From assembly GCF_025717515.1 (NCBI RefSeq), contig NZ_JAJIRN010000002.1, forward strand, positions 434,001-498,000: 64,000 nucleotides of DNA, given 5' to 3'. The translations under genes and the position numbers were made by a program. Under the pieces are notes generated by a model. The model was not told where the DNA came from, searched no databases, and saw only the letters and a program-made list of their open reading frames with translations. This stretch comes from Roseateles oligotrophus. Lineage in GTDB: Bacteria; Pseudomonadota; Gammaproteobacteria; Burkholderiales; Burkholderiaceae_C. Shown here piece by piece: positions 1 to 64,000 of this stretch (its first letter is position 1; each line of letters begins with the position of its first letter).

Positions 1-696
1 GTCGCCGTACTGCGCTCCCGCCGCGATGCAGGCATCGAATTTGGCGCACAGACCTTCGACCGAGGCGAGTTCAACTGCCCGCAGCAACTTGCGCTTCGGC
101 ACTAGGCGCAGCGTCACCGCGCTGATGATGCCGAACAGGCCATAACCGCCAATTGCCAGACCAAACAAATCAGGATTTTCGGCCCGGCTGCAATGATGTT
201 GTTCACCGTCAGCCGTGATCAAATCAAAGCTCTCGACGTCGGCAATGATGGGCTTCATCGTCAGGCCGCGCCCGTGCACATTGGCCGCCAGGCTGCCGCC
301 TATGCTGAAGCGATCGGCGCCGGTTTGCTTCTGAGCGATTGACCAAGCGGGGCTAACATCGCCCGCGGCTCTCGGCTGCAAGCGCTGCAAATGAGCGATC
401 AACTCCGGCCACTGCATGCCGGCCTCAACGGTCACCAGGCCGCGCTGCGCATCAAAGCCAAGCAGGCGAGAAAACTCCCGCGTATCCAGCAGCATGCCGC
501 CGGACACAAACTGCTGGCCGCCCATCGCATGCCGCCCGCCCGCCACCGCCACCGCCATGCCGCGACGTTTGGCCTCGGCCAGATCGCTGCGAATGTCGGC
601 CACGCTGCGCACCATGGAGATGCAGCCAACGGGCGTGCAGTTGAGCTTGGAATGAAGGTCGTTGACGAATCGAATCGATGGCGTTGAGCGCGTCAT
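1..696 (-). CDS. FAD-binding (PCMH-type) oxidoreductase, C-terminal part outside window
   Basis: The first 232 codons of a flavoprotein run off the left edge, so the substrate domain and stop are missing. Residues 48-62 read VAVAGGRHAMGGQQF, the pyrophosphate loop of the vanillyl-alcohol-oxidase/PCMH fold; the His in GRHAMGG is where several relatives carry covalent FAD. A second FAD-contact block, SIGGSLAANVHGRG, sits at 131-144, followed by IGGYGLFGIISAVTLRLVP at 182-200, typical of the D-lactate/glycolate oxidase and cytokinin dehydrogenase superfamily. The start is the ATG whose complement is at 694-696. The exact substrate cannot be told from the visible half. The gene downstream on the same strand is outside the window. 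Confidence 0.85.
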   Translation of the reverse strand, partial: MTRSTPSIRFVNDLHSKLNCTPVGCISMVRSVADIRSDLAEAKRRGMAVAVAGGRHAMGGQQFVSGGMLLDTREFSRLLGFDAQRGLVTVEAGMQWPELIAHLQRLQPRAAGDVSPAWSIAQKQTGADRFSIGGSLAANVHGRGLTMKPIIADVESFDLITADGEQHHCSRAENPDLFGLAIGGYGLFGIISAVTLRLVPKRKLLRAVELASVEGLCAKFDACIAAGAQYGD

Positions 697-848
697 GGGA
701 CTGGCCTCGGTGGGAGTGCAGCAGCGAAAACTCGCTACTTGCCGAGCAGTCTGGCAGTCACGTTTAAGCGGCGCAATCAAACCGGCCAAAGTAGCATCTG
801 GCGCTCCCACCGGGTGCGCTGGATGCACCTGCAGCGGGGCACAAACGA

Positions 849-2021
849 TCAGGGTTTTTCCTTGAGCTCCACATAGCTCGAACCGCCGCGCGTATTGGGC
901 CCGTATTCAAGCGGGAAGCCGCCCAGATCGAGCTTGCCCAGCGATGCCAGACCGGCCCTGATTCCCTCGCGTGTCAACGGCGGCTTGCTGCGCAGCAAGC
1001 CTTCCACCATCACCCTCGCAGCGATATAGCCCTCAAGGCTGATGGAATCAAAACTCTTCTCGCCGGTTTCCCGCATCGCCTGCTGGTAAGCGCCCACGAC
1101 CGGGACGGCCGAGTCCTGCGGGTCGGGCACGATCTGCGCAATCGTCACGCCTCGCAAGCTCTTGCCCAGGGCCTCCCACAGCGGCTCCCGGCCGGCAAAT
1201 GACAGGGTGTAGAAATGCCCGTTGTAGCCGGCCAAGCGCGCCGCCTTGATGAAGGCCGCACAGGTGCCATAAGTGCTGACCATGAAGACGGCATCGGCCT
1301 TGCCATCCTTGACCAAGGCACGAACTTCATTGGCGACCTGGGCGGTATTGCGCTTCACCGTCACGACGGCCTTGATCTGCAGCCCCAAGGGCGCGGCGGC
1401 GGCCTTGATCGCCTCCAAACCGCTGCGCCCGAAGATGTCGGCCTGGTACAGCACATTGAGCGTCTTGACCCCGGCCGCCTGCATGGCCTGCGCCAATTTA
1501 TTCGACTCATCTACATAGCTGGCCCTGACGTTGAACACATGATGATTGGCGGGGTCGCGCAGGATTTCGGCCCCGGTATAGGCGCCGACAAAGGCAATGC
1601 GGCTGCGTTTTACATAGGGCAGCGCGGCCCAACTGGTGGGGGTTCCCACATAGCCGAACAATGCCAACACGCGTTCATCATCGACCAGACGACTGGTATT
1701 TGCCTCGGCCCTGGTTTGCTCATAAGCATCGTCAAGCAAATCGACGGTGAGCTTGCTGCCATGGACGCCGCCATGTTGGTTGGCTTGGGCGAAAGCGGCT
1801 CGGGCGCCGGCGTGAAAGCGGCCACCCAGCAATGCGGCCGGGCCACTCAGCGCGGCCGAGCTGCCGAGCCGAATCTCGGCGGCTGGGGTCTCAGGTGCAG
1901 CAGCCTCGGCGACACCGAAAGCCAGACCGCTCAGCAAAACACAGGCAAAGATCTTGAGCATAGAGGCCATGTTTTTGATGAATCGCCAACGCAGCCCTGC
2001 GGCGGTTTTGAGGCGAGTCAT
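849..2021 (-). CDS. Branched-chain amino-acid-type ABC transporter substrate-binding protein (LivK-like)
   Basis: Periplasmic type-1 binding protein of 390 residues (Peripla_BP_6 style). After a long basic N-terminus, a hydrophobic signal segment (MLKIFACVLLSGLAFGVAEA) ends near AEAAA, and the mature protein opens IRLGSSAALSGPAALLG, the usual ligand-entry strand of LivK/AmiC relatives. No permease or ATPase genes adjoin it, so it may act as a stand-alone sensor or feed a transporter encoded elsewhere. Internal starts at 1970 (MASMLK) or 1961 (MLKIF) would give a more normal signal peptide; none of the three has a strong ribosome site. It lies 78 bases downstream of a LysR gene on the same strand, which may control it. 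Confidence 0.85.
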   Translation of the reverse strand: MTRLKTAAGLRWRFIKNMASMLKIFACVLLSGLAFGVAEAAAPETPAAEIRLGSSAALSGPAALLGGRFHAGARAAFAQANQHGGVHGSKLTVDLLDDAYEQTRAEANTSRLVDDERVLALFGYVGTPTSWAALPYVKRSRIAFVGAYTGAEILRDPANHHVFNVRASYVDESNKLAQAMQAAGVKTLNVLYQADIFGRSGLEAIKAAAAPLGLQIKAVVTVKRNTAQVANEVRALVKDGKADAVFMVSTYGTCAAFIKAARLAGYNGHFYTLSFAGREPLWEALGKSLRGVTIAQIVPDPQDSAVPVVGAYQQAMRETGEKSFDSISLEGYIAARVMVEGLLRSKPPLTREGIRAGLASLGKLDLGGFPLEYGPNTRGGSSYVELKEKP

Positions 2022-2047
2022 GGTTTAAGTCTACTTCGATTGCGCCC

Positions 2048-2941
2048 TCAATTTGCGCTGGCCTGCCGCGCCCACTCCAGCTCCTCTCGCAAGGCGTCTA
2101 TCACCGCCTGCACCTTGGGCAACTGGCGCTGGCGTCGATGGCAGACCAGATACATGGTGCCGACGGCCGTTGGCCCGAGGTCCAGGCCCAGATCAAGCAG
2201 CCGCTCGAATTGCGAGTAACGGTGGCGTATGTCCGCCACCAGCAGCGCGCCAACACCGGCCACGCAGGCTGCGTACTGGACGTTGTAGTCATCGGCGCTG
2301 AAGCTCGGCGTGAAGCCTGGAATCGCCTCGACCAAGGCCTGATGCATGCGCAAACCCTCGAACGGCGCGGCCCAGCTGATCCAGCGCAAATCGGCCAGAC
2401 CATAGGGGCGCCGCAAGCTGCTGGCGTAACTGGGCGCCGCAAAGACGCGAATCGGCCCCGAGATCTGATCCAGGCAGATCAGCTCGGGGTCGCTCGGCGG
2501 CATCACCCGCATGGACAGATCGGCCTCGCCACGCGACAAGTTCAAGACAGCCTCGCCGGCCAGCACCTCCAGCCGCAGCTCGGGATATTGCTGCTGAAGC
2601 CGGGCGGCAAAAGGCGCCAGAAAACTCTGCGCCAAACCGGGCGGAGCGGCAATCCGCACCCGCCCGGCCGGACGATCGGCCGGCGCGCAAAGGCTCAGGC
2701 TCGCCTCGCTTGCCCATTCGGCCATACGCTGGGTCGAGGGCAGCAGACGCTGAGCCACCGCGGTCAAGCGCACACCCTGCGCCCCCCGCACGAACAGTGG
2801 CTCGCCCACAGCGGACTCCATCTCGGACATGCGTCGACTCAGGGTCGCCTGCCCCAACCCAAGCGCGCGTGCCGCCGCACTCAGGCTGCCGGCCTCGTAG
2901 ACGGCCAAAAACAAGCGTAAATCTTCCCAACTCAGCTGCAT
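2048..2941 (-). CDS. LysR-family transcriptional regulator
   Basis: A 297-residue LysR-type regulator. The N-terminal winged helix-turn-helix reads WEDLRLFLAVYEAGSLSAAA then LGLGQATLSRRMSEMES, and a ligand-binding domain follows from about residue 90 (GRVRIAAPPGLAQSFLAPF). I chose the ATG at 2941 because a GGAAGGGCGAG ribosome site stands right before it and LysR proteins normally begin a few residues before the helix-turn-helix; an upstream ATG at 2989 adds 16 residues that do not resemble the family. It is transcribed away from the metallo-hydrolase gene at 3070 and towards the binding-protein gene, either of which may be a target. The inducer is unknown. Confidence 0.9.
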   Translation of the reverse strand: MQLSWEDLRLFLAVYEAGSLSAAARALGLGQATLSRRMSEMESAVGEPLFVRGAQGVRLTAVAQRLLPSTQRMAEWASEASLSLCAPADRPAGRVRIAAPPGLAQSFLAPFAARLQQQYPELRLEVLAGEAVLNLSRGEADLSMRVMPPSDPELICLDQISGPIRVFAAPSYASSLRRPYGLADLRWISWAAPFEGLRMHQALVEAIPGFTPSFSADDYNVQYAACVAGVGALLVADIRHRYSQFERLLDLGLDLGPTAVGTMYLVCHRRQRQLPKVQAVIDALREELEWARQASAN

Positions 2942-3069
2942 CTCGCCCTTCCGTCCGCCGGCTCTAGTCATCCGAAAATGGATAGACACATCGGTTTTCA
3001 GCGGATTTACCGCCAGTATATGAATGACTACGATAAGGCATCCGCCCCGAAACGAAAGACTGAATCCTC

Positions 3070-4071
3070 ATGTATGCGCTCCCCTCGTCGAATCGCAACC
3101 GAGCCATCGGCGCATTGCGCCCTTTGGTTCTGTGCCTCGCAATACTCTGCCAAGCCTGCAGCCTGAGTTCGCATCGGCCCGCACCGGCGAGCCCACTCGG
3201 CCAAAGCTCCAGCCTGGCAAAAATGGAAGCGCTGATGGACCAGCCCGGCCCCTTGAGCCTGCAAAGCATCAATAGCGCAGACTGGCAGGTCCCCTTGAGC
3301 GGCCTGCTCAATCTGAAGTCAGCGGCCGCACGCTCCGCGCAGTTGCAGGATCATGACGAGCCGATCCAGATTTACACGCATGTGCTGCTACACCCGAGCC
3401 AGGGCGCATTCTTGATCGACACCGGGGTCTCGCGCCGCTTGCTCGACGAGCCGTCAAAATATGGCGTTAACTGGCTGATCCGGCAGTTCATGCCGCTGGA
3501 CAAGATCAAGATCAAGCAGTCGACCGAGGAGATCCTGCGGCAACTGCCGGGGCCGCTGCGGGGCGTGTTTCTGACCCATATGCATATCGACCATATCGCC
3601 GGCATGCCCGACATTGCCAGCAGCGTGCCGGTCTATGTGGGCAAGGGTGAATCCAGCACCCCCTCGTTCCAAAACATGTTTGTACGCGGCGCCAGCGACG
3701 GGCTGATGCCGGCCACGCTGAGCTTGCGCGAATGGGGCTTCACGGCGCCCGCCGGCCCCGCTGGTCCCGTCGGTAGCGCCGCGAGCTCATTGGCCAGCGT
3801 CTTGGATGTGTTCGGCGATGGCTCGCTGTTTGCCATCCATGTGCCCGGCCACACCCCCGGCAGCACCGCCTATCTCGCCCGCACCGCCGCAGGCCCGGTG
3901 CTCTTGGTCGGCGACACCTCACACACCGATTGGGGCTGGCAGCACGGCGTCGAACCGGGCGACTACACCGCCGACCAGGCACTCAACTTGCGGAGCTTGC
4001 AGGCCTTGAAAGCGCTGGCGGCGCGCCACCCCAAGCTGCTGATTCGGCTCGGGCATCAAGCCCATACTTGA
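3070..4071 (+). CDS. Secreted metallo-beta-lactamase-fold hydrolase (lactonase-like)
   Basis: A 333-residue MBL-fold enzyme with an export signal (LRPLVLCLAILCQAC); Cys30 could be a lipidation site, although the box is not canonical. The zinc motif is THMHIDHIAG (HxHxDH), followed by the third metal site in GHTPGST and the bridging Asp in VGDTSHTDWG. Architecture and the phrase FLIDTGVSRRLL resemble the N-acyl-homoserine-lactonase/AttM branch, so a lactone or other ester may be the substrate; this is only a family-level guess. Divergent from the LysR gene at 2048-2941 across a 128-base gap containing AT-rich promoter-like sequence. It could be the regulator's target. Confidence 0.8.
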   Translation: MYALPSSNRNRAIGALRPLVLCLAILCQACSLSSHRPAPASPLGQSSSLAKMEALMDQPGPLSLQSINSADWQVPLSGLLNLKSAAARSAQLQDHDEPIQIYTHVLLHPSQGAFLIDTGVSRRLLDEPSKYGVNWLIRQFMPLDKIKIKQSTEEILRQLPGPLRGVFLTHMHIDHIAGMPDIASSVPVYVGKGESSTPSFQNMFVRGASDGLMPATLSLREWGFTAPAGPAGPVGSAASSLASVLDVFGDGSLFAIHVPGHTPGSTAYLARTAAGPVLLVGDTSHTDWGWQHGVEPGDYTADQALNLRSLQALKALAARHPKLLIRLGHQAHT

Positions 4072-4159
4072 AATTCGACGCCGGACGCGAGGCTGGGCGG
4101 GAGAGCTTGGGTATTGCGATGTCAATCAGGCCCCGACCAAACTTCGCTACCATGGCCTC

Positions 4160-4789
4160 ATGTCGTTAGCTCAATTCACGGGTCTGGCCCTTGCCGGCAT
4201 CGCACGCCTGATCACCGGCGCCCAAGGTCATTGGAAGGGCTGCCCGCCTATGGCCGAGCAGCGCATCTATTTCGCCAATCATCAAAGTCATTTCGATTGG
4301 GTGCTGATCTGGGCCGCGCTGCCGGGCGATTTGCGCGCGCAAACCCGGCCTATCGCCGCGCGCGACTACTGGACCAGCAGCCCGTTGAAGGCCTGGATCA
4401 CCAGCGCCGTGTTCAACGCGATCTATGTGTCGCGCACCCGCGCCACGCCGGATGAAGACCCTTTGGAGCCGCTGATCGAAGCGCTCAACAAAGGCGACTC
4501 GGTGGTCATCTTCCCCGAGGGCACGCGCTCCAACAAGGGCGAGCCGCAGGCCTTCAAGGCCGGTCTATTCCACCTCGCCGAGCAGTTCCCGCAGGTCAAG
4601 CTGATCCCGACCTGGATCGACAATGTGCAGCGCGTGATGCCCAAAGGCGAAGTGGTGCCGGTGCCGATTTTGTGCACCGTCACCTTCGGCGCGCCGATTC
4701 AGCTGCAGCCACAAGAAGACAAACGGGCCTTTCTGGAGCGCGCCCGTGCCGCCGTGCTCGCGCAACGCCCGGACGGAGGTCGCGCATGA
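4160..4789 (+). CDS. 1-acyl-sn-glycerol-3-phosphate acyltransferase family protein (PlsC-like)
   Basis: A 209-residue lysophospholipid acyltransferase. The catalytic HX4D box is NHQSHFDW (about residues 37-44) and the glycerol-phosphate-binding block is FPEGTRSNKG (about 114-123). An N-terminal hydrophobic stretch (FTGLALAGIARLI) should anchor it in the inner membrane, where such enzymes transfer an acyl chain to lysophosphatidic acid to make phosphatidic acid. Its stop overlaps the start of the next gene (ATGA), a CDP-diglyceride synthase homologue that would use phosphatidic acid, so the two very likely form an operon. It may be a second copy beside a housekeeping plsC elsewhere. Confidence 0.88.
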   Translation: MSLAQFTGLALAGIARLITGAQGHWKGCPPMAEQRIYFANHQSHFDWVLIWAALPGDLRAQTRPIAARDYWTSSPLKAWITSAVFNAIYVSRTRATPDEDPLEPLIEALNKGDSVVIFPEGTRSNKGEPQAFKAGLFHLAEQFPQVKLIPTWIDNVQRVMPKGEVVPVPILCTVTFGAPIQLQPQEDKRAFLERARAAVLAQRPDGGRA

Positions 4790-5799
4790 ACTGGGCCTGG
4801 CTGAGTGCACCTAACCCGTTGAGCTCATGGACACCGTCGCAACAAGTCGGGCTGCTGTTCGTGATCTTGTTCGGGGTGCTGCTGCTGACCAGCATTGGCA
4901 GCTTCCTGAGCGGCCTGCGCGAGTTGGACGGCAGCGCCGCCGCCCTGCAAATCGGGCAACGCCGTCAGCGCTTCGCACATGAATTGCGGCTCGCCTGGCT
5001 CGGTTCGAGCGTCTTCTGGTTGGCCTGGGTGGCCGGGGCTGTCGGCGCGACGCTGCTATTCGGCATCTTGTCATTTTTGGCACTGCGCGAATACATCACG
5101 CTCTTGCACACGCGGCGCGCTGACCACCGCAGCCTGCTTCTGGCCTTCTTTGTGATCCTGCCGGTGCAGTACGCCTTGACGGGTGGGCGTTACTTCGATT
5201 TATTCTCGGTGCTGATCCCGGTCTACAGCTTTTTGGCGATTCCGGTCGTCAGCGCCTTGGCCGGCGACCCGGCGAGATTCCTTGAACGTAACGCCAAAAT
5301 CCACTGGGGCATCATGGTCTGCGTGTATGGCCTCTCGCATGCGCCGGCCTTGCTGCTCCTGGAGTTTCCGGGCTACCTGGGCAGCGGCGCCTTCTTGCTG
5401 TTCTTCTTGGTCGCCGTGGTGGCTTGCGGCCAATCGGCCCAACTGGCCGCCAGCCGACGCCTGCGCCGGCGGCCGCTGGCGCGTCAGATCAGCCGTGACT
5501 TTTCCATGCGCGCCTGGTGGGTCGGCGCCTTGACCGCCGGCATGGTGGGCGCAGCGCTGTTCTGGATCACCCCATTCAAGGCCGGGCAAGCGATGTTGAT
5601 GGCCTTCGTTGCTTCGGGCGCCGGCAGCTTCGGCGGCTTGATCATGCAAGCATTGAAGCGCGACGCGGGGGTGCACAACTGGGGCAACCTCAGCTCGATC
5701 ACCGGCGCGGTCGGTTTGTTGGACCGCATTGCGGTGCTTTGCTTCGCCGCGCCGGTGTTCTTTCATTCGGTGCGCTGGTATTTCCAGTTGGCACTGTGA
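4786..5799 (+). CDS. cdsA: Phosphatidate cytidylyltransferase (CDP-diglyceride synthase) family protein
   Basis: A 337-residue multi-pass membrane protein with about eight hydrophobic segments. The C-terminal block SFGGLIMQALKRDAGVHNWG followed by GAVGLLDRIAVL corresponds to the CdsA signature (S-x8-KR-x3-x-K-D...DR-x-D), with the conserved KR and DR pairs present. It would convert phosphatidic acid and CTP into CDP-diacylglycerol. The ATG at 4786 overlaps the previous stop (ATGA), and a GGACGGAGGT ribosome site lies just before it, which rules out the longer upstream reading. It forms a coupled pair with the PlsC-like gene, a common arrangement for auxiliary phospholipid genes; the housekeeping cdsA usually sits beside uppS and dxr, so this is probably a second copy. 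Confidence 0.88.
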   Translation: MNWAWLSAPNPLSSWTPSQQVGLLFVILFGVLLLTSIGSFLSGLRELDGSAAALQIGQRRQRFAHELRLAWLGSSVFWLAWVAGAVGATLLFGILSFLALREYITLLHTRRADHRSLLLAFFVILPVQYALTGGRYFDLFSVLIPVYSFLAIPVVSALAGDPARFLERNAKIHWGIMVCVYGLSHAPALLLLEFPGYLGSGAFLLFFLVAVVACGQSAQLAASRRLRRRPLARQISRDFSMRAWWVGALTAGMVGAALFWITPFKAGQAMLMAFVASGAGSFGGLIMQALKRDAGVHNWGNLSSITGAVGLLDRIAVLCFAAPVFFHSVRWYFQLAL

Positions 5800-5832
5800 A
5801 GCTTGCGGGCTGCGGCTGTGGGCGACTGCAAA

Positions 5833-5849
5833 GTGCCCGGAGCAGTCGT
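5833..5849 (+). repeat. 17-bp direct repeat, left copy (island boundary candidate)
   Basis: The sequence GTGCCCGGAGCAGTCGT occurs here and again, identical and in the same orientation, at 17815-17831. The two copies bracket the whole TerB/TerC/NhaR stress block. It lies 34 bases after the cdsA stop. No integrase gene is visible in between. Confidence 0.6.
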
Positions 5850-6029
5850 CCGACTGAGCCTCTTCCATCCTGAGCCTTGGCAGTAGGCCGTCATTGAACA
5901 ACGTCCGCTTTCAGACCGGCAACCCGGGCCTTGCAATCCGAGTAACGCCGAACGGCTAAACGACCGCACCTCAACATGTGTCAAACGCTCACTCCCTGGT
6001 GCTGTACTCGGACCTATGCCTGACCGAAG

Positions 6030-6063
6030 ACCTAAGTCGTCCGCCCCCAAGGGGGTCAAGAAA
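6030..6063 (-). repeat. GC-rich intergenic repeat, copy 1
   Basis: Read on the minus strand this is TTTCTTGACCCCC then a G run, GCGGACGACTTAGGTCT. It matches, with a few differences, the element at 43506-43554 (TTTCTTGACCCCCTCGGGG, GCGGACGACGTAGGTCGTCT). The CCCCC/GGGGG core can pair with itself. Elements of this style are scattered between genes in Burkholderiales. Confidence 0.65.
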
Positions 6064-6163
6064 TGTCGGGGCGGGCCATCCTCTTCTTGTCAGCCTCGGA
6101 GCGGTCTGTGCCATGAGCCAGGTCCAGCGCTGGCAGCATGAGCCTCCATGAGCGCTGGCGGGT

Positions 6164-6730
6164 TCAGGCGCTTTTGCCTGTGCTCAGCATGCTGATACCG
6201 ACCGCGGCGAACCACAGGATCTGGGTGATCCCGAAAACGGCGCCGAGATCGCGCAAAGGCGGCAATAGCGTCAGCACGCCACAACTGCCAACCAACACGC
6301 CCAGCCAGGCCAGTGCGGACTTGCGCGACAGGCGCAGCCCGGTGATGGCCAGCAACAGCACCCACACACCGCCCAGGCTGCTTTGGATGATGGTCAGCAC
6401 ATGCCAAACGGTCAAGGCCAGCGCGGGATCTTTGCCGTGCAGCGTGGCGACGCGCATCAGATCTTCGTTGCCGGTACGAAAGCGCTCGTGCAACGCCGTG
6501 GTGAGCAGCACCAATGCCAGTCCGAAAGCCACATAGACGAGCAGATTGACGGTTTGAAAGGCGGTTTGGCGCTTCAGCGCAAAGGCCAGTTTGCGAGCCG
6601 CGTCCCAGCCCTCGGCGTTCTCCGGCTTGAGCTAGGTGGCAATGGCGCCGAAGCCGACGATATAGGCCTGCGCCTCAAACAGGGCGGCCCCTGCGCCCCA
6701 GGTCTGAAGTTTCTGCTTGGATGCTTGCAT
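6164..6730 (-). pseudogene. Small membrane protein gene interrupted by an in-frame amber codon
   Basis: Reading from the ATG complementary to 6728-6730, preceded by a strong GAGGAGG ribosome site, the frame runs 32 residues (MQASKQKLQTWGAGAALFEA...) and then meets TAG at 6632-6634. The same frame continues without another stop as LKPENAEGWDAARKLAFALK and on through four hydrophobic segments to 6164, about 187 residues in all. The good ribosome site, uninterrupted frame and continuous membrane topology say this was one gene. A single C-to-T change in CAG would create the stop. A shorter product starting inside (6532, MAFGLALVLL) is possible. Function not recognised. It is divergent from the universal stress protein gene. 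Confidence 0.6.
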
Positions 6731-7081
6731 GGCTTCCTCCTCGCGTCGTTGATTGAGTCAATACAGGCGTGCGCATGTTGGCGTCTCATCCGGCGCCATG
6801 CGAGCTTGGCGCGACGATATGACAAATGGCGAGCATCACTTGCACATGAGCACCCGCTTGTGTGCTAACCGGACGGCAAAGCGGCGCCCAAAGCCAATCT
6901 TGCGCTCCGTTGTGGACTCCTTGATTGCCCGCCGCAGTTGCTCGCAGTGAAACCCCAGGATCGTTTGTTCGAGGCATCCGTTTTTCCGAACAATCACAGA
7001 ACCATATTCGAGTTGTTTGATGCATTGAGGGACGACACAATGACCGTAAAGACAATTTCCACAATGAAAAGGACCTTTGCC
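6731..7081 (+). other. Divergent intergenic region upstream of the stress-protein gene
   Basis: 350 bases between the broken membrane gene (minus) and the USP gene (plus). It must hold both promoters. Small open frames here have no family resemblance. An upstream ATG at 6938 is in frame with the USP gene but would add 48 residues unlike the family. Confidence 0.5.
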
Positions 7082-7636
7082 ATGTCAACCCTATCAAGCA
7101 CCGCAGGACCCCTGTCCGATGCGGATGCTCATGCTGCGCCCACCGGCGAGCGGCGTGACGAGCATGGCCGGCGCATCGCGCTGACCTTTGAATCCACCCG
7201 CGTGCGGCCTGTCGCTCCACCTGCGAATTGCTGGTGCGTTGCCATCGACGGCTCAGCACATTCGATGCATGCGCTGACCCAGGCCATGCAATTGGCGACC
7301 GAGAGCGGTGCCAACACGCTCGACATCGCCACCGTGCATCATTGGCTGAGCACCGAAGCCGCCGAGACGGAACTTGCGGTCCGTGGTTTGGCCACGAGTG
7401 CGGATGCGCGTGCCTTGCTCGACTCGCGGGGTTTTGCATGGCGGCTACATGCACTCATGGGGGAGCCCGCACAACGCCTTATCGAGCAGAGCGAGTTGCT
7501 CGGTGCTCGCGGCATCGTGATCGGCGCGCGCGGGCTTTCGGCCTTCGACGGTCTGTTGCTCGGCTCCGTCGCGCAGCAGGTCATCCATAACTTCCACGGC
7601 GCAGTACTCGTCGTGCGGGCACCTGCGGCGCCATAG
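7082..7636 (+). CDS. Universal stress protein (UspA family)
   Basis: A 184-residue protein with one Usp domain. The first strand reads NCWCVAIDGSAHSMHALTQAMQLA and the C-terminus carries the ATP-binding signature GARGLSAFDGLLLGSVAQQV (G-x2-G-x9-GS), so an ATP-binding type is likely. Before the domain lies an extra tail of about 45 residues rich in Ala, Arg and charged residues, longer than in typical 140-residue Usp proteins. I chose the ATG at 7082 because AAAAGGA stands eight to nine bases before it; ATGs at 7040 or 6938 are alternatives. It opens the plus-strand side of the stress block. Confidence 0.85.
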   Translation: MSTLSSTAGPLSDADAHAAPTGERRDEHGRRIALTFESTRVRPVAPPANCWCVAIDGSAHSMHALTQAMQLATESGANTLDIATVHHWLSTEAAETELAVRGLATSADARALLDSRGFAWRLHALMGEPAQRLIEQSELLGARGIVIGARGLSAFDGLLLGSVAQQVIHNFHGAVLVVRAPAAP

Positions 7637-7987
7637 CAGGGGGGCTCGGGCTGAAAGCGCATGACGCAAGGTGTAAACGCATCCCAGGCGTTGCGGTCTA
7701 TCTTGGCTGGTCTGAGAGCATGCCGTCCGGGGCGCAAAACAGTCGGCCGTATCCCTCTGTTCGCAGGCCATCCGCGTCGTCCCGCACCAGGAATAGCGCT
7801 TAGCCCCTGTTGAGCCGCGAGTGCGGCCCCGGCTTTCGGGCCTGCCACCATGAGGGCGGTGCCCTGGCGTCAACTTCGGCGCAAGTGCTTGCAATAACGA
7901 TGACCGAGGGCGGTAAGGACATCAGAGGCGCGCCCCGCCATCGTGTGCGACAGGCGGCGCCCCTGCGCGACGGTCACCTAATGCCGG

Positions 7988-8009
7988 CAGTCGCCGGAGG
8001 TGGCGACTG
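7988..8009. repeat. Perfect 8-bp stem-loop
   Basis: CAGTCGCC (7988-7995), loop GGAGGT, GGCGACTG (8002-8009). It is followed on the plus strand by TTTGCGAGTCATTTTT, so it could be a weak terminator for the stress-protein gene 350 bases upstream, or part of a degraded element. Confidence 0.5.
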
Positions 8010-8252
8010 TTTGCGAGTCATTTTTCGACTAGTTCATCAATCTATTCTCTCCTCCCAACGCAACTGCCAGTGAAGTTCAGCTTGGGGCGCCCTGCCGCCG
8101 CCGCTACCCATTTGAATGATAAGAACTGGCCGGGACCGTGAGGCCGCATCATCTTCATTAAGCCGCCGTTGACCAAAACGGTCGGCGAACCGAGCGTCAG
8201 CTATACGGCGCTTGTTCGAACTGTAGGCCTGGCGCAGACCGGGACATTTCGA

Positions 8253-8282
8253 GGGCACTGACCGCGTGGCAAGTCAGTGCCC
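8253..8282. repeat. Perfect 10-bp stem-loop
   Basis: GGGCACTGAC (8253-8262), ten-base loop, GTCAGTGCCC (8273-8282). There is no T run on either side, so a simple terminator is unlikely. It lies about 190 bases past the stop of the minus-strand TerB gene. Confidence 0.55.
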
Positions 8283-8469
8283 AAAGCCGCTCAGCGGCAG
8301 TGAACGCATGTCCCTTGCCGGTCATGAAGAGTCATCGCGTTTGTGTTTCTATAGCGTACAGCTGGTCCCGAGACTACAAGGCAATGATGTACTCCCGTTG
8401 GGGATTTGCACCCCGCATGCCGATCCGCCACCCCACCGACCCGCAGCACGCAAGGGCCGGGCGAGCCGA

Positions 8470-8886
8470 TCAGTTCCGGGTCGATGACCGGAACATCTCG
8501 TGGTGCAAGCCCCAATGTTCGACGGCGGCGATAAGTACGTTCGATTCGCCGTCGTCGACCTGGGCATCGACTTCGGCAAGTTCGACACAGATGCGCAGCA
8601 CCTTCAGCCGCAGCGCGGGATCCTGGATCTCACCCATCAGGTCCGCCAGCGTGCGCTCATCCACCGGGCAGGTATCGGCCCAGTTCAACTGACCGCTCGA
8701 CAGCAAGTCTTCGCAGAAAGTGTCCAGCAGCGCAAGCAATTCATGCCTTGTCAGGCCGAGCTGCTCATGCACGGCGAGACGATCGAGACACTCGATCTCA
8801 GCCTCCGCGATGTCGCCGTCGGCGACCACCGTCAGCGCGACGATGCGGGCTGCGGCCTGTGGGCTGTTGACGGGATAGTGGCGCAT
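8470..8886 (-). CDS. TerB-like (tellurite resistance TerB fold) protein, paralogue 1
   Basis: A 138-residue, all-helical protein. The N-terminus RHYPVNSPQAAARIVALTVV and the acidic repeat EVDAQVDDGE (about residues 106-115) fit the TerB/DjlA metal-binding fold, where paired D/E-rich turns bind a divalent cation. It is clearly a paralogue of the protein at 12321-12755 (shared R-x-YP-x-NSP-x-AAARIVAL, DPAL-x-x-KVLR, DGE), roughly 40-45 percent identical by eye. Cytoplasmic; no signal peptide. TerB-type proteins are linked to tellurite, phage and envelope-stress resistance and often work at the membrane with TerC, which is encoded 5 kb away. Divergent from the DUF3616 operon. Confidence 0.75.
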   Translation of the reverse strand: MRHYPVNSPQAAARIVALTVVADGDIAEAEIECLDRLAVHEQLGLTRHELLALLDTFCEDLLSSGQLNWADTCPVDERTLADLMGEIQDPALRLKVLRICVELAEVDAQVDDGESNVLIAAVEHWGLHHEMFRSSTRN

Positions 8887-9102
8887 AGGGAGTCCTGTTT
8901 GATGGTTGATGGGCTTGGGTCACGGCTGCAATGTCGGGCACCCATTGCTTCCGAAAAAGCAGTTTTTCAGGAATTCGAACATCGGATAAACCTGAACAAG
9001 AGGCGGGCTTTTGAGCTCACACTTCAGCCTTTCGCGGGCGCAGCGAGCAAGAGTTGCAGCGCCCAAACCTTCTTGGTACCTCACCCTCTGGAGCACCATC
9101 CA

Positions 9103-10191
9103 ATGCCCAACACTCGAACCGCCAATGCCGTCCGTCTGGAGTTCGCTGCTGGCTCCCTGGTTCAATCCAACCTGTCGGGCGCCGCCTTCACCGGCGACTG
9201 GCTCTGGGTGGCGGGTGACGAAGCCTGTGGCCTGGACCGGCTGCGCCGGCTCGAACCCGTCGGGCGCGAGGCCTTGCGCTTTGGCGAGGCGCGCGATTTC
9301 CCGCTCGCCGATCTGCTGGACTTGCCCGGCACGGCCGAGGAAGAGGCCGATCTGGAAGGCATGGCCGTGGCCGACGGCTACCTCTGGGTGGTCGGCTCGC
9401 ATGGCCTGAAGCGCAAGAACGTCAAGCCGGACCGGGACCATGCCGACAACGCCAAGCGGCTGGCCAAGCTCGCGCTCGACGGCAACCGGCGCTTGCTGGC
9501 CTGTCTGCCGATCGAGCCCGATGCCCAGGGCGAACCCTGCCTGGTGCGACAGGCCCAGGATGGCCGCAAGGCGCTGCGACTGAAAGGGGATGCCCAATCG
9601 AACCTGCTCACTCGTGCGCTGGCTGGTGACCCCCATTTCGGTCCTTATATGGCGATCCCGGGCAAGGACAACGGCTTTGACATCGAAGGCCTGGCCGTCG
9701 ACGGCCGCCGCTTGCTGCTGGGCCTGCGCGGGCCGGTGCTGCGCGGCTGGTCGGCGCTGCTGGAAATCTCGGTTGAAGCCCGCGGTGAGCAACTGCGACT
9801 GCTGCCACTGGACGACAGCGGCACGCTGATCCGCAAACATTTCCTGCAGCTCGACGGCTTGGGCGTTCGCGACCTGCATTTCTCGGGCGATGACCTCTAC
9901 ATTCTGGCCGGCCCGACGATGGTGCTGAACGGTGACATCCGCGTCTTCAAATGGCCCGGCGCACGCACCCTGCTGGCCGCCAACCGCGAGCCCGTGCGTT
10001 TCGAGCAGGCGTTGACCGAGTCGGTTCCCTTGCCGCACGGTCGCGGCAGCAACCGCGCCGAGGCGATTTGCGATCTGCCGCCGGCCTTGTCCGGAGGCAA
10101 GGCAAGCTGGCTCGTCCTGTACGACGCGCCGGGTGCCGATCGCAAGGACGGCGAGCACGCCGTCTTCGGCGACCTGCTGCGCCACGATTGA
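9103..10191 (+). CDS. DUF3616 domain protein
   Basis: A 362-residue protein that matches the DUF3616 family: the block NGFDIEGLAVDG followed by LLLGLRGPVLRGWS (about residues 187-214) and the earlier DLEGMAVADGYLWVVGSHGLKR (about 84-105) are characteristic and suggest a beta-propeller built of EGLAV-type blades. No signal peptide or membrane segment is seen, so it is probably cytoplasmic. Biochemical role unknown. The ATG at 9103 has a GGAG site 12 bases before it. The frame is open far upstream but that part overlaps the divergent TerB gene. It heads a set of plus-strand genes with the lipid-kinase-like and phosphoesterase genes (spacing 31 bases, then overlap). Confidence 0.75.
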   Translation: MPNTRTANAVRLEFAAGSLVQSNLSGAAFTGDWLWVAGDEACGLDRLRRLEPVGREALRFGEARDFPLADLLDLPGTAEEEADLEGMAVADGYLWVVGSHGLKRKNVKPDRDHADNAKRLAKLALDGNRRLLACLPIEPDAQGEPCLVRQAQDGRKALRLKGDAQSNLLTRALAGDPHFGPYMAIPGKDNGFDIEGLAVDGRRLLLGLRGPVLRGWSALLEISVEARGEQLRLLPLDDSGTLIRKHFLQLDGLGVRDLHFSGDDLYILAGPTMVLNGDIRVFKWPGARTLLAANREPVRFEQALTESVPLPHGRGSNRAEAICDLPPALSGGKASWLVLYDAPGADRKDGEHAVFGDLLRHD

Positions 10192-10222
10192 GGGCGTTCA
10201 CCGCAAGTTGTCTCAATCAATC

Positions 10223-11221
10223 ATGGCAGATGCTCCCGAACTCGATCCTTTTGCGCCGATTCAATTCGTGATCAATGCGGCTGCGGGCAGCAGCGATGCG
10301 GACATGAAGCGCGAAGTCATCGAGTCGGTGCTGCGGGCAGAAGGCAGGTGCGGCGACTTGCACTTCTGCACACCCGGCCAATTGGCCGGCGTGGCGCGTG
10401 AGTCGGCGCAGCGGGCCCTGTCGACCCGCACGGCCGTGGTCGCCGTCGGCGGTGACGGCACGCTCAACACCGTCGCGCAGGCCGCTCATGCGGCGGGCTG
10501 CGCCATGGGGGTGGTGCCGCAGGGCACGTTCAACTACTTTGCCCGCACCCACGGCATTCCCGCCGACCCGGCCGAAGCGGTCCGCCTGTTGCTGCATGCA
10601 GCGCCGGTGCCGGTTCAGGTGGCCGGCATCAACGAGCGCGTGTTCCTGGTCAACGCCAGCCTGGGGCTCTATCCCGACCTGCTGGAAGACCGAGAAGCCT
10701 ACAAAGCCCGCTTCGGCCGTAGCCGCTGGGTGGCGTTCGTGGCGGCCTGCGCGACGCTGCTGCGGGCACAGCGCCGGCTGCGACTGCATATCGAGACTGG
10801 TGGCACGGTTCGCGACCTGCAAACCTTGACGCTTTTCGTGGGCAACAACCGGCTGCAACTGCAGCAGTTCGGTGCGGAGCCGGAAGATACCCTGGCCGGT
10901 ACGCCCGGCGACGGCAGCATGGCCGCGCTGGTGCTGCGGCCGATCGGAGCACTGTCGATGATGGGCTTGATGCTGCATGGCGCGATGGGCAGGCTGGGTG
11001 AGGCTGCCGGCGTGGAGCGCTTCGAGTTCGAGCATTTGGTGGTCAAGCCCACGCTGCCGCAGGGTCGTCGCGGGGTGAAGGTGGCCTTCGACGGCGAGGT
11101 GACGATGATGCGCGCGCCACTCGACTTCCGCGTGCTCGCCAAACCCCTGTACCTGCTGAGGCCGCATCGCAAGGCGGCCGCCATAGACGCCGCATCCCGC
11201 ACCGAAGAGGCAGGCGGATGA
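10223..11221 (+). CDS. Diacylglycerol/lipid kinase family protein
   Basis: A 332-residue protein with the catalytic domain of the diacylglycerol/sphingosine kinase superfamily: FVINAAAGSSDA at the N-terminus corresponds to the NPxSG strand, and VAVGGDGTLNTVAQAA (about residues 72-87) is the glycine-rich nucleotide-binding signature; VVPQGTFNYFAR matches the PLGTxNDFAR block. The C-terminal half (VKVAFDGEV) is the usual beta-sandwich lid. It would phosphorylate a lipid alcohol using ATP; substrate unknown. The stop overlaps the next ATG, so it is co-translated with the metallophosphoesterase, giving a kinase-phosphatase pair. Confidence 0.85.
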   Translation: MADAPELDPFAPIQFVINAAAGSSDADMKREVIESVLRAEGRCGDLHFCTPGQLAGVARESAQRALSTRTAVVAVGGDGTLNTVAQAAHAAGCAMGVVPQGTFNYFARTHGIPADPAEAVRLLLHAAPVPVQVAGINERVFLVNASLGLYPDLLEDREAYKARFGRSRWVAFVAACATLLRAQRRLRLHIETGGTVRDLQTLTLFVGNNRLQLQQFGAEPEDTLAGTPGDGSMAALVLRPIGALSMMGLMLHGAMGRLGEAAGVERFEFEHLVVKPTLPQGRRGVKVAFDGEVTMMRAPLDFRVLAKPLYLLRPHRKAAAIDAASRTEEAGG

Positions 11222-12015
11222 GCATCCTGCTGCAGATCTCCGACACGCATTTCGGCACCGAGCAGGCGCCGGTCGTCGAAGCGCTGGCCGCGCTGGCCCG
11301 GCAGCAGCGGCCCGATCTGGTCGTGCTGTCCGGCGACATCACTCAGCGCGCCCGCCCGGCGCAGTTCCGGGCCGCACGTGCATTTGTGGACCGCCTCGGC
11401 GCGCCGGTGCTGGCCGTTCCAGGCAACCACGACATCGCGCTGCTCGACCTGTGGGCGCGCTTGCGCCGCCCCTATGCCCGCTACAGCGCTGCCTTCGGCG
11501 CGGAACTCGAACCGGTGCACCGCTCGCCCGAGCTGATGGTCGTGTGCGTCAACACCACGCGGCCCTGGCGCCACAAGCATGGCGAGCTCTCCGGGCCGCA
11601 GATAGAACATGTGGCCCAACTTTTGGAGGGCGCCGAAGCTGCCCAGCTGCGGGTGGTGGTCGTGCACCAGCCCGTGGCCGTGACGCGTGACGAGGATCTA
11701 TCCAACCTTCTGCGCGGTCATGCGGCCGCGCTCGAGCGCTGGGCAGCGGCCGGGGCCGACCTCATCATGGGCGGGCACATCCACCTGCCTTACGTGATGC
11801 CGCTGCAAGGCCTGGCGCGTCCTCTGTGGGCCGTGCAGGCGGGCACGGCCGTCTCGTCTCGGCTGCGCAGGGGCGTGCCCAACTCGGTGAACCTGCTGCG
11901 CTGGGGCGCAGACTCGGCGCCTGGGTGCTGCCGGATCGAGCAATGGGACTTCTCGGCTGACATCCAAGCCTTCTTGCGCGCCAAGGTCACCGAGGTCCGG
12001 CCGGCCAGGGCCTAA
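11218..12015 (+). CDS. Calcineurin-like metallophosphoesterase
   Basis: A 265-residue cytoplasmic phosphoesterase. Metal-binding motifs are in the correct order: SDTHFG (near 8-13), VVLSGDITQRARPAQF (near 39-54), VPGNHDIALL, VVVHQP and GGHIHLPY. The layout is that of the CpdA/Icc and YkuE group, which hydrolyse cyclic nucleotides, UDP-diacylglucosamine or phospholipid headgroups. It begins with ATG inside the stop of the lipid-kinase gene (ATGA), so the two products probably act in one pathway. The downstream end abuts the palindromic element at 12018. Confidence 0.88.
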   Translation: MSILLQISDTHFGTEQAPVVEALAALARQQRPDLVVLSGDITQRARPAQFRAARAFVDRLGAPVLAVPGNHDIALLDLWARLRRPYARYSAAFGAELEPVHRSPELMVVCVNTTRPWRHKHGELSGPQIEHVAQLLEGAEAAQLRVVVVHQPVAVTRDEDLSNLLRGHAAALERWAAAGADLIMGGHIHLPYVMPLQGLARPLWAVQAGTAVSSRLRRGVPNSVNLLRWGADSAPGCCRIEQWDFSADIQAFLRAKVTEVRPARA

Positions 12016-12017
12016 CG

Positions 12018-12179
12018 AGTACAGCGTCCCGTCAGTATCGACACATGAAAGCGCGCCTTCACCCGCATGGCGGCGTTGCAAATCCTCTCGATACCCCCGG
12101 TATCGCTGCGGTTTGCGCCTTGCCCTGTGGGCGAATCCATCACTTTCATTTTGTGTCTCTACTTGCGGGACGCTGTACT
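12018..12179. mobile_element. MITE-like 162-bp imperfect palindrome
   Basis: The ends AGTACAGCGTCCCG (12018-12031) and CGGGACGCTGTACT (12166-12179) are perfect inverted repeats, and the match continues inward (GACACA-TGAAAG on the left against CTTTCATTTTGTGTC on the right), giving arms of about 35 bases. The centre is itself a hairpin, CGATACC-CCC-GGTATCG (12089-12105). The whole element therefore folds into one long stem. It encodes nothing, starts three bases after the phosphoesterase stop and lacks an evident target duplication. It looks like a miniature inverted-repeat element, or a large structured RNA/terminator. Confidence 0.6.
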
Positions 12180-12320
12180 AGGTCGCCAAGCCAGCTTCGT
12201 ATTTTCCTGAGCCCAAGTCACGAAAGAGCCGCTTCTTCCGAAGTTGATTCGGGTGCACATTGCAGCGTTCGGCATCTCTGTCGTTCACCTCAAACTGAGC
12301 TCCTGCAAAGAAAATCCATC
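12180..12320 (+). other. Leader region before the second TerB gene
   Basis: 141 bases between the palindrome and the GTG start at 12321. With the palindrome this makes a 305-base gene-free stretch. I see no strong promoter by eye; the upstream open frame that reads through has no family resemblance. Confidence 0.4.
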
Positions 12321-12755
12321 GTGCGCAACTACCCCCATAACAGCCCAGAAGCCGCCGCGCGCATCGTCGCCTTGGTGCTGATCTCCGACGGTCATGTGTG
12401 CAGTTCCGAGTTCGATGTCCTCAAGCAACTGGGCGCGGAGCGCGAACTTGGGCTCGATCCCGATCTGCTGCCGCACATCGTTCACACCTTGTGTGAGGAA
12501 CTGTTGGCCGGTGGCTACGCGACAGGCTCGCTGATGGCCCATGTCGATGACGCCGCGCTGGCGTCATTGATGGCCGAGATCTCGGATCCGGCGCTGCAAA
12601 GAAAGGTGCTGCGTCTATCCCTGGCCGCGGCGCGGGCCGATGGTCACTTGGCCGATGGCGAAACCTTGGTGCTGGAGGCCGCCCGGCACCATTGGAAGCT
12701 CGTCGATGGCGAGGAGCCGAGCGCCGTCAAGCCGGCCCGCCGCCGCGACGCCTGA
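12321..12755 (+). CDS. TerB-like protein, paralogue 2
   Basis: A 144-residue helical protein starting at GTG (VRNYPHNSPEAAARIVAL), chosen because this aligns exactly with the start of paralogue 1 (MRHYPVNSPQAAARIVAL) on the other strand at 8886. The acidic metal-site repeats are SDGHVCSSE (about residues 22-30) and ADGHLADGE (about 111-119), closer to the canonical TerB DG-x-x-x-x-x-E pattern than paralogue 1. The tail KPARRRDA is basic. Cytoplasmic. It lies behind the palindromic element and converges with nhaR. Inferred role: stress or metal/tellurite response partner of TerC. Confidence 0.75.
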   Translation: MRNYPHNSPEAAARIVALVLISDGHVCSSEFDVLKQLGAERELGLDPDLLPHIVHTLCEELLAGGYATGSLMAHVDDAALASLMAEISDPALQRKVLRLSLAAARADGHLADGETLVLEAARHHWKLVDGEEPSAVKPARRRDA

Positions 12756-12776
12756 GCGGCCATCTTCAATCCGCGA

Positions 12777-13658
12777 TCAAGGCTGTGACGCAGCCATCAG
12801 CTGCATCACCAAGGGGTGGTGCTGGCCGCGGCGTGAGCGGATGGCATGGATCTCTTCTTTGACGCCATCGCTGCTGCCCAGCAAGCGCAGGCCGCGCATC
12901 AAGCCGACGTCTCCTGCGCCCAGCCGGCTGACCGGGAACACGCCCAGCCCGCGGGCCCCGAACACCGCCAGCAGCGCACTGTCTTCGAACTCGCCGACGA
13001 TACGAGGTCGCAGGCCCTGCGTCTCGAACCAGCGGTCCAGCGCCGAGCGCAGGGCCGAGTGCCCGGTGGGCAGCAATACCGGCAGGTCGTTCAGGCTTTG
13101 CGGAAACCGGTCGCGCTCGGTCTTGCCGACCAGCCGGGCGGGCCCGTACCACTCGACCGGCGAATCGACGAGCCGCTCGCTGCTAAGACGAAGATTCGGG
13201 TTGCGCGGCGCCGCCTGGCCGGCCAGCACCAGGTCCAGGTGATGCAACGCCAGCTCGCTGAGCAACTGCTCGAACTCGCCCTCGTGGCAGACGAGCCGAA
13301 GATTGGGCGTGCTCAGCACCGGCTCCAGCAAGGCATAGGCGGCGAGCTTGGAGATGCCATCGGAGAGCCCGACCGCCAGGCGGGCCACCTTGCCGCTGGC
13401 CGCTTCGCGCACCTCGTCGGGGATGCCCTGGCCGAGCTGAAAAATCTCCTCGGCGCGTGCGAAGGCGGCCTGGCCTGCCTCGGTGAGGGCCACGCCCCGG
13501 CCCGAGGGCTTGAGGAGCTGGTGGCCCAGCGACTTCTCCAGCTCGCGCACCTGCGCGCTGATGGTCTGCACTGCCATGTCCAGTCGTTCGGCAGCGCGAG
13601 CAAACCCGCCTTCCTTGGTGACAACCCAGAAGTAATGAAGATGGCGATAGTTCAGCAT
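12777..13658 (-). CDS. nhaR: LysR-family regulator NhaR
   Basis: A 293-residue LysR-type protein. The first 60 residues (MLNYRHLHYFWVVTKEGGFA, RAAERLDMAVQTISAQVREL) match the NhaR subfamily, the Na+-responsive activator of the nhaA antiporter gene in E. coli. The effector domain and the length are normal. Its start has GGAG just upstream in GAGAGCGC. No nhaA antiporter gene is in the window; the divergent neighbours are a small membrane protein and TerC, so in this genome NhaR may respond to cation stress and control that pair. The intergenic region is 110 bases and must hold both promoters. Confidence 0.88.
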   Translation of the reverse strand: MLNYRHLHYFWVVTKEGGFARAAERLDMAVQTISAQVRELEKSLGHQLLKPSGRGVALTEAGQAAFARAEEIFQLGQGIPDEVREAASGKVARLAVGLSDGISKLAAYALLEPVLSTPNLRLVCHEGEFEQLLSELALHHLDLVLAGQAAPRNPNLRLSSERLVDSPVEWYGPARLVGKTERDRFPQSLNDLPVLLPTGHSALRSALDRWFETQGLRPRIVGEFEDSALLAVFGARGLGVFPVSRLGAGDVGLMRGLRLLGSSDGVKEEIHAIRSRRGQHHPLVMQLMAASQP

Positions 13659-13768
13659 GCGCTCTCCAGTGCGGGAAAACCGAAGTTTAAGTGCGTTTCA
13701 ATCTGGTTTGTTCGAAGCTGATAAATCTCCACACTCCGGGTCATTCGTTCACCAAAGAAAGTCCTGTC

Positions 13769-14179
13769 ATGTTCTACGCCCTCAGCTGGTTCTTCGTCAT
13801 CGCTCTGCTGGCGCTGTGGTCGCTGACGGCCTGGGCGCTGCATGCAGTGGCGGTCTGGACGGTCTCGAACGCCGGCGCGCTCACCGACGCTACCTCGGGC
13901 ACCGGCAGCATGGCCCTGCCGGACTGGCTGGCACCCTGGGTGCCGCCGGAAGTGGCACAGTGGGCCAGCTCCCTTTTGGGAGGCCTTGCGCCTTTCATTG
14001 ACAGCCTGCTGCAGGCAGCACCCGCACTGGCGGGTGGCTTGACGGTGGCGACCTGGGTGATCTGGGGCATCGGCAGCGTGCTGCTCGTGCTCTTGGGTGC
14101 TGGGCTGCACCTGCTCATCGCGCTGCTGCGCCGCAGCGGAGCCGGCCCGAAAGTTGGCCCGTCGTTCGCGGCAGGCTGA
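13769..14179 (+). CDS. Small two-helix membrane protein upstream of terC
   Basis: A 136-residue protein with a membrane helix at the N-terminus (FYALSWFFVIALLALWSLTAWAL), a central Pro/Trp-rich amphipathic stretch (MALPDWLAPWVPPEVAQW) and a second helix near the C-terminus (VATWVIWGIGSVLLVLLGAGLHLLIALL). I do not recognise a named family. The start at 13769 has a weak AAAGAAAG site; the frame is open 26 codons further up but that would begin in the nhaR promoter. It lies 31 bases before terC and is likely co-transcribed, so a role in the same membrane process is plausible. Confidence 0.65.
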   Translation: MFYALSWFFVIALLALWSLTAWALHAVAVWTVSNAGALTDATSGTGSMALPDWLAPWVPPEVAQWASSLLGGLAPFIDSLLQAAPALAGGLTVATWVIWGIGSVLLVLLGAGLHLLIALLRRSGAGPKVGPSFAAG

Positions 14180-14210
14180 TTCGGCGGTTCTGCAAATCTG
14201 AAAGCAAGGC

Positions 14211-15203
14211 ATGGACTTTCTACTCCCCTTCCTCATGGCCGACTTCCTGGGCACGCCCACCTGGATCTGGCTCAGCTTCGTCGGCGTCGTCATCGCGCTG
14301 CTGGCCTTCGACCTGGGCGTCCTGCACAGGGATGACCACGAGATCGGCGTGCAAGAAAGCCTGCTGCTCTCGGCCGGCTATATCAGCGTGGCCTTGCTCT
14401 TCGGGGCCTGGATCTGGTGGTATCTGGGCGCGCAAAGCGGTATGGACTACTACACCGGCTTCATGATCGAGAAGTCGCTGTCGATGGACAACGTCTTCGT
14501 CATCGCACTGATCTTCAGCTTCTTCGCCATCCCGCGCCAGTATCAGCACCGGGTGCTGTTCTGGGGCATCTTGGGTGTGATCGTGCTGCGCGCGATCATG
14601 ATCGGCTTGGGTGCGACGCTGGTGAGCCAGTTCAGCTGGGTGCTCTACCTGTTCGGTGCCTTCCTGATCTTCACCGGCATCAAGATGTGGATCATTGCCC
14701 ACCACATGCCCGACATCGCGAACAACCCGCTGCTGAAGTTCCTGAAACGGCATATACGCGTGACCGAGGGCCTGCGCGGCAATGCCTTCTGGGTGCGCGA
14801 GACCGACCCGAAGACGGGCAAAGTGGAGCGTTTTGCGACGCCCTTGTTCCTGGCTCTGGTGCTGGTCGAGTTCGTCGATCTCGTGTTCGCGGTCGATTCG
14901 GTGCCGGCGATCTTCGCCATCACCACCGACCCCTTCATCGTCTACACCAGCAATATCTTCGCGATCCTCGGCCTGCGCGCGCTGTACTTCGCGCTGGCCG
15001 CAATGATCCACCGCTTCAAATACCTGAAGTACGCCCTGGCTTTGGTGCTGGTGTTCATCGGCAGCAAGATCTTCCTGGTAGGCATCATCGGCAAGATACC
15101 GGCGGTGATCTCGCTGAGCGTGACCTTCGGGCTGATTGCCGGTGGTGTGCTGGTGTCGTTGTGGAAGACCCGCGAGCAGTCCTCTATCGCCGAGTCCACA
15201 TGA
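14211..15203 (+). CDS. TerC/Alx family membrane protein
   Basis: A 330-residue polytopic protein with about nine helices. It carries the TerC hallmarks: AFDLGVLHRDDHEIGVQESL near residue 27, EKSLSMDNVFVIALIFSFF (about 91-109) and the second acidic helix LVEFVDLVFAVDSVPAIFAIT (about 220-240). The intramembrane Asp residues in SMDN, FVDL and AVDSVPA are thought to move Mn2+ or other divalent ions in this family, and TerC with TerB gives tellurite resistance in ter operons. The 329-codon frame on the opposite strand is a shadow. Only 31 bases separate it from the previous gene, so there is no room for a dedicated yybP-ykoY riboswitch here. Confidence 0.9.
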   Translation: MDFLLPFLMADFLGTPTWIWLSFVGVVIALLAFDLGVLHRDDHEIGVQESLLLSAGYISVALLFGAWIWWYLGAQSGMDYYTGFMIEKSLSMDNVFVIALIFSFFAIPRQYQHRVLFWGILGVIVLRAIMIGLGATLVSQFSWVLYLFGAFLIFTGIKMWIIAHHMPDIANNPLLKFLKRHIRVTEGLRGNAFWVRETDPKTGKVERFATPLFLALVLVEFVDLVFAVDSVPAIFAITTDPFIVYTSNIFAILGLRALYFALAAMIHRFKYLKYALALVLVFIGSKIFLVGIIGKIPAVISLSVTFGLIAGGVLVSLWKTREQSSIAEST

Positions 15204-15849
15204 CGCCACCTATCACGCCGCGCCTGGCAGAGTCTCAAAGCGACGCGCCACTGGCCGCAACGCGAACTGGGCTTGCTGACTTCTATCTACAGCCGGGCCT
15301 GACGCCTGGCGAACACAAGCCTGAACCATCTCGCGGCTGCGGGCAGACGCTCATGTGCACCTGCCGCTATGGATTTGATGACCGCTATCGACCCACGGCT
15401 GTCCAAAGAACAGCGAACCACAACGCCGCAAGGCTGCTGCTCAACGTTGGCGTGAGTGGCAAACAACGGCGCGCGCAGTGCCTCCGAAGCGGTACATCGG
15501 CGCCCGCAATTGCTTGTCGACTCGATCAACTGATCCACCGGTCACCCAATGAGGAAGACGACGAATACGACAAGGCCATCGATCTGCCGCCGGTGCGCCA
15601 GGAACTGCCAGCTTGCCCGAGCTCGCAACCACGGGTTCGGAGGCAAGGCTTCGCGGTACTTGCGCGAGAGCAGCATGCAGGAGCACTACCACCAAGAGCG
15701 CCGCTTGGCCACCAGGCCAAAGGCACTTGGCGCACCCCATGCCGCCGTTGCGGCTATGTGCAAGAAGCTGACTGGAGGCGAGCCGCGCGGCCTGCGCGGC
15801 CGCCACAGTTCGGTTAGTCTATAAACTTGAATTCCCCGAGGAGCTACCC
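15204..15849. other. 646-base stretch with no recognised gene
   Basis: Several short frames exist (for example plus 15549-15824 and minus 15441-15806) but none resembles a family. A GC-rich stem (GCCGCGC 15782-15788 with GCGCGGC 15794-15800) stands before TAGTCTATAAACT, which can serve as the -10 region for the CBS gene. May be degraded coding DNA. Confidence 0.5.
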
Positions 15850-16278
15850 ATGAAACCTGTGTCCGAACTATTGAAACCACGCGATGGTACTTTGTGGCAG
15901 TTGCGCCGCGAAGACTCGGTGTACGCAGCGCTGGAATTGTTGGCACGCTATGACGTGGGCGCGCTCATGGTCATGGAAGGCGGGCGCCTAGTGGGAATAT
16001 TCAGTGAGCGCGACTACACGCGCAAGATCGCGCTGCAAGGCCGCGGCTCCAAGGACACTACGGTCGCCGAGATCATGACGACCAACGTCATCTCCGTCAC
16101 GCCGAGCACACGCACACACGCATGCATGTCCCTGATGAGAGACAAGCGCATCCGCCACCTGCCGGTGGTGGACGGCGACACCGTGTTGGGCATGATCTCG
16201 ATCCGCGACCTGATGGAACTCATCATTGCCGAGCATGAGGCCACGATCTCCCACCTTGAGAACTACATTCGGTCTTGA
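15850..16278 (+). CDS. Tandem CBS-domain protein
   Basis: A 142-residue protein made only of two CBS domains: residues about 8-62 (ALELLARYDVGALMVMEGGRLVGIFSERD) and about 72-130 (IMTTNVISVTPSTRTHACMS, KRIRHLPVVDGDTVLGMISIRDL). Such stand-alone pairs bind adenosine nucleotides such as AMP or ATP and act as energy or stress sensors. The start has a CCGAGGAGCT ribosome site. It is cytoplasmic. It sits between TerC and the large TerB-like protein, but with a 646-base gap upstream it is probably its own transcription unit. Confidence 0.88.
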   Translation: MKPVSELLKPRDGTLWQLRREDSVYAALELLARYDVGALMVMEGGRLVGIFSERDYTRKIALQGRGSKDTTVAEIMTTNVISVTPSTRTHACMSLMRDKRIRHLPVVDGDTVLGMISIRDLMELIIAEHEATISHLENYIRS

Positions 16279-16404
16279 GCTGAGCGTCTGCGGACCGGCC
16301 GTCGCCAAACGTCCACTCATGGCCGGTATTACCTCGCGCAGGGATGTCGCTAGACTGGACCTCTCGGTTTCCTTTCACCCCCTACCGGCGATCGACACCA
16401 ACCC

Positions 16405-17583
16405 ATGGACACTCCGCCCCTGCTTTGCGCACCATCTTTAGACGAAGTCGAACAGGTCGTCGCCGAGCCTTTGCGCTTCAAAGCCCGGCTGGCCATCGGC
16501 GAGGACGCTTACACCTCGCTGCGCATGATCAGCCGCACCCGCGAGATGTGGGATGTGCTGGGCGCTGCCGGCGCAGGCGCGGCGGTGGCCAAGACTGGCA
16601 TGGTTGCGGGAATGCTGGGCGCATCGGCTACGCCGATCGGATGGGTGGCGCTGGCGGCACTGGCCTCCGGTGGCGCCTGCTACGGGATGTACCGGCTGCT
16701 GGGTAACACCAAGGGTGAGCGGGTCATCGAGATCCCCAAGTACCTCAATACGCCGCTGGACACCTTGGGCTTGGCGATCTTCGACCTGATCGCGCCACTC
16801 TCGCTTCGGCTGGCTGCGGTCGATGGCGAAATCGAGGCTGCGGAACGCGCCTTCCTGATCCGCCATCTCGTGGACGACTGGGGCATGAATCGCAGCTTCG
16901 TTGAGCAGGCGGTGGCAGCAATCGAGCCGCGGCTGACAGAGGGCTCCATCGAATCGATGGCGGCGGAGGCTGCCGAGTTCTTGCATCTGAACCCGGATTG
17001 CAAGCACCAGGCCATCGCCAAGGATTTGGGCGTTTTCCTGCGCGCGATGCTGGAGACCTGTGGGCCGCTGAGCGATGCCGAAGAGGAGGCTCTTGCCAGC
17101 ACTCTGCAACTGATCGCCACCGCGCCACCGGGCGAGATGGCCAAGGCCTGGTCGCAGGCCATGACGCTCGCCGGCGGCGCCGCCGGGCAGGTGAAGACCG
17201 TGCTGACCGATGCGACCGGCTGGGCACTGGAGCGCTTGCCCAGCGAACAAGTAAAGGCCGGCGCGAGTGAAGCTGCAACGCGGGCCTATGTTGCTGCACG
17301 GCAAGCGGCAAACTGGACCCAGGATCACCTGCCGAGCGGCGATCAGGTGAAAGTAGTCGCGGGTGAAGCGGCCGCGCAGGCGCTCGCCGCGGCCCGCAAG
17401 GTTACGGCATCGACGCGCGAGCGGTTGCCGAGTGCGGAGCATGTGAAGACGCAAGCGGCCGAAGTCGCGGGCTTGGCCGCCGAGCGGGCGGCCGATGCGG
17501 CGAAGAGAGGGCTGGCGTGGGCGACAGAACAAGTTGCGGCTCGTTTGCCGAAACGGGACAAAGAACCGCCCGATACGCAATAG
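16405..17583 (+). CDS. TerB-like protein with glycine-zipper membrane segment and C-terminal repeats
   Basis: A 392-residue protein in three parts. Residues about 50-100 are small-residue-rich and hydrophobic (AAGAGAAVAKTGMVAGMLGA, then WVALAALASGGACYGMYRLLG), like a glycine zipper or helical hairpin that enters membranes. Residues about 130-245 form a TerB-like helical domain (LRLAAVDGEIEAAERAFLI ... GPLSDAEEEALASTL) with paired acidic turns. From residue 278 come three imperfect 31-32-residue repeats beginning LPSEQVK (278), LPSGDQVK (309) and LPSAEHVK (341), each continuing into an Ala-rich amphipathic helix, and a final LPKRDK. It is the third TerB-type protein in the block. Function unknown; membrane-associated stress scaffold is an inference. 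Confidence 0.7.
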   Translation: MDTPPLLCAPSLDEVEQVVAEPLRFKARLAIGEDAYTSLRMISRTREMWDVLGAAGAGAAVAKTGMVAGMLGASATPIGWVALAALASGGACYGMYRLLGNTKGERVIEIPKYLNTPLDTLGLAIFDLIAPLSLRLAAVDGEIEAAERAFLIRHLVDDWGMNRSFVEQAVAAIEPRLTEGSIESMAAEAAEFLHLNPDCKHQAIAKDLGVFLRAMLETCGPLSDAEEEALASTLQLIATAPPGEMAKAWSQAMTLAGGAAGQVKTVLTDATGWALERLPSEQVKAGASEAATRAYVAARQAANWTQDHLPSGDQVKVVAGEAAAQALAAARKVTASTRERLPSAEHVKTQAAEVAGLAAERAADAAKRGLAWATEQVAARLPKRDKEPPDTQ

Positions 17584-17628
17584 CATCCAACTGCTGTTGG
17601 CTTCGAACAGCGCGGATCATCGTGCTTG

Positions 17629-17719
17629 AAAACTCCCTGCGGAGGTGTTCTTACACAGCCTCAGTCGAGACAGCCCGGTCGCGGATTTTGCCGTCGGTAG
17701 CCGCTGGTCAGGGAGTTTT
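17629..17719. repeat. 11-bp inverted repeat bracketing 69 bases
   Basis: AAAACTCCCTG (17629-17639) and CAGGGAGTTTT (17709-17719) are perfect complements. The second arm ends in TTTT and is followed by GG, so it could act as a distant terminator for the TerB-repeat gene, or be the ends of a small degenerate element. The interior shows only weak pairing. Confidence 0.45.
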
Positions 17720-17814
17720 GGTGCACCTGGGGGGGGCAACTGCCGGGCACTTTCGCATACTGACGCTCCAGGCCAATTCCTGTCGTTCGGATGCGCAGTA
17801 GGGGCGGCGGCAGT

Positions 17815-17831
17815 GTGCCCGGAGCAGTCGT
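17815..17831 (+). repeat. 17-bp direct repeat, right copy (island boundary candidate)
   Basis: Identical to 5833-5849 (GTGCCCGGAGCAGTCGT), same orientation. It sits 44 bases past the end of the minus-strand permease gene and after the last gene of the stress block. Confidence 0.6.
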
Positions 17832-17874
17832 TGCCCTGCAGGCAGCAAGAGCGTCGGAAGTTGGTGAGGCCCCA

Positions 17875-19002
17875 TCAAACCTTCAACTTATGCCGCCGCA
17901 GTGCCCATACCGCCAGCAAACTGAAACCCAGCGCTTGCCAGAGCAATATTTCGGCAAAAGGTTTGACTTCGGCCAGCGTCGCACCCATCTGGTTCAGGCG
18001 CACAAAGGTTTGAATACCGACCACCGCCGGGATCAAATCACCCAGCGCAAATAGCGGCGCCGGCAAGGCCTCGCGCGGCCAGGAAAAGCCGCTCAAAAAA
18101 GCGATCGGCAGCGAGGTGCACAAGAGTGCTTGCATGCTGCGTTCACGGTCGGCCAGCAAGGCCCCCAAAGCCACGCCTAGGGCCGCGATGGCCCAGCAAT
18201 AGGGCAAGAGCAGCAAGGCCGCGCCCAACAGATTTCCGCCGTGACCATAGTCGAAAAACCGGAAAACCGGGCCGAAGAACCAAGCAGCGGACAGCAAGCC
18301 AAAACCGGCAAAGGCAGCCGTCCGCGCGGCCCAGGTAGCGAGCGAATCGGCCGCCGGCCGGCGTTCAAACCAGGTGCCGACCCACATCGCAGTGCCGATC
18401 AACATCAGCTGCTGAATGATCAGCACCGACACGGCGGGCACCACATAACTGCCATAACCCTGGGTCGGGTTGTAGAGCGCCACCAAGCTCAAGTTCAAAG
18501 GGCTGCGGCTCGCTGCGGCCGCCAGCGGCGACGCGCCCTTGGCCTGCATTTGCCGCAACTCGGCGCCGGCCGAGACCGTGCCTATGACCTCGCCAAAACC
18601 ACTCAACACGACCTTGTTGATCAGGAAATACGCGCCGTCGGCCAAGACCGGCAGCACCACCCCCTGGCCATGCAGGACATCACGCTTCATATCCCTGGGC
18701 AACAAGACATAAGCCTCAATCTCCCGCCGGGCCAGCGCCGCTTTGGCTTCCGCCTCGCTGCTGGTGACAAAGCGCAAGTCCAAGCGCGGGCTGGCCTGCG
18801 TGAAGCGGCCGATCTGACGCGCGATATTGCTGTGGTCCTGGTCGACGATGGCCACCGGCACGCGCCGCAACTCCTGCGTCAGATAAGGCCAGGGGTAGAA
18901 GAAGGCATAAATGATCGGGGCGACGATGAACATCAGCAAACAGCCCTTGTCCGTCAAGGCGCTGCGCCAGGTCTCACCGATGGTTTTGAACCAGGCCCAC
19001 AT
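17875..19002 (-). CDS. ABC-2 type transporter permease (YhhJ/YbhR-like), second of a pair
   Basis: A 375-residue inner-membrane protein. One helix near the N-terminus (GCLLMFIVAPIIYAFFYPW) is followed by a large periplasmic domain of about 140 residues (VPVAIVDQDHSNIARQIGRF...) and then five helices, the standard ABC-2 permease layout used in drug or polysaccharide export. The frame is open upstream but the true start is the ATG at 19002, which overlaps the stop of the upstream permease (ATGA). Last gene of the tolC-hlyD-permease-permease operon. No ATPase gene accompanies the pair. Confidence 0.88.
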   Translation of the reverse strand: MWAWFKTIGETWRSALTDKGCLLMFIVAPIIYAFFYPWPYLTQELRRVPVAIVDQDHSNIARQIGRFTQASPRLDLRFVTSSEAEAKAALARREIEAYVLLPRDMKRDVLHGQGVVLPVLADGAYFLINKVVLSGFGEVIGTVSAGAELRQMQAKGASPLAAAASRSPLNLSLVALYNPTQGYGSYVVPAVSVLIIQQLMLIGTAMWVGTWFERRPAADSLATWAARTAAFAGFGLLSAAWFFGPVFRFFDYGHGGNLLGAALLLLPYCWAIAALGVALGALLADRERSMQALLCTSLPIAFLSGFSWPREALPAPLFALGDLIPAVVGIQTFVRLNQMGATLAEVKPFAEILLWQALGFSLLAVWALRRHKLKV

Positions 19003-20156
19003 CAGCGCTTGCCCCAGCAAGCCGGCGTCACCGCCGCACGTTTGAGCAGGGCGGCGCTGGCCAGCAACAGCAGCGCTGTGACCAGGCTCAGCCAACCCGC
19101 CAATGGCAAGAGCGCGGCCGCCGCGCGGCCCTGCTGCAGCAGGCCGACCTGCGCCTCCAGTACCCAGGCCAGCGGCAAGGCCTCGGCCCATTGCCGGGCA
19201 CCGCCGGGCATGGCCATCAAAGGGAAGGCCAGGCCCGAGAACGCAAAGGCCGGCGCGGTAATGAAGCCTGCGGCCGACAGCGCCGTGCGCAAGCTTCTGC
19301 TGGCCAGGGCCACAAACGCACCCAAGCCCCAGTACAGCGCCAGCATCAGCGCATGCAAGCCCAGCAAGACGGCCAGCGCATCCCGCTGCACCAAGCCCAG
19401 TTGCCACATCAGCAACCACAAGATCAGGTTGACCCCATTCAGCAGCAGCGTGGCCGGCAGCAGCTTGAGCAGCACCGCAGGCAAGACCTGCCCCTGCCCG
19501 GCGGCCAGCCATTGCGGCGCCGTTGCATCGCGCAACTCGACTCCCACGGCCCAGGCGCCGGCCACCATCGCCAACATATGCAGCAGCGCCGGCAGCAGCG
19601 CGGCGGCGAGAAACTGCTGGTAGTTCAGCGTCGGGTTGTAGATCGCCTGCAGATTGGCACGCAGCGGCTCGAAGCCCTCGTGCGCGGCCAGCGCGCTTTG
19701 ACCGCGCTTCTCGCGCGCAATGATTTCGATGCCGGCCGACAGCGTGCCGACCACCGTGCGCACATCTTTCTGAATCAGCCCCGAGTGGGTCGCGAATTGG
19801 GCGTTATGCAGCAGAGCCAGCTTGGCCGCTCTGCCCTGCTTGATCTCGTCGCTGAAGCCGGCCGGCATTACCAGCGCGCCATAAACTCGGCCGGCGCGCA
19901 ACGCCCTTTGCATCTCGCCTTCGTCACTGAATTGCGCCGCGATCTGCAGGCCGGGGGCTGCGTCCAGCATGCGGCTCAACTGACGCGACAACGCGCTGTG
20001 GTCGCCGTCCAGGATGCCGATCGGCAAGCGCGTCGGCAGGCCGGCGGCAAAGGTCCAGATCAAAAGCAGGCCCATCAAGAGCGGCAGCCATGACAGCATG
20101 GCCAGATCGAAAGGGCTGGCGCGCAGCCGCGCCCATTCCCTGCCCAAGACTTCCAT
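19002..20156 (-). CDS. ABC-2 type transporter permease, first of a pair
   Basis: A 384-residue homologue of the downstream permease: N-terminal helix (MLSWLPLLMGLLLIWTFAAG), a periplasmic domain starting LPIGILDGDHSALSRQLSRM, which parallels VPVAIVDQDHSNIARQIGRF in its partner, then helices to the C-terminus. The two would form a heterodimeric channel. Start directly follows the stop of the HlyD gene with no gap (TAA then ATG), so translation is tightly coupled. Energy source is unclear because the operon lacks a nucleotide-binding subunit. Confidence 0.88.
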   Translation of the reverse strand: MEVLGREWARLRASPFDLAMLSWLPLLMGLLLIWTFAAGLPTRLPIGILDGDHSALSRQLSRMLDAAPGLQIAAQFSDEGEMQRALRAGRVYGALVMPAGFSDEIKQGRAAKLALLHNAQFATHSGLIQKDVRTVVGTLSAGIEIIAREKRGQSALAAHEGFEPLRANLQAIYNPTLNYQQFLAAALLPALLHMLAMVAGAWAVGVELRDATAPQWLAAGQGQVLPAVLLKLLPATLLLNGVNLILWLLMWQLGLVQRDALAVLLGLHALMLALYWGLGAFVALASRSLRTALSAAGFITAPAFAFSGLAFPLMAMPGGARQWAEALPLAWVLEAQVGLLQQGRAAAALLPLAGWLSLVTALLLLASAALLKRAAVTPACWGKR

Positions 20157-21128
20157 TTACTTGACCAACACGCTCATGCCCGGCCGCGCACCGGCGATGG
20201 GCTTCAGCGGCTGCGCCTTGACCTCGAAGGTGCGCAGGTCATAGCCCTGGTTGTTGCGGGTGGCGCGCCAGGTGGCAAAGTCGGGCAAGGCCTGCGAGCC
20301 GACAACCTTGAAGCGCACCGCTTGATAGGAAAGCGCCGGCAGCGTGGCATCGAACTCCTGTCCGACAGCAAAGCGCTTGAGCTGATCTTCGCGCACGTTC
20401 AGCAGCATCCATTGATCGGCCAGATCCACCACGGTGATCACCGGCACGCCGGCCGGCGACAACTCGCCCACCTTGGCCAAGAGCTTGGCCACCTCGCCGG
20501 CCACCGGGCTCTTCAGCTCGGTCTCGGCACGGGCCGCTTCCACCTCTTGAACGGCACCGGCCACCTGAGCGGCTTGAGCGTTAGCGGCGGCCTGGTCTTC
20601 GCTGCGCGCGCCAGCCCTGGCCATATCGGCCTGGGCACGGGCGGCATTCGCCAGGCCTTGGGCTGAGCGCCAATTGGCCTCGGCCTCGTCGCGCTTTTGG
20701 GCCGCCACCAAGCCTTCTTTGTAAAGACCGTCAACCCGCTCGAAACTCTTGCGCGCCAGGTCGACCCCGACCTGTGCGCGCTCAAAATTAGCTTGCGCCA
20801 TCCGGATCTCTTCCGGCCGGGCGCCGTTCTTGGCTTTTTGCGCGACCGCTGCAGCCGCCGCCGCGGCATTGCTGGCCTGCGTCATCTTGGCCGCCACCTC
20901 GGGGCTGTCGATACGCAGAATCAACCCGCCTTTTTCTATGCGCTGGCCTTCTTGCACCAGCAGTTCGATCACGCGGCCGGTCAGCTTGGGCGCGATGTCG
21001 GTCTCGCGCGCTTCCATCATGCCCTGCAGTTGTTCGGGTGCGGGAGGGTTGTGCTGCAGCATGGCATAGACACCGACGCCCAGCACCGTCACGGCAATTG
21101 CGGGCACTAGAAATTTAGGCAAGTTCAT
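20157..21128 (-). CDS. HlyD-family membrane fusion (periplasmic adaptor) protein
   Basis: A 323-residue adaptor. One N-terminal helix (LVPAIAVTVLGVGVYAML) anchors it; residues about 40-75 (RETDIAPKLTGRVIELLVQE, GQRIEKGGLILRIDSPE) are the first half of the lipoyl-like domain; residues about 75-200 form a long Ala/Arg/Gln-rich coiled-coil hairpin that should dock on the TolC partner; then the second lipoyl half (SPVAGEVAKLLAKVGELSPAG) and a beta-barrel. It links the inner-membrane permeases to the outer-membrane channel encoded 18 bases upstream. Confidence 0.9.
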   Translation of the reverse strand: MNLPKFLVPAIAVTVLGVGVYAMLQHNPPAPEQLQGMMEARETDIAPKLTGRVIELLVQEGQRIEKGGLILRIDSPEVAAKMTQASNAAAAAAAVAQKAKNGARPEEIRMAQANFERAQVGVDLARKSFERVDGLYKEGLVAAQKRDEAEANWRSAQGLANAARAQADMARAGARSEDQAAANAQAAQVAGAVQEVEAARAETELKSPVAGEVAKLLAKVGELSPAGVPVITVVDLADQWMLLNVREDQLKRFAVGQEFDATLPALSYQAVRFKVVGSQALPDFATWRATRNNQGYDLRTFEVKAQPLKPIAGARPGMSVLVK

Positions 21129-21146
21129 CGGCTATCTCGTCTTCTT

Positions 21147-22529
21147 CTATTCAACTCGCAGATCGGCGCGGGCCAGGTAATCGCCCAGGCTCTCGATCTG
21201 CCCGCTGGCCTGCAGCAGGCCGACCAAGGCCATCACATGCTCGTAGGCAACCTGCGCGCGTTCGGTGCGCAGCTTGGCCAGGTTCAGCTCGGCGTCGATC
21301 AAATCCAAAGCGGTGCTGGTACCCTGCTTCAGGCCAACCCGGCGCAGATGCAAGAGCTCCAGCCCTAACTCATCCTGCGCGGCCAGGCTCAGGTATTGCG
21401 AGCGCGCTTGTTCGGCGCTGCGCCATTGGCGCTCGACCAACAGGGTGATGTCGCTGCGGGCCTGCGCTTCGGCCGCGTCGACCTGGGCAAGCTGATTGAG
21501 GTGGGAGCGATTCAACGCGTCGTGATCCAGCGAGTCCCAAAGATTGACACGTATGCCGACCCCGGCCAGCCAGTCGCCGTTATGGGTCAAGGAACGCTGG
21601 CCGAAGGCAAACACCTGCGGCCGCTCAAGTGCTTTGGAGCCGGCTTTCAATTGTTCGGCCTGCGAGCGTTTGGCCGCCACCTTGGCCAGGCCCGGGTGCA
21701 AGGTCAGCGCGGTGGTGAGGAAGTCTTGCAGCGGCGGCAGCGGCTGGGAGCTCAGCGCCAGCGGCGTGCTCGGCGTCGGTGCACCATCCATTTTGACGGT
21801 TCGGGCCAAGGCGATGGCGATCAATTCGGCATCGCTGCGCGCCTTGCGGGCCTGATGCTGAGCGTCTTGCAAGGCGGCGCGCGCCTGCAGGCGCTCCAGT
21901 TTGGAGGCGACCCCGGCCAACAGCATCTTCTCGGCCGCAGCGTCATGCTCGGCCACGCCGGCGGCGGCGGCCTCGCGCAGACTGGCCGCGCGGCGCGCCA
22001 TCTGGGTCTGAAAATAACGTTGCGCCAGCAGGGACAGCGCCTCTTCCTCGCTGTGGTTCAACTCGGCCTGCGCCTCGGCGCTTTGCGCCGCGGCCATGCC
22101 GCGTATCGCATCGGTGGCGCCGCCCAGGTAAATCGGCCAGACGGCATTCAGCAGCGCGGCCTGATTGGCATTGCTGCGCGAAAGCGTGGCGTTGTGGGGC
22201 AGCGGCGGCAAAGGCGGCAACTGGCCGGCAAGACCGGGCGGCAGCAAACTGATCACATTGCCCAGCCCCTGATTGAGCGGATCGAGATTCAGATCGACGC
22301 TGGCCTTGTAGCTATAGGCCGCGCCGTAGACGCTGATGATGGGGCCGCCCGCATTGGCGATACCCTCGGCCTGGGCCTGGCGCTGCGCCACCGCCGCGCG
22401 CGCTCCGGCCAACTGATCGGAGTTTTGCTGCACCAACTGCACGGCTTCGGGCCAGCTGAGTGCAGCGGCGCTAACGCTACTCGCCCACAGCAAAGGCAGG
22501 CAGAGCGACAACAAGGAGGCGGCATTCAT
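21147..22529 (-). CDS. TolC-family outer-membrane efflux protein
   Basis: A 460-residue protein with a signal peptide (MNAASLLSLCLPLLWASSVSAAA) and two OEP repeats: the first helical arm begins LSWPEAVQLVQQNSDQLAGA, the second around LTTALTLHPGLAKVAAKRSQ, the usual duplicated coiled-coil architecture of TolC. I chose the ATG at 22529 for the signal peptide; the longer frame back to 22736 overlaps the divergent gene start at 22647. First gene of the four-gene minus-strand efflux operon. The mature protein would form the outer-membrane exit duct. Confidence 0.88.
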   Translation of the reverse strand: MNAASLLSLCLPLLWASSVSAAALSWPEAVQLVQQNSDQLAGARAAVAQRQAQAEGIANAGGPIISVYGAAYSYKASVDLNLDPLNQGLGNVISLLPPGLAGQLPPLPPLPHNATLSRSNANQAALLNAVWPIYLGGATDAIRGMAAAQSAEAQAELNHSEEEALSLLAQRYFQTQMARRAASLREAAAAGVAEHDAAAEKMLLAGVASKLERLQARAALQDAQHQARKARSDAELIAIALARTVKMDGAPTPSTPLALSSQPLPPLQDFLTTALTLHPGLAKVAAKRSQAEQLKAGSKALERPQVFAFGQRSLTHNGDWLAGVGIRVNLWDSLDHDALNRSHLNQLAQVDAAEAQARSDITLLVERQWRSAEQARSQYLSLAAQDELGLELLHLRRVGLKQGTSTALDLIDAELNLAKLRTERAQVAYEHVMALVGLLQASGQIESLGDYLARADLRVE

Positions 22530-22646
22530 TCGAGAGTCATCAATGGCGAAGCCGCAAGAGTAGCCGATTCGAGCCGCGCTTTGGAAGCAAGCGCGAATTT
22601 GCCCGTCTTGCGCTTCCAAATATTTCGGCCCTGCTACGCTGGCCCC

Positions 22647-23600
22647 ATGAGCCATTTTTTGAACAAGGCAGGGCGCTGGCTGCTGCAGCGCGTCGCCAGG
22701 CCGGCGCCCTCGACGGACCGGATCGGCAGCGCGCAACTTGCAGACTTGCTGCTACAGCACCAAGGCCGACCCTTTGTGTTTGATGAGGGCAATTTGCGCT
22801 TTATGTACTTCAATCAGCGAGCGATCCAGAGTGCAATGAAGCTGGACGCGCCGAATGAGTTGCTGTGCGGCTACACGGTCGCGATGATGGCGTTCTTGTG
22901 GGTCAAGCCGGCGCCGAAGCGGATCTTGATGGTCGGGCTGGGCGGGGGTTCTTTGCTCAAATTTTGCCGCAGCCTGCTGCCCGACAGCCACATCACCGTG
23001 CTGGAGATCGACGCCGATGTGATCGCCTTGCGCGATCAATTCATGATTCCCGTCGATGACGAGCGGCTGAGCATCATCCACTGCGATGCGATCGACTACC
23101 TGAACGCCCAGCCCTTGCAAGTCGATGCCTTGCTGCTGGACGGCTTTGACGCTGTCGGCATGGTCGAGGAATTGGCGACGAGCGAGTTCTTTGCCGCCTG
23201 CCACCAAGCGCTCAGCCCCGACGGTGTCTTGGTGGTCAATATGTGGGGCAAGCGCCGACAACTGGCGGCCGCCTTGCAGCGGCTGCGAGCGCGCTTTGAT
23301 GCGCGCGTCTGGTGCTGCCGCTCGCCCGACAGCTATAACCTGATTGCGTTTGCCTTGCGCGATGGCTGCGCCGGTTTTGAGCCGGCAAGCTTGGCCGAAC
23401 TGCCGGCGATGAACGCAGCAATGACGGCCTCGCTGACCCAATTGCTCGGCAATATGCAGGACTCGCGCGCCATTTGTGCGGCAAGTTCCGGCAGCGCCGT
23501 GCGCGAACTGGACGCCTTGACCGAGGCCATCGCTGCCATGATGACGCCCGACCCCGGCCTGCCGCGCAATGACGCGGAGTGGAGCGTCGCCCACCGTTAA
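22647..23600 (+). CDS. Spermidine-synthase-fold (SAM-dependent) protein
   Basis: A 317-residue protein with the spermidine synthase/class I methyltransferase fold. The nucleotide loop is ILMVGLGGGSLLKF (about residues 92-105), followed by the acidic ITVLEIDADVIALRDQF and a second acidic turn in LLLDGFDAVG. The ligand gate Asp pair of true spermidine synthases is not obvious, so a role as a polyamine synthase is uncertain; many such proteobacterial homologues have no assigned substrate. Cytoplasmic. Divergent from the tolC-like gene, and its last 22 bases overlap the open frame before the M16 protease gene, which begins 53 bases later. Confidence 0.75.
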   Translation: MSHFLNKAGRWLLQRVARPAPSTDRIGSAQLADLLLQHQGRPFVFDEGNLRFMYFNQRAIQSAMKLDAPNELLCGYTVAMMAFLWVKPAPKRILMVGLGGGSLLKFCRSLLPDSHITVLEIDADVIALRDQFMIPVDDERLSIIHCDAIDYLNAQPLQVDALLLDGFDAVGMVEELATSEFFAACHQALSPDGVLVVNMWGKRRQLAAALQRLRARFDARVWCCRSPDSYNLIAFALRDGCAGFEPASLAELPAMNAAMTASLTQLLGNMQDSRAICAASSGSAVRELDALTEAIAAMMTPDPGLPRNDAEWSVAHR

Positions 23601-23653
23601 GCCCCTGTTTTGCCGGGCTGTTAATCTGCCCGAAAAATGGCCCTGGAGATGAC

Positions 23654-26371
23654 ATGACTTCGATACGCGACCTCTGCCTCGCCCTGCTCTTGTCCAGCGG
23701 GATTCTAACGGCCCAGGCCCACGGCCTCAAACCCGTCACGACGGTCGAGGGCATCACCGAATACCGGCTCCCGAATGGGCTGCAATTGCTGTTGGCGCCG
23801 GATGATTCCAAACCCAGCACCACCGTCAACATGACTTACCGGGTCGGCTCCAAGCATGAGAACTACGGTGAGACCGGCATGGCGCATCTGCTGGAGCATC
23901 TGATCTTCAAGGGCAGCCCTAAGACGCCCGACCCATGGGGCGAGTTCAGCCGGCGCGGCCTGCAGGCCAACGGATCAACCTGGTTTGACCGCACCAACTA
24001 CTTCGCCGCCTTTGCCGCCAATGACGAGAATTTGAAATGGTATTTGCAGTGGCAGGCCGACGCGATGGTGAACAGCTTCATCGCTCGCCGCCATCTGGAC
24101 ACCGAGATGACGGTGGTGCGCAACGAGATGGAAAAAGGCGAGAACGATGCCGAAAGCGTGACGACGCAGCGGGTGCTGGCGGCCATGTACCAATGGCATA
24201 ACTACGGCAAGGACACGATTGGCGCGCGCGCCGATGTCGAGAACGTCGATATCAAGCGCCTGCAATCCTTCTACCGCCTGTACTACCAACCCGACAACGC
24301 GACGCTGACCGTGACCGGCAAGTTCAAACCCGAGCAGGTCTTGGGCTGGGTGGAGCAGAGCTTCGGCAAGCTGCCCAAATCCAGGCAGCCGCGCCCCAGG
24401 CAATACACGCTGGATCCCAGCCAGGACGGCGAGCGCATGCTGACGGTTCGCCGCGTCGGCGGCAATCCGCTCGCCATCGCCGCCTATCATGTGCCGCCCG
24501 GCGGGCACCCTGATTACGCCGCCATCGAGTTGCTGAGTTTGATCCTCAGCGAGGCTCCCAGCGGGCGCCTGCACAAGCGTCTGGTCGAAGAAAGCAAGCT
24601 GGCCACCTCGGTACATAACTTCGGCCTCGCACTGGCCGAGCCCGGGTTCTCGATGCTGATCGCCGAGGCCGCGCCGGGCGCTTCGCAAGACGAGTTGAAC
24701 CGTCAATTGGTCGCCGTGGTGGAGGGTTTTGCGGCCTTGCCCATCACCGCCGAGGAATTGCGCCGCGCCCAGACGCGCTGGCTGAACCGCTGGGATCACA
24801 GCTTCGCAAGCCCCGAGGAGGTCGGCGTAACGCTGTCGGAGACGATCGCGCAGGGCGACTGGCGTTTGTTCTTTCTGCTGCGTGACCGCGTCAAGGCGCT
24901 CACGCTGGAGGACCTGCAGCGTGTGGCCGAGGAGCGTTTCCTGGCGGCCAACCGCACGCAAGCACAGTACATCCCGACCGCCAAGGTACAGCGTGCGCCG
25001 GCGCCGGCCGCGCTCGACTTGGCCGCACAAATGCAGGGATTCAAGCCTCAAGCGACCACGGCGGATGCGGCCGTGCCGGCCTTCAATGCCACGCCGGCGC
25101 ATATCGACGCACAAACCCGATCCAACCAATTGGCCAATGGCATGCGACTGGCCCTGCTGGCCAAGCCCAGCCGGGGTCAGGCCTTCCAGGCCGTCATCAC
25201 CTTGCGCCTGGGCAGCGAGCAGGCGCTGTTCGGCAAGCAAAGCGTGGCTCAGCTGAGCGCCGCCATGCTCAGCAAGGGCACCGAGCAACTGGACCGCGAG
25301 GCCCTGCGTGACGCGCTGGACGCCGCCCGCGTGGAACTCGCCGTCGCGGCGCCCGGGGCCGACCGAGTCACAGTGAGCTGGAGCAGCAAGCGCGAGCATG
25401 CCGTGCGCTCGCTGGCCTTGGTCGCCGACATGCTGCGCCGGCCACGCTTGGAGGCAAGCGTGCTGGAGGAGGTGCGCAGCCAGGCCTTGGCCGCCGTGCA
25501 AGCGCAGCGCGATGACCCGCAAGGCGTGGCCGGCCGCGCGCTCGCCGCTGCCTTGGATCACTACCCGGCGGGCGACCCGCGCCATGCCCGCAGCTTCGAC
25601 GAGGAGCTGGCCGATCTGAAGGCGGTGACGCTGGCCGATGTGCGGGCCTTGCATGCTTCGCTGTACGGTGGGCAACAGGCAAATTTGGCCATGGTCGGCG
25701 ACTTCGATGCCGGCGCGGTCGCGGCGGCAGCGGCTCAGTTGCTGGGTGACTGGCACAGCGTCGACCCCAGCCAATACATCGCACAAAGCGTAGCGGGCCG
25801 GCCCGGCTCGCTGCAGTTGCTGGCCACGCCGGACAAGCCTAACGCAACCCTGCTGGGCAAGCTGCAACTGCCGATGACGGACGAGCATGCCGACCGCCCC
25901 GCCTTGACGATGGCCAACTATTTGCTCGGCGGCTCCAGCAGTTCGCGTCTTTGGGTGCGCGTCCGCGAGCAGGAAGGCCTGTCCTATGGCGTGGGTTCAG
26001 AACTGCGCTTTGATGCCCGCGACCCGCTGGCGGAGCTATGGATCTATGCCATCTTCGCGCCGGAGAATCGCGCCAAGCTGGAAAAGGCCTTGCGCGAGGA
26101 AGTCGCCCGCGCACTCAAAGACGGCTTCAGCCCGCGTGAAGTCAAGCAAGCCAAGCAGGCGCTGCTGAATGATCGCAGACTGGCCCTGGCGCAAGACGAA
26201 CAGCTCGGCGCTCAATTGGCCAGTAACGCCGAGCTTGGGCGCACGATGGCCAAGATACAGTCCCTCGACGATGCCTTGGACAAGCTCAGCCCGGAGCAGG
26301 TCAACGCTGCGCTGCGGCGTTATTTCAGTCTGCCGAACTTCACGTTGATTTTTGCCGGCGACTTCAAGTAA
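23654..26371 (+). CDS. M16-family zinc metallopeptidase, two-domain, secreted
   Basis: A 905-residue pitrilysin-family protease with a signal peptide (MTSIRDLCLALLLSSGILTAQA). The inverted zinc motif HxxEH is HLLEH at residues 78-82, with the downstream Glu ligand in RNEMEKGENDAE. A second, catalytically inactive M16 domain follows (from about residue 490, LANGMRLALLAKPSRGQAFQ), so the two halves should clam around short peptides in the periplasm. I chose ATG 23654 for its GGAG site and signal peptide rather than the in-frame start at 23579. The 637-codon antisense frame is a shadow. Confidence 0.92.
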   Translation: MTSIRDLCLALLLSSGILTAQAHGLKPVTTVEGITEYRLPNGLQLLLAPDDSKPSTTVNMTYRVGSKHENYGETGMAHLLEHLIFKGSPKTPDPWGEFSRRGLQANGSTWFDRTNYFAAFAANDENLKWYLQWQADAMVNSFIARRHLDTEMTVVRNEMEKGENDAESVTTQRVLAAMYQWHNYGKDTIGARADVENVDIKRLQSFYRLYYQPDNATLTVTGKFKPEQVLGWVEQSFGKLPKSRQPRPRQYTLDPSQDGERMLTVRRVGGNPLAIAAYHVPPGGHPDYAAIELLSLILSEAPSGRLHKRLVEESKLATSVHNFGLALAEPGFSMLIAEAAPGASQDELNRQLVAVVEGFAALPITAEELRRAQTRWLNRWDHSFASPEEVGVTLSETIAQGDWRLFFLLRDRVKALTLEDLQRVAEERFLAANRTQAQYIPTAKVQRAPAPAALDLAAQMQGFKPQATTADAAVPAFNATPAHIDAQTRSNQLANGMRLALLAKPSRGQAFQAVITLRLGSEQALFGKQSVAQLSAAMLSKGTEQLDREALRDALDAARVELAVAAPGADRVTVSWSSKREHAVRSLALVADMLRRPRLEASVLEEVRSQALAAVQAQRDDPQGVAGRALAAALDHYPAGDPRHARSFDEELADLKAVTLADVRALHASLYGGQQANLAMVGDFDAGAVAAAAAQLLGDWHSVDPSQYIAQSVAGRPGSLQLLATPDKPNATLLGKLQLPMTDEHADRPALTMANYLLGGSSSSRLWVRVREQEGLSYGVGSELRFDARDPLAELWIYAIFAPENRAKLEKALREEVARALKDGFSPREVKQAKQALLNDRRLALAQDEQLGAQLASNAELGRTMAKIQSLDDALDKLSPEQVNAALRRYFSLPNFTLIFAGDFK

Positions 26372-26473
26372 GGGGGAACAGCAATATTGCCATTCCTCCG
26401 CGACAAAACTGGTCCATAAGGGCAATACACTGAACCATCAGCTTGTAGCTTGAGCTTCGGATTCAAACAATTC

Positions 26474-27334
26474 ATGCCCATAGCCAGATCAAACGCTCTA
26501 TGCCCGTACTGTGACCATGTGAGTCCGGCCGGCTCCAAATTCTGTAATGACTGCGGGGCCGCGTTGCACCTGCGGCCTTGCCCGCATTGCGGCTCGGTCA
26601 ACGACATTACGCTGAGCGAGCAATGCTCACGCTGCAACGGTGATCTCGGTTTCAGCGAAGCGGCCGGCGTCGAGGCGGCCGGCGCTACCGAGGCGGTTGT
26701 CGAAACCACGCCCACCAATGCGCCGCCACAGACAGCGGGGAATATTGAGTCCGCGCCACCGCTCTTGCAACACGCCGAACCCTTTGGTCAAGCCAAGACG
26801 AGCCGGGCGCCGCTGATCGCCATGGCCCTGCTTGGCGTCGCGGCGGCCGCCTATTTCGGCTTGCGCCCAGCGCCCGAGGCCGGGCCAAACAAGCTGGCGC
26901 AAAGCGAAGTGCCGGCGCCCACAAAGCCCGCCAACGTCGAGACGGCTGCGGTTGTGCTCGCGGCCGAGCCCGCCGCCTCCGCCGCACCATTGCCGGTCCG
27001 GGAAGAACCCGCCAGCGCGACCCCAAATGACCCCGCCTTGGCGCAAGCAAAGGAGGCGGTCACTACACCCGCCTCGCCCGCCTTCGCCGCGTCGATCGCC
27101 AAGTTGACGCCGCCCGGCGCCGGCAAAGCCATCTCCAGGCGCGAGGCCGCGGCGGCAGCGGCTGCCGCAGCCGCCGCCGCCAACTCGGTGACGGAGCCCT
27201 ATGGCAGCCGACCGCGCACGCGCAGCGGCGTCGGCGAGGGCCTTGATTTGAAGCAACCCAATATTGGCACCTGCACCGACGCCGCCTTGGCTTTGGGCCT
27301 GTGCACACAAGAAGCCAATCCCAGGAGCCCTTGA
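26474..27334 (+). CDS. Double zinc-ribbon, single-pass membrane protein with Cx9C tail
   Basis: A 286-residue protein. Residues about 10-55 contain four CxxC pairs (CPYC, CNDC, CPHC, CSRC), a double zinc ribbon. A hydrophobic segment (LIAMALLGVAAAAYFGL, about 115-131) follows, then a Pro/Ala-rich linker and a poly-Ala stretch (about 230-242). The last 18 residues hold C-T-D-A-A-L-A-L-G-L-C, the same Cx9C/LGLC tail as in the next protein. The zinc ribbon should face the cytoplasm and the tail the periplasm. The start at 26474 is preferred over an in-frame TTG at 26450. Its stop directly precedes the TAXI gene, so the pair is co-translated. Function unknown. Confidence 0.7.
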   Translation: MPIARSNALCPYCDHVSPAGSKFCNDCGAALHLRPCPHCGSVNDITLSEQCSRCNGDLGFSEAAGVEAAGATEAVVETTPTNAPPQTAGNIESAPPLLQHAEPFGQAKTSRAPLIAMALLGVAAAAYFGLRPAPEAGPNKLAQSEVPAPTKPANVETAAVVLAAEPAASAAPLPVREEPASATPNDPALAQAKEAVTTPASPAFAASIAKLTPPGAGKAISRREAAAAAAAAAAAANSVTEPYGSRPRTRSGVGEGLDLKQPNIGTCTDAALALGLCTQEANPRSP

Positions 27335-28369
27335 ATGAAATTACCGCTGATACCTGTATTCGCCGTTCTTGCTGCCGCTTTGCTGGCTCCTTGCAGCTGG
27401 GCCGCGGCCATGCCCGAATACAAGATAGTGACGGCCTCGGAGAAGGGTACCTACTTCGCCATCGGCCGCGACCTCGCCAAGTTCGTCGCGCCCGACGCAG
27501 GATTTTCACTGGAGGTGTTGCCGACCTCGGGCTCGGCCGCCAACGTCAAGCTAATGCGTTACGAGCCGGGCGTAAAAATGGCGGTCGTGCAGGCCGATGT
27601 CTACCAGGCGTTTTTGGACAAGGCGGCCGGAGGCAACCCGGAGGCGGCCGCGATCATCAAGCCGTTGCGGGTTATTTTGCCGCTCTACAACACCGAGATT
27701 CACTACATTGTTCGCGCCGATTCCGAGCTGAATTATTTACACGACATCAAAGACGCCCGCATCAACGGTGGCCTGGTCGGCAGCGGCGCGGCCTTGATCA
27801 CCCATACCCTGTACCGGATGATGTTCAACGGCCCGATGGCCGAAGACAAGGCCAGCTTCTTGTCCAACGAAGAGGCCTTGGTCAAGCTGATTGGCGACAA
27901 GTCGGTCGATGTGGTGGTGGTGGCGGCCGGTCAACCGGCGCCCTTGATCGCCAATATGAAGCCCGAAGCGCAGAAGTTCATCAAGCTGCTCAAGTTTGAC
28001 CCGACCCATGCTTCGGCCCAAGCGGCGCTGAATGTGTACGCCCCCGCAAAAGTGCTGACCAGCAACTATCCCAATTTGCTGACCGAGGACTTCACCACCA
28101 TCTCGGTCGGCGCCTTCTTGGTCACCTATGACTACAACTTGAAGGACACCGTCGAAAGCTTCGGGCGCCTGGGCAAGTCGCTGTGCCAGAACTTTTCGCG
28201 CTTGCAAGCCGAAGGCCACCCGAAGTGGCGCGAGGTCGATTTGAGCCTGCCCAAGTTGGCACCGGGCTGGACCTATTACCCACCGACGACCTACCAATTG
28301 CGCAACTGCGTGGTCAAGAAGGTCAAAAAATGCTCGGCCGAAGAACGCATATTGGGGCTCTGCGGCTGA
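27335..28369 (+). CDS. TAXI-family TRAP transporter solute-binding protein
   Basis: A 344-residue periplasmic protein with signal peptide (PLIPVFAVLAAALLAPCSWAAA). The opening YKIVTASEKGTYFAIGRDLA and LPTSGSAANVKLMRYEPGVK are the TAXI (TRAP-associated extracytoplasmic immunogenic) signature, a family that binds glutamate, 2-oxoglutarate or other acids. No TRAP permease gene is close by, so it may serve as a sensor or use a distant permease. The C-terminus, C-S-A-E-E-R-I-L-G-L-C-G, shares a Cx9C/LGLC tail with the zinc-ribbon protein encoded immediately upstream (AGGAG ribosome site between them). It converges with the hybrid kinase gene. Confidence 0.88.
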   Translation: MKLPLIPVFAVLAAALLAPCSWAAAMPEYKIVTASEKGTYFAIGRDLAKFVAPDAGFSLEVLPTSGSAANVKLMRYEPGVKMAVVQADVYQAFLDKAAGGNPEAAAIIKPLRVILPLYNTEIHYIVRADSELNYLHDIKDARINGGLVGSGAALITHTLYRMMFNGPMAEDKASFLSNEEALVKLIGDKSVDVVVVAAGQPAPLIANMKPEAQKFIKLLKFDPTHASAQAALNVYAPAKVLTSNYPNLLTEDFTTISVGAFLVTYDYNLKDTVESFGRLGKSLCQNFSRLQAEGHPKWREVDLSLPKLAPGWTYYPPTTYQLRNCVVKKVKKCSAEERILGLCG

Positions 28370-28385
28370 GCTTGACTCCACCGAG

Positions 28386-28403
28386 AGGTCGGCTTGCCGA
28401 CCT
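28386..28403. repeat. Perfect 8-bp stem-loop between convergent genes
   Basis: AGGTCGGC (28386-28393), two-base loop TT, GCCGACCT (28396-28403), just after the TAXI gene stop. No T run follows, so it may be a Rho-assisted stop point or mRNA-end stabiliser. Confidence 0.45.
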
Positions 28404-28509
28404 GCGCCAAGGTCTGGCGCCATTTGCTGCGCTAGCAGGAAAGCGATCTGGGTCGCGCCAATCTTCAAGCCGGTCAAGAGCCCGTATTGCTGACGCGTTA
28501 CCCCGGTGG

Positions 28510-30288
28510 CTAAATATTCAATTGCGAATCAGGGGAAGCAGACTTTGTTTGCTCCGCCAAGGCGGTTCTGATCGCCCCCAACAACTGCGCCTCAAGCACG
28601 GGTTTGTGCAACAACACCAAACCGGCCGCGTGGGCTTCGCGCAAGCGTTCGGGCGCCGTGTCGCCGGTGATCAGCACCGCCGGCAAACCGGGTAGGGCAC
28701 TCCTCAGCGAGCGCAGCGCGGAGATGCCATCGTCGGCGCCACGCAGTCGCAAATCGCTCAAGACGATATCGGGCCGCCGCATCAGGCTTTGCAGAATGGC
28801 CTCCCGCGTGCTGCCAACCGCCGTGACATCACAGCCGTAGCCTTGCAACAAGGCCGCCATCGCTTCGCGCACCGGTGCTTCGTCGTCCAGCACCAGCACA
28901 TGCAAATGAGGCAACTGCCCCGCACTCGGCTCGCCGGCCTCATCCGGGGCCAAGCCCAATTCGGCAGCTTCTAGCCCCAAGCTGAACCGGCAACCCTGGC
29001 CAAGCACCGAAGACAAGCCCAGATGCAGATCCAATAAATCAACCAGGCGAGCAACGATTGACAAACCCAGGCCGAGGCCGTTGGCGCGGTCGCGCTCGGG
29101 GTTGCCGACTTGATAGAACTCTTCAAAAATCCGCGCTTGTTCATCGGCCGCGATGCCCCGGCCGGTATCGCAAATGCAGACCCGCCAGACCGCCTCGTCG
29201 CGCTCGACCATGACGGAGATATGCCCTTGGTCGGTGTACTTGATTGCGTTGTCGATCAAGTTTCGCAGCACTCGCTCCAACAGCACCGGGTCTGTTTCCA
29301 CAAAAGCATCGGCCGGGCAGCCCAACTCCAAGGCCAAGCCCTTGCCATTGGCTGCCGCCTGCATTTCCTGACAAAGCCGGGCCAACCACAGTTGCAGGCC
29401 GAAGACCCGCGGCTTGACCTGCACCACGCCGGCGTCGAGCTTGGAAATATCCAGCAGCACGTCCATTTGCGCGGCCAGCGACTGCACCGCCAGATTCATG
29501 CTGCGCACGATGCCGGTGCTGACATCGTCCAGCGGCCGCCGCATCAGGGCCGCACCAAACAAGGACAGCGTGTGCATGGGTTGGCGCAGGTCATGGCTGG
29601 CCGCAGCCAGAAAACGGGTCTTGGCCGATATGGCCGACTCGGCCCGTTCAAGTGCCAAGCTCAGTTGCTGATTGCTGCTGGCCTGCTGGTGGCGAATCAA
29701 GACAGAGTCGACAAAGATGCGGTAAGCATCGCGAGCCATGCCGGCCAGAATCCAGGCGAAGGCCAATATCAAACCGGCCAGCGCCAGCTCCAACCAGGTG
29801 ACCGGCCTTTGCCCACCGCCGCCAAGGCTCCAAGCCAGACTATTGGACAGACTCAGCGGCAATAAGAAGCTCAACAGCACCGGCCAATAACCGGCCGTCG
29901 TCGCCACCGAACCGGCGCACAGTCCAAGCAAAAGAATGGTCTGCACCATCCGTTCGTAGTCGCTCAAGAAAGGCACAAACGCAACCGAAGCGCTGTAGAC
30001 GATGCCATTGAGGGCGCTCAAGCCACTGGCCCAGCGCAGCCGCTTCCGGGCCGGCCTGTGCTGCGGCACAGCCAAGCGCTGCAAGGCCCAACGCCGAAAG
30101 GCCAGCACCGAGAAAACCAGCGAAATCCAGCCCAATACCCATCCATGCGGAACGCTGCCCCAGGCCATTGCCGCAATCACCAGCGCACTGACACCGACCG
30201 GGTAAGGCAGACGTCGGCTCTGCCGCGCCAGCAAACGCAGCAATTCCTCGTCCACGGCGGCCTGTTCGGCCAAGGACCCACGCGCCAT
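28510..30288 (-). CDS. Hybrid sensor histidine kinase/response regulator
   Basis: A 592-residue inner-membrane kinase. The N-terminal 180 residues hold about six hydrophobic segments (for example LVIAAMAWGSVPHGWVLGWI). The phospho-acceptor box is FLAAASHDLRQPMHTLSLFG with His232, followed by the ATPase domain with N box NLIDNAIKYTD, DTGRGIA and GLGLGLSIVARL. A receiver domain closes the protein, with the phospho-Asp at 512 in LSDLRLRG and Lys in LLHKPV. The RQP form of the H box is typical of the RpfC/FixL-type hybrid group. I chose ATG 30288 (GGGAG before it). No separate response regulator gene adjoins it. It converges with the TAXI gene. Confidence 0.9.
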   Translation of the reverse strand: MARGSLAEQAAVDEELLRLLARQSRRLPYPVGVSALVIAAMAWGSVPHGWVLGWISLVFSVLAFRRWALQRLAVPQHRPARKRLRWASGLSALNGIVYSASVAFVPFLSDYERMVQTILLLGLCAGSVATTAGYWPVLLSFLLPLSLSNSLAWSLGGGGQRPVTWLELALAGLILAFAWILAGMARDAYRIFVDSVLIRHQQASSNQQLSLALERAESAISAKTRFLAAASHDLRQPMHTLSLFGAALMRRPLDDVSTGIVRSMNLAVQSLAAQMDVLLDISKLDAGVVQVKPRVFGLQLWLARLCQEMQAAANGKGLALELGCPADAFVETDPVLLERVLRNLIDNAIKYTDQGHISVMVERDEAVWRVCICDTGRGIAADEQARIFEEFYQVGNPERDRANGLGLGLSIVARLVDLLDLHLGLSSVLGQGCRFSLGLEAAELGLAPDEAGEPSAGQLPHLHVLVLDDEAPVREAMAALLQGYGCDVTAVGSTREAILQSLMRRPDIVLSDLRLRGADDGISALRSLRSALPGLPAVLITGDTAPERLREAHAAGLVLLHKPVLEAQLLGAIRTALAEQTKSASPDSQLNI

Positions 30289-30535
30289 CAAAACTCCCAC
30301 GGGAAAGCCCTGTTGAGTATCCCCCCGGCAGCCGCCAGGATCGATGGCACAAAAAACTAAGCCGACAAGCGCCACCCTTGCGGGCATTGCTTGTCGGCGT
30401 CGTCTTCCTCCCCCTTCAACCAACACGCCGAGGTCCAGGCGGCGTATCGATCAGTGCCTAGTATCTTGCTTGCAGTGACTGCCCGCCATCCCCCTCAAGA
30501 GGGATGCCCCCCCCCTATGGAAACCCTAAATAGCC

Positions 30536-31123
30536 TCAAACCAGGGCGACCCGCGCCGGTTGGCGCGCCTCTCGCAACACATCGTCAAGCAAATTCAGGT
30601 AGTAGGCCAGCGGCGGCGTTCGCTTGCCCGGTTGTTTGGCCAAATCATCCCAGCGACGCAGTTGCAGCGCCCGGCTGGATTGCGCTTGCGCGAGAAAGAG
30701 CATGCGCTCCTCGGCGTTCATACGGCCCCCTTGGAGGCCCAGTGAATGTTGTGAGGCGGCCGACAAACCCACTGCATAGCGCTCATCGGTAGAAACCAGG
30801 TAACGCTTGGCCTGTACGTGCAGGCGGATGGGTTCCAGCACCTCTGGGCCAAAGCCGCCGGACGCCAACATCGTCAGCGCACGCAACTCATGCTCTTCGC
30901 GATTCAAACTCGCTTTGGCCGGGCCATCGATCAACTCCCCCAGATCATGCAACAAGGCTGCCGCTACCAAGGTGTTGTCGGCATAGGCCCATTCGGCCAA
31001 TTGCGCGCATTGCAGCGCATGTTCCAACGCGGACACGCTCTCACGCGGCTCCAGGCGTCGCCCGGTGTAAATCGTCGCGCCACGACGCTCGAACAAGGCT
31101 TCGATCTTGTGTACAACATCCAT
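30536..31123 (-). CDS. HD-domain protein, PhnZ-like (possible diiron oxygenase)
   Basis: A 195-residue HD protein. The metal ligands are H in LEHALQCAQLAE, the HD pair in AALLHDLGELI, and further His residues in LNREEHELRAL and PIRLHVQAKRYL. The order matches phosphonate-degradation HD oxygenases such as PhnZ, which split 2-amino-1-hydroxyethylphosphonate, and the related MIOX-type diiron enzymes. No PhnY-like hydroxylase or other phosphonate gene is in the window, so the substrate could be different. Start chosen at 31123 (MDVVHKIEALF); the upstream extension to 31222 is not family-like. Stands alone, divergent from the cytochrome b561 gene. Confidence 0.75.
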   Translation of the reverse strand: MDVVHKIEALFERRGATIYTGRRLEPRESVSALEHALQCAQLAEWAYADNTLVAAALLHDLGELIDGPAKASLNREEHELRALTMLASGGFGPEVLEPIRLHVQAKRYLVSTDERYAVGLSAASQHSLGLQGGRMNAEERMLFLAQAQSSRALQLRRWDDLAKQPGKRTPPLAYYLNLLDDVLREARQPARVALV

Positions 31124-31302
31124 CTCGGTCACCCTTGAAAGCCAATGCCGGCATCTTGCTCTGTGGGCGATGACCGCACCATGACGGAACCATGAATCCG
31201 CAGTGAAGGTGAATGCTGCCAAATTCGATCATTCAAAAACCGTGAACAGTAAACACAAGCCTGCTGAACCCTAGGCGTCGATGCATCGCGCACACTCCAT
31301 TC

Positions 31303-31890
31303 ATGGAAAAATACCTGAACCCTCCACCCGACGCTAACGCCCTGCCGCTGCGTTACAGTGCCGTCGCGATGGCCTTGCATTGGTTACTCGCCCTGGCCAT
31401 CGTCGGCTCACTCGGCCTGGGTTTGTATATGAGCGATCTGCCCTTTTCACCGAGCCGGCTGAAGCTCTACAACTGGCATAAATGGGCCGGCGTGAGCATT
31501 CTGTTGCTATCGGCCTTGCGCCTGCTTTGGCGCCTCACGCATCGCCCGCCCGCCGACTTGCCGATGCCTGCCCTTCAAGCAAGAGCGGCCCATTTGACGC
31601 ACGCGCTGCTGTACGCCCTCTTCTTCGCCGTGCCCTTGGCCGGCTGGGCCTACAGCTCGGCGGCGGGCTTTCCGATTGTGTGGTTCGGCGTACTGCCGCT
31701 GCCGGATTTTGTGCCGGTCGACAAGGCCTTGGCGGAAGCCTTCAAGCTTGCCCACAAGCTGCTCGCCTATGGCTTGACGGCGCTGATCTTGGCGCATCTT
31801 GGCGCCGCCCTCAAACATCATTTCATCGACCGTGACGGCCTGCTTCAGCGCATGTTGCCATTCAAAACAAAGACCACCGCTTCAATATGA
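31303..31890 (+). CDS. Cytochrome b561 family protein
   Basis: A 195-residue, four-helix inner-membrane di-haem cytochrome. Helix 1 has the haem ligand in VAMALHWLLALAIVGSLGLG, helix 2 LYNWHKWAGVSILLLSALRL, then LTHALLYALFFAVPLAGWAY and KLAHKLLAYGLTALILAHLG, with the expected pairs of His residues. Such proteins pass electrons from quinol to small carriers or quench superoxide (CybB type). The stop overlaps the start of the first YceI gene, and b561-YceI operons are common, so the YceI lipocalins may deliver an isoprenoid quinone to it. Confidence 0.9.
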   Translation: MEKYLNPPPDANALPLRYSAVAMALHWLLALAIVGSLGLGLYMSDLPFSPSRLKLYNWHKWAGVSILLLSALRLLWRLTHRPPADLPMPALQARAAHLTHALLYALFFAVPLAGWAYSSAAGFPIVWFGVLPLPDFVPVDKALAEAFKLAHKLLAYGLTALILAHLGAALKHHFIDRDGLLQRMLPFKTKTTASI

Positions 31891-32447
31891 AAACCCTGCT
31901 CCAACTTCTTTTGATCCCCCTGGCCTGTGCCACCGGGCCCGCCAGCGCGGCCGATTTACTGGCGGCACAAAGCGAGCTTGTCTTCACCAGCCGCCAAATG
32001 GGCGTGCCGGTCGATGGCCGCTTCAAGCGCTTCGATGCGAAGCTGAATTTCGACCCCAAAAAGCCCGAGACCGGCCAAGTCTCGTTCACGATCGACCTGG
32101 GCAGCGTCGCGCTGGGCGCGCCGGAGCTGGAGGCCGAGTTGGCCAAAGCGCCCTGGTTTGACAGCAAAAAACTGCCGCAAGCGAGCTTTCAGAGCAGTGC
32201 GATCAAAGCCACGGGCGCCAATCGCTTCGAGGTCGCCGGCAGGCTGACGATCAAGGGCCAGAGCCGCGATATCGTCGTGCCCATCAGCCTCAACCAGGCC
32301 GGCGGCATCACCGGCGCAACCGGCGCCTTCGTGCTGAAACGGCTTGAGTTCAAGATCGGCGACGGCGAATGGGCCGACCCGGCCTTGGTCGCCAACGAGG
32401 TGCAGGTCAAATTCAAACTGGCCTTCAGCGGCATCGCTCCGCTCTGA
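31887..32447 (+). CDS. YceI-family periplasmic lipid-binding protein 1
   Basis: A 186-residue protein with signal peptide (LLQLLLIPLACATGPASA) and one YceI lipocalin-like beta-barrel (RQMGVPVDGRFKRFDAKLNF, SFTIDLGSVALGAPELEAEL, LTIKGQSRDIVVPISL). The family binds polyisoprenoid chains such as ubiquinone-8. It overlaps the cytochrome b561 gene by four bases and precedes a second YceI gene after 59 bases, so all three probably form one operon for a membrane redox or acid-stress function. Confidence 0.9.
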   Translation: MKTLLQLLLIPLACATGPASAADLLAAQSELVFTSRQMGVPVDGRFKRFDAKLNFDPKKPETGQVSFTIDLGSVALGAPELEAELAKAPWFDSKKLPQASFQSSAIKATGANRFEVAGRLTIKGQSRDIVVPISLNQAGGITGATGAFVLKRLEFKIGDGEWADPALVANEVQVKFKLAFSGIAPL

Positions 32448-32506
32448 CTTTCCCCCTTTTCAATCTCCCTATTCAATCCTTCACCCACCACAAGACTCTT
32501 TGACCC

Positions 32507-33076
32507 ATGAAGCATTTCATCTTGACCGCCGCCCTCTCCGTCGCAGCCACTCTGAGCCAAGCCGCCCCCGCCAGCTACGCCATCGACCCCAGTCATACCT
32601 TCGTCACCTACGAAATCGGCCATTTCGGCACCTCGACCAATCGCGGCCGCTTCGACAAAAAAGAAGGATCGGTGCAGTTCGATCGCGCGGCCAAGACCGG
32701 TCGCGTCGAAGTGAGTTTTGATATCGCCTCGGTCAGCACCGGCTTTGCGCCGATGAACAGCCATTTGCTCAGCGCCGAATTGCTGAATGCCGAGAAGTTC
32801 CCGACCGCCAAGTTTGTCGGCGACAAGTTTGTCTTCAACGGCGACAAGGTCGGCGAAGTGCAGGGTCAGCTGACCTTGATGGGCAAGACCAACCCGGTCA
32901 CGCTCAAAGCCACCAACTTCAACTGCTATGACAACCCTATGCTCAAGCGCGAAGTCTGCGGCGGCGACTTCGAAGCCACCATCGACCGCAGCCAATGGGG
33001 CGTCGACTACGGTCTGGCCTGGGGCTTCCCGAAGAACGTCAAGCTGATCATTCAGGTCGAAGCGGTCAAACAATAA
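32507..33076 (+). CDS. YceI-family periplasmic lipid-binding protein 2
   Basis: A 189-residue protein with a signal peptide (LTAALSVAATLSQAAPA) and a full YceI barrel: YAIDPSHTFVTYEIGHFGTS, FDIASVSTGFAPMNSHLLSA, GQLTLMGKTNPVTLKA, GGDFEATIDRSQWGVDYG. It is closer to E. coli YceI than the first copy (the SHTFVTYEI and RSQWGVDYG blocks are present). It ends the b561-YceI-YceI group and is followed by a Rho-independent terminator. Confidence 0.9.
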   Translation: MKHFILTAALSVAATLSQAAPASYAIDPSHTFVTYEIGHFGTSTNRGRFDKKEGSVQFDRAAKTGRVEVSFDIASVSTGFAPMNSHLLSAELLNAEKFPTAKFVGDKFVFNGDKVGEVQGQLTLMGKTNPVTLKATNFNCYDNPMLKREVCGGDFEATIDRSQWGVDYGLAWGFPKNVKLIIQVEAVKQ

Positions 33077-33184
33077 AGCAAGAGGGCTTTGTGTGCCAGA
33101 CCGCCCGAGCGAAGCGAGTAGCTCTGGCAACAACTGATGGAGCGGGTTCCTGCCGGACAAACAGCTCCAATAGATCCGCCCCCC

Positions 33185-33220
33185 AAAAAACCGCCCGCCC
33201 TCGCCGGCCGGCGGTTTTTT
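33185..33220 (+). terminator. Rho-independent terminator after the YceI operon
   Basis: AAAAAACCGCC and GGCGGTTTTTT form a stem (CCGCC 33191-33195 with GGCGG 33210-33214) around a GC-rich loop and end in six T. The A run opposite makes it usable from both strands. Confidence 0.8.
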
Positions 33221-33330
33221 CGCTTTTAGGGCTTGCAGACTGTCGTGTTTTGCTGCAGTTCGTCGGTATCGCTGCGCACCGCATCGCGAGCGCAGCGCGA
33301 ACGGTCAAAGCCTTCAGTACAGTGCGTCCT

Positions 33331-34782
33331 ATGCAACAAGGTCCCTCCACCCTGCCTCCCACGCTGTACCAGCGCTGGCAAAGTCTTTCCGCCGCGGCGC
33401 TGAGGATTTTTCATGTCTACGCCGGCTGGCTGGTCAGCATCAGCTGGAAGCGCTTCACCATCTACGCGATCGCGCTGATGATTGGCGTCAACATCCTGCA
33501 GGATTTGCCTCCTTTCACCTGGCGCATCAGCTCCACCATCACGCCCGACGAGATCGCCGAACCAGCGGCCGAGCCCGAGTCGCCAGCCATGCCCGAGCCC
33601 TCGGCCGAAGCCCGCCGCGCGGCCAAGCCGCTGCTCAAGTCCGACAAGCCGATTCGCTACGAAATCACCATCGACGAAAACGGCGTGAAGGTCCAACCGC
33701 GCAAGGCCAAGTCCAGCGCGTCTGCCCCCGGCGATGCTGCCTCGGCCAGCGCCAGCGAAGCCGCCGATGGCGACGAAGTCGACCCCGACCTGCCCTCGAT
33801 CGAGATCAATCTGCCCAAAGAGGCCAAGCAGGCCGAGGTCAAGCGGGCCATTGAAGAGGCCCGCCATGGCATCGAATTGGCCCTGCAAGCCGCCGCCGAA
33901 GCGGCCAAGGTCAGCGCGCAGGAAGCCGCAGCGGACGCCCGCCGCGCCGCCCGCGAGGCGCAGCGCCAGCCACGCCGCCACACCACCACCGTTCATCTGG
34001 GCGACTTCCTGGTCAAGCTGGCCTTCTTCTTTGTGCTCGGCTCGGCCGTCATCAAGGTCACCTACAAAGGCCGCCTGCAGGCCGAAGTGAAAGCCGCTCA
34101 AGCGACCGAAACGGCCGAGGCCGAATCGCTCAAGCGCCAGGTGATCGAGGCCCGCATGGCCGCGATGCAGGCGCAGGTGGAACCGCATTTCCTCTTCAAC
34201 ACGCTGGCCTCGATCGACCATTTGATCGAGACCGACCCGCCGCGCGCCTCGCAGATGCAGAAGAACTTGATTGCACTCTTGCGCGCCTCGATGCCGACCA
34301 TGCGCGAGGCCAATGCCAGCGGCGTGCGAGACCTGGGCCGTGAGCTGGCCGTCATCAAGCCCTACCTGGAGATCCTCAAGGTGCGCATGGAAGAGCGGCT
34401 GCAGACCGAGATCAATGTGCCTGAGGGTCTGCTGTCGGCCGAGTTCCCGCCGATGATGATTCAGAGCTTGGTCGAGAACGCCATCAAGCATGGACTGGAA
34501 CCCAAGGCCGAGGGCGGCATGTTGACCGTCAAGGCCGAAGTCAGCCACGGCAAACTGGCGGTGACCGTGGCCGACACCGGCCTGGGTTTTGGCCGCGCAG
34601 CCACCGCAGGCACCGGTGTCGGCCTGGCCAATATCCGCGAGCGTTTGATGCTCTTGTACGGCGCCAAGGCCAGCGTCACGGTGAGCGAGAACCAACCCAG
34701 CGGCACCAAGGTGATGATCACCGTGCCCTACCGCAGTCGCGGCAATGATTCCGATGAGCAAACACAAGGAGTTTCAACATGA
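33331..34782 (+). CDS. LytS/YehU-type sensor histidine kinase with Ala-rich extracytoplasmic domain
   Basis: A 483-residue sensor. One membrane helix lies near residues 41-57 and another at about 222-243 (LVKLAFFFVLGSAVIKVTY). Between them is an unusual 165-residue outside region: a Pro/Glu linker, a strand-like segment IRYEITIDENGVKVQPRK, then a long Ala/Glu/Arg coiled coil (about 163-215). The kinase part is of the His_kinase family: phospho-His286 in VEPHFLFNTLASIDHLIE and ATP site SLVENAIKHGL, DTGLGFG, GTGVGLANIRERL. It overlaps the next gene (ATGA), and the LytTR regulator two genes on is the obvious partner. The signal is unknown. Confidence 0.88.
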   Translation: MQQGPSTLPPTLYQRWQSLSAAALRIFHVYAGWLVSISWKRFTIYAIALMIGVNILQDLPPFTWRISSTITPDEIAEPAAEPESPAMPEPSAEARRAAKPLLKSDKPIRYEITIDENGVKVQPRKAKSSASAPGDAASASASEAADGDEVDPDLPSIEINLPKEAKQAEVKRAIEEARHGIELALQAAAEAAKVSAQEAAADARRAAREAQRQPRRHTTTVHLGDFLVKLAFFFVLGSAVIKVTYKGRLQAEVKAAQATETAEAESLKRQVIEARMAAMQAQVEPHFLFNTLASIDHLIETDPPRASQMQKNLIALLRASMPTMREANASGVRDLGRELAVIKPYLEILKVRMEERLQTEINVPEGLLSAEFPPMMIQSLVENAIKHGLEPKAEGGMLTVKAEVSHGKLAVTVADTGLGFGRAATAGTGVGLANIRERLMLLYGAKASVTVSENQPSGTKVMITVPYRSRGNDSDEQTQGVST

Positions 34783-35207
34783 AAACGGCTTTCAAATGGC
34801 TGCTGATATTGAGCCTGGGGACTGCCCTGCTGGGTTTGTGGGCGGGCGGCACCTTGTGGCATGAATTCATCGCCCAGCCCGATGTCAGCATCAGCATCAA
34901 TGGCGAAGACTGGGACTTCGAGGGCTTGCAGTCGCTGCCCTGGTTCGGTGGCATCTTTGGCATGCTGGCGGCCGGCGCGGTGGTCTGCCTGGTGATTCCG
35001 CTGGTTCTGCTCTTCAGCGTCGGCCTGCCGATTCTGCTGACCTTGATGGTCTTGGGCTTTGTCGCGGTGGGCTTGCTCAGCCTCGGCGCGATGCTGTTCT
35101 CGCCGGTCATCATCATCGGCTTGTTGCTGTGGTTGGTGCTGAGAAACAAGCGCCCACGCCCGCCGCGCCGCACAAGTGAGCCGACACAAGCTAGCATTGC
35201 CGGATGA
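34779..35207 (+). CDS. Small membrane protein between sensor kinase and LytTR regulator
   Basis: A 142-residue protein with an N-terminal helix (LLILSLGTALLGLWAGG), a short loop containing ISINGEDWDFEGLQSLPWFG, and three closely spaced helices (GMLAAGAVVCLVIPLVLLFS and onward). The loop segment ISINGEDWDFEG resembles the IRYEITIDENGVKV strand of the neighbouring kinase. It overlaps both neighbours by four bases (ATGA on each side), so it is made in step with the two-component pair and may modulate the kinase. Not a recognised family. Confidence 0.75.
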   Translation: MKTAFKWLLILSLGTALLGLWAGGTLWHEFIAQPDVSISINGEDWDFEGLQSLPWFGGIFGMLAAGAVVCLVIPLVLLFSVGLPILLTLMVLGFVAVGLLSLGAMLFSPVIIIGLLLWLVLRNKRPRPPRRTSEPTQASIAG

Positions 35208-36076
35208 ACAGCACCCAAAATTCCCCACGCGTGCGCGCCGTCTTGGCCGACGATGAGCGCCTGATGCGCGAGCAATTGCGCGCCAGATTGACCGAGGTCT
35301 GGCCCGATCTGGAGATCGTGGCCGAGGCCAAGAATGGCTTGGAAGCCGTCGAGCTGGTGCGACAGCATCGCCCCGATCTGGTGTTCTTGGACATTCGCAT
35401 GCCAGGCCTGACCGGCGTCGACGCCGCGCGCCAGATTGCCCAGATGGGCGGCGGCGATGATGTGCCCGAAGGCGAAGACTGGCTGGTGCCCGAGATCGTC
35501 TTCATCACAGCTTATGACCAATACGCGGTCGAAGCGTTCGAGCAAGGCGTCGCCGACTATGTGCTCAAACCCGCCGAACGTGAGCGCCTGGCGCTGACGG
35601 TACAGCGCATCAAGAAGCGTTTGGCCCTGCGTGATGGCGGCGGCAACGCCGAAGAAGCATCAACAGCAGTTCCGGAAGGCGGCGCTGCCGCACCGCTGCA
35701 GCAATTGCTGCACAAGCTCTCGGCCCAGATCAACCCCGGCGCCGCGCCCAAGTATCTGCAATGGATTCAGGCCACCGTCGGCCAGGCGATCCAGATGATC
35801 CCGGTCGAAGACGTGCTGTTCTTCATCAGCGACGAAAAGTACACGCGGGTTCAAACGGCGCGCGTCGAGGCCTTGATTCGCAAGCCGATCAAGGAGCTGG
35901 TGGATGAGTTGGACCCCGCGCTGTTTTGGCAGGTGCACCGTTCGACCCTGGTCAATGCCCGCGCGATCGACGGCATCACGCGCGACTTCCGTGGCCGCCA
36001 GATGGTCGGCGTCAAAGGCCTCAGCGAGAAGCTCGAAGTCAGCCGCAGCTATACGCATTTGTTCAAGGGCATGTAG
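35204..36076 (+). CDS. LytTR-family response regulator
   Basis: A 290-residue regulator: receiver domain at residues 1-130 with acidic pocket ADDE (15-18), phospho-Asp63 in LVFLDIRMPG and Lys in YVLKPAER, then a linker, then a LytTR DNA-binding domain from about 190 (QMIPVEDVLFFISDEKYTRV, LVDELDPALFWQVHRSTLVN, LEVSRSYTHLFKGM). LytTR proteins bind pairs of short direct repeats upstream of their targets. Co-transcribed with the kinase and the small membrane protein. The downstream ABC/M1 genes are behind a terminator but are natural candidates for control. Confidence 0.92.
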   Translation: MNSTQNSPRVRAVLADDERLMREQLRARLTEVWPDLEIVAEAKNGLEAVELVRQHRPDLVFLDIRMPGLTGVDAARQIAQMGGGDDVPEGEDWLVPEIVFITAYDQYAVEAFEQGVADYVLKPAERERLALTVQRIKKRLALRDGGGNAEEASTAVPEGGAAAPLQQLLHKLSAQINPGAAPKYLQWIQATVGQAIQMIPVEDVLFFISDEKYTRVQTARVEALIRKPIKELVDELDPALFWQVHRSTLVNARAIDGITRDFRGRQMVGVKGLSEKLEVSRSYTHLFKGM

Positions 36077-36113
36077 GCAAGCGTTAATCCGTACGCCCTT
36101 GTAGTTCAAGCCC

Positions 36114-36157
36114 TTTGGCCCGTGTTGCAGCAGATGCAACTCGGGCCAAACTTTTTG
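36114..36157 (+). terminator. Long-stem Rho-independent terminator after the LytTR gene
   Basis: The stem pairs TTTGGCCCG-T-GTTGCA (36114-36129) with TGCAAC-T-CGGGCCAAA (36135-36150), 15 base pairs with one T-T bulge and a five-base loop, followed by CTTTTTG. It separates the two-component operon from the ABC transporter genes. Confidence 0.88.
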
Positions 36158-36250
36158 CAGTGTGTCGCACCGCTATCGCTTCGCCCTCGCAAGTCGATCA
36201 AACTGGCGGCAGTCTTCGCTGATCAAGCCAACCCACCCGACGCTCACCCC

Positions 36251-37147
36251 ATGCTGAAACTCTCAAACCTCACCCATGTCTACCCCAACGGCACCAAGGC
36301 CCTGGACAATGTCAACCTCGAAATACCCAAGGGCATGTTCGGCCTGCTGGGGCCGAACGGCGCGGGCAAGTCCTCGCTGATGCGCTGCATCGCGACGCTG
36401 CAAACCCCCAGTTCAGGCGGCATCAAGTTCGGCGCCATCGACGTGATCAAGCAGCCCGAAGCCCTTCGCGCCACGCTGGGCTATCTGCCGCAGGACTTCG
36501 GCGTCTACCCGCGCGTCTCCGCCTACGACCTGCTCGACCATCTCGCCGTTTTGAAAGGCATCGCCAACAAGGGCGAGCGCAAGGACACCGTCGAGACGCT
36601 GCTGGCGCAGGTCAATCTCTGGGGCGTGCGCAAGAAGGCGGTGGCCGGCTACTCCGGCGGCATGCGCCAGCGCTTCGGCGTCGCACAAGCCTTGATCGGC
36701 AACCCCAGCCTGGTCATCGTCGACGAGCCGACCGCCGGCCTCGACCCCGAGGAGCGCAACCGCTTCAATAATCTGCTGGCCGAGATCGGCGAGAACGTGG
36801 TGGTGATTTTGTCCACCCATATCGTCGAAGACGTGGCCGATCTCTGCCCACGCATGGCCATCATCAATAACGGAAAAATTGTGCAGACCGGCGCACCGCA
36901 GGCCCTGAGCCGCGAGCTGCAGGGCCGGGTCTGGCGGCGCACCGTCGACAGCGCCTCGCTGCCACGCTATCAGGTCGAGTTGAATGTGATTTCGAACCGC
37001 CTGCGCGGCGGCCAGACCGTCATCCATGTGCTGGCCGACAGCGCGCCCGAGGCAGGCTTCGAGGCGGTAGACGGCGACCTGGAAGACCTCTACTTCGCCA
37101 CGCTGGTGCAGGCGCGCAAGGCAAACACCACGACCGTCGCAGCCTGA
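36251..37147 (+). CDS. ABC transporter ATP-binding protein
   Basis: A 298-residue ATPase. Walker A is GPNGAGKSS (about residues 35-43), Q-loop in LGYLPQDFGVYPRVSAYD, signature GYSGGMRQRFGVAQAL, Walker B LVIVDEPTAGLD and switch His in LSTHIVED. The C-terminal 70 residues extend beyond the usual domain. The CcmA/NatA-like class serves ABC-2 exporters. It lies 12 bases before the ABC-permease/M1-peptidase fusion gene and should power it. The frame is open to 36122, but the ATG at 36251 is the natural start and the earlier part would overlap the terminator. Confidence 0.93.
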   Translation: MLKLSNLTHVYPNGTKALDNVNLEIPKGMFGLLGPNGAGKSSLMRCIATLQTPSSGGIKFGAIDVIKQPEALRATLGYLPQDFGVYPRVSAYDLLDHLAVLKGIANKGERKDTVETLLAQVNLWGVRKKAVAGYSGGMRQRFGVAQALIGNPSLVIVDEPTAGLDPEERNRFNNLLAEIGENVVVILSTHIVEDVADLCPRMAIINNGKIVQTGAPQALSRELQGRVWRRTVDSASLPRYQVELNVISNRLRGGQTVIHVLADSAPEAGFEAVDGDLEDLYFATLVQARKANTTTVAA

Positions 37148-37159
37148 GGATTCAAAAAA

Positions 37160-40100
37160 ATGCTCAGCAAAATATTCGCCTTCGAGGCACGCTACCAGCT
37201 GCGCTCGCCGCTGTTCCTGATCAGCTTTGTGATCTTTTTCCTGATGGCCTTCGGCGCCGTCACTTCAAGCGACATCGTGATCGGCGGCCCCAAGGGCAGC
37301 AGCCATCTGAACTCGCCTTACGCCATCCTGGAGTTGATCGCCACCATGAACGTGATGGCGATCTTCGTCGTCACCGCCTTTGTGGCCAATGTGGTGATTC
37401 GCGATGAGGAGTTCGGCTTCGCGGCCATTCTGCGCTCGACCCGGGTAACCAAGTTCGACTATCTGCTCGGCCGTTTCTTGGGTGCGATATTCGTGGCCTT
37501 CTTGGTCACCAGCGCCGTGCCCTTGGCGATTCTGATCGGCTCGCTGATGCCCTGGCTGGACGCCGAGCAGCTCGGCCCGCTGGTGCTCAACCATTATGTC
37601 TTCGCGCAACTGGTGTTCAGCGTGCCGACCCTGCTGGTGCTGGGCGCGGGCTTCTTTGCCGTGGCAACGATCACGCGCTCGATGATGTGGACCTATGTCG
37701 GCGCGGTCGCCTTCATGGTCTTGTTCGGAGCCTCGCGGGTCTTGCTGAAGGACCCCTCGCTGGACATGGCCTCGGGCCTGGCCGACCCCTTCGCCATCGG
37801 CGCCTTGAATCGAGTGACCAAATACTGGACCGCGGCCGACCGCAACAGCCTGCTGCCGAGTTTGAGCGGCATGTTGCTCTACAACCGGCTGATCTGGCTG
37901 GGCGTGGCCGCCGCGCTGTTTGGCCTGGCCTACCGCTTGTTCCATTTCGAGACGCAGGCCACGGCGGCGGCAAAGGCCGAGAAAGTCGGCAAGAGCGATG
38001 CGATGCCAAGCCTCAAACCCTTGGCCAAGCCCAGCCATGGCGGCAGCACCGCCTGGCTGCAATTGCGCGCCTTGACCCGTTTCGACATGCGCTTCGTGTT
38101 CAAGAGCCCGGCCTTTTTTGTGCTGCTGGCCATCGGTGTGCTCAATGCGCTGGCCTCGCTGCTCTTGACCACCTCGGAGCGAGGCGTCGCCTATCTGCCG
38201 GTCACGCGTTCGGTGATTGACGCACTGGAAGGCAGCTTCGGCATCATCCCGCTGCTGATCGCGGTCTACTATGCGGGCGAGCTGGTCTGGCGTGACCGTG
38301 AGCGCCGCATGCATGAGATCGTGGATGCCAGCGCCGCGCCGAATTGGGCCTTTCTAACGCCAAAAATAATTGCCATCACGGGCGTGCTGCTGGCTTGTTA
38401 CCTTACCGCCATGGTCACCGGCATCCTGTTCCAGCTCGCCCATGGCTTCACGCAGATTCAGCCGACGGCCTATCTGCTGTGGCTGGTCTTGCCGGGTCTG
38501 ATCAGCGCCGTCTTGCTGGCCATTCTGGCCATCTTCGTGCAGGCCATGGTGCCGCATAAATTCGTCGGCTGGGCGCTGATGATGGTCTTCATGGTGATGT
38601 CCACGGTGATGGACGGCATGGGCTGGGAGCACAAACTCTACAGCTTCGCCGGCACCGCGCAAGTGCCGCTGTCCGATATGAACGGCATGGGCAATTTCTG
38701 GATCGGCAGAGCCTGGCATCAGGTTTATTGGCTGGCCTTTGGCGCGATGCTGATGGTCGCCACCCATCTGATGTGGAGGCGCGGTGTCGAGACCCGCTTG
38801 CAGCCGCGCATTGCCCAGTTGCGCCACCGTCTGGCCGGCACGCCCGGCCTGCTCTTGGGCGCGGCCGGCATGGTTTGGCTGGGCAGCGGCGCCTATGTGT
38901 TCTACAACAGCAATGTGCTGAATGACTATGAAACCGGCCCCATCAGAGAACAGCTGCAGGCCGACTACGAGAAGACATTGTGGGCTTTTGCCAAGCTGCC
39001 GCAGCCGACCATCACCGACGTCAAGCTCAAGGTCGAGCTCTACCCGCATCAGGCCCGTGCCGACATCCAAGGCCATTACCAAATGGAGAATCGCAGCGGC
39101 TCGGCCGTCAGCCAGGTGCATGTGCAATGGGCTCCGGGGCTGAAGGTTCAATCACTGACGCTGGACGGTGCCTTGCTGGAGAAGGACTACAAGAACTTGT
39201 CGCACAGCGTCTTTCGGTTGGGCAAGCCGCTGCAGCCGGGCGAGACGCTTGGCTTGGACTTTGCGGTGCGCATGGAGCAGCAGGGCTTCGTCAACAGCCG
39301 GCCGCAGACGCAAATCGTGCCCAACGGCAGCTTCATCAGCAACCAGCAATTTGCGCCAATGCTGGGTGTGCCCCAAGGACTGCTGCTGCAGGACCGCGCC
39401 AAACGCCGCAAGGCTGGGCTGCCGCCCGAGGTGCGTGTGGCCAAGCTGGAGGACGACAGCGCCAACGCGCACAACTATCTGCGCCGCGACAGCGATTTGG
39501 TCAACGCCGAAATCACGCTGAGCACCGATGCCGATCAAACCCCGATCGCCCCCGGCTCGACCATCAGCGACACCACAGCCAATGGCCGCCGCACCATCGT
39601 CACCCGCAGTGATGCGCCGACCGCCAACTTCTTCTCGATGCAATCGGCCCGCTACCAGATCGCCAGCGACAGCTGGGTCGGCAAAGATGGCAAGGCCGTG
39701 GCCTTGCAGATCTTCCATCACCCGGCCCATAACAGCAATGTGCAGCGCATGTTCTCCGCGATGAAGGCCTCCCTGGATTTGTACAGCGAGCAGTTCTCGC
39801 CCTACCAATTCAAGCAGGCCCGCATCATCGAGTTCCCGGCTTATGAGCGCTTTGCCCAGGCATTTGCGGCCACCGTGCCCTTCTCCGAGGCCATCGGTTT
39901 CATCCAGGATTTCAAGGACGAGGACGCGGCCGAGAAGGTTGATCTGGTCACCTTTGTCACCGCGCATGAGATCGCGCACCAATGGTGGGGCCACCAGGTC
40001 AATGGCGCCGACAAGCAAGGCATGACGATGCTGAGCGAATCCTTCGCCCAATACTCGGCCCTTTTGGTGATGGAGAAGCTCTACGGCAAGGACCAGATCC

Positions 40101-40756
40101 GCAAATTCTTGAAGTACGAACTGGATCGTTACCTGAGCAGCCGCGCGGGCGAGCTGGTGGAAGAGCTGCCGCTGGCCCGGGTCGAAAATCAGGCCTATAT
40201 CCATTACCGCAAGGGCGCGGTGGTGATGTACTCGCTGAAGGAAATCGTCGGCGAAGCGGTGGTCAACCGGGCCATGCAAAAGCTGCTGGCCGAGCATGCC
40301 TTCAAGCCCGCTCCCTATGCCGATACGCGCGACTTCCTGCGCCTCTTGCGCGCCGAAGCCGGCGCGCAGCATGAGGCCTTGATCGTCGATCTGTTCGAGA
40401 AAATCACCTTGCTTGACCTGAAGGCGACGGACGCCAAGGCCAAGCAGCGCGCCGACGGCAAGTTCGAAGTCACCTTCACCGTCAACGCCAAGAAGATGTA
40501 TGCCGATGGCAAGGGCAAGGAGACCGAGAGCCCGCTGAACGAGGCCATGGACATCGGCGCCTTTAGCAGCGAGCCGGGCAAGAAAGGCTTCACAAGGGAC
40601 TCGGTGTTATTGATGGAACGCCGACAGCTGAAGTCGGGCAAGCAGCAGATCACCTTGCTGCTGGACAAGGCCCCGGCCTATGTCGGTGTTGATCCCTACA
40701 ACATGCGCATTGACCGCAACTCGGATGACAACTTGAGCAAGGTGGAGTTGCAGTGA
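37160..40756 (+). CDS. ABC-2 permease fused to M1-family metallopeptidase
   Basis: A 1198-residue inner-membrane fusion. The first 580 residues hold two sets of about six helices each (LFLISFVIFFLMAFGAV, then from 310 FFVLLAIGVLNALASLLL) with a cytoplasmic linker. After a last helix (GLLLGAAGMVWLGSGAYVFY, about 570-590) the outside half is an M1 peptidase: beta domain TITDVKLKVELYPHQARADI, and zinc site HEIAHQWWGH (His936, Glu937, His940) with the third ligand in MLSESFAQYSA (Glu960). The usual GxMEN exopeptidase motif is replaced by IIEFPAYERFAQAF. This fusion family is known but its substrate is not. Expressed with the ATPase 12 bases upstream. Confidence 0.9.
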   Translation: MLSKIFAFEARYQLRSPLFLISFVIFFLMAFGAVTSSDIVIGGPKGSSHLNSPYAILELIATMNVMAIFVVTAFVANVVIRDEEFGFAAILRSTRVTKFDYLLGRFLGAIFVAFLVTSAVPLAILIGSLMPWLDAEQLGPLVLNHYVFAQLVFSVPTLLVLGAGFFAVATITRSMMWTYVGAVAFMVLFGASRVLLKDPSLDMASGLADPFAIGALNRVTKYWTAADRNSLLPSLSGMLLYNRLIWLGVAAALFGLAYRLFHFETQATAAAKAEKVGKSDAMPSLKPLAKPSHGGSTAWLQLRALTRFDMRFVFKSPAFFVLLAIGVLNALASLLLTTSERGVAYLPVTRSVIDALEGSFGIIPLLIAVYYAGELVWRDRERRMHEIVDASAAPNWAFLTPKIIAITGVLLACYLTAMVTGILFQLAHGFTQIQPTAYLLWLVLPGLISAVLLAILAIFVQAMVPHKFVGWALMMVFMVMSTVMDGMGWEHKLYSFAGTAQVPLSDMNGMGNFWIGRAWHQVYWLAFGAMLMVATHLMWRRGVETRLQPRIAQLRHRLAGTPGLLLGAAGMVWLGSGAYVFYNSNVLNDYETGPIREQLQADYEKTLWAFAKLPQPTITDVKLKVELYPHQARADIQGHYQMENRSGSAVSQVHVQWAPGLKVQSLTLDGALLEKDYKNLSHSVFRLGKPLQPGETLGLDFAVRMEQQGFVNSRPQTQIVPNGSFISNQQFAPMLGVPQGLLLQDRAKRRKAGLPPEVRVAKLEDDSANAHNYLRRDSDLVNAEITLSTDADQTPIAPGSTISDTTANGRRTIVTRSDAPTANFFSMQSARYQIASDSWVGKDGKAVALQIFHHPAHNSNVQRMFSAMKASLDLYSEQFSPYQFKQARIIEFPAYERFAQAFAATVPFSEAIGFIQDFKDEDAAEKVDLVTFVTAHEIAHQWWGHQVNGADKQGMTMLSESFAQYSALLVMEKLYGKDQIRKFLKYELDRYLSSRAGELVEELPLARVENQAYIHYRKGAVVMYSLKEIVGEAVVNRAMQKLLAEHAFKPAPYADTRDFLRLLRAEAGAQHEALIVDLFEKITLLDLKATDAKAKQRADGKFEVTFTVNAKKMYADGKGKETESPLNEAMDIGAFSSEPGKKGFTRDSVLLMERRQLKSGKQQITLLLDKAPAYVGVDPYNMRIDRNSDDNLSKVELQ

Positions 40757-41214
40757 TGGGTTGACTGGCTGTTTGCCCGTCGATTCCAAGAATGGGCAGG
40801 TCGGCGGGCGATCCTAGCTGGCGCGAGCGGGTTGCCAGAGGCAAACTGCGACCTCTTGGCGGCGAGACCCGGCGCTGATGCCTGGCGCATGGAATAGGTT
40901 GAGGCAAGGATTGGCCGCTGCGATCGCGTACAAAAATACGCGGTCGGCCTGCGTCGTTTGAACTGCTGCCCCCTCACGATGCAAGGAGTTCGCCCTGCCG
41001 CATGGGGGCGGATAGAACAGACCAAGCGCCCCCAACACCACCCACGCAATCTCTTCTCGGGTATGGGGGCAGCGCCTGCCTAGCAGTGCATTGCCTGTCG
41101 CCTATCACCCGCTATCAGCCCATGTGAAAGGCCTGATGCGCTGGCCCCAACCAACCGAGATCGACATGGTCACTTGTTATCATCGCGGCCATTCAAAAAA
41201 CAAGGGAGCCCCGC
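40757..41214. other. 458-base gap before uppP
   Basis: No supported gene. A small GCGTA-CAAAAA-TACGC hairpin is at 40926-40941. Minus-strand readings (such as 40696-41049) show no family resemblance. The uppP ribosome site AAGGGAG lies at the end. Confidence 0.5.
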
Positions 41215-42051
41215 GTGGACGCCATTTTGCTGATCAAGGCCGCCATCATGGGCATCGTCGAAGGCCTGACCGAGTTCTTGCCGATTTCGAGCACCGGGCA
41301 TTTGATTCTGGCCGGCTCCTTGCTGGGGTTTGATGACGCCAAAAGCAAGGTCTTCGACATCGCCATTCAGACCGGCGCGATCTTCGCCGTCATCCTGGTC
41401 TACTCGCAGCGCTTGCGCGAAGTGGCGGCCGGCTTGGGCCATGACGCGCGCGCGCGCCGCTTTGTCCTCAATGTTGCAATCGGTTTCTTGCCGGCCGTTG
41501 TGCTGGGCCTCTTGTTCGGCAAAGCCATCAAGGCACATCTGTTCACGCCGACGGTGGTGGCCAGTACCTTCATCCTCGGCGGCTTCATTATTCTGTGGGC
41601 CGAGCGGCGTCAACAGGCCGGCGCGGGCGGGCAAGTACGCGTGCAGTCGGTCGACGACATGACGCCACTGGACGCGCTCAAGGTGGGCTTGATTCAATGC
41701 CTGGCGATGATTCCTGGCACCAGCCGCTCCGGCTCGACCATCATCGGCGGCATGCTGATGGGCTTGTCACGCAAGGCGGCGACCGATTTCTCCTTCTTCC
41801 TGGCCATCCCGACGCTGATCGGCGCCGGTCTCTACAGCCTGTTCAAGGAGCGTGCGCTGCTGAGCATGGCCGATGTGCCGATGTTTGGCGTCGGCCTGCT
41901 GTTCTCCTTCCTGAGCGCCTGGGTCTGCGTGCGCTGGCTGCTGCGCTACATCTCCAGCCACAGCTTCACGCCCTTCGCCTGGTACCGGATCGGCTTCGGT
42001 ATTCTGATTCTGGTGACGGCTTACACCGGCAGCATCGTCTGGAAAGACTGA
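41215..42051 (+). CDS. uppP: Undecaprenyl-diphosphate phosphatase
   Basis: A 278-residue, eight-helix membrane enzyme (BacA/UppP family) that recycles the undecaprenyl carrier for peptidoglycan synthesis and gives bacitracin resistance when overexpressed. Both active-site motifs are present: [14 protein letters not shown] (residues 16-29) and [15 protein letters not shown] (about 169-183), with the expected Glu, Ser, His and Arg. The start is GTG at 41215 with AAGGGAG eight bases before it. Stands alone as a single transcription unit, converging with the zinc-ribbon gene. Confidence 0.95.
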
Positions 42052-42305
42052 GCAATTTTTTCTGCGGCACGGCCGCATGGAGTTGCTTGGCAGCAGGAGC
42101 CGGCGTGCGATCGATCCGGACCCAGATCCGCAGTACGCCGAGCGCGGGGAGCATTCGAGCTGGCTTCAAATTGCTTGACGGGTGTGACCTTGGATGCTCA
42201 CTCCAGGCACGCAGCATTCAGCGAGGCAGCAGACTCGCCCGGTGGCGACGACTGCCAAGCTGGTGTTGGCTTGCCGCGTTCATCAAGGCGAAAACCGGAT
42301 TGACC

Positions 42306-43076
42306 TTAACCGCCGACCACCCCAGTCAGGCCGCTGGCCAGCGAGGCCACGGCGGTCGCGGTGGCGGTAATGGTACCGAGCAAGTTGCGCATCGCCTCTA
42401 ACTGCTTTTGCATCTTGGCCGGGTCGCGCGCGGCGCCCCAGACGGTGCCCACCAGGCGCAGCAGCAAGGCGTTCTTGCCCAACTGAGCCAAGCTCACCCC
42501 ACGCTGGCGCAGGCGGCTGACGATCATGCCGGTGCTGAAGCTCAGCAAAATACTGACGGCGTAATACGCAAACTCGCGCCATTCACGACTATTGGCCGGC
42601 AGCACGGGCGTACCGTCGATGAGAGCCACCAGCGCACTCATGCCGATGACGCTGAGCAAGGCAACGGCGCCCGCAAGCAGCAGATTGATGAAGACGCTGC
42701 GCGCATTGCCGCACACCAGCAAATAGCCAAAGGGCAGCGGGATCAACAGCGAAGCCAGTCGCAGCCACAAGGTCGGCAAATCGAGGGCAATGACGATCAA
42801 TGCATGAGCCGACAGCAAGAGCAGCAATGCCGGCAGCAGCAAGGCCCAGGCAGGCCAAGACGTGGGTTCTTCCTGCACCGTGGAAGGCAGGGCCGCCGAC
42901 GGAGGGGCGGCAGGTCCAAGTTCAAGCGTGTCAATGCGGCTGCCGGCCTCGCCCAGCGCCGTTTCCAACGCTTGGATTCGCGCCAGCAAGGGCTTGAACA
43001 GATAGAGATCACGGGCGCAATGCGGACAGGCCAGCGCCTCGTCGTCGATAACGCTGACGCAATAGGGACATTTCAT
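42306..43076 (-). CDS. Zinc-ribbon membrane protein with coiled-coil and four helices
   Basis: A 256-residue protein. The N-terminus MKCPYCVSVIDDEALACPHC has two CxxC pairs spaced as a zinc ribbon, followed by a short coiled coil (LARIQALETALGEAGSRIDT) and four or five membrane helices from about residue 75 (WALLLPALLLLLSAHALIVI). The tail holds a Lys/Gln-rich helix. Family not recognised. It overlaps the upstream small secreted-protein gene by four bases (ATGA), so both belong to one operon that is divergent from the VIT/CHAT pair. Probably an envelope protein with a cytoplasmic metal-binding head. Confidence 0.7.
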   Translation of the reverse strand: MKCPYCVSVIDDEALACPHCARDLYLFKPLLARIQALETALGEAGSRIDTLELGPAAPPSAALPSTVQEEPTSWPAWALLLPALLLLLSAHALIVIALDLPTLWLRLASLLIPLPFGYLLVCGNARSVFINLLLAGAVALLSVIGMSALVALIDGTPVLPANSREWREFAYYAVSILLSFSTGMIVSRLRQRGVSLAQLGKNALLLRLVGTVWGAARDPAKMQKQLEAMRNLLGTITATATAVASLASGLTGVVGG

Positions 43077-43624
43077 CGGGCGACGTCCAACTGCACCATG
43101 GCCTCAGACTCGCGGCCCTCGCTGTCAGCCACCCGAACCTGGATGCGATGTTGGCCCGGAGGCAAGCTCAAACCCTCCATCAGAATGCCGCTCTCGCTGA
43201 TGCCTGCACGCACACGCTCGGTCAAATCCACCATCGGGGTTTTCATATAAATCAACTGCACGCTCTTGACATCGATACGCGAGCCACCATGGGCTTTGAG
43301 CGCAATCTTCAGCTGGAATGGCGAGCGTACCGGGCCACTCTTGGGCGGCGGCTGCTCCTGCACGATGCTGGCCGAACGGGTGATGCCACGTGTCACATCG
43401 TCCGGCAACGCAGCCTCGGCGCTGCTGACCAGATCAAGCGCCTGGGCAGGCGACACCCCGAGCAAGCCAGCGGTGCTTACAAGAAAGAGAAGGGTCGCCC
43501 CGAGCTTTCTTGACCCCCTCGGGGGGCGGACGACGTAGGTCGTCTGCCTGGGGGTGCTCAGCAGCATTGGCAGGCTGAGGGTCAAAAGGCGCGTCAGCGC
43601 ACCGCGGATCCTGGCTGAATTCAT
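43073..43624 (-). CDS. Small secreted Ig-like-fold protein; 5' end contains an intergenic repeat
   Basis: A 183-residue protein. The C-terminal 75 residues (LIYMKTPMVDLTERVRAGIS, LPPGQHRIQVRVADSEGRES, MVQLDV) look like one immunoglobulin-like or invasin-type beta domain. A signal-peptide-like segment (LGATLLFLVSTAGLLGVSPAQA) lies at about residues 42-63, later than normal, because the preceding 25 residues are translated from the repeat at 43506-43554 (read as STPRQTTYVVRPPRGSRK). An in-frame ATG at 43567 is an alternative start; neither avoids the repeat. It overlaps the zinc-ribbon gene. Function unknown. Confidence 0.6.
   Translation of the reverse strand: MNSARIRGALTRLLTLSLPMLLSTPRQTTYVVRPPRGSRKLGATLLFLVSTAGLLGVSPAQALDLVSSAEAALPDDVTRGITRSASIVQEQPPPKSGPVRSPFQLKIALKAHGGSRIDVKSVQLIYMKTPMVDLTERVRAGISESGILMEGLSLPPGQHRIQVRVADSEGRESEAMVQLDVAR
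43506..43554 (+). repeat. GC-rich intergenic repeat, copy 2, inside a coding frame
   Basis: TTTCTTGACCCCCTCGGGG then GGCGGACGACGTAGGTCGTC, similar to the element at 6030-6063 on the opposite strand. It holds two inverted repeats, CCCCC/GGGGG and GACGAC-GTAG-GTCGTC. It falls in frame in the 5' part of the small secreted-protein gene. Confidence 0.65.
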
Positions 43625-43730
43625 GGGGCTTTGATCGCTTTCGTTTGGGATGGCGCAGTTTGAGAGCAAGACCTGACCCTGTTGCGGGCTAGGATGCAGC
43701 TTATCGTCAATCAACTGTGCGCTGAGCAAA

Positions 43731-44210
43731 ATGCCAACTGTGATTTTCACACCGATTCCGCGCACTTTCCGACTGGCGATGCTCTTGCTGATGTCGCTCA
43801 CCGCCGCAGTCAGCGTCGCAGCGACAGCGGCGGTCCGCCGGTCATGGCTCAAGGTCGAGGCCGAGGTGAATGGCCCGTTTGCCGAAAAGCATCTGACCCT
43901 GACCATCCGCAACCGCTCGACCATTGCATTGGAGGCCGCATTGAAACTGCCTCTGGCTGCCATCGAGCGGCTGCGCGACGCGGTGGCGGTGGCGTCGGAT
44001 CGGGTACAGGCGCGACTGGCGTTTGAAGAGACGCAGCGCAAGCGCGTTGACCCTGCGCTGATGGAGAGGGGCGTCGGTAGCGGGCATTTTCGCGTCGATA
44101 CCTTGCTGAGCGGCCAATCCCTGGTCCCGCGCTTGGCCGAGAAAAGCGGCCGCGTGCTTGTTTGCAGTTTCGACATAGGCGCCGACGGGGCAAGGACGGT
44201 GGCGCCTTGA
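43731..44210 (+). CDS. VIT-domain remnant, membrane-anchored or secreted
   Basis: A 159-residue protein with a hydrophobic N-terminus (LAMLLLMSLTAAVSVAATAA). Residues about 41-75 (KVEAEVNGPFAEKHLTLTIR, NRSTIALEAALKLPL) match the first half of the VIT (vault/inter-alpha-trypsin) domain and residues 94-123 (ARLAFEETQRKRVDPALMER, GHFRV) its second half; the intervening loop seems deleted and the sequence after residue 124 is not VIT-like. Normal VIT proteins are several hundred residues longer and carry a vWA domain. It therefore looks like a degraded or streamlined derivative. Its stop overlaps the TTG start of the CHAT gene, so the two are co-translated. Confidence 0.55.
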   Translation: MPTVIFTPIPRTFRLAMLLLMSLTAAVSVAATAAVRRSWLKVEAEVNGPFAEKHLTLTIRNRSTIALEAALKLPLAAIERLRDAVAVASDRVQARLAFEETQRKRVDPALMERGVGSGHFRVDTLLSGQSLVPRLAEKSGRVLVCSFDIGADGARTVAP

Positions 44211-47152
44211 AGCTGCTAAAGCTGCTCGCGTCGCTTGGCTTGACGCTGCTGTTTGCGGCAAGCGCCAGATCGGCGGAGCTGCCCAAGCTGCTGAAGGAGG
44301 CGCTGCAGGAGTATCAAACTCGCCTGCCCGAGGTACGCAAGCTCCAATGGCTGGACCTGCAAAGCACGAGCAATACGGAGCGCAGTTGGAACGAAGCGAC
44401 GCAGCAATTCCTCGTCGCCTGCCGTCAACAGGCCGAGGACTGCACGCCGCTGCTGCACCGCGAGCTAAAAGTACTGGACCAATCATTGCGCGTCGCCCCT
44501 GTCAGCGAAGGCGGCCAAGCCGCAGCTTCCACCCTCAGCGCCATCGCCGACTTGTGTCAGGGTTTTCCGAATGCTGACCGTCCCATCGACATCTGCCGCC
44601 TGAACCTGCGCCTGCACGAGGCCGCATTGCGTTGGCTGGATGAGGGCAACGAGTTGCTGTTCCTCGCCTACCTGAGGCGCTACGACATGCAGCGCACGCA
44701 ATACCTCGACTGGCTGCAAAGCCAGGGCCAGGCAGCAAGCGCTTCCACGCTGGCCGCCCTGCCCGATATGCCGCCCTGGGTGCGCGCCCAGCAGCTGGAA
44801 TTCACCGGCAATTTCGGTGCGGCACGGTCCGCCTGGTTTACAAGTTATGCAATCGCCAGCCAGCAACCTCCAAACAGCCCACTCGCCGCCCTGCTGCCGC
44901 AGGCAGCCTTGCAGATGGCCCGCCTGTCCTGGCTGCTCGGCGAGCAGGAGCTGGCACAGGAGTTTGAGCACCTGCACAGCCAGCAATTCAAGACCAACGG
45001 TTGCCCCGAATTGGCCCTGGCATGGCGGGTGGAGATTGCGCGGTCCAATGCTACGGGCCAGTGGCCGGCTCGACCGGCCGACAAGTTAGCAGCCATCATT
45101 CAGGGCAGCTGCGGCTTCACCCAGGCCATGGTCGAGCTGGGTGCTGATGCATTGTTGTTGAATGGCTCCGCTCACCGCAGCGAAGCCGCCGCTGCAATGG
45201 GCCAGGCCTTGAGGGCATGCAAGTCCAGCCAATGCGCCACCTACCGCCTGGCGCAAATGCAAGCGCTGCTGAGCGCCTTGCAAGAGCCGACGCCGGCCCT
45301 GCCAAGGACCCGCCTAGACGGCCTTGCTCAGCTGGGAAGCCGGCCCGAATCAGATCTGCGACTGAACTGGGCGCTGGGGGCCGATCTGCTGCGAAGTCCA
45401 ACCTTCAAACAAGATGGCCTGAGCCTGCTGCTGGCGACGCAACGCGAACTGCTGCTGCGTTCCTCGACGACGCAATCGGCGTCCTTCGAAGACCAGCGCG
45501 ATCTGTCACGCTATGACGGCCTGCACCGACTGATCGCGGCTGCTGCCGTCCAGCAAGCGCAAACTTTGGCAATCTCCCGCACCGAGACCTTGCGAGCCCA
45601 AACGCTGTTGCGACGCCTGCGCCTGGAGCGGCTGAAAACGCAACTCGCCGACACCCGCGAAGAGCCGGCCGACGCACGCTACCAAACAGACTTGGCGCGC
45701 GCGCAGCAGTTGAAATCGATGAGCGCGCAAATTAGCGGCGCGGCCATCGGGGGCTGGCTGCAGCGGATGGCCGACGACTTCATGGCCATGGCCGAGCAGC
45801 AGCACATCGAGGCCTTGGCGGCGCGCAAACTGAAGCAGCAGGGCGACAGTCGGATTGGCAGCTGGCTGGACCGCGCGATCGGCTTGAGTGCCGCCGCCCG
45901 CCTGGCCGACCAGGATGTAGACCCGCTCGCCGGCGAAGCCGACAGCGTCGCGCCCGATGAAGCCTACCTATCCTGGCTGCAAGTGCCAGGTGGCTACGTC
46001 GCCAGCGTCGTCAATGGCAAAGACCGCCAACTCAGCAATCATTGGATCGCCGTCTCCGCCGCGCAGCAAGCGAGCTTGAAGCTGTATCGCGACCTGTTGC
46101 GCAGCGGCGCTGCAAAACCCAGCAAGACGGCGGGCTTGAGCCTGCGCGGCCGGCCGGTCTGGCGCAAGCCCGACGGCAGCTACAGCGTCAGCACCGAAGC
46201 ACCCGCCGGGGCCAAGCAGGTTCAGCAGGTCGAAGACATTGGCCGCGAGCTGTATGCCCTGCTGCTTGCTCCGACCCAGTCGCGCTGGCAGCAGGCCAGG
46301 CGCCTGATCATCAGCCCGGACGGCGGCCTGGCCCAATTGCCCTTCGAGACCCTGTGGCAAGGCGGACAGCCCTTGCTGGCGAGCATGGACATCAGCTATG
46401 TGCAGTCGCTGGCCGTCCATGCCGAGCTGAAGCGCCGCGCAGAGCGGACCAAGCCATTGGGATCGCCGCTGCGCTTGCTGACGCTGGCCGACCCGAGCTA
46501 CACGCTACCCAAAGTCGACCAAGGCGAGCAAGCCAAGCAGGCGAGCACGCCCGAATGGATGGCTGAGCTGGAATGGCAAGCCCTGCCCGGCACGCGCCAG
46601 GAATCCGAGGCCTTGCTGGCGCTGTTCAAGCAGCCGCGTCAGATCGTTGGCAGCGCCGCCACCCAGTCCGCCTTGCTGACGCTGCAAAAGAGCGGTGAAC
46701 TGGGCGCCTTTCGCGTGCTGCATTTCGCCACCCATGGCTATGTCGATGACCAGCGCAGCGCCTTGGTGCTGTCAATGAGCGAAGGCATGGAGAACGCATA
46801 CCTGCAGGACGGCACCATCGCCAGGCTTTCGCTGCGCTCCGAGCTCGTGCTGCTGTCCGCCTGCGACACCGGCCTTGGCCGCAGCCAGTCCGGCGAAGGG
46901 GTGATGGGCCTGCCCTATGCCTTCATGCTGGCCGGCAATACCGACACCCTGATGTCGCTGTGGTCGGTGGACGACCGCGGCACAGCCGCCTTCATTCCGG
47001 CCTTCATGACCAAGCTGCGGTCCGGCCTGGACGTGGTCACCGCATTGAACGTCACCAAGCGTGAATTCAGCGCCGGCCTCTTTGGTGAGGCCTTCCGCGA
47101 CCCGCGCATCTGGGCCTCGTTTGTGCTGTACGGGGTGCCGCTCAAGCTGTGA
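44207..47152 (+). CDS. Secreted CHAT-domain (caspase-like) protein
   Basis: A 981-residue protein. It starts at TTG 44207, overlapping the previous stop (TTGA), and opens with a signal peptide (LKLLKLLASLGLTLLFAASA). Residues about 30-600 are helical, likely TPR-like repeats and a scaffold (Leu/Ala/Gln-rich helices). From about 650 comes a CHAT domain: PDGGLAQLPFETLW, catalytic His843 in FRVLHFATHGYVDD and Cys886 in LVLLSACDTGLG, then GVMGLPYAFMLAGN. Both active residues are intact. CHAT proteases usually act in the cytoplasm, so an exported one is notable. Frame to 44162 is open but poorer. Confidence 0.88.
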   Translation: MKLLKLLASLGLTLLFAASARSAELPKLLKEALQEYQTRLPEVRKLQWLDLQSTSNTERSWNEATQQFLVACRQQAEDCTPLLHRELKVLDQSLRVAPVSEGGQAAASTLSAIADLCQGFPNADRPIDICRLNLRLHEAALRWLDEGNELLFLAYLRRYDMQRTQYLDWLQSQGQAASASTLAALPDMPPWVRAQQLEFTGNFGAARSAWFTSYAIASQQPPNSPLAALLPQAALQMARLSWLLGEQELAQEFEHLHSQQFKTNGCPELALAWRVEIARSNATGQWPARPADKLAAIIQGSCGFTQAMVELGADALLLNGSAHRSEAAAAMGQALRACKSSQCATYRLAQMQALLSALQEPTPALPRTRLDGLAQLGSRPESDLRLNWALGADLLRSPTFKQDGLSLLLATQRELLLRSSTTQSASFEDQRDLSRYDGLHRLIAAAAVQQAQTLAISRTETLRAQTLLRRLRLERLKTQLADTREEPADARYQTDLARAQQLKSMSAQISGAAIGGWLQRMADDFMAMAEQQHIEALAARKLKQQGDSRIGSWLDRAIGLSAAARLADQDVDPLAGEADSVAPDEAYLSWLQVPGGYVASVVNGKDRQLSNHWIAVSAAQQASLKLYRDLLRSGAAKPSKTAGLSLRGRPVWRKPDGSYSVSTEAPAGAKQVQQVEDIGRELYALLLAPTQSRWQQARRLIISPDGGLAQLPFETLWQGGQPLLASMDISYVQSLAVHAELKRRAERTKPLGSPLRLLTLADPSYTLPKVDQGEQAKQASTPEWMAELEWQALPGTRQESEALLALFKQPRQIVGSAATQSALLTLQKSGELGAFRVLHFATHGYVDDQRSALVLSMSEGMENAYLQDGTIARLSLRSELVLLSACDTGLGRSQSGEGVMGLPYAFMLAGNTDTLMSLWSVDDRGTAAFIPAFMTKLRSGLDVVTALNVTKREFSAGLFGEAFRDPRIWASFVLYGVPLKL

Positions 47153-47289
47153 CAGCGGTCGAATTGGACCAAGTTCGGCTACAGACCGGTGGCCGCCACG
47201 CATGATTGCACCGCAAGGCTTTCAAGCGCTGGGCCAGGTCTGACATCACGCCTAGCTCGATATTTTTCCTCGGCGCCCCTGCGGGTTGG

Positions 47290-48687
47290 TCAAGCCGCAT
47301 GCGCCTCGCTCACCGAGGCCTCCAGCTCGGTGAAGGCGTCCTGCACATAGCGGCCCAGCAGCGGCAAGTTGGGCAGCTCGTCGGTCGCGATCAGGCCGAA
47401 GAACAGATCACCCGCATAACTGAACAGCGTGATGTTGAGCAGGTTGCTGGGCGGCAAGGTGCTGATCGGATGCATCTCCTCCATCCGCGCGCCTTTGACG
47501 TACAGATGCGATTTCGGCCCGGGTACGTTGGACACCAGCGTGTTGCCCATCGGCGGCAGCGTGTTGCTCAGGCCGAGCATCTCGGCGATCTGCGCTACCA
47601 GGCCGGTGATCAGGGTGTAGGACTCGATCGCCTCGGCCGACACGCTGTCAATCATCGTGCGCACATTGCGCAGCGAGAAGCCGATATTGCGCAGCCGCAC
47701 ATAGGGGTCTTCGGTCGGCGCCGACAACTCCACCTGGATGATGCCGATTTTGTTGCCGGCGGTTTTTTCACCTTCTTTGCGCAGATTGACCGGCATCTGT
47801 ATCGTGATCGGCCGGCGCAACTCCACCCCCTGATCCAAGAGGTAGCGGCGCAAGGCCCCGTCCAGACAGGTCAGGGCGACATGATTGATGGTCGAGCGGG
47901 TGCGCTCGCGGATGCGGTTGACCCGCGCCATCGAAACGCCGGCGGTCGTGAACTGCCGCCCCGACGTAACTTGCCCCGTCAGCGGCGTCTTGGCGCTCGA
48001 CACAAAGGGCAAGGCGATCGCGTTCTTGGTCAGCTTGACGCTCTCCAGAAACAGCATGGCGGCCAGACGGCTGATGCCCAGAATCCGCAAGCTGGTACCG
48101 CTGATCTCTTTCCAGACCGACTGCAGCATTTCCTCCTTGCGCTTGTGGCCGAGCCCGCGTTTGGCACCATGGCCGCTGTGTTTGAGCGTCCAGACCGGCG
48201 TCAGCTCAAGTTCATCCGGCGTATCGGCCAGGCCATCGGCGGTCCAGCGCGCCATCGTCACACCGTCGGCATAGGCATGGTGCATTTTTTGGTAAAGCGC
48301 GAAGCGGCCTTCGCTCAGGCCGTCGATCACATGCAGTTCCCACAAGGGGCGCGAGCGGTCCAGCATCGGCTCATGCAGGCTGGCCACAAAGGCGTACAGC
48401 GCCTCGCGGTCGTTCGCGCCGCGGGGCAGCTTGTGATAAAAAATATGCTGTGTCAGGTCGACCTCGGCGTCCTGCCAATGCGGCATCGCCGTCAGCGAGA
48501 AACGGATCACCCGATTGAACGGTGGCGCCACCTCGGTAAAGCCCAGGTATTCGCGGTATAGATTCTTGGCGAAGGCAGGCGTGGACTTGGGCGGCCGCTT
48601 AAACATCAGCAAGCCCCCGACATGCTTGGGGCTGGCCTGCGACTCGGCGACGAAGAAACCCAAGTCGAGCAAGGACAGTTTTTTCAT
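47290..48687 (-). CDS. Wax ester synthase/diacylglycerol acyltransferase family protein
   Basis: A 465-residue WS/DGAT enzyme. The catalytic HHxxxDG motif is MHHAYADG (about residues 135-142). Other family blocks are RPLWELHVIDGL just before it and NVPGPKSHLYVKGA near the C-terminus (the conserved NVPG). It transfers an acyl-CoA chain to long-chain alcohol or diacylglycerol to make storage neutral lipids at the inner membrane. I chose ATG 48687 (MKKLSLLDLGFFVAES), the normal family start; the frame is open much further upstream. Alone between a convergent CHAT gene and a DUF1624 gene on the same strand. Confidence 0.92.
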   Translation of the reverse strand: MKKLSLLDLGFFVAESQASPKHVGGLLMFKRPPKSTPAFAKNLYREYLGFTEVAPPFNRVIRFSLTAMPHWQDAEVDLTQHIFYHKLPRGANDREALYAFVASLHEPMLDRSRPLWELHVIDGLSEGRFALYQKMHHAYADGVTMARWTADGLADTPDELELTPVWTLKHSGHGAKRGLGHKRKEEMLQSVWKEISGTSLRILGISRLAAMLFLESVKLTKNAIALPFVSSAKTPLTGQVTSGRQFTTAGVSMARVNRIRERTRSTINHVALTCLDGALRRYLLDQGVELRRPITIQMPVNLRKEGEKTAGNKIGIIQVELSAPTEDPYVRLRNIGFSLRNVRTMIDSVSAEAIESYTLITGLVAQIAEMLGLSNTLPPMGNTLVSNVPGPKSHLYVKGARMEEMHPISTLPPSNLLNITLFSYAGDLFFGLIATDELPNLPLLGRYVQDAFTELEASVSEAHAA

Positions 48688-48797
48688 GAGGCTCCACCGA
48701 TTAAAAATTCGATCCAGCGATTGTGTCGCCGGCGTGACGCATCGGCGGCCCTTGTTTTGCCCAATTGGGCCCGATTGAGTCGATTCGACAGCCTCCT

Positions 48798-49940
48798 CTA
48801 AACCGGTTTGATCCTGGCACGGCTCAGCCGCACCCAGAACCGGGTCAGCCCAAACATCAAGACCAGCACCGTCAACCAAGCCAGATAGCAGATCAGCAAA
48901 GAAGGCACATAGCCCGGCGGCGCCTGCCAGCCGCCTTGTTCCAGCACTTGGCCGCCAAAGCGCCACTGCATATAGACCCAGGCCAAGGCATGGATCAAGG
49001 CGATATGCACCAAGTAGAAGAACATCGGTCGGCTGCCGAACAGCATCAGCGCATGGGGCGGACGATGCACCCAGCGCTCGATCAGCGCCAAGGCGGCCAA
49101 GCCGATCGACAAGGTGATACACAAATAGAGCAGTGAGGGTGGGTATTTGTGCACATCGACTAAAGCCATCAGCTCAAACCCAAAGCCCCTGCCCTGCGCT
49201 ACCCAGTCGTGCGGGTCACCGTAGAAATTACCGCTGCGCAAGACCACAAAACTCAGCAACAAAAGCAAGCTGGCCGCGAGCAAGAAACGCTGTCGGCGGG
49301 GGGGCGTCCAAGTCAGCAGCGGCCCCAGCGCATAGCCGGCGGCGATCAGTCCGACCCAGGGCATCAGCGGGTAGGCGAACACCGCGCCCAGGCCCGGCCA
49401 CAGCTGTTTGTAGCCGCCCTGATGCCAGGCCATCATCAGCCAGGAGGCGTCCTTGCCATGCCAGCCATCCAGCAGGTTATGCGGCAAGATCAAACCCGCC
49501 GCCACAAGCGCTATGGCCCAAGACGGCAGCCATAGCAGCAGGCCCAGCGCCATCATCGACATGCCGATCGCCCAGATCACCTGCAAGATCAGTACGCTGT
49601 AGCCGAACTGCCAGCTGAAGCTGACCCAGGTGAGCTCAAGCAAAACCAGCAGGGCACCGCGCCCGAGCAAGTAACGCATCATCTCGGCTCGGTTACGGCG
49701 CCTGGAGCGCAAATAGGCCGACATACCCGCCAGCAAGACAAAGATGGGCGCACAAAGGTGGGTGATCCAGCGCGTCCAGAACCAGGCCGGCGAGCCCAGC
49801 GCCAAGTCCAGCGGGTTGAACGGAGTCGGCGCAAAGAAGTCGCGGGTGTGGTCCAGAGCCATCAAGACGATCACGATGCCGCGCAGCAAATCAATCGATA
49901 GGAGTCGCTGTGCCTGAGCAGGTTTTACGGGGTGGTTCAC
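48798..49940 (-). CDS. DUF1624/heparan-alpha-glucosaminide acetyltransferase-like membrane protein
   Basis: A 380-residue protein with about ten membrane helices. The N-terminal SIDLLRGIVIVLMALDHTRDFF (about residues 15-36) is the signature of the DUF1624/YeiB acyltransferase-like family, in which the intramembrane DH pair is thought to take part in acyl transfer. WFWTRWITHLCAPIFVLLAG follows as expected. The start codon is GTG at 49940. Substrate unknown. It may act on an envelope sugar or lipid; the neighbouring wax-ester synthase gene is 110 bases downstream, too far to call one operon. Confidence 0.85.
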   Translation of the reverse strand: MNHPVKPAQAQRLLSIDLLRGIVIVLMALDHTRDFFAPTPFNPLDLALGSPAWFWTRWITHLCAPIFVLLAGMSAYLRSRRRNRAEMMRYLLGRGALLVLLELTWVSFSWQFGYSVLILQVIWAIGMSMMALGLLLWLPSWAIALVAAGLILPHNLLDGWHGKDASWLMMAWHQGGYKQLWPGLGAVFAYPLMPWVGLIAAGYALGPLLTWTPPRRQRFLLAASLLLLLSFVVLRSGNFYGDPHDWVAQGRGFGFELMALVDVHKYPPSLLYLCITLSIGLAALALIERWVHRPPHALMLFGSRPMFFYLVHIALIHALAWVYMQWRFGGQVLEQGGWQAPPGYVPSLLICYLAWLTVLVLMFGLTRFWVRLSRARIKPV

Positions 49941-50071
49941 GTCGTGGCGCAGTGCGAAAAGGAAATGGAATATGAAAGCCGGATATTAGGGTTGCCGGCC
50001 CGGCAATCCTCTGGGGTGATTCCCTCAGCGCGGCCAACAAACCCGCCGAGCCAGCCAGTTAAACTGCAGCC

Positions 50072-50875
50072 ATGACGATCACGATCAAATCCGGCGCCGA
50101 TATTCCCGCTTTGCGCATTGCCGGGCGCTTGGCCTCCGAGGTCCTGGACATGCTGGCCCCGCATGTCAAACCGGGCATCACCACCGACCAATTGGACAAG
50201 CTCGCGCATGACTACATCGTCAATGTGCAGCAGGCGATTCCGGCCCCGCTGAACTACACGCCGCAGGGTTACATCCCCTACCCCAAGTCGATCTGCACCT
50301 CGGTCAATGACCAGATCTGCCACGGCATTCCGAACGACCGCGCCTTGAAGAACGGCGACATCGTCAATATCGACGTCACCGTCATCAAGGACGGCTGGCA
50401 CGGCGACACCAGCCGAATGTTTGTCGTCGGCGAAGGCTCGATCGCGGCCAAGCGCTTATGCGCCTTCACCTACGAGGCGATGTGGAAGGGCATTGCCAAG
50501 GTCAAGCCGGGCGCCTACCTGGGCGACATCGGCCACGCGATCCAGACCTACGCCGAAAACGCCGGCTTCAGCATCGTGCGCGAGTTCTGCGGCCACGGCA
50601 TCGGCCAGGTCTTCCACGAGGAGCCGCAGGTCTTGCATTACGGCCGGCCCGGCACCCTGGTGCAATTGGTCGAAGGCATGGTGTTCACGATCGAGCCGAT
50701 GATCAACGCCGGCAGGCGCGAGATCAAGGAAGGCAATGACGGCTGGACCATCAAGACCAAGGATCGGTCCCTGTCGGCGCAATGGGAGCACACCTTGATC
50801 GTGACCGAAACCGGCTACGAGGTGTTCACGCTGTCGGCCGGCAGCCCGCCGCCGCCCGCCTTCATCACCGGCTGA
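50072..50875 (+). CDS. map: Methionine aminopeptidase, type I
   Basis: A 267-residue cytosolic enzyme that removes the initiator Met. All five metal ligands are visible: Asp in VNIDVTVIKDGWHGDTSRMF (two Asp), His in EFCGHGIGQVFHEEP, Glu in VFTIEPMINAG and Glu in SAQWEHTLIVT. Length fits bacterial type I. It lies four bases before glnD, the classical map-glnD order of beta- and gammaproteobacteria. It is divergent from the DUF1624 gene over a 131-base gap. Confidence 0.97.
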   Translation: MTITIKSGADIPALRIAGRLASEVLDMLAPHVKPGITTDQLDKLAHDYIVNVQQAIPAPLNYTPQGYIPYPKSICTSVNDQICHGIPNDRALKNGDIVNIDVTVIKDGWHGDTSRMFVVGEGSIAAKRLCAFTYEAMWKGIAKVKPGAYLGDIGHAIQTYAENAGFSIVREFCGHGIGQVFHEEPQVLHYGRPGTLVQLVEGMVFTIEPMINAGRREIKEGNDGWTIKTKDRSLSAQWEHTLIVTETGYEVFTLSAGSPPPPAFITG

Positions 50876-50879
50876 TCGG

Positions 50880-53501
50880 ATGGGCGAGCTTGTGCCCAGT
50901 CTGCCGCCCACGGCCGCGCCGGAAAGTCTGGCCGAGCTGCGCCAGCGCTTCAAGACCGGCAAGCAGGCGCTGATCGATCACTTCCGCAATGGCCGGCCCA
51001 CGGCCGCCGCCGCCGCCGGCCTGCTGCGCGCCTTGGCCAAGCATGTCGATGCGAGCCTGCAGACGCTGTGGGAGCGCGGCTATATGCCCGCCGGCGCGAG
51101 CCTGCTGGCCGTGGGCGGCTATGGGCGAGCCGAGCTGTTTCCTTATTCCGACGTCGACGTGCTGCTGCTGCTGCCCGATGGCGTCGAGACGCACCAGAAC
51201 GGCGCGATCAAGACGGCGATCGAGTCCTTCATCACCGCCTGCTGGGATATCGGCCTGGAGATCGGCTCCTCGGTTCGCACCTTGGGAGAATGCCGGCAGG
51301 AGGCCGCCGGCGATGTAACTATTCAGACGGCCCTGCTGGAGGCGCGCTGGATTGCCGGTGACCGGCCTTTGGTGGGCCAGCTCGAGCAATTGCTGGCGCA
51401 GGATATGGACGCGAGTGCGTTCCTGCGCGCCAAGACCCTGGAGATGAGCCAGCGCCACACCAAATACGACGACACGCCCTACTCGCTTGAGCCCAATTGC
51501 AAGGAAAGCCCGGGCGGCCTGCGTGACTTGCAGGTGCTGATCTGGATTGCCCGCGCCGCTGGCCTGGGGCACACCTGGAAGAGCTTGGCCGAGCGTGGGC
51601 TGATCACCGCCTTCGAGAGCCGCCAACTGCAACACAACGAAGGCCTGCTCAAGCTGATCCGGGCGCGCCTGCACTGCGTGGCGGGCCGGCGCGAAGACCG
51701 GCTGGTGTTCGATCAGCAAACCGCCGTGGCCGAGAGCTTCGGTTATCAAAGCCGCACCGGCCAGCGCGCCTCCGAAGTGCTGATGCGGCGCTACTACTGG
51801 GCCGCGAAGGCGGTCACGCAGTTGAACCAGATCCTGTTGCTGAATCTGGAAGAGCAGGTCAACGGTTCGCAACAGGAATTGATGCGGCCTATTGACACGC
51901 ATTTTCTCGACCGTGCCGGCATGCTGGAGGTCGCCAGCGACGACCTCTATCAGCGCGAGCCGCATGCCATTTTGCGCACCTTCCTGGTCTACCAGCAGAC
52001 CCGTGGCATCAAAGGCCTGTCGGCCCGCACCCTGCGCGCGCTCTACAACGCGCGCCAGCTGATGGATAGCGCGTTCCGGCGCGACCCCGCCAATCGCGCG
52101 ACCTTTATGCAGATCCTGCGCCAGCCCGAGGGCCAGACCCACGCGATGCGCCTGATGAACCAGACCTCGGTGCTGGGCCGTTACCTGTGGGTGTTCCGCG
52201 GCATCGTGGGCCAGATGCAGCATGACCTGTTCCATGTCTACACGGTCGATCAGCACATTCTGATGGTGCTGCGCAATGTGCGGCGTTTCTTCATCCCCGA
52301 GCATGCGCATGAGTACAGCTTTTGCTCGCAACTGGCCTCGCAATGGGCCAAGCCTGAGCTGCTCTATATCGCGGCCCTCTTCCACGATGTAGCCAAAGGA
52401 CGTGGCGGCGACCACTCGGATCTGGGGGCCGTCGAGGCCAAACGCTTCTGCCGTGACCATGAACTGGACAAGACCGACACCGACCTGGTCGTATTCCTCG
52501 TGCAGCAACACCTGACCCTCTCAAGGGTGGCGCAGAAGGAGGACCTGTCCGACCCCGATGTGATAGCCCGCTTCACCCAGAAGATGATCGATGCGCGGCA
52601 TCTGACCGGCTTGTATTTATTGACCGTGGCCGACATCCGCGGCACCAGCCCCAAGGTCTGGAATGCCTGGAAGGGCAAGCTGCTGGAAGACTTGTACCGG
52701 GTCAGCCTGCGCGCATTAGGCGGCGCGCAACCCGATCTGGCCGCCGACATCGAGGCGCGCAAACAAGAGGCCCGGCAAGCGCTGGCGCTGCATTCGATGC
52801 TGCCCGGCACCGAAGTGCCGCTTTGGCAGACGCTCGAGGTCAGCTACTTCGCGCGCCACGAGGCGGGCGACCTGGCCTGGCATGCGCGCTCGCTCTGGCG
52901 CCATGTGCAAAGCCCGGTGCCGGTCGTGCAAGCGCGCCCATCGCCGATCGGCGAAGGTCTGCAGGTGCTGGTCTACTCTCCCGACGCGCAGGACCTGTTC
53001 GCCCGCATATGCGGTTACTTTGACGGTGCCGGCTTCAACATCCTGGACGCCAAGGTCCACACCACTCGCACCGGCTACGCGCTCGATACCTTTCAGGTGC
53101 TCAGTCCCGACCTGGGTTTGCATCACCGCGACCTGGTCTCCTTGGTCGAGACCAAGCTGACGCACGCATTGCTGACCGCCGGCCCCTTGCCCGAGCCGCG
53201 GCGCGGGCGTTTGTCGCGCCGGGTCAAGTCCTTCCCCTACACGCCGCGCATCACCTTGCGCCCGGACGAGCGCGCGCAGCATTGGCTGCTGACCATCAGC
53301 ACCAGTGACCGCGCCGGCCTGCTCTACGCGATCGCACGCGTGCTGGCGCGCCACGGCATCAATCTGCAATTGGCCAAGATCTCGACGCTGGGTGAACGGG
53401 TCGAAGACACCTTCCTGGTCGACGGCGCCGCGCTGCAGCACAACAAGGCTCAACTACAAATCGAGAGCGAGCTGCTCGATGCAGTGGCGCTGCAAAAATG
53501 A
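50880..53501 (+). CDS. glnD: [Protein-PII] uridylyltransferase/uridylyl-removing enzyme
   Basis: An 873-residue nitrogen sensor that adds UMP to PII when glutamine is low and removes it when glutamine is high. Domains in order: nucleotidyltransferase (VGGYGRAELFPYSDVDVLLLL, with the Asp pair, about 78-98), linker, HD domain for UMP removal (AALFHDVAKGRGGDHSDLGA, about 500-519), and two ACT glutamine-sensing domains at the C-terminus (LVYSPDAQDLFARICGYFDG and LLTISTSDRAGLLYAIARVL). Starts four bases after map and overlaps mnmH at its stop. Confidence 0.97.
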   Translation: MGELVPSLPPTAAPESLAELRQRFKTGKQALIDHFRNGRPTAAAAAGLLRALAKHVDASLQTLWERGYMPAGASLLAVGGYGRAELFPYSDVDVLLLLPDGVETHQNGAIKTAIESFITACWDIGLEIGSSVRTLGECRQEAAGDVTIQTALLEARWIAGDRPLVGQLEQLLAQDMDASAFLRAKTLEMSQRHTKYDDTPYSLEPNCKESPGGLRDLQVLIWIARAAGLGHTWKSLAERGLITAFESRQLQHNEGLLKLIRARLHCVAGRREDRLVFDQQTAVAESFGYQSRTGQRASEVLMRRYYWAAKAVTQLNQILLLNLEEQVNGSQQELMRPIDTHFLDRAGMLEVASDDLYQREPHAILRTFLVYQQTRGIKGLSARTLRALYNARQLMDSAFRRDPANRATFMQILRQPEGQTHAMRLMNQTSVLGRYLWVFRGIVGQMQHDLFHVYTVDQHILMVLRNVRRFFIPEHAHEYSFCSQLASQWAKPELLYIAALFHDVAKGRGGDHSDLGAVEAKRFCRDHELDKTDTDLVVFLVQQHLTLSRVAQKEDLSDPDVIARFTQKMIDARHLTGLYLLTVADIRGTSPKVWNAWKGKLLEDLYRVSLRALGGAQPDLAADIEARKQEARQALALHSMLPGTEVPLWQTLEVSYFARHEAGDLAWHARSLWRHVQSPVPVVQARPSPIGEGLQVLVYSPDAQDLFARICGYFDGAGFNILDAKVHTTRTGYALDTFQVLSPDLGLHHRDLVSLVETKLTHALLTAGPLPEPRRGRLSRRVKSFPYTPRITLRPDERAQHWLLTISTSDRAGLLYAIARVLARHGINLQLAKISTLGERVEDTFLVDGAALQHNKAQLQIESELLDAVALQK

Positions 53502-54586
53502 ACCAAGCTAGCCAAAAATACGCGCCGCCGTCACCGCTGATCGCCGCCGATGAGGCGATCCAGTCGCTGAGCGCCTTTGACGCCATCATCGATGTGCGCT
53601 CCCCGGCCGAATATGCCGAGGACCATCTGCCCGGCGCACTCAACTGGCCGGTCCTGGATAACGAGGAACGTCACCGGGTCGGTCTGCTCTACAAGAGTTC
53701 GCCGTTTGAGGCCCGCAAGATCGGTGCGGCCCTGGTGGCGCGCAATATCGCCCGCCACATCGAGGCCCATGCCGAGCCGCTGAATCGCAATTGGCGGCCG
53801 CTGGTCTATTGCTGGCGCGGGGGTCAGCGCTCGGGCGCGATGACCTGGTTTTTGGGCCAGATCGGTTTCAAGTCACGCCAGTTGCAGGGCGGCTACAAGG
53901 CCTACCGGGCGCAGGTGCGCGAGGCCTTGCAGGCCCAGCCGGCGGCCTTTGATTTCCATGTGCTGTGCGGCCGCACCGGCACCGGCAAGACCAGGCTGCT
54001 GCAGACGCTTGCCGGCCTGGGCGCGCAGGTGCTCGACCTGGAGAGTTTGGCCGCTCATCGTGGCTCTATCCTGGGCGCCTTGCCTGACAAGCCGCAGCCC
54101 AGCCAAAAGGGTTTTGATACCCTGCTGTGGCAGCAACTCTGCAAGTTGGACCCGAGCCGGCCGGTCTTTGTCGAGAGCGAGAGCCGCAAGATAGGCCAGG
54201 TGCGCATGCCCGAGTCGATGTACGAGGCGATGCGTGCCAGTGAGCATATCTACTGGCTGGAGATGCCCGAGGCGGCTCGCGTCGAGTTGCTGCTTGAGGA
54301 CTATGAGCATTTCTTCCAGACGCCTGAGCTGTTTTGCGCCAAGCTCGACGCCTTGATCAGCATGCGTGGACGCGAACGCGTACAAGGCTGGCAAGCCCAG
54401 GCCCTCAGCGGCGCTTGGGCTGAGGTGTTCGGCGAACTGATGCGCGAGCATTACGACCCCGGCTACGAGCGTTCATTGGCCGGGCATTACCCGCAGCTTG
54501 AACGGGCCCTTCGTATCCAGCTGGCCGATGGTTCGGCGCGCAGTCTGGCTGACCTCGCGCAGAACTTGATGACCATCAAGACCTGA
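53498..54586 (+). CDS. mnmH: tRNA 2-selenouridine synthase
   Basis: A 362-residue enzyme (SelU/YbbB) that geranylates and then selenates 2-thiouridine at the wobble position of tRNA-Lys, -Glu and -Gln. An N-terminal rhodanese domain carries the catalytic Cys in LVYCWRGGQRSGAM (about residues 103-116), and a P-loop GRTGTGKTRLL (about 158-168) follows. It begins at ATGA overlapping the glnD stop. Whether selenium metabolism genes (selD) exist cannot be seen in this window. Confidence 0.93.
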   Translation: MNQASQKYAPPSPLIAADEAIQSLSAFDAIIDVRSPAEYAEDHLPGALNWPVLDNEERHRVGLLYKSSPFEARKIGAALVARNIARHIEAHAEPLNRNWRPLVYCWRGGQRSGAMTWFLGQIGFKSRQLQGGYKAYRAQVREALQAQPAAFDFHVLCGRTGTGKTRLLQTLAGLGAQVLDLESLAAHRGSILGALPDKPQPSQKGFDTLLWQQLCKLDPSRPVFVESESRKIGQVRMPESMYEAMRASEHIYWLEMPEAARVELLLEDYEHFFQTPELFCAKLDALISMRGRERVQGWQAQALSGAWAEVFGELMREHYDPGYERSLAGHYPQLERALRIQLADGSARSLADLAQNLMTIKT

Positions 54587-54630
54587 CCCCGCCGCGCATG
54601 GCAAGATGCCCCTCTTCAAAGTGAGACCCG

Positions 54631-55416
54631 ATGCATTTTTTAGAAACCGAAACGGCGCTGCGCCAATCACGCCAATTTGGCGTCAAGCCGGTGCCCGTGC
54701 TGCGGCCGCTGGGCTGGTTGGCCAGGGGTTGGCAAGATTTGATGCGCTGCCCCGGCCCTTCGCTCGCCCATGGTCTGTTGCTGGCCGCCTTGGGCGCCTT
54801 GATCTTCATCCTGGCGCGCCATCATTTCTGGTTGCTGGCCGGCGCCTTCAGCGGCTTTCTATTGGTCGCGCCGATTCTGGCCACCGGCCTGTATGTGATC
54901 AGCCGCGACATCGAGCATGGCCGCACCCCAAGCTTCGGGGCAATCTTGAAGGCTTGGCGGCCACGCGACGGACGCATGGTGGTATTCGGTGTGCTGCTGG
55001 CCTTTGCGGGCACTGGCTGGGTGCTGACCTCGGCCTCGTTGATCACCGGTTTCGCGGCCGCGCCCATTCTTGAACCGATCGACTTCGTCCGCCATGTGGT
55101 GCTGAACGAAGAGTCGCATCTGTTCGAAGCCTGGTTGGCGCTTGGCGCCGTGCTCGCGGCGCCGCTGTTCGCATCCACCTTGATCGCCGTGCCACTGCTG
55201 CTGGACCGTGACGATGTCGGCGTGCTCGGCGCCGTCTTCACCAGCTGGCGTGTGGTGATGGCCTACCCGGCGCCCGTCGCGCTGTGGGCGGCTTTGATCA
55301 TGCTGCTGACCTTGGTCGGCATGGCCAGCCTGATGCTGGGTTTCATCGTGGTCCTGCCTTGGCTGGGTCATGCCAGTTGGCATGCCTACCGCGACCTTGT
55401 TTCCCACAGCGACTGA
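54631..55416 (+). CDS. DUF2189 membrane protein
   Basis: A 261-residue protein with about six helices. WLARGWQDLMRCPGPSLAHG (about residues 30-49), FSGFLLVAPILATGLYVISR and the downstream DIEHGRTPSF block match the DUF2189 family of proteobacterial integral membrane proteins; a role linked to cytochrome c oxidase has been suggested for relatives. It follows mnmH by 44 bases and is probably in the same unit with the two next small membrane genes. Confidence 0.85.
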   Translation: MHFLETETALRQSRQFGVKPVPVLRPLGWLARGWQDLMRCPGPSLAHGLLLAALGALIFILARHHFWLLAGAFSGFLLVAPILATGLYVISRDIEHGRTPSFGAILKAWRPRDGRMVVFGVLLAFAGTGWVLTSASLITGFAAAPILEPIDFVRHVVLNEESHLFEAWLALGAVLAAPLFASTLIAVPLLLDRDDVGVLGAVFTSWRVVMAYPAPVALWAALIMLLTLVGMASLMLGFIVVLPWLGHASWHAYRDLVSHSD

Positions 55417-55436
55417 CGGCAAGGGCGGCAATCACC

Positions 55437-55652
55437 ATGTTCGGATACAGCGAGCAGCAAATCGCCCAGTTCGGCCTCAGCTGGGGCGTCGGCGCCTTCA
55501 TGGTCTATATGGTGTTCATCATCTTGCAGCTGGCGCGCGAATCAAAGGCCGGCCGCTTCGGCACTTTTGTGCTGCTGCTGGGCCTGGGTTTCGGCATGGT
55601 GGGCTATTTGGCCAAGGGCGTGATCAAGTGGTTCATGACTGGCGTGGGATGA
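55437..55652 (+). CDS. DUF2788 small membrane protein
   Basis: A 71-residue protein with two helices. MFGYSEQQIAQFGLSWGVGA, MVYMVFIILQLARESKAGRF and GTFVLLLGLGFGMVGYLAKG give a near-complete match to DUF2788, a small conserved betaproteobacterial inner-membrane family of unknown role. The longer plus-strand frame from 55284 is a shadow inside the previous gene. It lies 20 bases after DUF2189 and 10 bases before the YitT gene. Confidence 0.88.
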   Translation: MFGYSEQQIAQFGLSWGVGAFMVYMVFIILQLARESKAGRFGTFVLLLGLGFGMVGYLAKGVIKWFMTGVG

Positions 55653-55662
55653 GGATTTTCGG

Positions 55663-56283
55663 ATGAGTTTGCGCGACACCATTACCCGCAGCTTCAAGCA
55701 TTCCACGCTCGAGGATGTGCAAGCCATCGTCACCGGCACGCTGTTCGTGGCGCTGGGCGTGGCGCTGTTCAAGCAGGTCGGCATGCTGACCGGCGGCACG
55801 GTCGGCATTGCCTTCTTGCTGCATTACGCAATCGGTCTACCCTTTGGCCTGCTGTTCTTTTGCATCAATTTGCCGTTCTACTGGCTCGCCTACAAGCGCA
55901 TGGGCCTGCCCTTCACGCTCAAGACCATCACCGCGGTCAGCTTGATGGCGGTATTGGCCGAGGTGTTGCCGCGCTGGCTGCAATTTGCCGAGCTGAACCC
56001 CTGGTTCGGCGCAATTGCCGGCGGGCTCTTGATCGGCGCCGGCATGTTGATCCTGTTCCGCCACCGCGCCTCGCTCGGAGGCCTCAATGTGGTGGTGCTC
56101 TATCTGCAAGAGAAGTACGGTTGGCGTGCCGGTTATGTGCAGGCCGGGCTGGACCTGGTGATCCTGCTCTGCGGCCTGGCCTATGTGCCGCCCGAGCGCG
56201 TCGGGCTCTCGCTGCTGGGCATGCTGGCCATCAACGCCGCGCTCGCCATCAACCATAGGCCCGGTCGCTATATGGCGGTTTGA
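55663..56283 (+). CDS. YitT family membrane protein
   Basis: A 206-residue inner-membrane protein with five or six helices. The pattern VTGTLFVALGVALFKQVGML, TGGTVGIAFLLHYA, PFGLLFFCINLPFYWLAY is that of the YitT/DUF161 family (GTG-GIA motif). The C-terminal DUF2179 ligand domain of full-length YitT is absent, as in many proteobacterial homologues. Function unknown; transport is likely. Start has GAGG upstream in ATGAGGATTTTCGG. Confidence 0.85.
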   Translation: MSLRDTITRSFKHSTLEDVQAIVTGTLFVALGVALFKQVGMLTGGTVGIAFLLHYAIGLPFGLLFFCINLPFYWLAYKRMGLPFTLKTITAVSLMAVLAEVLPRWLQFAELNPWFGAIAGGLLIGAGMLILFRHRASLGGLNVVVLYLQEKYGWRAGYVQAGLDLVILLCGLAYVPPERVGLSLLGMLAINAALAINHRPGRYMAV

Positions 56284-56311
56284 GCCCGACTGCAAGGCCA
56301 ATCAAGGTGAA

Positions 56312-58546
56312 TCAAGGCGCGGCGCCACCGAGCAAGCCCCATTGCTGCAACATAAAGGTGTAGACCTTGGCGCGCTCCCTCAGCGCGTCAAAACGGCCGG
56401 ACGCACCGCCATGGCCGGCCGACATATTGATGTCGAACAACAGCGGGCTCTGGTCGGCCGCAGCCTTCAGCGTGCGCAGCTTGGCCACATATTTGGCCGG
56501 CTCCCAATACGGCACCTGGCTGTCATTCAGGCCGGTGCGCAACAACATTGCCGGATAGACACCGGCCTTGAGATTGTCATAAGGGCTGTAGGCCCGCATC
56601 CAGGCGTATTGCTCGGCGATCTTGGGATTGCCCCACTCGATGAACTCCTCGGTCGTCAGCGGCAGGGTCTCGTCCAGCATGGTGTTGATGACGTCGACAA
56701 ACGGCACCTCGGCGACCACCGCCTTGAACAAGTCGGGCCGTAAATTCACCACCGCGCCCATCAGCAAGCCGCCGGCGCTGCCGCCGGTGATGATGAGCTG
56801 CTGCGGCGAGGTATAGCCTTGCTCGATCAAGGCCTCGCTGGCGCCGATGAAGTCGGTGAAGGTGTTCATCTTCTTGGCCAGCTTGCCCTCCAGATACCAG
56901 CGCCGCCCCAGATCGCCGCCGCCGCGCACATGGGCAATGGCCAAGATCACGCCGCGATTCAGCAATGACAGGCCGACCGACGAAAAGCGCGGGTCGGAGG
57001 AAACGCCATAACTGCCATAAGCCTGCAACAACAGCGGCTGCGGGCCGCCGCGACGCAGGTCTTTGGCATAGACCAGGGACACCGGCACCCGCGTGCCATC
57101 CTTGGCCACGCTCCAGATGCGCTTTGACTCATAGCGCTGGGGATCAAAACCACCCAGCACCGGCTGCACCTTGCGCAGCATCAGCCGCTTGCTGGCAAAG
57201 TCATAGTCATAGACCGAGGCGGGCGTCGTCATCGACTGAAAGTTCAGCCGCAGGTACTCGCTGTCGTATTCCCGGTTGAGCAGGCGGCCGCCGCTATTGG
57301 CGGTGTAAACGGATTGCTCAAACTTGAGCTCTTGCGGCTTGAAGTCGATGCTCGGCTCAGTGGCCAGGCCATAAACCCGCAACTTGACGGCGCCCGCCTC
57401 GCGCACCTGCAGCACCAGCTGGCGCTTGAACATCGTCAGCTCCTCCAGCATCGCATCCTCGCGGTGCGCCAGCAGCTCCTGCGCCTGGCTTAGCCTTGTC
57501 GCCGACAGAGGCAGGCCCTTGAGCGGCGTGCGAACGAGTCTGAAGTTAGGGCCGCGGTCATTGATCAAGACATAGAGCTGCCCATCGCGATGCTCGACGC
57601 TGTATTCCTGTCCGGCGCGACGCGGCAGCACGGTGAGCCAATTCCCCAGCGGCCGATCGCTCGGCAGCAAACGCAGCTCGCTGCTGTCTTTCGAGCTGCT
57701 GAGCAGTTGCAGATAGCGGCCATCGGCGCTGCGCGAGAGTTGTAGATTGAACAACTCGTCGGCGTCTTCATAAATCAGCGCGTCCGGGCCGGTGGCATTC
57801 AAACGATGGCGCCAGAGTTTGTTGCTGCGCTTGGCCGCGTTGTGGGTGAGATAGAAGATGCTGCGCTTGTCGGCGGCCCAGGCGAAGCCCGAGACGTTTT
57901 TCTGCGCCCAGGCCAAGTCTTCGCCGCTGGCCAGATCACGCAGCTTCAACTCGAAATCAAGCGCGCCGGTTTCATCGATGGAATAGGCCAGCAACTTGGC
58001 ATCCGGGCTGACTTGCAGACCGCCCAGGGCGAGGAATTTACGCCCCTTGGCCAGCTCATTCAGATCCAGCAGGATTTGCTCCGGCGCGCTCGCGTCAAAG
58101 CCGCGCTGCCGGCCTTGAGCCGGCCTGCGGATGTGTTGCGGGTATTGCGCGCCCGCCAATGTGCGGCTTGAATACCACCAAGCGCCCTCGCGCACCGGTA
58201 CCGCTTCGTCCGCCTGCTTGATGCGGCCGACCAACTCCTGATACAGCATCTCTTGCTGCGCAGCCAGCGGTTTGAACCAGGCCGCGCTATAGGCGCTTTC
58301 GGCGTTCAGATGCTGCAGCACATCGGGCTTGTCGCCCTCACGCAGCCAGAAGTAGTCATCGATGCGGGCATCGCCGTGGACGCTGACATCCTTGGGGCGA
58401 CGCTCGGCCTGCGGCGGCGCCAATTCAGTCGTCGACAAGGCACTCCGCGCCGGCTGGGTCGGCACCGACTGGGCGCCAACGGAGGCGGCCGCGGCGACCC
58501 CGCTCAACAGGCAGAGCAAAGCTCGCCGCAAGGCTTTGATGGTCAT
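56312..58546 (-). CDS. S9-family oligopeptidase (oligopeptidase B type), exported
   Basis: A 744-residue serine peptidase with a signal peptide (ALRRALLCLLSGVAAAASVGA). The N-terminal half is a seven-bladed propeller (DDYFWLREGDKPDVLQHLNA at the start). The alpha/beta hydrolase half has the nucleophile in ITGGSAGGLLMGAVVN (Ser590), the Asp in LLRTGLNDSQVPYWEPAKYV and the His in MSAGHGGASGRFD. HVRGGGDLGRRWYLEGK is typical of oligopeptidase B, which cuts short peptides after Arg or Lys. E. coli PtrB is cytosolic, so the signal peptide here points to a periplasmic form. Confidence 0.92.
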   Translation of the reverse strand: MTIKALRRALLCLLSGVAAAASVGAQSVPTQPARSALSTTELAPPQAERRPKDVSVHGDARIDDYFWLREGDKPDVLQHLNAESAYSAAWFKPLAAQQEMLYQELVGRIKQADEAVPVREGAWWYSSRTLAGAQYPQHIRRPAQGRQRGFDASAPEQILLDLNELAKGRKFLALGGLQVSPDAKLLAYSIDETGALDFELKLRDLASGEDLAWAQKNVSGFAWAADKRSIFYLTHNAAKRSNKLWRHRLNATGPDALIYEDADELFNLQLSRSADGRYLQLLSSSKDSSELRLLPSDRPLGNWLTVLPRRAGQEYSVEHRDGQLYVLINDRGPNFRLVRTPLKGLPLSATRLSQAQELLAHREDAMLEELTMFKRQLVLQVREAGAVKLRVYGLATEPSIDFKPQELKFEQSVYTANSGGRLLNREYDSEYLRLNFQSMTTPASVYDYDFASKRLMLRKVQPVLGGFDPQRYESKRIWSVAKDGTRVPVSLVYAKDLRRGGPQPLLLQAYGSYGVSSDPRFSSVGLSLLNRGVILAIAHVRGGGDLGRRWYLEGKLAKKMNTFTDFIGASEALIEQGYTSPQQLIITGGSAGGLLMGAVVNLRPDLFKAVVAEVPFVDVINTMLDETLPLTTEEFIEWGNPKIAEQYAWMRAYSPYDNLKAGVYPAMLLRTGLNDSQVPYWEPAKYVAKLRTLKAAADQSPLLFDINMSAGHGGASGRFDALRERAKVYTFMLQQWGLLGGAAP

Positions 58547-58641
58547 GAAATAGGCTCCTGGTCAGCGCGCCAATGGCGCCGCGACTCGGTGATGTGATTG
58601 AAAAACGGAGTGCCGCAACAGCAGGCCTGTCGGGGCCGTGA

Positions 58642-59520
58642 CTACAACAGCGCGCTATACCAGCGCAGTTCCAGCAGCCGGCGCGCCAGCTGATGACTGC
58701 GACTCTGCGGGTCGGCCAAGTCATGCAGGATATCGAAATGATTGCAGCCTTTGATTTCTTCGCAAATCGGCACCACGCGGCGGCCCCAGGCCTGGCGAAT
58801 CAATCGATTCTGGCGCCGGAACTCCTCGCTTTCTTGCTCACCCACGATGGCATAGACCGGCGCCTCGGGTGCGGGGAATTGCACCGGGCTGAGCCGGCGC
58901 ACGGTGTCGGCGTCCAGCTTCAAATCGTTTTGCAAAAACGGCGCCTGGCGGATTGGCCCCAGGTCATACACGCCCGAGATCGCCAGCACCCCCTTGACGA
59001 GGTGATGCGGCAGATCCGGCGCCACCGCCTTCCAGTCACAGCAGTTCAGCATGCTGGCCAAATGAGCACCGGCCGAATGTCCGACCAGCACCACCCGCAT
59101 CGGGTCGCCACCATGCTCGGCCGCATGGCGCCAGACCCAAGCCAGCGCTTGCACCAGCTGCAACGGAATGCGCTCCATGCCGACATCCGGGCAGAGCGAA
59201 TAGTTCGGTATCACCACCATCGCTCCCTCGTCGGTGAAGGAGCTGGCCACAAAGGAGCAGTCCGACTTGTCCAGCGCGCGCCAATAGCCGCCGTGCAAAA
59301 ACACCATCACCGGCGCATTGGGCACGTCGGAGGGGAACACGTCGAGGCGTTCCGTTACTGCTTCGCCGTAAGGGATGTCAAGCAGACACCGCGCCTGTTC
59401 ACGCACCAATTGCGAGGCCCGAGCCCAGCGATCCAAAAACACGGCGCTGTCGGCCACACGGACCCGGTTGTCGTATTGCTGATCGAACCAGGCGGGGCTT
59501 TGGCGGATTTGGCGACTCAT
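58642..59520 (-). CDS. Alpha/beta hydrolase, kynurenine formamidase-like
   Basis: A 292-residue hydrolase. The oxyanion motif is VMVFLHGGYWRALDKSDCSF (HGGYW, as in arylformamidase/KFase), nucleophile Ser in VVLVGHSAGAHLASMLN, acid and His near the C-terminus (VGEQESEEF, GCNHFDILHDL). The family splits N-formylkynurenine or carboxylic esters. I chose ATG 59520 (MSRQIRQSPAWFDQQYDNRV), the normal family start. The downstream part of any tryptophan-degradation operon is not visible. Confidence 0.88.
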   Translation of the reverse strand: MSRQIRQSPAWFDQQYDNRVRVADSAVFLDRWARASQLVREQARCLLDIPYGEAVTERLDVFPSDVPNAPVMVFLHGGYWRALDKSDCSFVASSFTDEGAMVVIPNYSLCPDVGMERIPLQLVQALAWVWRHAAEHGGDPMRVVLVGHSAGAHLASMLNCCDWKAVAPDLPHHLVKGVLAISGVYDLGPIRQAPFLQNDLKLDADTVRRLSPVQFPAPEAPVYAIVGEQESEEFRRQNRLIRQAWGRRVVPICEEIKGCNHFDILHDLADPQSRSHQLARRLLELRWYSALL

Positions 59521-59603
59521 GCTGGCTGACTCCCTTGTTTCAAGGCGAAGGCTCAAGTGTCGACGCTAATTCGGGCTTGCCGCTCGACAAAAACGTTCGG
59601 ACA

Positions 59604-59644
59604 AGAAAAAACCTCGCGAAGTCTAGCGACTTGGCGAGGTTTGT
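59604..59644 (-). terminator. Rho-independent terminator of the tRNA-Val genes
   Basis: Read on the minus strand: AACCTCGC-CA-AGTC-GCTA-GACT-TC-GCGAGGTT then TTTTCTTG. Two paired segments (8 bp and 4 bp) around a four-base loop and a T run make a strong terminator a few bases past the second tRNA. Confidence 0.85.
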
Positions 59645-59645
59645 C

Positions 59646-59720
59646 TGGTGGGCGGTGCAGGTTTCGAACCTGCGACCCCCACAGTGTGAATGTGGTGCTC
59701 TACCCCTGAGCTAACCGCCC
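59646..59720 (-). tRNA. tRNA-Val (anticodon CAC), copy 2 in transcription order
   Basis: A 75-base gene with encoded CCA. Acceptor stem GGGCGGT/ACCGCCC, D-arm GCTC...GAGC, anticodon loop TTCACAC between CCACA and TGTGG (anticodon CAC, reads GTG), T-arm GCAGG-TTCGAAA-CCTGC. Sequence identical to the upstream copy. Confidence 0.96.
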
Positions 59721-59782
59721 TGAATCCATTTAGTCAATTCCACCAGTTTGCTCGATACCTAGCTGCCGCCGATCGAGAATTC

Positions 59783-59857
59783 TGGTGGGCGGTGCAGGTT
59801 TCGAACCTGCGACCCCCACAGTGTGAATGTGGTGCTCTACCCCTGAGCTAACCGCCC
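59783..59857 (-). tRNA. tRNA-Val (anticodon CAC), copy 1 in transcription order
   Basis: A 75-base gene identical to the copy at 59646-59720, 62 bases apart, same strand. Both lie behind one promoter (59896-59925) and before one terminator. Confidence 0.96.
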
Positions 59858-59895
59858 GACTTTTACATCAGTCTTCGCTAACTGCGAAGCCCACT

Positions 59896-59925
59896 ATTAT
59901 GCCACGGAATTTTTTGACAGTTCAA
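59896..59925 (-). promoter_or_regulatory. Sigma-70 type promoter of the tRNA-Val genes
   Basis: On the minus strand, TTGAAC (complement of 59920-59925), an 18-base spacer and CATAAT (complement of 59896-59901), about 38 bases before the first tRNA. It overlaps the end of dnaQ by a few bases. Confidence 0.65.
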
Positions 59926-60626
59926 GCAGCCTGCCAAATTCTTTTTCCACCGCTGGCCTTGTCCAGCTCGCCCAGCACCCGCTCATGCGCCAGCAACTCG
60001 GCCTCGCTGGCCTGCAAAATGGGCAATGCAAAGCTACTCAGGTCCAACGCGGCCAGCTTGAATTCGGCCGACTGGGCGCTGTCGCCCGAGTCATCCATCA
60101 CCAAGGAATCCTGCCCTCGCGTCAAGCGGATGAATACCTCGGCCAGCAACTCCGCGTCGAGCAAAGCGCCGTGCAGCTTGCGGTTCGAGTTATCGACCTC
60201 AAGCCTGCGGCATAGCGCGTCCAGCGAGTTGGCCTTGCCGGGGAACAAATCGCGCGCCATCAACAAGGTGTCGCGCACGCTGCCGACCGTGTCGGTGATG
60301 GGCGAGCGACCGAGGCGCTTCATCTCGGCGTTGACGAAGCCAATATCGAACGGTGCGTTGTGGATCACCAACTCGGCGCCGGCCAGAAAATCAAGCAACT
60401 GATCGGCAATCTGCGCGAACAAGGGCTTGTCGGACAAAAATGCTTCGGTCAGGCCGTGCACACGCAGCGCGTCTTCATGGCTGGCGCGCTGCGGATTGAC
60501 GTAGAGATGCAGATTGTTGCCGGTCAGCTGGCGGTTGATCATCTCGACGCAGCCGATTTCGATGATGCGGTCGCCGCCCTCGGCGGCTAGGCCGGTGGTT
60601 TCGGTGTCGAAGAAGATTTGACGCAT
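59922..60626 (-). CDS. dnaQ: DNA polymerase III epsilon subunit (3'-5' proofreading exonuclease)
   Basis: A 234-residue DEDDh exonuclease. Exo I IFFDTETTGLAAEGGDRIIE (residues 4-23), Exo II ELVIHNAPFDIGFVNAEMKR, Exo III LHGALLDAELLAEVFIRLTR with the His before the Asp. The length and the C-terminal helix fit the proofreading subunit that joins DnaE and HolE. Start ATG at 60626. Next on the same strand is lgt 19 bases upstream, so they may be transcribed together. Confidence 0.95.
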   Translation of the reverse strand: MRQIFFDTETTGLAAEGGDRIIEIGCVEMINRQLTGNNLHLYVNPQRASHEDALRVHGLTEAFLSDKPLFAQIADQLLDFLAGAELVIHNAPFDIGFVNAEMKRLGRSPITDTVGSVRDTLLMARDLFPGKANSLDALCRRLEVDNSNRKLHGALLDAELLAEVFIRLTRGQDSLVMDDSGDSAQSAEFKLAALDLSSFALPILQASEAELLAHERVLGELDKASGGKRIWQAA

Positions 60627-60645
60627 GGGAGCTAAAAATAAAAGG

Positions 60646-61443
60646 TCAGGTCTTGCGGCGGCTGGACAAAACCCAGATCAGCAGCCCGGTGGCCACCATG
60701 GGCACGCACAACCACTGACCCTGGCTCAGGTTCAGCCAACGCAGGCCAAGGTAATCATCGGGCTGGCGGAAATACTCGGCCATGAAGCGGAAGATGCCAT
60801 AGCCGATCAAGAACATGCCAGACACTTGGCCGGTCTGGCGCGGCTTGCGCGCATACATCCATAGCCAGACGAACAAGAGCAGCCCCTCACCGAAGAACTG
60901 ATAGAGCTGCGAAGGGTGGCGCGGCTCCAGCGTCGGCGACTGCGGAAACACCATCGCCCAAGGCAGGCTCGGATCAGCCACGCGGCCCCACAACTCGCCA
61001 TTGATGAAGTTGCCGAGCCGACCCATCGCCAGCCCCGTCGGCACGCAGGGCGCGATCAGATCGGTGACCTCGAAGAACTTGCGCCCGCGCAGCTTGGCAA
61101 ACAAGGCCATCGCGGCAATCACGCCCAGCAGACCGCCGTGAAAAGCCATGCCGCCCTTCCAGACCGCCAGCACCTCGCCCAGATTGTGCAGGTAGTAATC
61201 GGGCTTGTAGAACAGCACAAAGCCCAGCCGCCCGCCCAGCACCACGCCAAGCACGCCGAAGAACAAGAGGTCATCGACATCGCGGCGACTCCAACCCGCC
61301 TGCGCGAACTGAGGCTGCGCGACCCGGCGGTTGGCCAGAAACAGGAACAGGCCGAAGGCGGCCAAATAGGTCAGGCCATACCAATGCACGGCCAAGGGGC
61401 CGAGCTTGATGGCTATTGGGTCAAACTGGGGGTGCACCCACAT
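60646..61443 (-). CDS. lgt: Prolipoprotein diacylglyceryl transferase
   Basis: A 265-residue, seven-helix inner-membrane enzyme that attaches diacylglycerol to the Cys of lipoprotein precursors. The family signature [15 protein letters not shown] is at about residues 142-156; [16 protein letters not shown] carries the conserved His, and [17 protein letters not shown] the second. N-terminus [20 protein letters not shown] is typical. It lies between a TPR gene and dnaQ on the same strand. Confidence 0.96.
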
Positions 61444-61539
61444 CGCGTCGTCCTTTGAAACTGCGCTTGAAAACTGCCGCTTGGGAAATCAGCCGCGCAT
61501 CATAGTGCGCCGGCCACAAACCAGCGCTTGCACCTCGCC

Positions 61540-62553
61540 TCAACCCAAGTCGGCCAAGCTCTTGCGCGCATCTTTCGCGTAGCTGGGCCGGACATGCTTA
61601 TCGACCGCAGCCCGCGCAAAAGCAGCCTTGGCCGCCGCCTTGTCTCCCTGGGCCAACAAGGCCTCGCCCATTCTGTGGTCGACGGGCAATTGCTGCGCGC
61701 CAGCCAAGGTCTTGGCGCGTTCCAGATGGCGCAGCGCCTCTTCGCTATGCCCTTGGTCCAGAGCCAGACGAGCCAGGCAATAGGCGGCCATGGCTTGGCT
61801 CGGTTGATCGCGCTGCAACTGCTCGTACAGGGCCCGCGCCTTGTCGAACTGCTGCGCCCTCATCCAATGCTTGCCCAGTTGTGAATAGGCCTCGCGCACA
61901 TCGGCCTGCAACGCCCCGTCGTTGCCTGCCCGCACGGCCAAAAGCTCGCGCTCGGCCTCGGGCCATTTCTCGGCGGCGGCTGCCACCAAGGCCCGCAGCA
62001 AGCGAGCCTGTTCGGGCTGGTTCGCGCGAATCTCAGCCTCCAGCGCCTTCGCCTTGGCCGCACTGCCGCCCAACATCTGCGGCGTGAACAAGTAGAGCTG
62101 CACCAGTTTGCTACGTGCGGCGTACAGCGTCGGGTCAAGTTCAAGCGCTTTGTGCAAGGCGTCCTTGAGGCGGCCCGCCATGGCCACGGCCTTCAAAGGG
62201 CCGAGCATCTGCACCTGATGGCCCATCACCTCGGCCGCCGCGTACAAACACATGGCTTCCTTGGGCTCGCGCTCGCGGCATTGCTGCGCGAATTTGGCGG
62301 CGGCCTCCAAGCGCGGCGCGTCATAGGCATCGCTGCCGGCCATCGCGGCCGCAGCCAGGGCCTGAGCGTCATCTGGCTGCAGTTTCAAACGGGCCTTGGC
62401 GGCACGCTCCAAGTCCTCGTAGCGCCCTGCGTCCAACAGCGACTGATACTGCGCGTCCTTGAACAGCGCGGCCTGCGCAGCCGTGCAGATTCCGAGCATG
62501 GTCGTCAGGCCAATAGCAGCCATGATGGAGCGCAACAACAACTTGATGGGCAT
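61540..62553 (-). CDS. Secreted tetratricopeptide-repeat protein
   Basis: A 337-residue protein with a signal peptide (MPIKLLLRSIMAAIGLTTML...AAQA) and helical TPR units, for example YEDLERAAKARLKLQPDDAQ, FDKARALYEQLQRDQPSQAM and SEEALRHLERAKTLAGAQQL. Likely periplasmic; role unknown. I chose ATG 62553; the longer frame to 62703 overlaps the region upstream and lacks a signal. It is between lgt (same strand) and a LysR gene. Confidence 0.8.
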   Translation of the reverse strand: MPIKLLLRSIMAAIGLTTMLGICTAAQAALFKDAQYQSLLDAGRYEDLERAAKARLKLQPDDAQALAAAAMAGSDAYDAPRLEAAAKFAQQCREREPKEAMCLYAAAEVMGHQVQMLGPLKAVAMAGRLKDALHKALELDPTLYAARSKLVQLYLFTPQMLGGSAAKAKALEAEIRANQPEQARLLRALVAAAAEKWPEAERELLAVRAGNDGALQADVREAYSQLGKHWMRAQQFDKARALYEQLQRDQPSQAMAAYCLARLALDQGHSEEALRHLERAKTLAGAQQLPVDHRMGEALLAQGDKAAAKAAFARAAVDKHVRPSYAKDARKSLADLG

Positions 62554-62699
62554 GGGCAGAGAATGAACATTGAATGCTGAAGTATCGATTGTCCACATGG
62601 TTGATGCAGAAAACCAAGTTCTGCGACGAACTGCAAAAGCAAATTCCCCAATTGCGGTCGGCAGGCCCGGCCGCCCCTCTGAGCAGTCTCGGCACGGGT

Positions 62700-63590
62700 T
62701 CAACGCCTCATCAGCTGCTCGATATGTTCGACAAAGCGCAAGACCGTCGGCGCGGCGTCCTGGCGCCAGATCAGGCTGGTTTCACACAGCGGCGCGGCCC
62801 CGGCCAGCGGCTTGTAAACCACCCCGGCGCGCTGAAACGCCATCACGCTGGCCGGCACCCAGGCCACGCCTATGCCGGCCGAGACCAGATTGACGATGGT
62901 CTGCATCTGGATCGCCTGCTGGACGATTTGCGGCTCCTGCCCATGCTGACGGTAGAAAGCCAGCAGCGCGTCAAACAAGGACGGCGCAATATCACGCGGG
63001 AAGATCACCAGCGGCTGCGTCAACACGGCCGCCGCGTCCAAGCCGGGCGCGCCGGCCAGAGCATCTTCGGCGCTGAGCGCCAACACCATCGCCTCGCTGG
63101 AAATCTTCAGACGCTCAAAGCCGGGCGGATGCGCGCCGGGCGCGTGAATGATGAAGCCGGCGTCCAACTCGTTCTGCTCGAATTCGCGCAGCTGCACGTC
63201 CAGCGTCGCCTCGCGCAGCGTTAACTCGATATCGGCAAAGGCCTCGCGGAACAGCCGCAACCAGCGCGGCAGTTCGCCATAACCGACGGTCGACACAAAA
63301 CCCAGGCGCAGCCGGCCACGACGGCCGCGCGCCGCCGCTTGCGCCAAGGCCGGTAGCGCATCGGCCTGCGCCAGCAAGGCGCGCGCCTGCGGCAACAAGG
63401 CCAGACCGGCCGCACTCAGCGCGACCGAGCGGCTGCTGCGCTCGAACAGCGGCGCGCCTAGGCTGGCCTCCAGCTTCTGGATCGCCTGCGTCAACGGTGG
63501 CTGCGTCATGTGCAGGCGCTCGGCGGCTCGGCCGAAATGCAGTTCTTCGGCCACCGCGAGGAACTGGCGCAACGTTCGCAATTCGATCAT
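62700..63590 (-). CDS. LysR-family transcriptional regulator divergent from ilvD
   Basis: A 296-residue LysR protein. Helix-turn-helix LRTLRQFLAVAEELHFGRAA, ERLHMTQPPLTQAIQKLEAS (the HFGRAAERL-HMTQPPLT pattern of the BenM/CatR-like branch), then an effector domain (GRLRLGFVSTVGYGELPRWL). Divergent from ilvD across 96 bases that hold an inverted repeat suitable for binding, so control of branched-chain amino-acid synthesis is plausible. Confidence 0.92.
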   Translation of the reverse strand: MIELRTLRQFLAVAEELHFGRAAERLHMTQPPLTQAIQKLEASLGAPLFERSSRSVALSAAGLALLPQARALLAQADALPALAQAAARGRRGRLRLGFVSTVGYGELPRWLRLFREAFADIELTLREATLDVQLREFEQNELDAGFIIHAPGAHPPGFERLKISSEAMVLALSAEDALAGAPGLDAAAVLTQPLVIFPRDIAPSLFDALLAFYRQHGQEPQIVQQAIQMQTIVNLVSAGIGVAWVPASVMAFQRAGVVYKPLAGAAPLCETSLIWRQDAAPTVLRFVEHIEQLMRR

Positions 63591-63610
63591 TGATATGCAA
63601 AATCTATTAA

Positions 63611-63634
63611 TTCAAAGCGAATAATATATTTGAA
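63611..63634. promoter_or_regulatory. Inverted repeat in the LysR/ilvD divergent promoter region
   Basis: TTCAAA (63611-63616), 12-base AT-rich spacer, TTTGAA (63629-63634): a symmetric site of the T-N11-A type used by LysR proteins. It overlaps AT-rich sequence (GCGAATAATATA) likely to hold -10 elements for both genes. Confidence 0.55.
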
Positions 63635-63686
63635 CAGGCGGCAGGACACGTAGATACTGCGCCCATATCACCAGGAGACCCTTCTC

Positions 63687-64000
63687 ATGACCGCTGCCAA
63701 CCGCCGTTCCAAAAACATCACCGAAGGCGTTGCCCGCGCGCCGAACCGATCCATGTACTACGGCATGGGCTATCAGGAGAGCGACTTCGGCAAGCCGATG
63801 ATTGGCGTGGCCAATGGCCATTCGACGATCACGCCCTGCAACTCCGGCCTGCAAAAGCTCGCCGACGCGGCCATCATTGGCCTGAAGGAAGCCGGCGCCA
63901 ATCCGCAGGTTTTCGGCACACCGACGATCTCGGACGGCATGGCCATGGGCACCGAGGGCATGAAGTACAGCCTGGTTTCGCGCGAGGTGATTTCGGACTG
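63687..64000 (+). CDS. ilvD: Dihydroxy-acid dehydratase, N-terminal part
   Basis: The first 104 codons of IlvD, cut by the window edge. [20 protein letters not shown] and [20 protein letters not shown] are the family start, and [20 protein letters not shown] holds the first Fe-S cluster Cys (PCN). The Asp of the second motif ([20 protein letters not shown]) also fits. It makes 2-keto acids in isoleucine, valine and pantothenate synthesis. CCAGGAG ribosome site at 63671-63677. Confidence 0.97.

Follow-up and report, generated by a model that had tools for sequence, protein, structure and literature searches.

The genes around TerB and TerC in Roseateles oligotrophus look like one uncharacterised ion-stress response, and it is rather probable that the locus, at positions 8470-17583 of the 64,000-nucleotide stretch that we analyzed (the window), forms one part of a regulon of the NhaR type that deals with cation/alkali stress of the envelope. 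A common NhaR-like switch and the recurrence of the genes in many related bacteria argue for such a single response, not for a tellurite-resistance operon. The regulon itself is supported by sequence comparison, while we infer its signal and biochemistry. The genes in this interval are real, and so is the module, which is larger than seen in the original prediction of a ter-like core with a lipid-signal enzyme pair, as that had missed the S30AE, Bax-inhibitor-1 (BI-1) and zinc-ribbon genes and the common operator. Our literature search found no work treating TerB, TerC and NhaR together.

Genes of the locus and their families

Profile matches confirmed the identities originally assigned to TerC, the DUF3616 protein, the lipid kinase and the phosphoesterase (Table 1), as well as to a two-CBS protein and a USP that are also encoded in the window. 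The start of the DUF3616 gene was placed by us at ATG 9103. The best NCBIfam model for the lipid kinase is MamU with 146 bits, below the cut-off of 400, and its stop overlaps the start of the phosphoesterase gene by 4 bases. The description of TIGR03718, the model matched by TerC, is that of a membrane protein for metal homeostasis. The hydrophobic protein memP gave no Pfam match at E ≤ 0.1 and is the divergent neighbour of NhaR at 30 of the 91 NhaR-like genes examined.

Table 1. Genes and predicted operators of the TerB/TerC neighbourhood, in window positions.
Feature	Position	Strand	Evidence
TerB1, small TerB-family protein, 138 aa	8470..8886	-	Pfam TerB 26.3 bits, cut-off 24.4
Operator, TerB1/DUF3616 divergent promoter	8947..8994	+	three predicted boxes
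DUF3616 protein	9103..10191	+	Pfam DUF3616 402 bits
Diacylglycerol-kinase-type lipid kinase (DAGK)	10223..11221	+	DAGK_cat 67 bits
Calcineurin-like metallophosphoesterase (MPE)	11218..12015	+	Metallophos 56 bits
Predicted box upstream of TerB2	12229..12244	-	fourth PWM match of window, 15.1 bits
TerB2, small TerB-family protein, 144 aa, GTG start	12321..12755	+	46 % identity to TerB1
NhaR-like LysR-type regulator	12777..13658	-	HTH_1 + LysR_substrate
Operator, NhaR/memP divergent promoter	13670..13718	-	predicted box 13703-13718 + palindromic box 13670-13684
memP, hydrophobic protein, 136 aa	13769..14179	+	family-less by Pfam
TerC, Alx subfamily	14211..15203	+	TIGR03718 410 bits, cut-off 246
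392-aa protein, at most TerB-like	16405-17583		

The naming of the regulator as NhaR stands as far as its LysR type is concerned; the NCBIfam NhaR model gives 175 bits but misses the equivalog cut-off of 219, and we therefore call it NhaR-like. It aligns with E. coli NhaR in 287 columns, almost its whole length, at 33 % identity. The surroundings differ, as nhaR of E. coli lies after nhaA on the same strand, whereas the gene in the window is divergent from memP-TerC, and the neighbours are TerB, TerC, BI-1, S30AE and others. E. coli NhaR is a regulator answering Na+ and alkaline pH with NhaA as its classical target. No NhaA was found in the whole R. oligotrophus genome, and NhaA over cut-off is absent from 46 of 62 sampled genomes carrying the close NhaR-like clade.

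Three TerB proteins had been claimed for the locus, of which two are supported at the sequence level. TerB1 exceeds the Pfam cut-off, and TerB2, which scores 18.8 bits against the required 24.4, is assigned through its identity to TerB1 over 127 aa. In our TerB alignment A2, 28 of 29 diverse members (TerB1 and TerB2 included) match Pfam TerB at E ≤ 0.01. The family carries two conserved D-x6-E motifs; in TerB1, D107 and E114 are invariant and D23, G24 and E30 conserved to at least 90 % among 41 aligned sequences. The predicted structure of TerB1 consists entirely of helices (mean pLDDT 80.9) but did not confirm a TerB fold: in a Foldseek comparison with the PDB none of 150 matches, of which the best 50 were listed, reached E ≤ 0.001, and a profile search of PDB sequences gave 2h5n as top match with an E value of 0.063. 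For the third candidate, the 392-aa protein, Pfam gives no TerB match, and it stays unconfirmed: three of its relatives remain under the cut-off with 13.1, 18.5 and 23.6 bits, profile comparison links its family only weakly to TerB1 and TerB2, and its structure model, built without an alignment, is unusable at a pLDDT of 40.

Predicted NhaR-type boxes in the promoters

The PWM was learned only upstream of NhaR-like regulators elsewhere and holds no window sequence. Before motif finding, nine of the 91 NhaR-upstream regions were removed by eye, seven with a co-directional neighbour (L064, L156, L157, L160, L163, L166 and L168) and the divergent L158 and L172, while the co-directional L067, L159 and L161 were retained; the resulting 82 regions were reduced to 41 at 60 % identity. 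The motif obtained, TTCGnAAAAACCAG, is a LysR T-N11-A box with an information content of 12.6 bits, compared with 6.9-7.3 bits in six shuffled sets. In 20 of the 41 regions the best box is found 69-72 bases ahead of the regulator's conserved start, and in four at 37 bases; a second box of at least 6 bits follows in 17 of those 20 regions versus 5.3 % of shuffled segments. The motif is A-rich.

The five highest-scoring PWM sites in the window all fall within three module promoters (TerB1/DUF3616, TerB2 and NhaR/memP); the regulator type anticipated for the locus has a shared predicted operator ahead of module genes. Between TerB1 and DUF3616, the boxes at 8947-8962 (20.5 bits), 8979-8994 (16.6 bits) and, on the minus strand, 8960-8975 (14.8 bits) rank first, third and fifth in the window. 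In 7 of 7 chosen relatives both boxes of the plus strand can be aligned, with a base change in the second box of L034, as they can to the S30AE/NhaR operator of a second NhaR-like locus of this genome. The TerB2 box alone is not over the Markov mean maximum of 15.8 bits. At NhaR/memP, a region with relatives in the training set, the box at 13703-13718 is the second PWM match of the window with 20.0 bits, and the palindromic box was found by pattern, which has a second, chance-level match elsewhere in the window. A scan for sigma-70 promoters and terminators gave nothing exceeding shuffles.

The promoters upstream of DUF3616 and between MPE (or DAGK) and TerB2 were unused in training. Sites above 13 bits occur in 16 of 20 intergenic regions between MPE (or DAGK) and TerB2, counting that of the window, and in 19 of 23 DUF3616-upstream regions, where the test is not fully independent because the training data contained S30AE/NhaR operators that are relatives of the DUF3616 promoter, and where the window's own row, using the too-early start 8515, wrongly counts among the four misses. 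By comparison, such sites occur in 65 of 768 other intergenic regions, which also include promoters of TerB, TerC and S30AE genes. Expressed as density, the untrained promoters carry 2.5 and 3.7 sites per kb, other intergenic regions 0.58 and genes 0.03. Genome-wide, the two-box pattern yielded 15 sites versus 7 in a reversed control; six of the 15 are intergenic, of which two belong to the two NhaR-like loci, and no module gene was seen in the ORFs flanking the other four.

The motif resembles the two consensus strings that PMC6307784 quotes for E. coli NhaR: 2 of 5000 letter-shuffles of the PRODORIC string match it as well as the string itself, and 8 of 5000 shuffles of the author's own string do so. 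The presence of predicted T-N11-A boxes matching this consensus in three promoters is supported by sequence, as is the recurrence of boxes and an overlapping gene set in Burkholderiales. Of three targets of NhaR in E. coli, nhaA gave a moderate match (equalled by 15 of 380 null windows) and the PWM gave no match at pgaA (164 of 394) or osmC (125 of 386). Only a wider second look revealed a palindromic site at pgaA, 289 bp away.

Recurrence of the gene set

In Burkholderiales, NhaR-like LysR regulators are often accompanied by a recurring set of genes encoding TerB, TerC or, in its place, a Na+/Ca2+ exchanger, a small membrane protein and an S30AE-like protein, as well as BI-1, a zinc ribbon, ExoD, DUF3616, lipid kinase and phosphoesterase. 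The conserved neighbourhood of TerB, TerC and the NhaR-like regulator that had been proposed is found in other genomes, and DUF3616, DAGK and MPE, rightly grouped with it, travel together with these genes in nearer relatives. In 150 genomes of the family, 24 of 30 TerB-like places (at least 80 bits, the genome's own three places included) have an NhaR-like gene no more than 7 kb away, at a chance of roughly 0.004 each, so the gene set recurs beyond chance. Genomes with TerB have the close NhaR-like clade in 20 of 22 cases, the remaining genomes in 42 of 128 (Fisher P 2.8e-7, phylogeny uncorrected), and TerB lies within 7 kb of only 21 of 67 close NhaR-like genes. In more distant families, order-level TerB loci keep the NhaR-like gene with TerB, often with S30AE or TerC, in 9 of 20 fetched; 7 of 20 fetched NhaR-like loci without nearby TerB show no module gene by tblastn (8 by gene calls).

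Membership was counted over 77 loci, many of which are close relatives with a common gene order, and L113 and L114 repeat the contigs of L066 and L036, so that locus counts are not independent. The final tblastn counts use single checked references, an over-long L096 ORF (402 aa, across NhaR) having given false BI-1 matches; BI-1 of L161, absent from the gene calls, was detected by tblastn. DUF3616 matches at 27 of the 77 loci. The two-CBS protein and the 392-aa protein, both originally counted in, drop out with a match of at least 60 bits at 0 of 77 loci for either, and none of the window's ten best NhaR-type sites sits intergenic before their genes. Membership of USP is doubtful, with 0 of 77 loci set against a weak paired site upstream.

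In several relatives the S30AE, BI-1 and zinc-ribbon genes lie between TerB1 and DUF3616. In the window TerB1 adjoins a predicted S30AE-type operator, and these three genes themselves are found at the second NhaR-like locus, which encodes TerB, BI-1, an S30AE-like protein, a zinc ribbon, ExoD and SbtA and has its own site. At 39 loci with NhaR of at least 75 % identity, the slot downstream of memP holds TerC in 17 cases, a Na+/Ca2+ exchanger in 8, both in 0 and neither in 14; this supports, from gene content, an apparent alternation of the two transporters, at a nominal P of 0.005 for loci that are related and partly duplicate. Ten loci of other Burkholderiales differ from the window in lacking an NhaR-like gene at 40 % identity or above. 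They have TerB either next to an AAA ATPase (which we read as MoxR type), a thioesterase and USP, or next to Mrp Na+/H+ antiporter genes, and their TerB-like protein is 30-38 % identical to the nearest reference (Pfam names checked on one example each).

Competing readings and a possible ion-stress response

The original view of a reduced ter system, with TerB and TerC as a tellurite, phage and colicin resistance core and the lipid enzymes as accessories, appears highly improbable to us. The locus does combine a TerB-family and a TerC-family protein, as does the terZABCDEF operon of Klebsiella and E. coli plasmids, and PMC12054061 connects terC of K. pneumoniae with resistance to phage and to Te(IV), Zn(II) and Mn(II), and considers a complex of TerC with TerB. 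A genome-wide search for TerD, however, gave no match at E ≤ 0.001, and a ter operon was rejected on this ground; of the usual partners said to be absent, the absence thus holds genome-wide for TerD. TerC is furthermore of the Alx type, the operators are NhaR-like, and a Na+/Ca2+ exchanger replaces TerC in the same slot at 8 of 39 loci. A defence system was also rejected: PADLOC run on nine proteins gave a single weak match, the phosphoesterase, which scores 46.6 and 28.5 against two NCBIfam anti-phage models, far under their cut-offs of 420 and 790.

It is unlikely, too, that the locus serves Mn/Zn homeostasis, with TerC exporting Mn2+ or loading exported enzymes, TerB as metal chaperone and the LysR protein sensing metal instead of Na+/pH. 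Such a role would suit the D-x6-E motifs and the description of TIGR03718, which the window TerC passes like the TerC/Alx and MeeF/MeeY metal proteins; PMC10550928 and PMC13274385 also concern TerC in Mn metalation and detoxification. In contrast to the TerC/Alx and MeeF/MeeY proteins, a predicted NhaR-type operator is present and the yybP-ykoY riboswitch (Rfam) was found neither near TerC in the window or at the genome's three full TerC copies nor at the other loci tested, where one unrelated Rfam match appeared in L177. The operator matches the quoted consensus of a Na+/pH regulator instead, and SbtA and the exchanger as partners suggest Na+, Ca2+ or bicarbonate. That no functional module exists, and inherited gene order coincides with A-rich promoter elements resembling the NhaR box, seems very unlikely. 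The relatedness of many of the 77 loci and the 65 hits in 768 other intergenic regions, a class containing TerB, TerC and S30AE promoters, would agree with it; the retention of the NhaR-like gene with TerB in distant families (9 of 20), the site densities in untrained promoters and the fixed box position in many regions speak against it.

In the NhaR-type regulon that we favour, the regulator would respond, at the paired boxes, to the signal of NhaR, a rise of Na+ or pH in the cytoplasm, or to an associated imbalance of divalent cations, and the proteins so controlled would guard translation and the inner membrane. TerC or the exchanger may transport Mn2+/Ca2+ or other divalent ions, BI-1 together with SbtA of the second locus may tune Ca2+ and bicarbonate, and TerB, with its two D-x6-E motifs, could be a cytosolic metal-binding partner of TerC; the TerC-TerB complex considered in PMC12054061 would agree with this. 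Lipid kinase, phosphoesterase and ExoD would modify the envelope, whereas the S30AE-like protein would work on ribosomes. Ribosome control may be a common theme, given that E. coli NhaR affects rsd/rmf according to PMC10003395; there, loss of nhaR raises RMF, a sign opposite to switching on a hibernation factor.

More tentatively, and on balance doubtful, the NhaR-type switch of NhaA-less Burkholderiales might have been rewired to a stress programme centred on Ca2+/Mn2+, with TerB as a cytosolic cation-binding adaptor linking TerC or the interchangeable exchanger, and BI-1, to lipid turnover and, through the S30AE-like protein, to ribosome control. If true, this would represent a bacterial cation-signalling system with TerB as effector. 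The roles of TerB, TerC, bacterial BI-1, DUF3616 and ExoD are, in our judgement, uncertain, and one predicted NhaR-type operator gives them a common testable condition, while the replacement of TerC by a Na+/Ca2+ exchanger at one position offers a clue to the TerC substrate. Our results further suggest that a regulator of the NhaR type can act on targets different from NhaA in a lineage in which most sampled genomes carrying it (46 of 62) lack NhaA.

Gene families and conserved neighbourhood

Every gene named in the original prediction was found in place (Table). Its three TerB proteins fared differently, as TerB1 passes the Pfam cut-off of 24.4 bits (26.3 bits) and TerB2 stays under it (18.8 bits) while sharing 46% identity with TerB1, but the 392-aa protein itself gave no Pfam TerB match and three of its relatives, at 13.1, 18.5 and 23.6 bits, all remain under the cut-off. 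A diverse alignment of 29 proteins includes 28 that match TerB at E≤0.01, and two D-x6-E pairs are conserved among 41 aligned TerB sequences, D107 and E114 being invariant and D23 and E30 present in at least 90%. Structure prediction did not confirm a TerB fold: the TerB1 model is all-helical (pLDDT 80.9), Foldseek returned no match to it at E≤0.001, and the top match in a profile search of PDB sequences with TerB had E 0.063. The LysR-type gene scores 175 bits on the NCBIfam NhaR model (cut-off 219); its product shares 33% identity with E. coli NhaR. No TerD match was found in the genome at E≤0.001. A far stronger TerB match (116.5 bits) lies elsewhere in the genome, on C23; no NhaR-like gene was seen in L111, a 10-kb stretch surrounding this match.

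Features of the window and of two other places in the same genome
Feature	Position	Strand
Weak NhaR-type box pair upstream of USP gene	6960-6992	
TerB1	8470-8886	-
DUF3616 protein	9103-10191	+
DAGK (lipid kinase)	10223-11221	+
MPE (metallophosphoesterase)	11218-12015	+
TerB2	12321-12755	+
NhaR-like regulator	12777-13658	-
memP (136-aa hydrophobic protein)	13769-14179	+
TerC (Alx subfamily)	14211-15203	+
392-aa protein	16405-17583	
Apparent efflux cluster	17875-22529	-
Five top matrix sites	8947, 13703, 8979, 12229, 8960	
Second NhaR-like locus (L110)	C53:253000-272900	
Strong TerB match	C23:337963-338313	

The predicted neighbourhood was sought in 77 loci that a TerB2 scan had given; they come from named public contigs, with many close relatives among them and some of short length. 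TerB recurs there with NhaR and TerC, and in the nearer relatives also with DUF3616, DAGK and MPE. The CBS, 392-aa and USP proteins were each found in none of the 77 at ≥60 bits. By tblastn with checked references (≥50 bits), NhaR was counted in 63 loci, S30AE-like in 34, memP in 29, BI-1 and DUF3616 in 27 each, TerC in 26, ExoD in 24, DAGK in 23, UPF0114 in 20, MPE in 19, memP2 in 17, zinc ribbon and CopD-like in 16 each and the Na+/Ca2+ exchanger in 11. Pfam names of the newly found partners rest on examples, and S30AE is weakly assigned, with 16.9 and 21.9 bits in two examples (cut-off 23.7) and 48.5 in another. Fuller relatives, L112 among them, read in the window's orientation TerB1-, zinc ribbon-, BI-1-, S30AE- / DUF3616+, UPF0114+, DAGK+, MPE+, TerB2+ / NhaR- / memP+, TerC or exchanger+, ExoD+, CopD+. 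Where NhaR is ≥75% identical (39 loci), TerC lies within 5 kb in 17, the exchanger in eight, neither in 14 and both in none (hypergeometric probability 0.005; the loci are related, some are duplicates and seven stretches are short). No manganese riboswitch was detected at the window's TerC, at other full TerC copies or in nine other loci.

On C53 in the same genome, a second NhaR-like gene is divergent from S30AE-like, BI-1, zinc ribbon, TerB3, ExoD and SbtA genes; the first three are absent from the window's locus and may have been lost from it. The sequence beyond this second regulator includes a carbonic anhydrase gene at a distance of about 1.3 kb.

Further observations concern single loci. 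In five of Rhodocyclales/Sulfuritalea type (L102, L104, L105, L106, L107), a PAP2 phosphatase and a small protein adjoin NhaR, with TerC beyond them wherever the contig extends that far. L036 carries, besides the usual TerB2-NhaR-memP, a group with a distant NhaR (39%), S30AE (48.5 bits), USP, TerB and TerC-like genes. L038, a Chloroflexota MAG record, closely resembles the Burkholderiales locus L040 and is probably mis-binned. The apparent efflux cluster in the window reads as two ABC-2 type permeases, an HlyD-like protein and an outer-membrane-factor-like ORF.

Co-location of TerB and NhaR across genomes

A family sample of 150 genomes that includes the own genome yielded 46 TerB-like places, spread over 30 genomes. 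Of the 46 places, 30 have an NhaR-like gene within 7 kb; for the 30 places of ≥80 bits, this gene lies within 3 kb in 22 and within 7 kb in 24. Conversely, among the 67 NhaR-like genes of ≥49% identity, counted as close, 21 lie within 7 kb of a TerB. Of 20 fetched NhaR-like loci without nearby TerB, 13 carry another module gene (TerC, BI-1, S30AE, exchanger, SbtA, ExoD or zinc ribbon) and seven none. At order level, 55 of 300 genomes matched TerB; nine of 20 loci fetched from these have an NhaR-like neighbour (≥40% identity), and 10 of the other 11 carry AAA ATPase, thioesterase and/or USP, or Mrp Na+/H+ antiporter genes. Mrp-type subunits share a stretch with TerB-like genes in L186, L190 and L192. 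NhaA had no match in the own genome at E≤0.001. The close NhaR-like clade is present in 62 sampled genomes, of which 16 have an NhaA that passes the cut-off; NhaA showed no association with this clade among sampled genomes (P 0.31).

Putative operator sites of the NhaR-like regulator

Upstream of 91 NhaR-like genes, a set biased since most loci were fetched via TerB, the nearest called neighbour is a divergent module gene in 76 (memP 30, S30AE 14, BI-1 14, TerB 10, TerC 5, others 3). Nine regions were removed by eye and the remaining 82 reduced to 41, in which motif search returned GnTTCgnAaAAAcCaG at 12.6 bits versus 6.9–7.3 in six shuffled sets. In 20 of the 41 regions the top box lies 69–72 bases ahead of the regulator's conserved start, and in four it lies at 37; in 17 of these 20 it is followed downstream by a second box, of ≥6 bits (shuffled segments, 5.3%), which in the memP class is by eye the palindrome TTCGGTTTTTCCGAA. 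Both box types obey the LysR T-N11-A rule quoted in PMC6307784. That paper describes the NhaR motif as not well characterised and gives two consensus strings, TcgtaAaAAac from PRODORIC and its own TCgaAAAAatCtA, which letter-shuffles equalled in fit to our matrix in 2 and 8 of 5000 cases, respectively. E. coli nhaA has a 12.5-bit site 105 bp upstream (15 of 380 null windows score as well), and nothing notable appeared within 300 bp upstream of pgaA (164/394) or osmC (125/386); a palindromic site turned up 289 bp from pgaA in a later, wider look.

The matrix contains no window sequence, but close relatives of its NhaR/memP region. All five top sites of the window fall within three module promoters; the best two (20.5 and 20.0 bits) exceed every best site of 30 Markov sequences (mean 15.8, maximum 19.4), the third (16.6) exceeds their mean, and those ranked fourth and fifth (15.1, 14.8) would not stand out alone. 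Over all loci, sites above 13 bits occur in untrained promoters upstream of DUF3616 (19/23, not a fully independent test since this promoter resembles the trained-on S30AE/NhaR operators) and between MPE (or DAGK) and TerB2 (16/20), compared with 65 of 768 other intergenic regions, a class including TerB, TerC and S30AE promoters; coding DNA holds 0.03 per kb. Paired sites occur at three places in the window, the USP-upstream pair among them (0.8 expected per 64 kb). A two-box pattern searched genome-wide gave 15 sites versus seven in the control; six of the 15 are intergenic, and the two NhaR-like loci account for two of the six.

Proposed mechanism

The divergent regulator, paired boxes, three promoters and recurring gene set form the part of the proposed mechanism that sequence supports. 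In the open-licence literature we found no paper combining TerB, TerC and NhaR, nor 'TerB domain' together with TerC and calcium; papers that name 'Bax inhibitor' with TerC, or NhaR with Burkholderia, LysR and divergent, do not by their titles concern such a module. DUF3616 occurs in three papers. By analogy to NhaR, the signal may be Na+ or alkaline pH, whereupon TerC or the exchanger would move ions. BI-1 would act as a Ca2+ channel. TerB could bind metal as a partner of TerC; PMC12054061 discusses a TerC-TerB complex. The S30AE-like protein would act on ribosomes. PMC10003395 reports that in E. coli the expression of rsd and rmf is affected by NhaR and that loss of nhaR raised RMF; the sign would thus be opposite here if the module turns its S30AE-like gene on, while the E. 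coli effect makes ribosome control plausible as a common theme.
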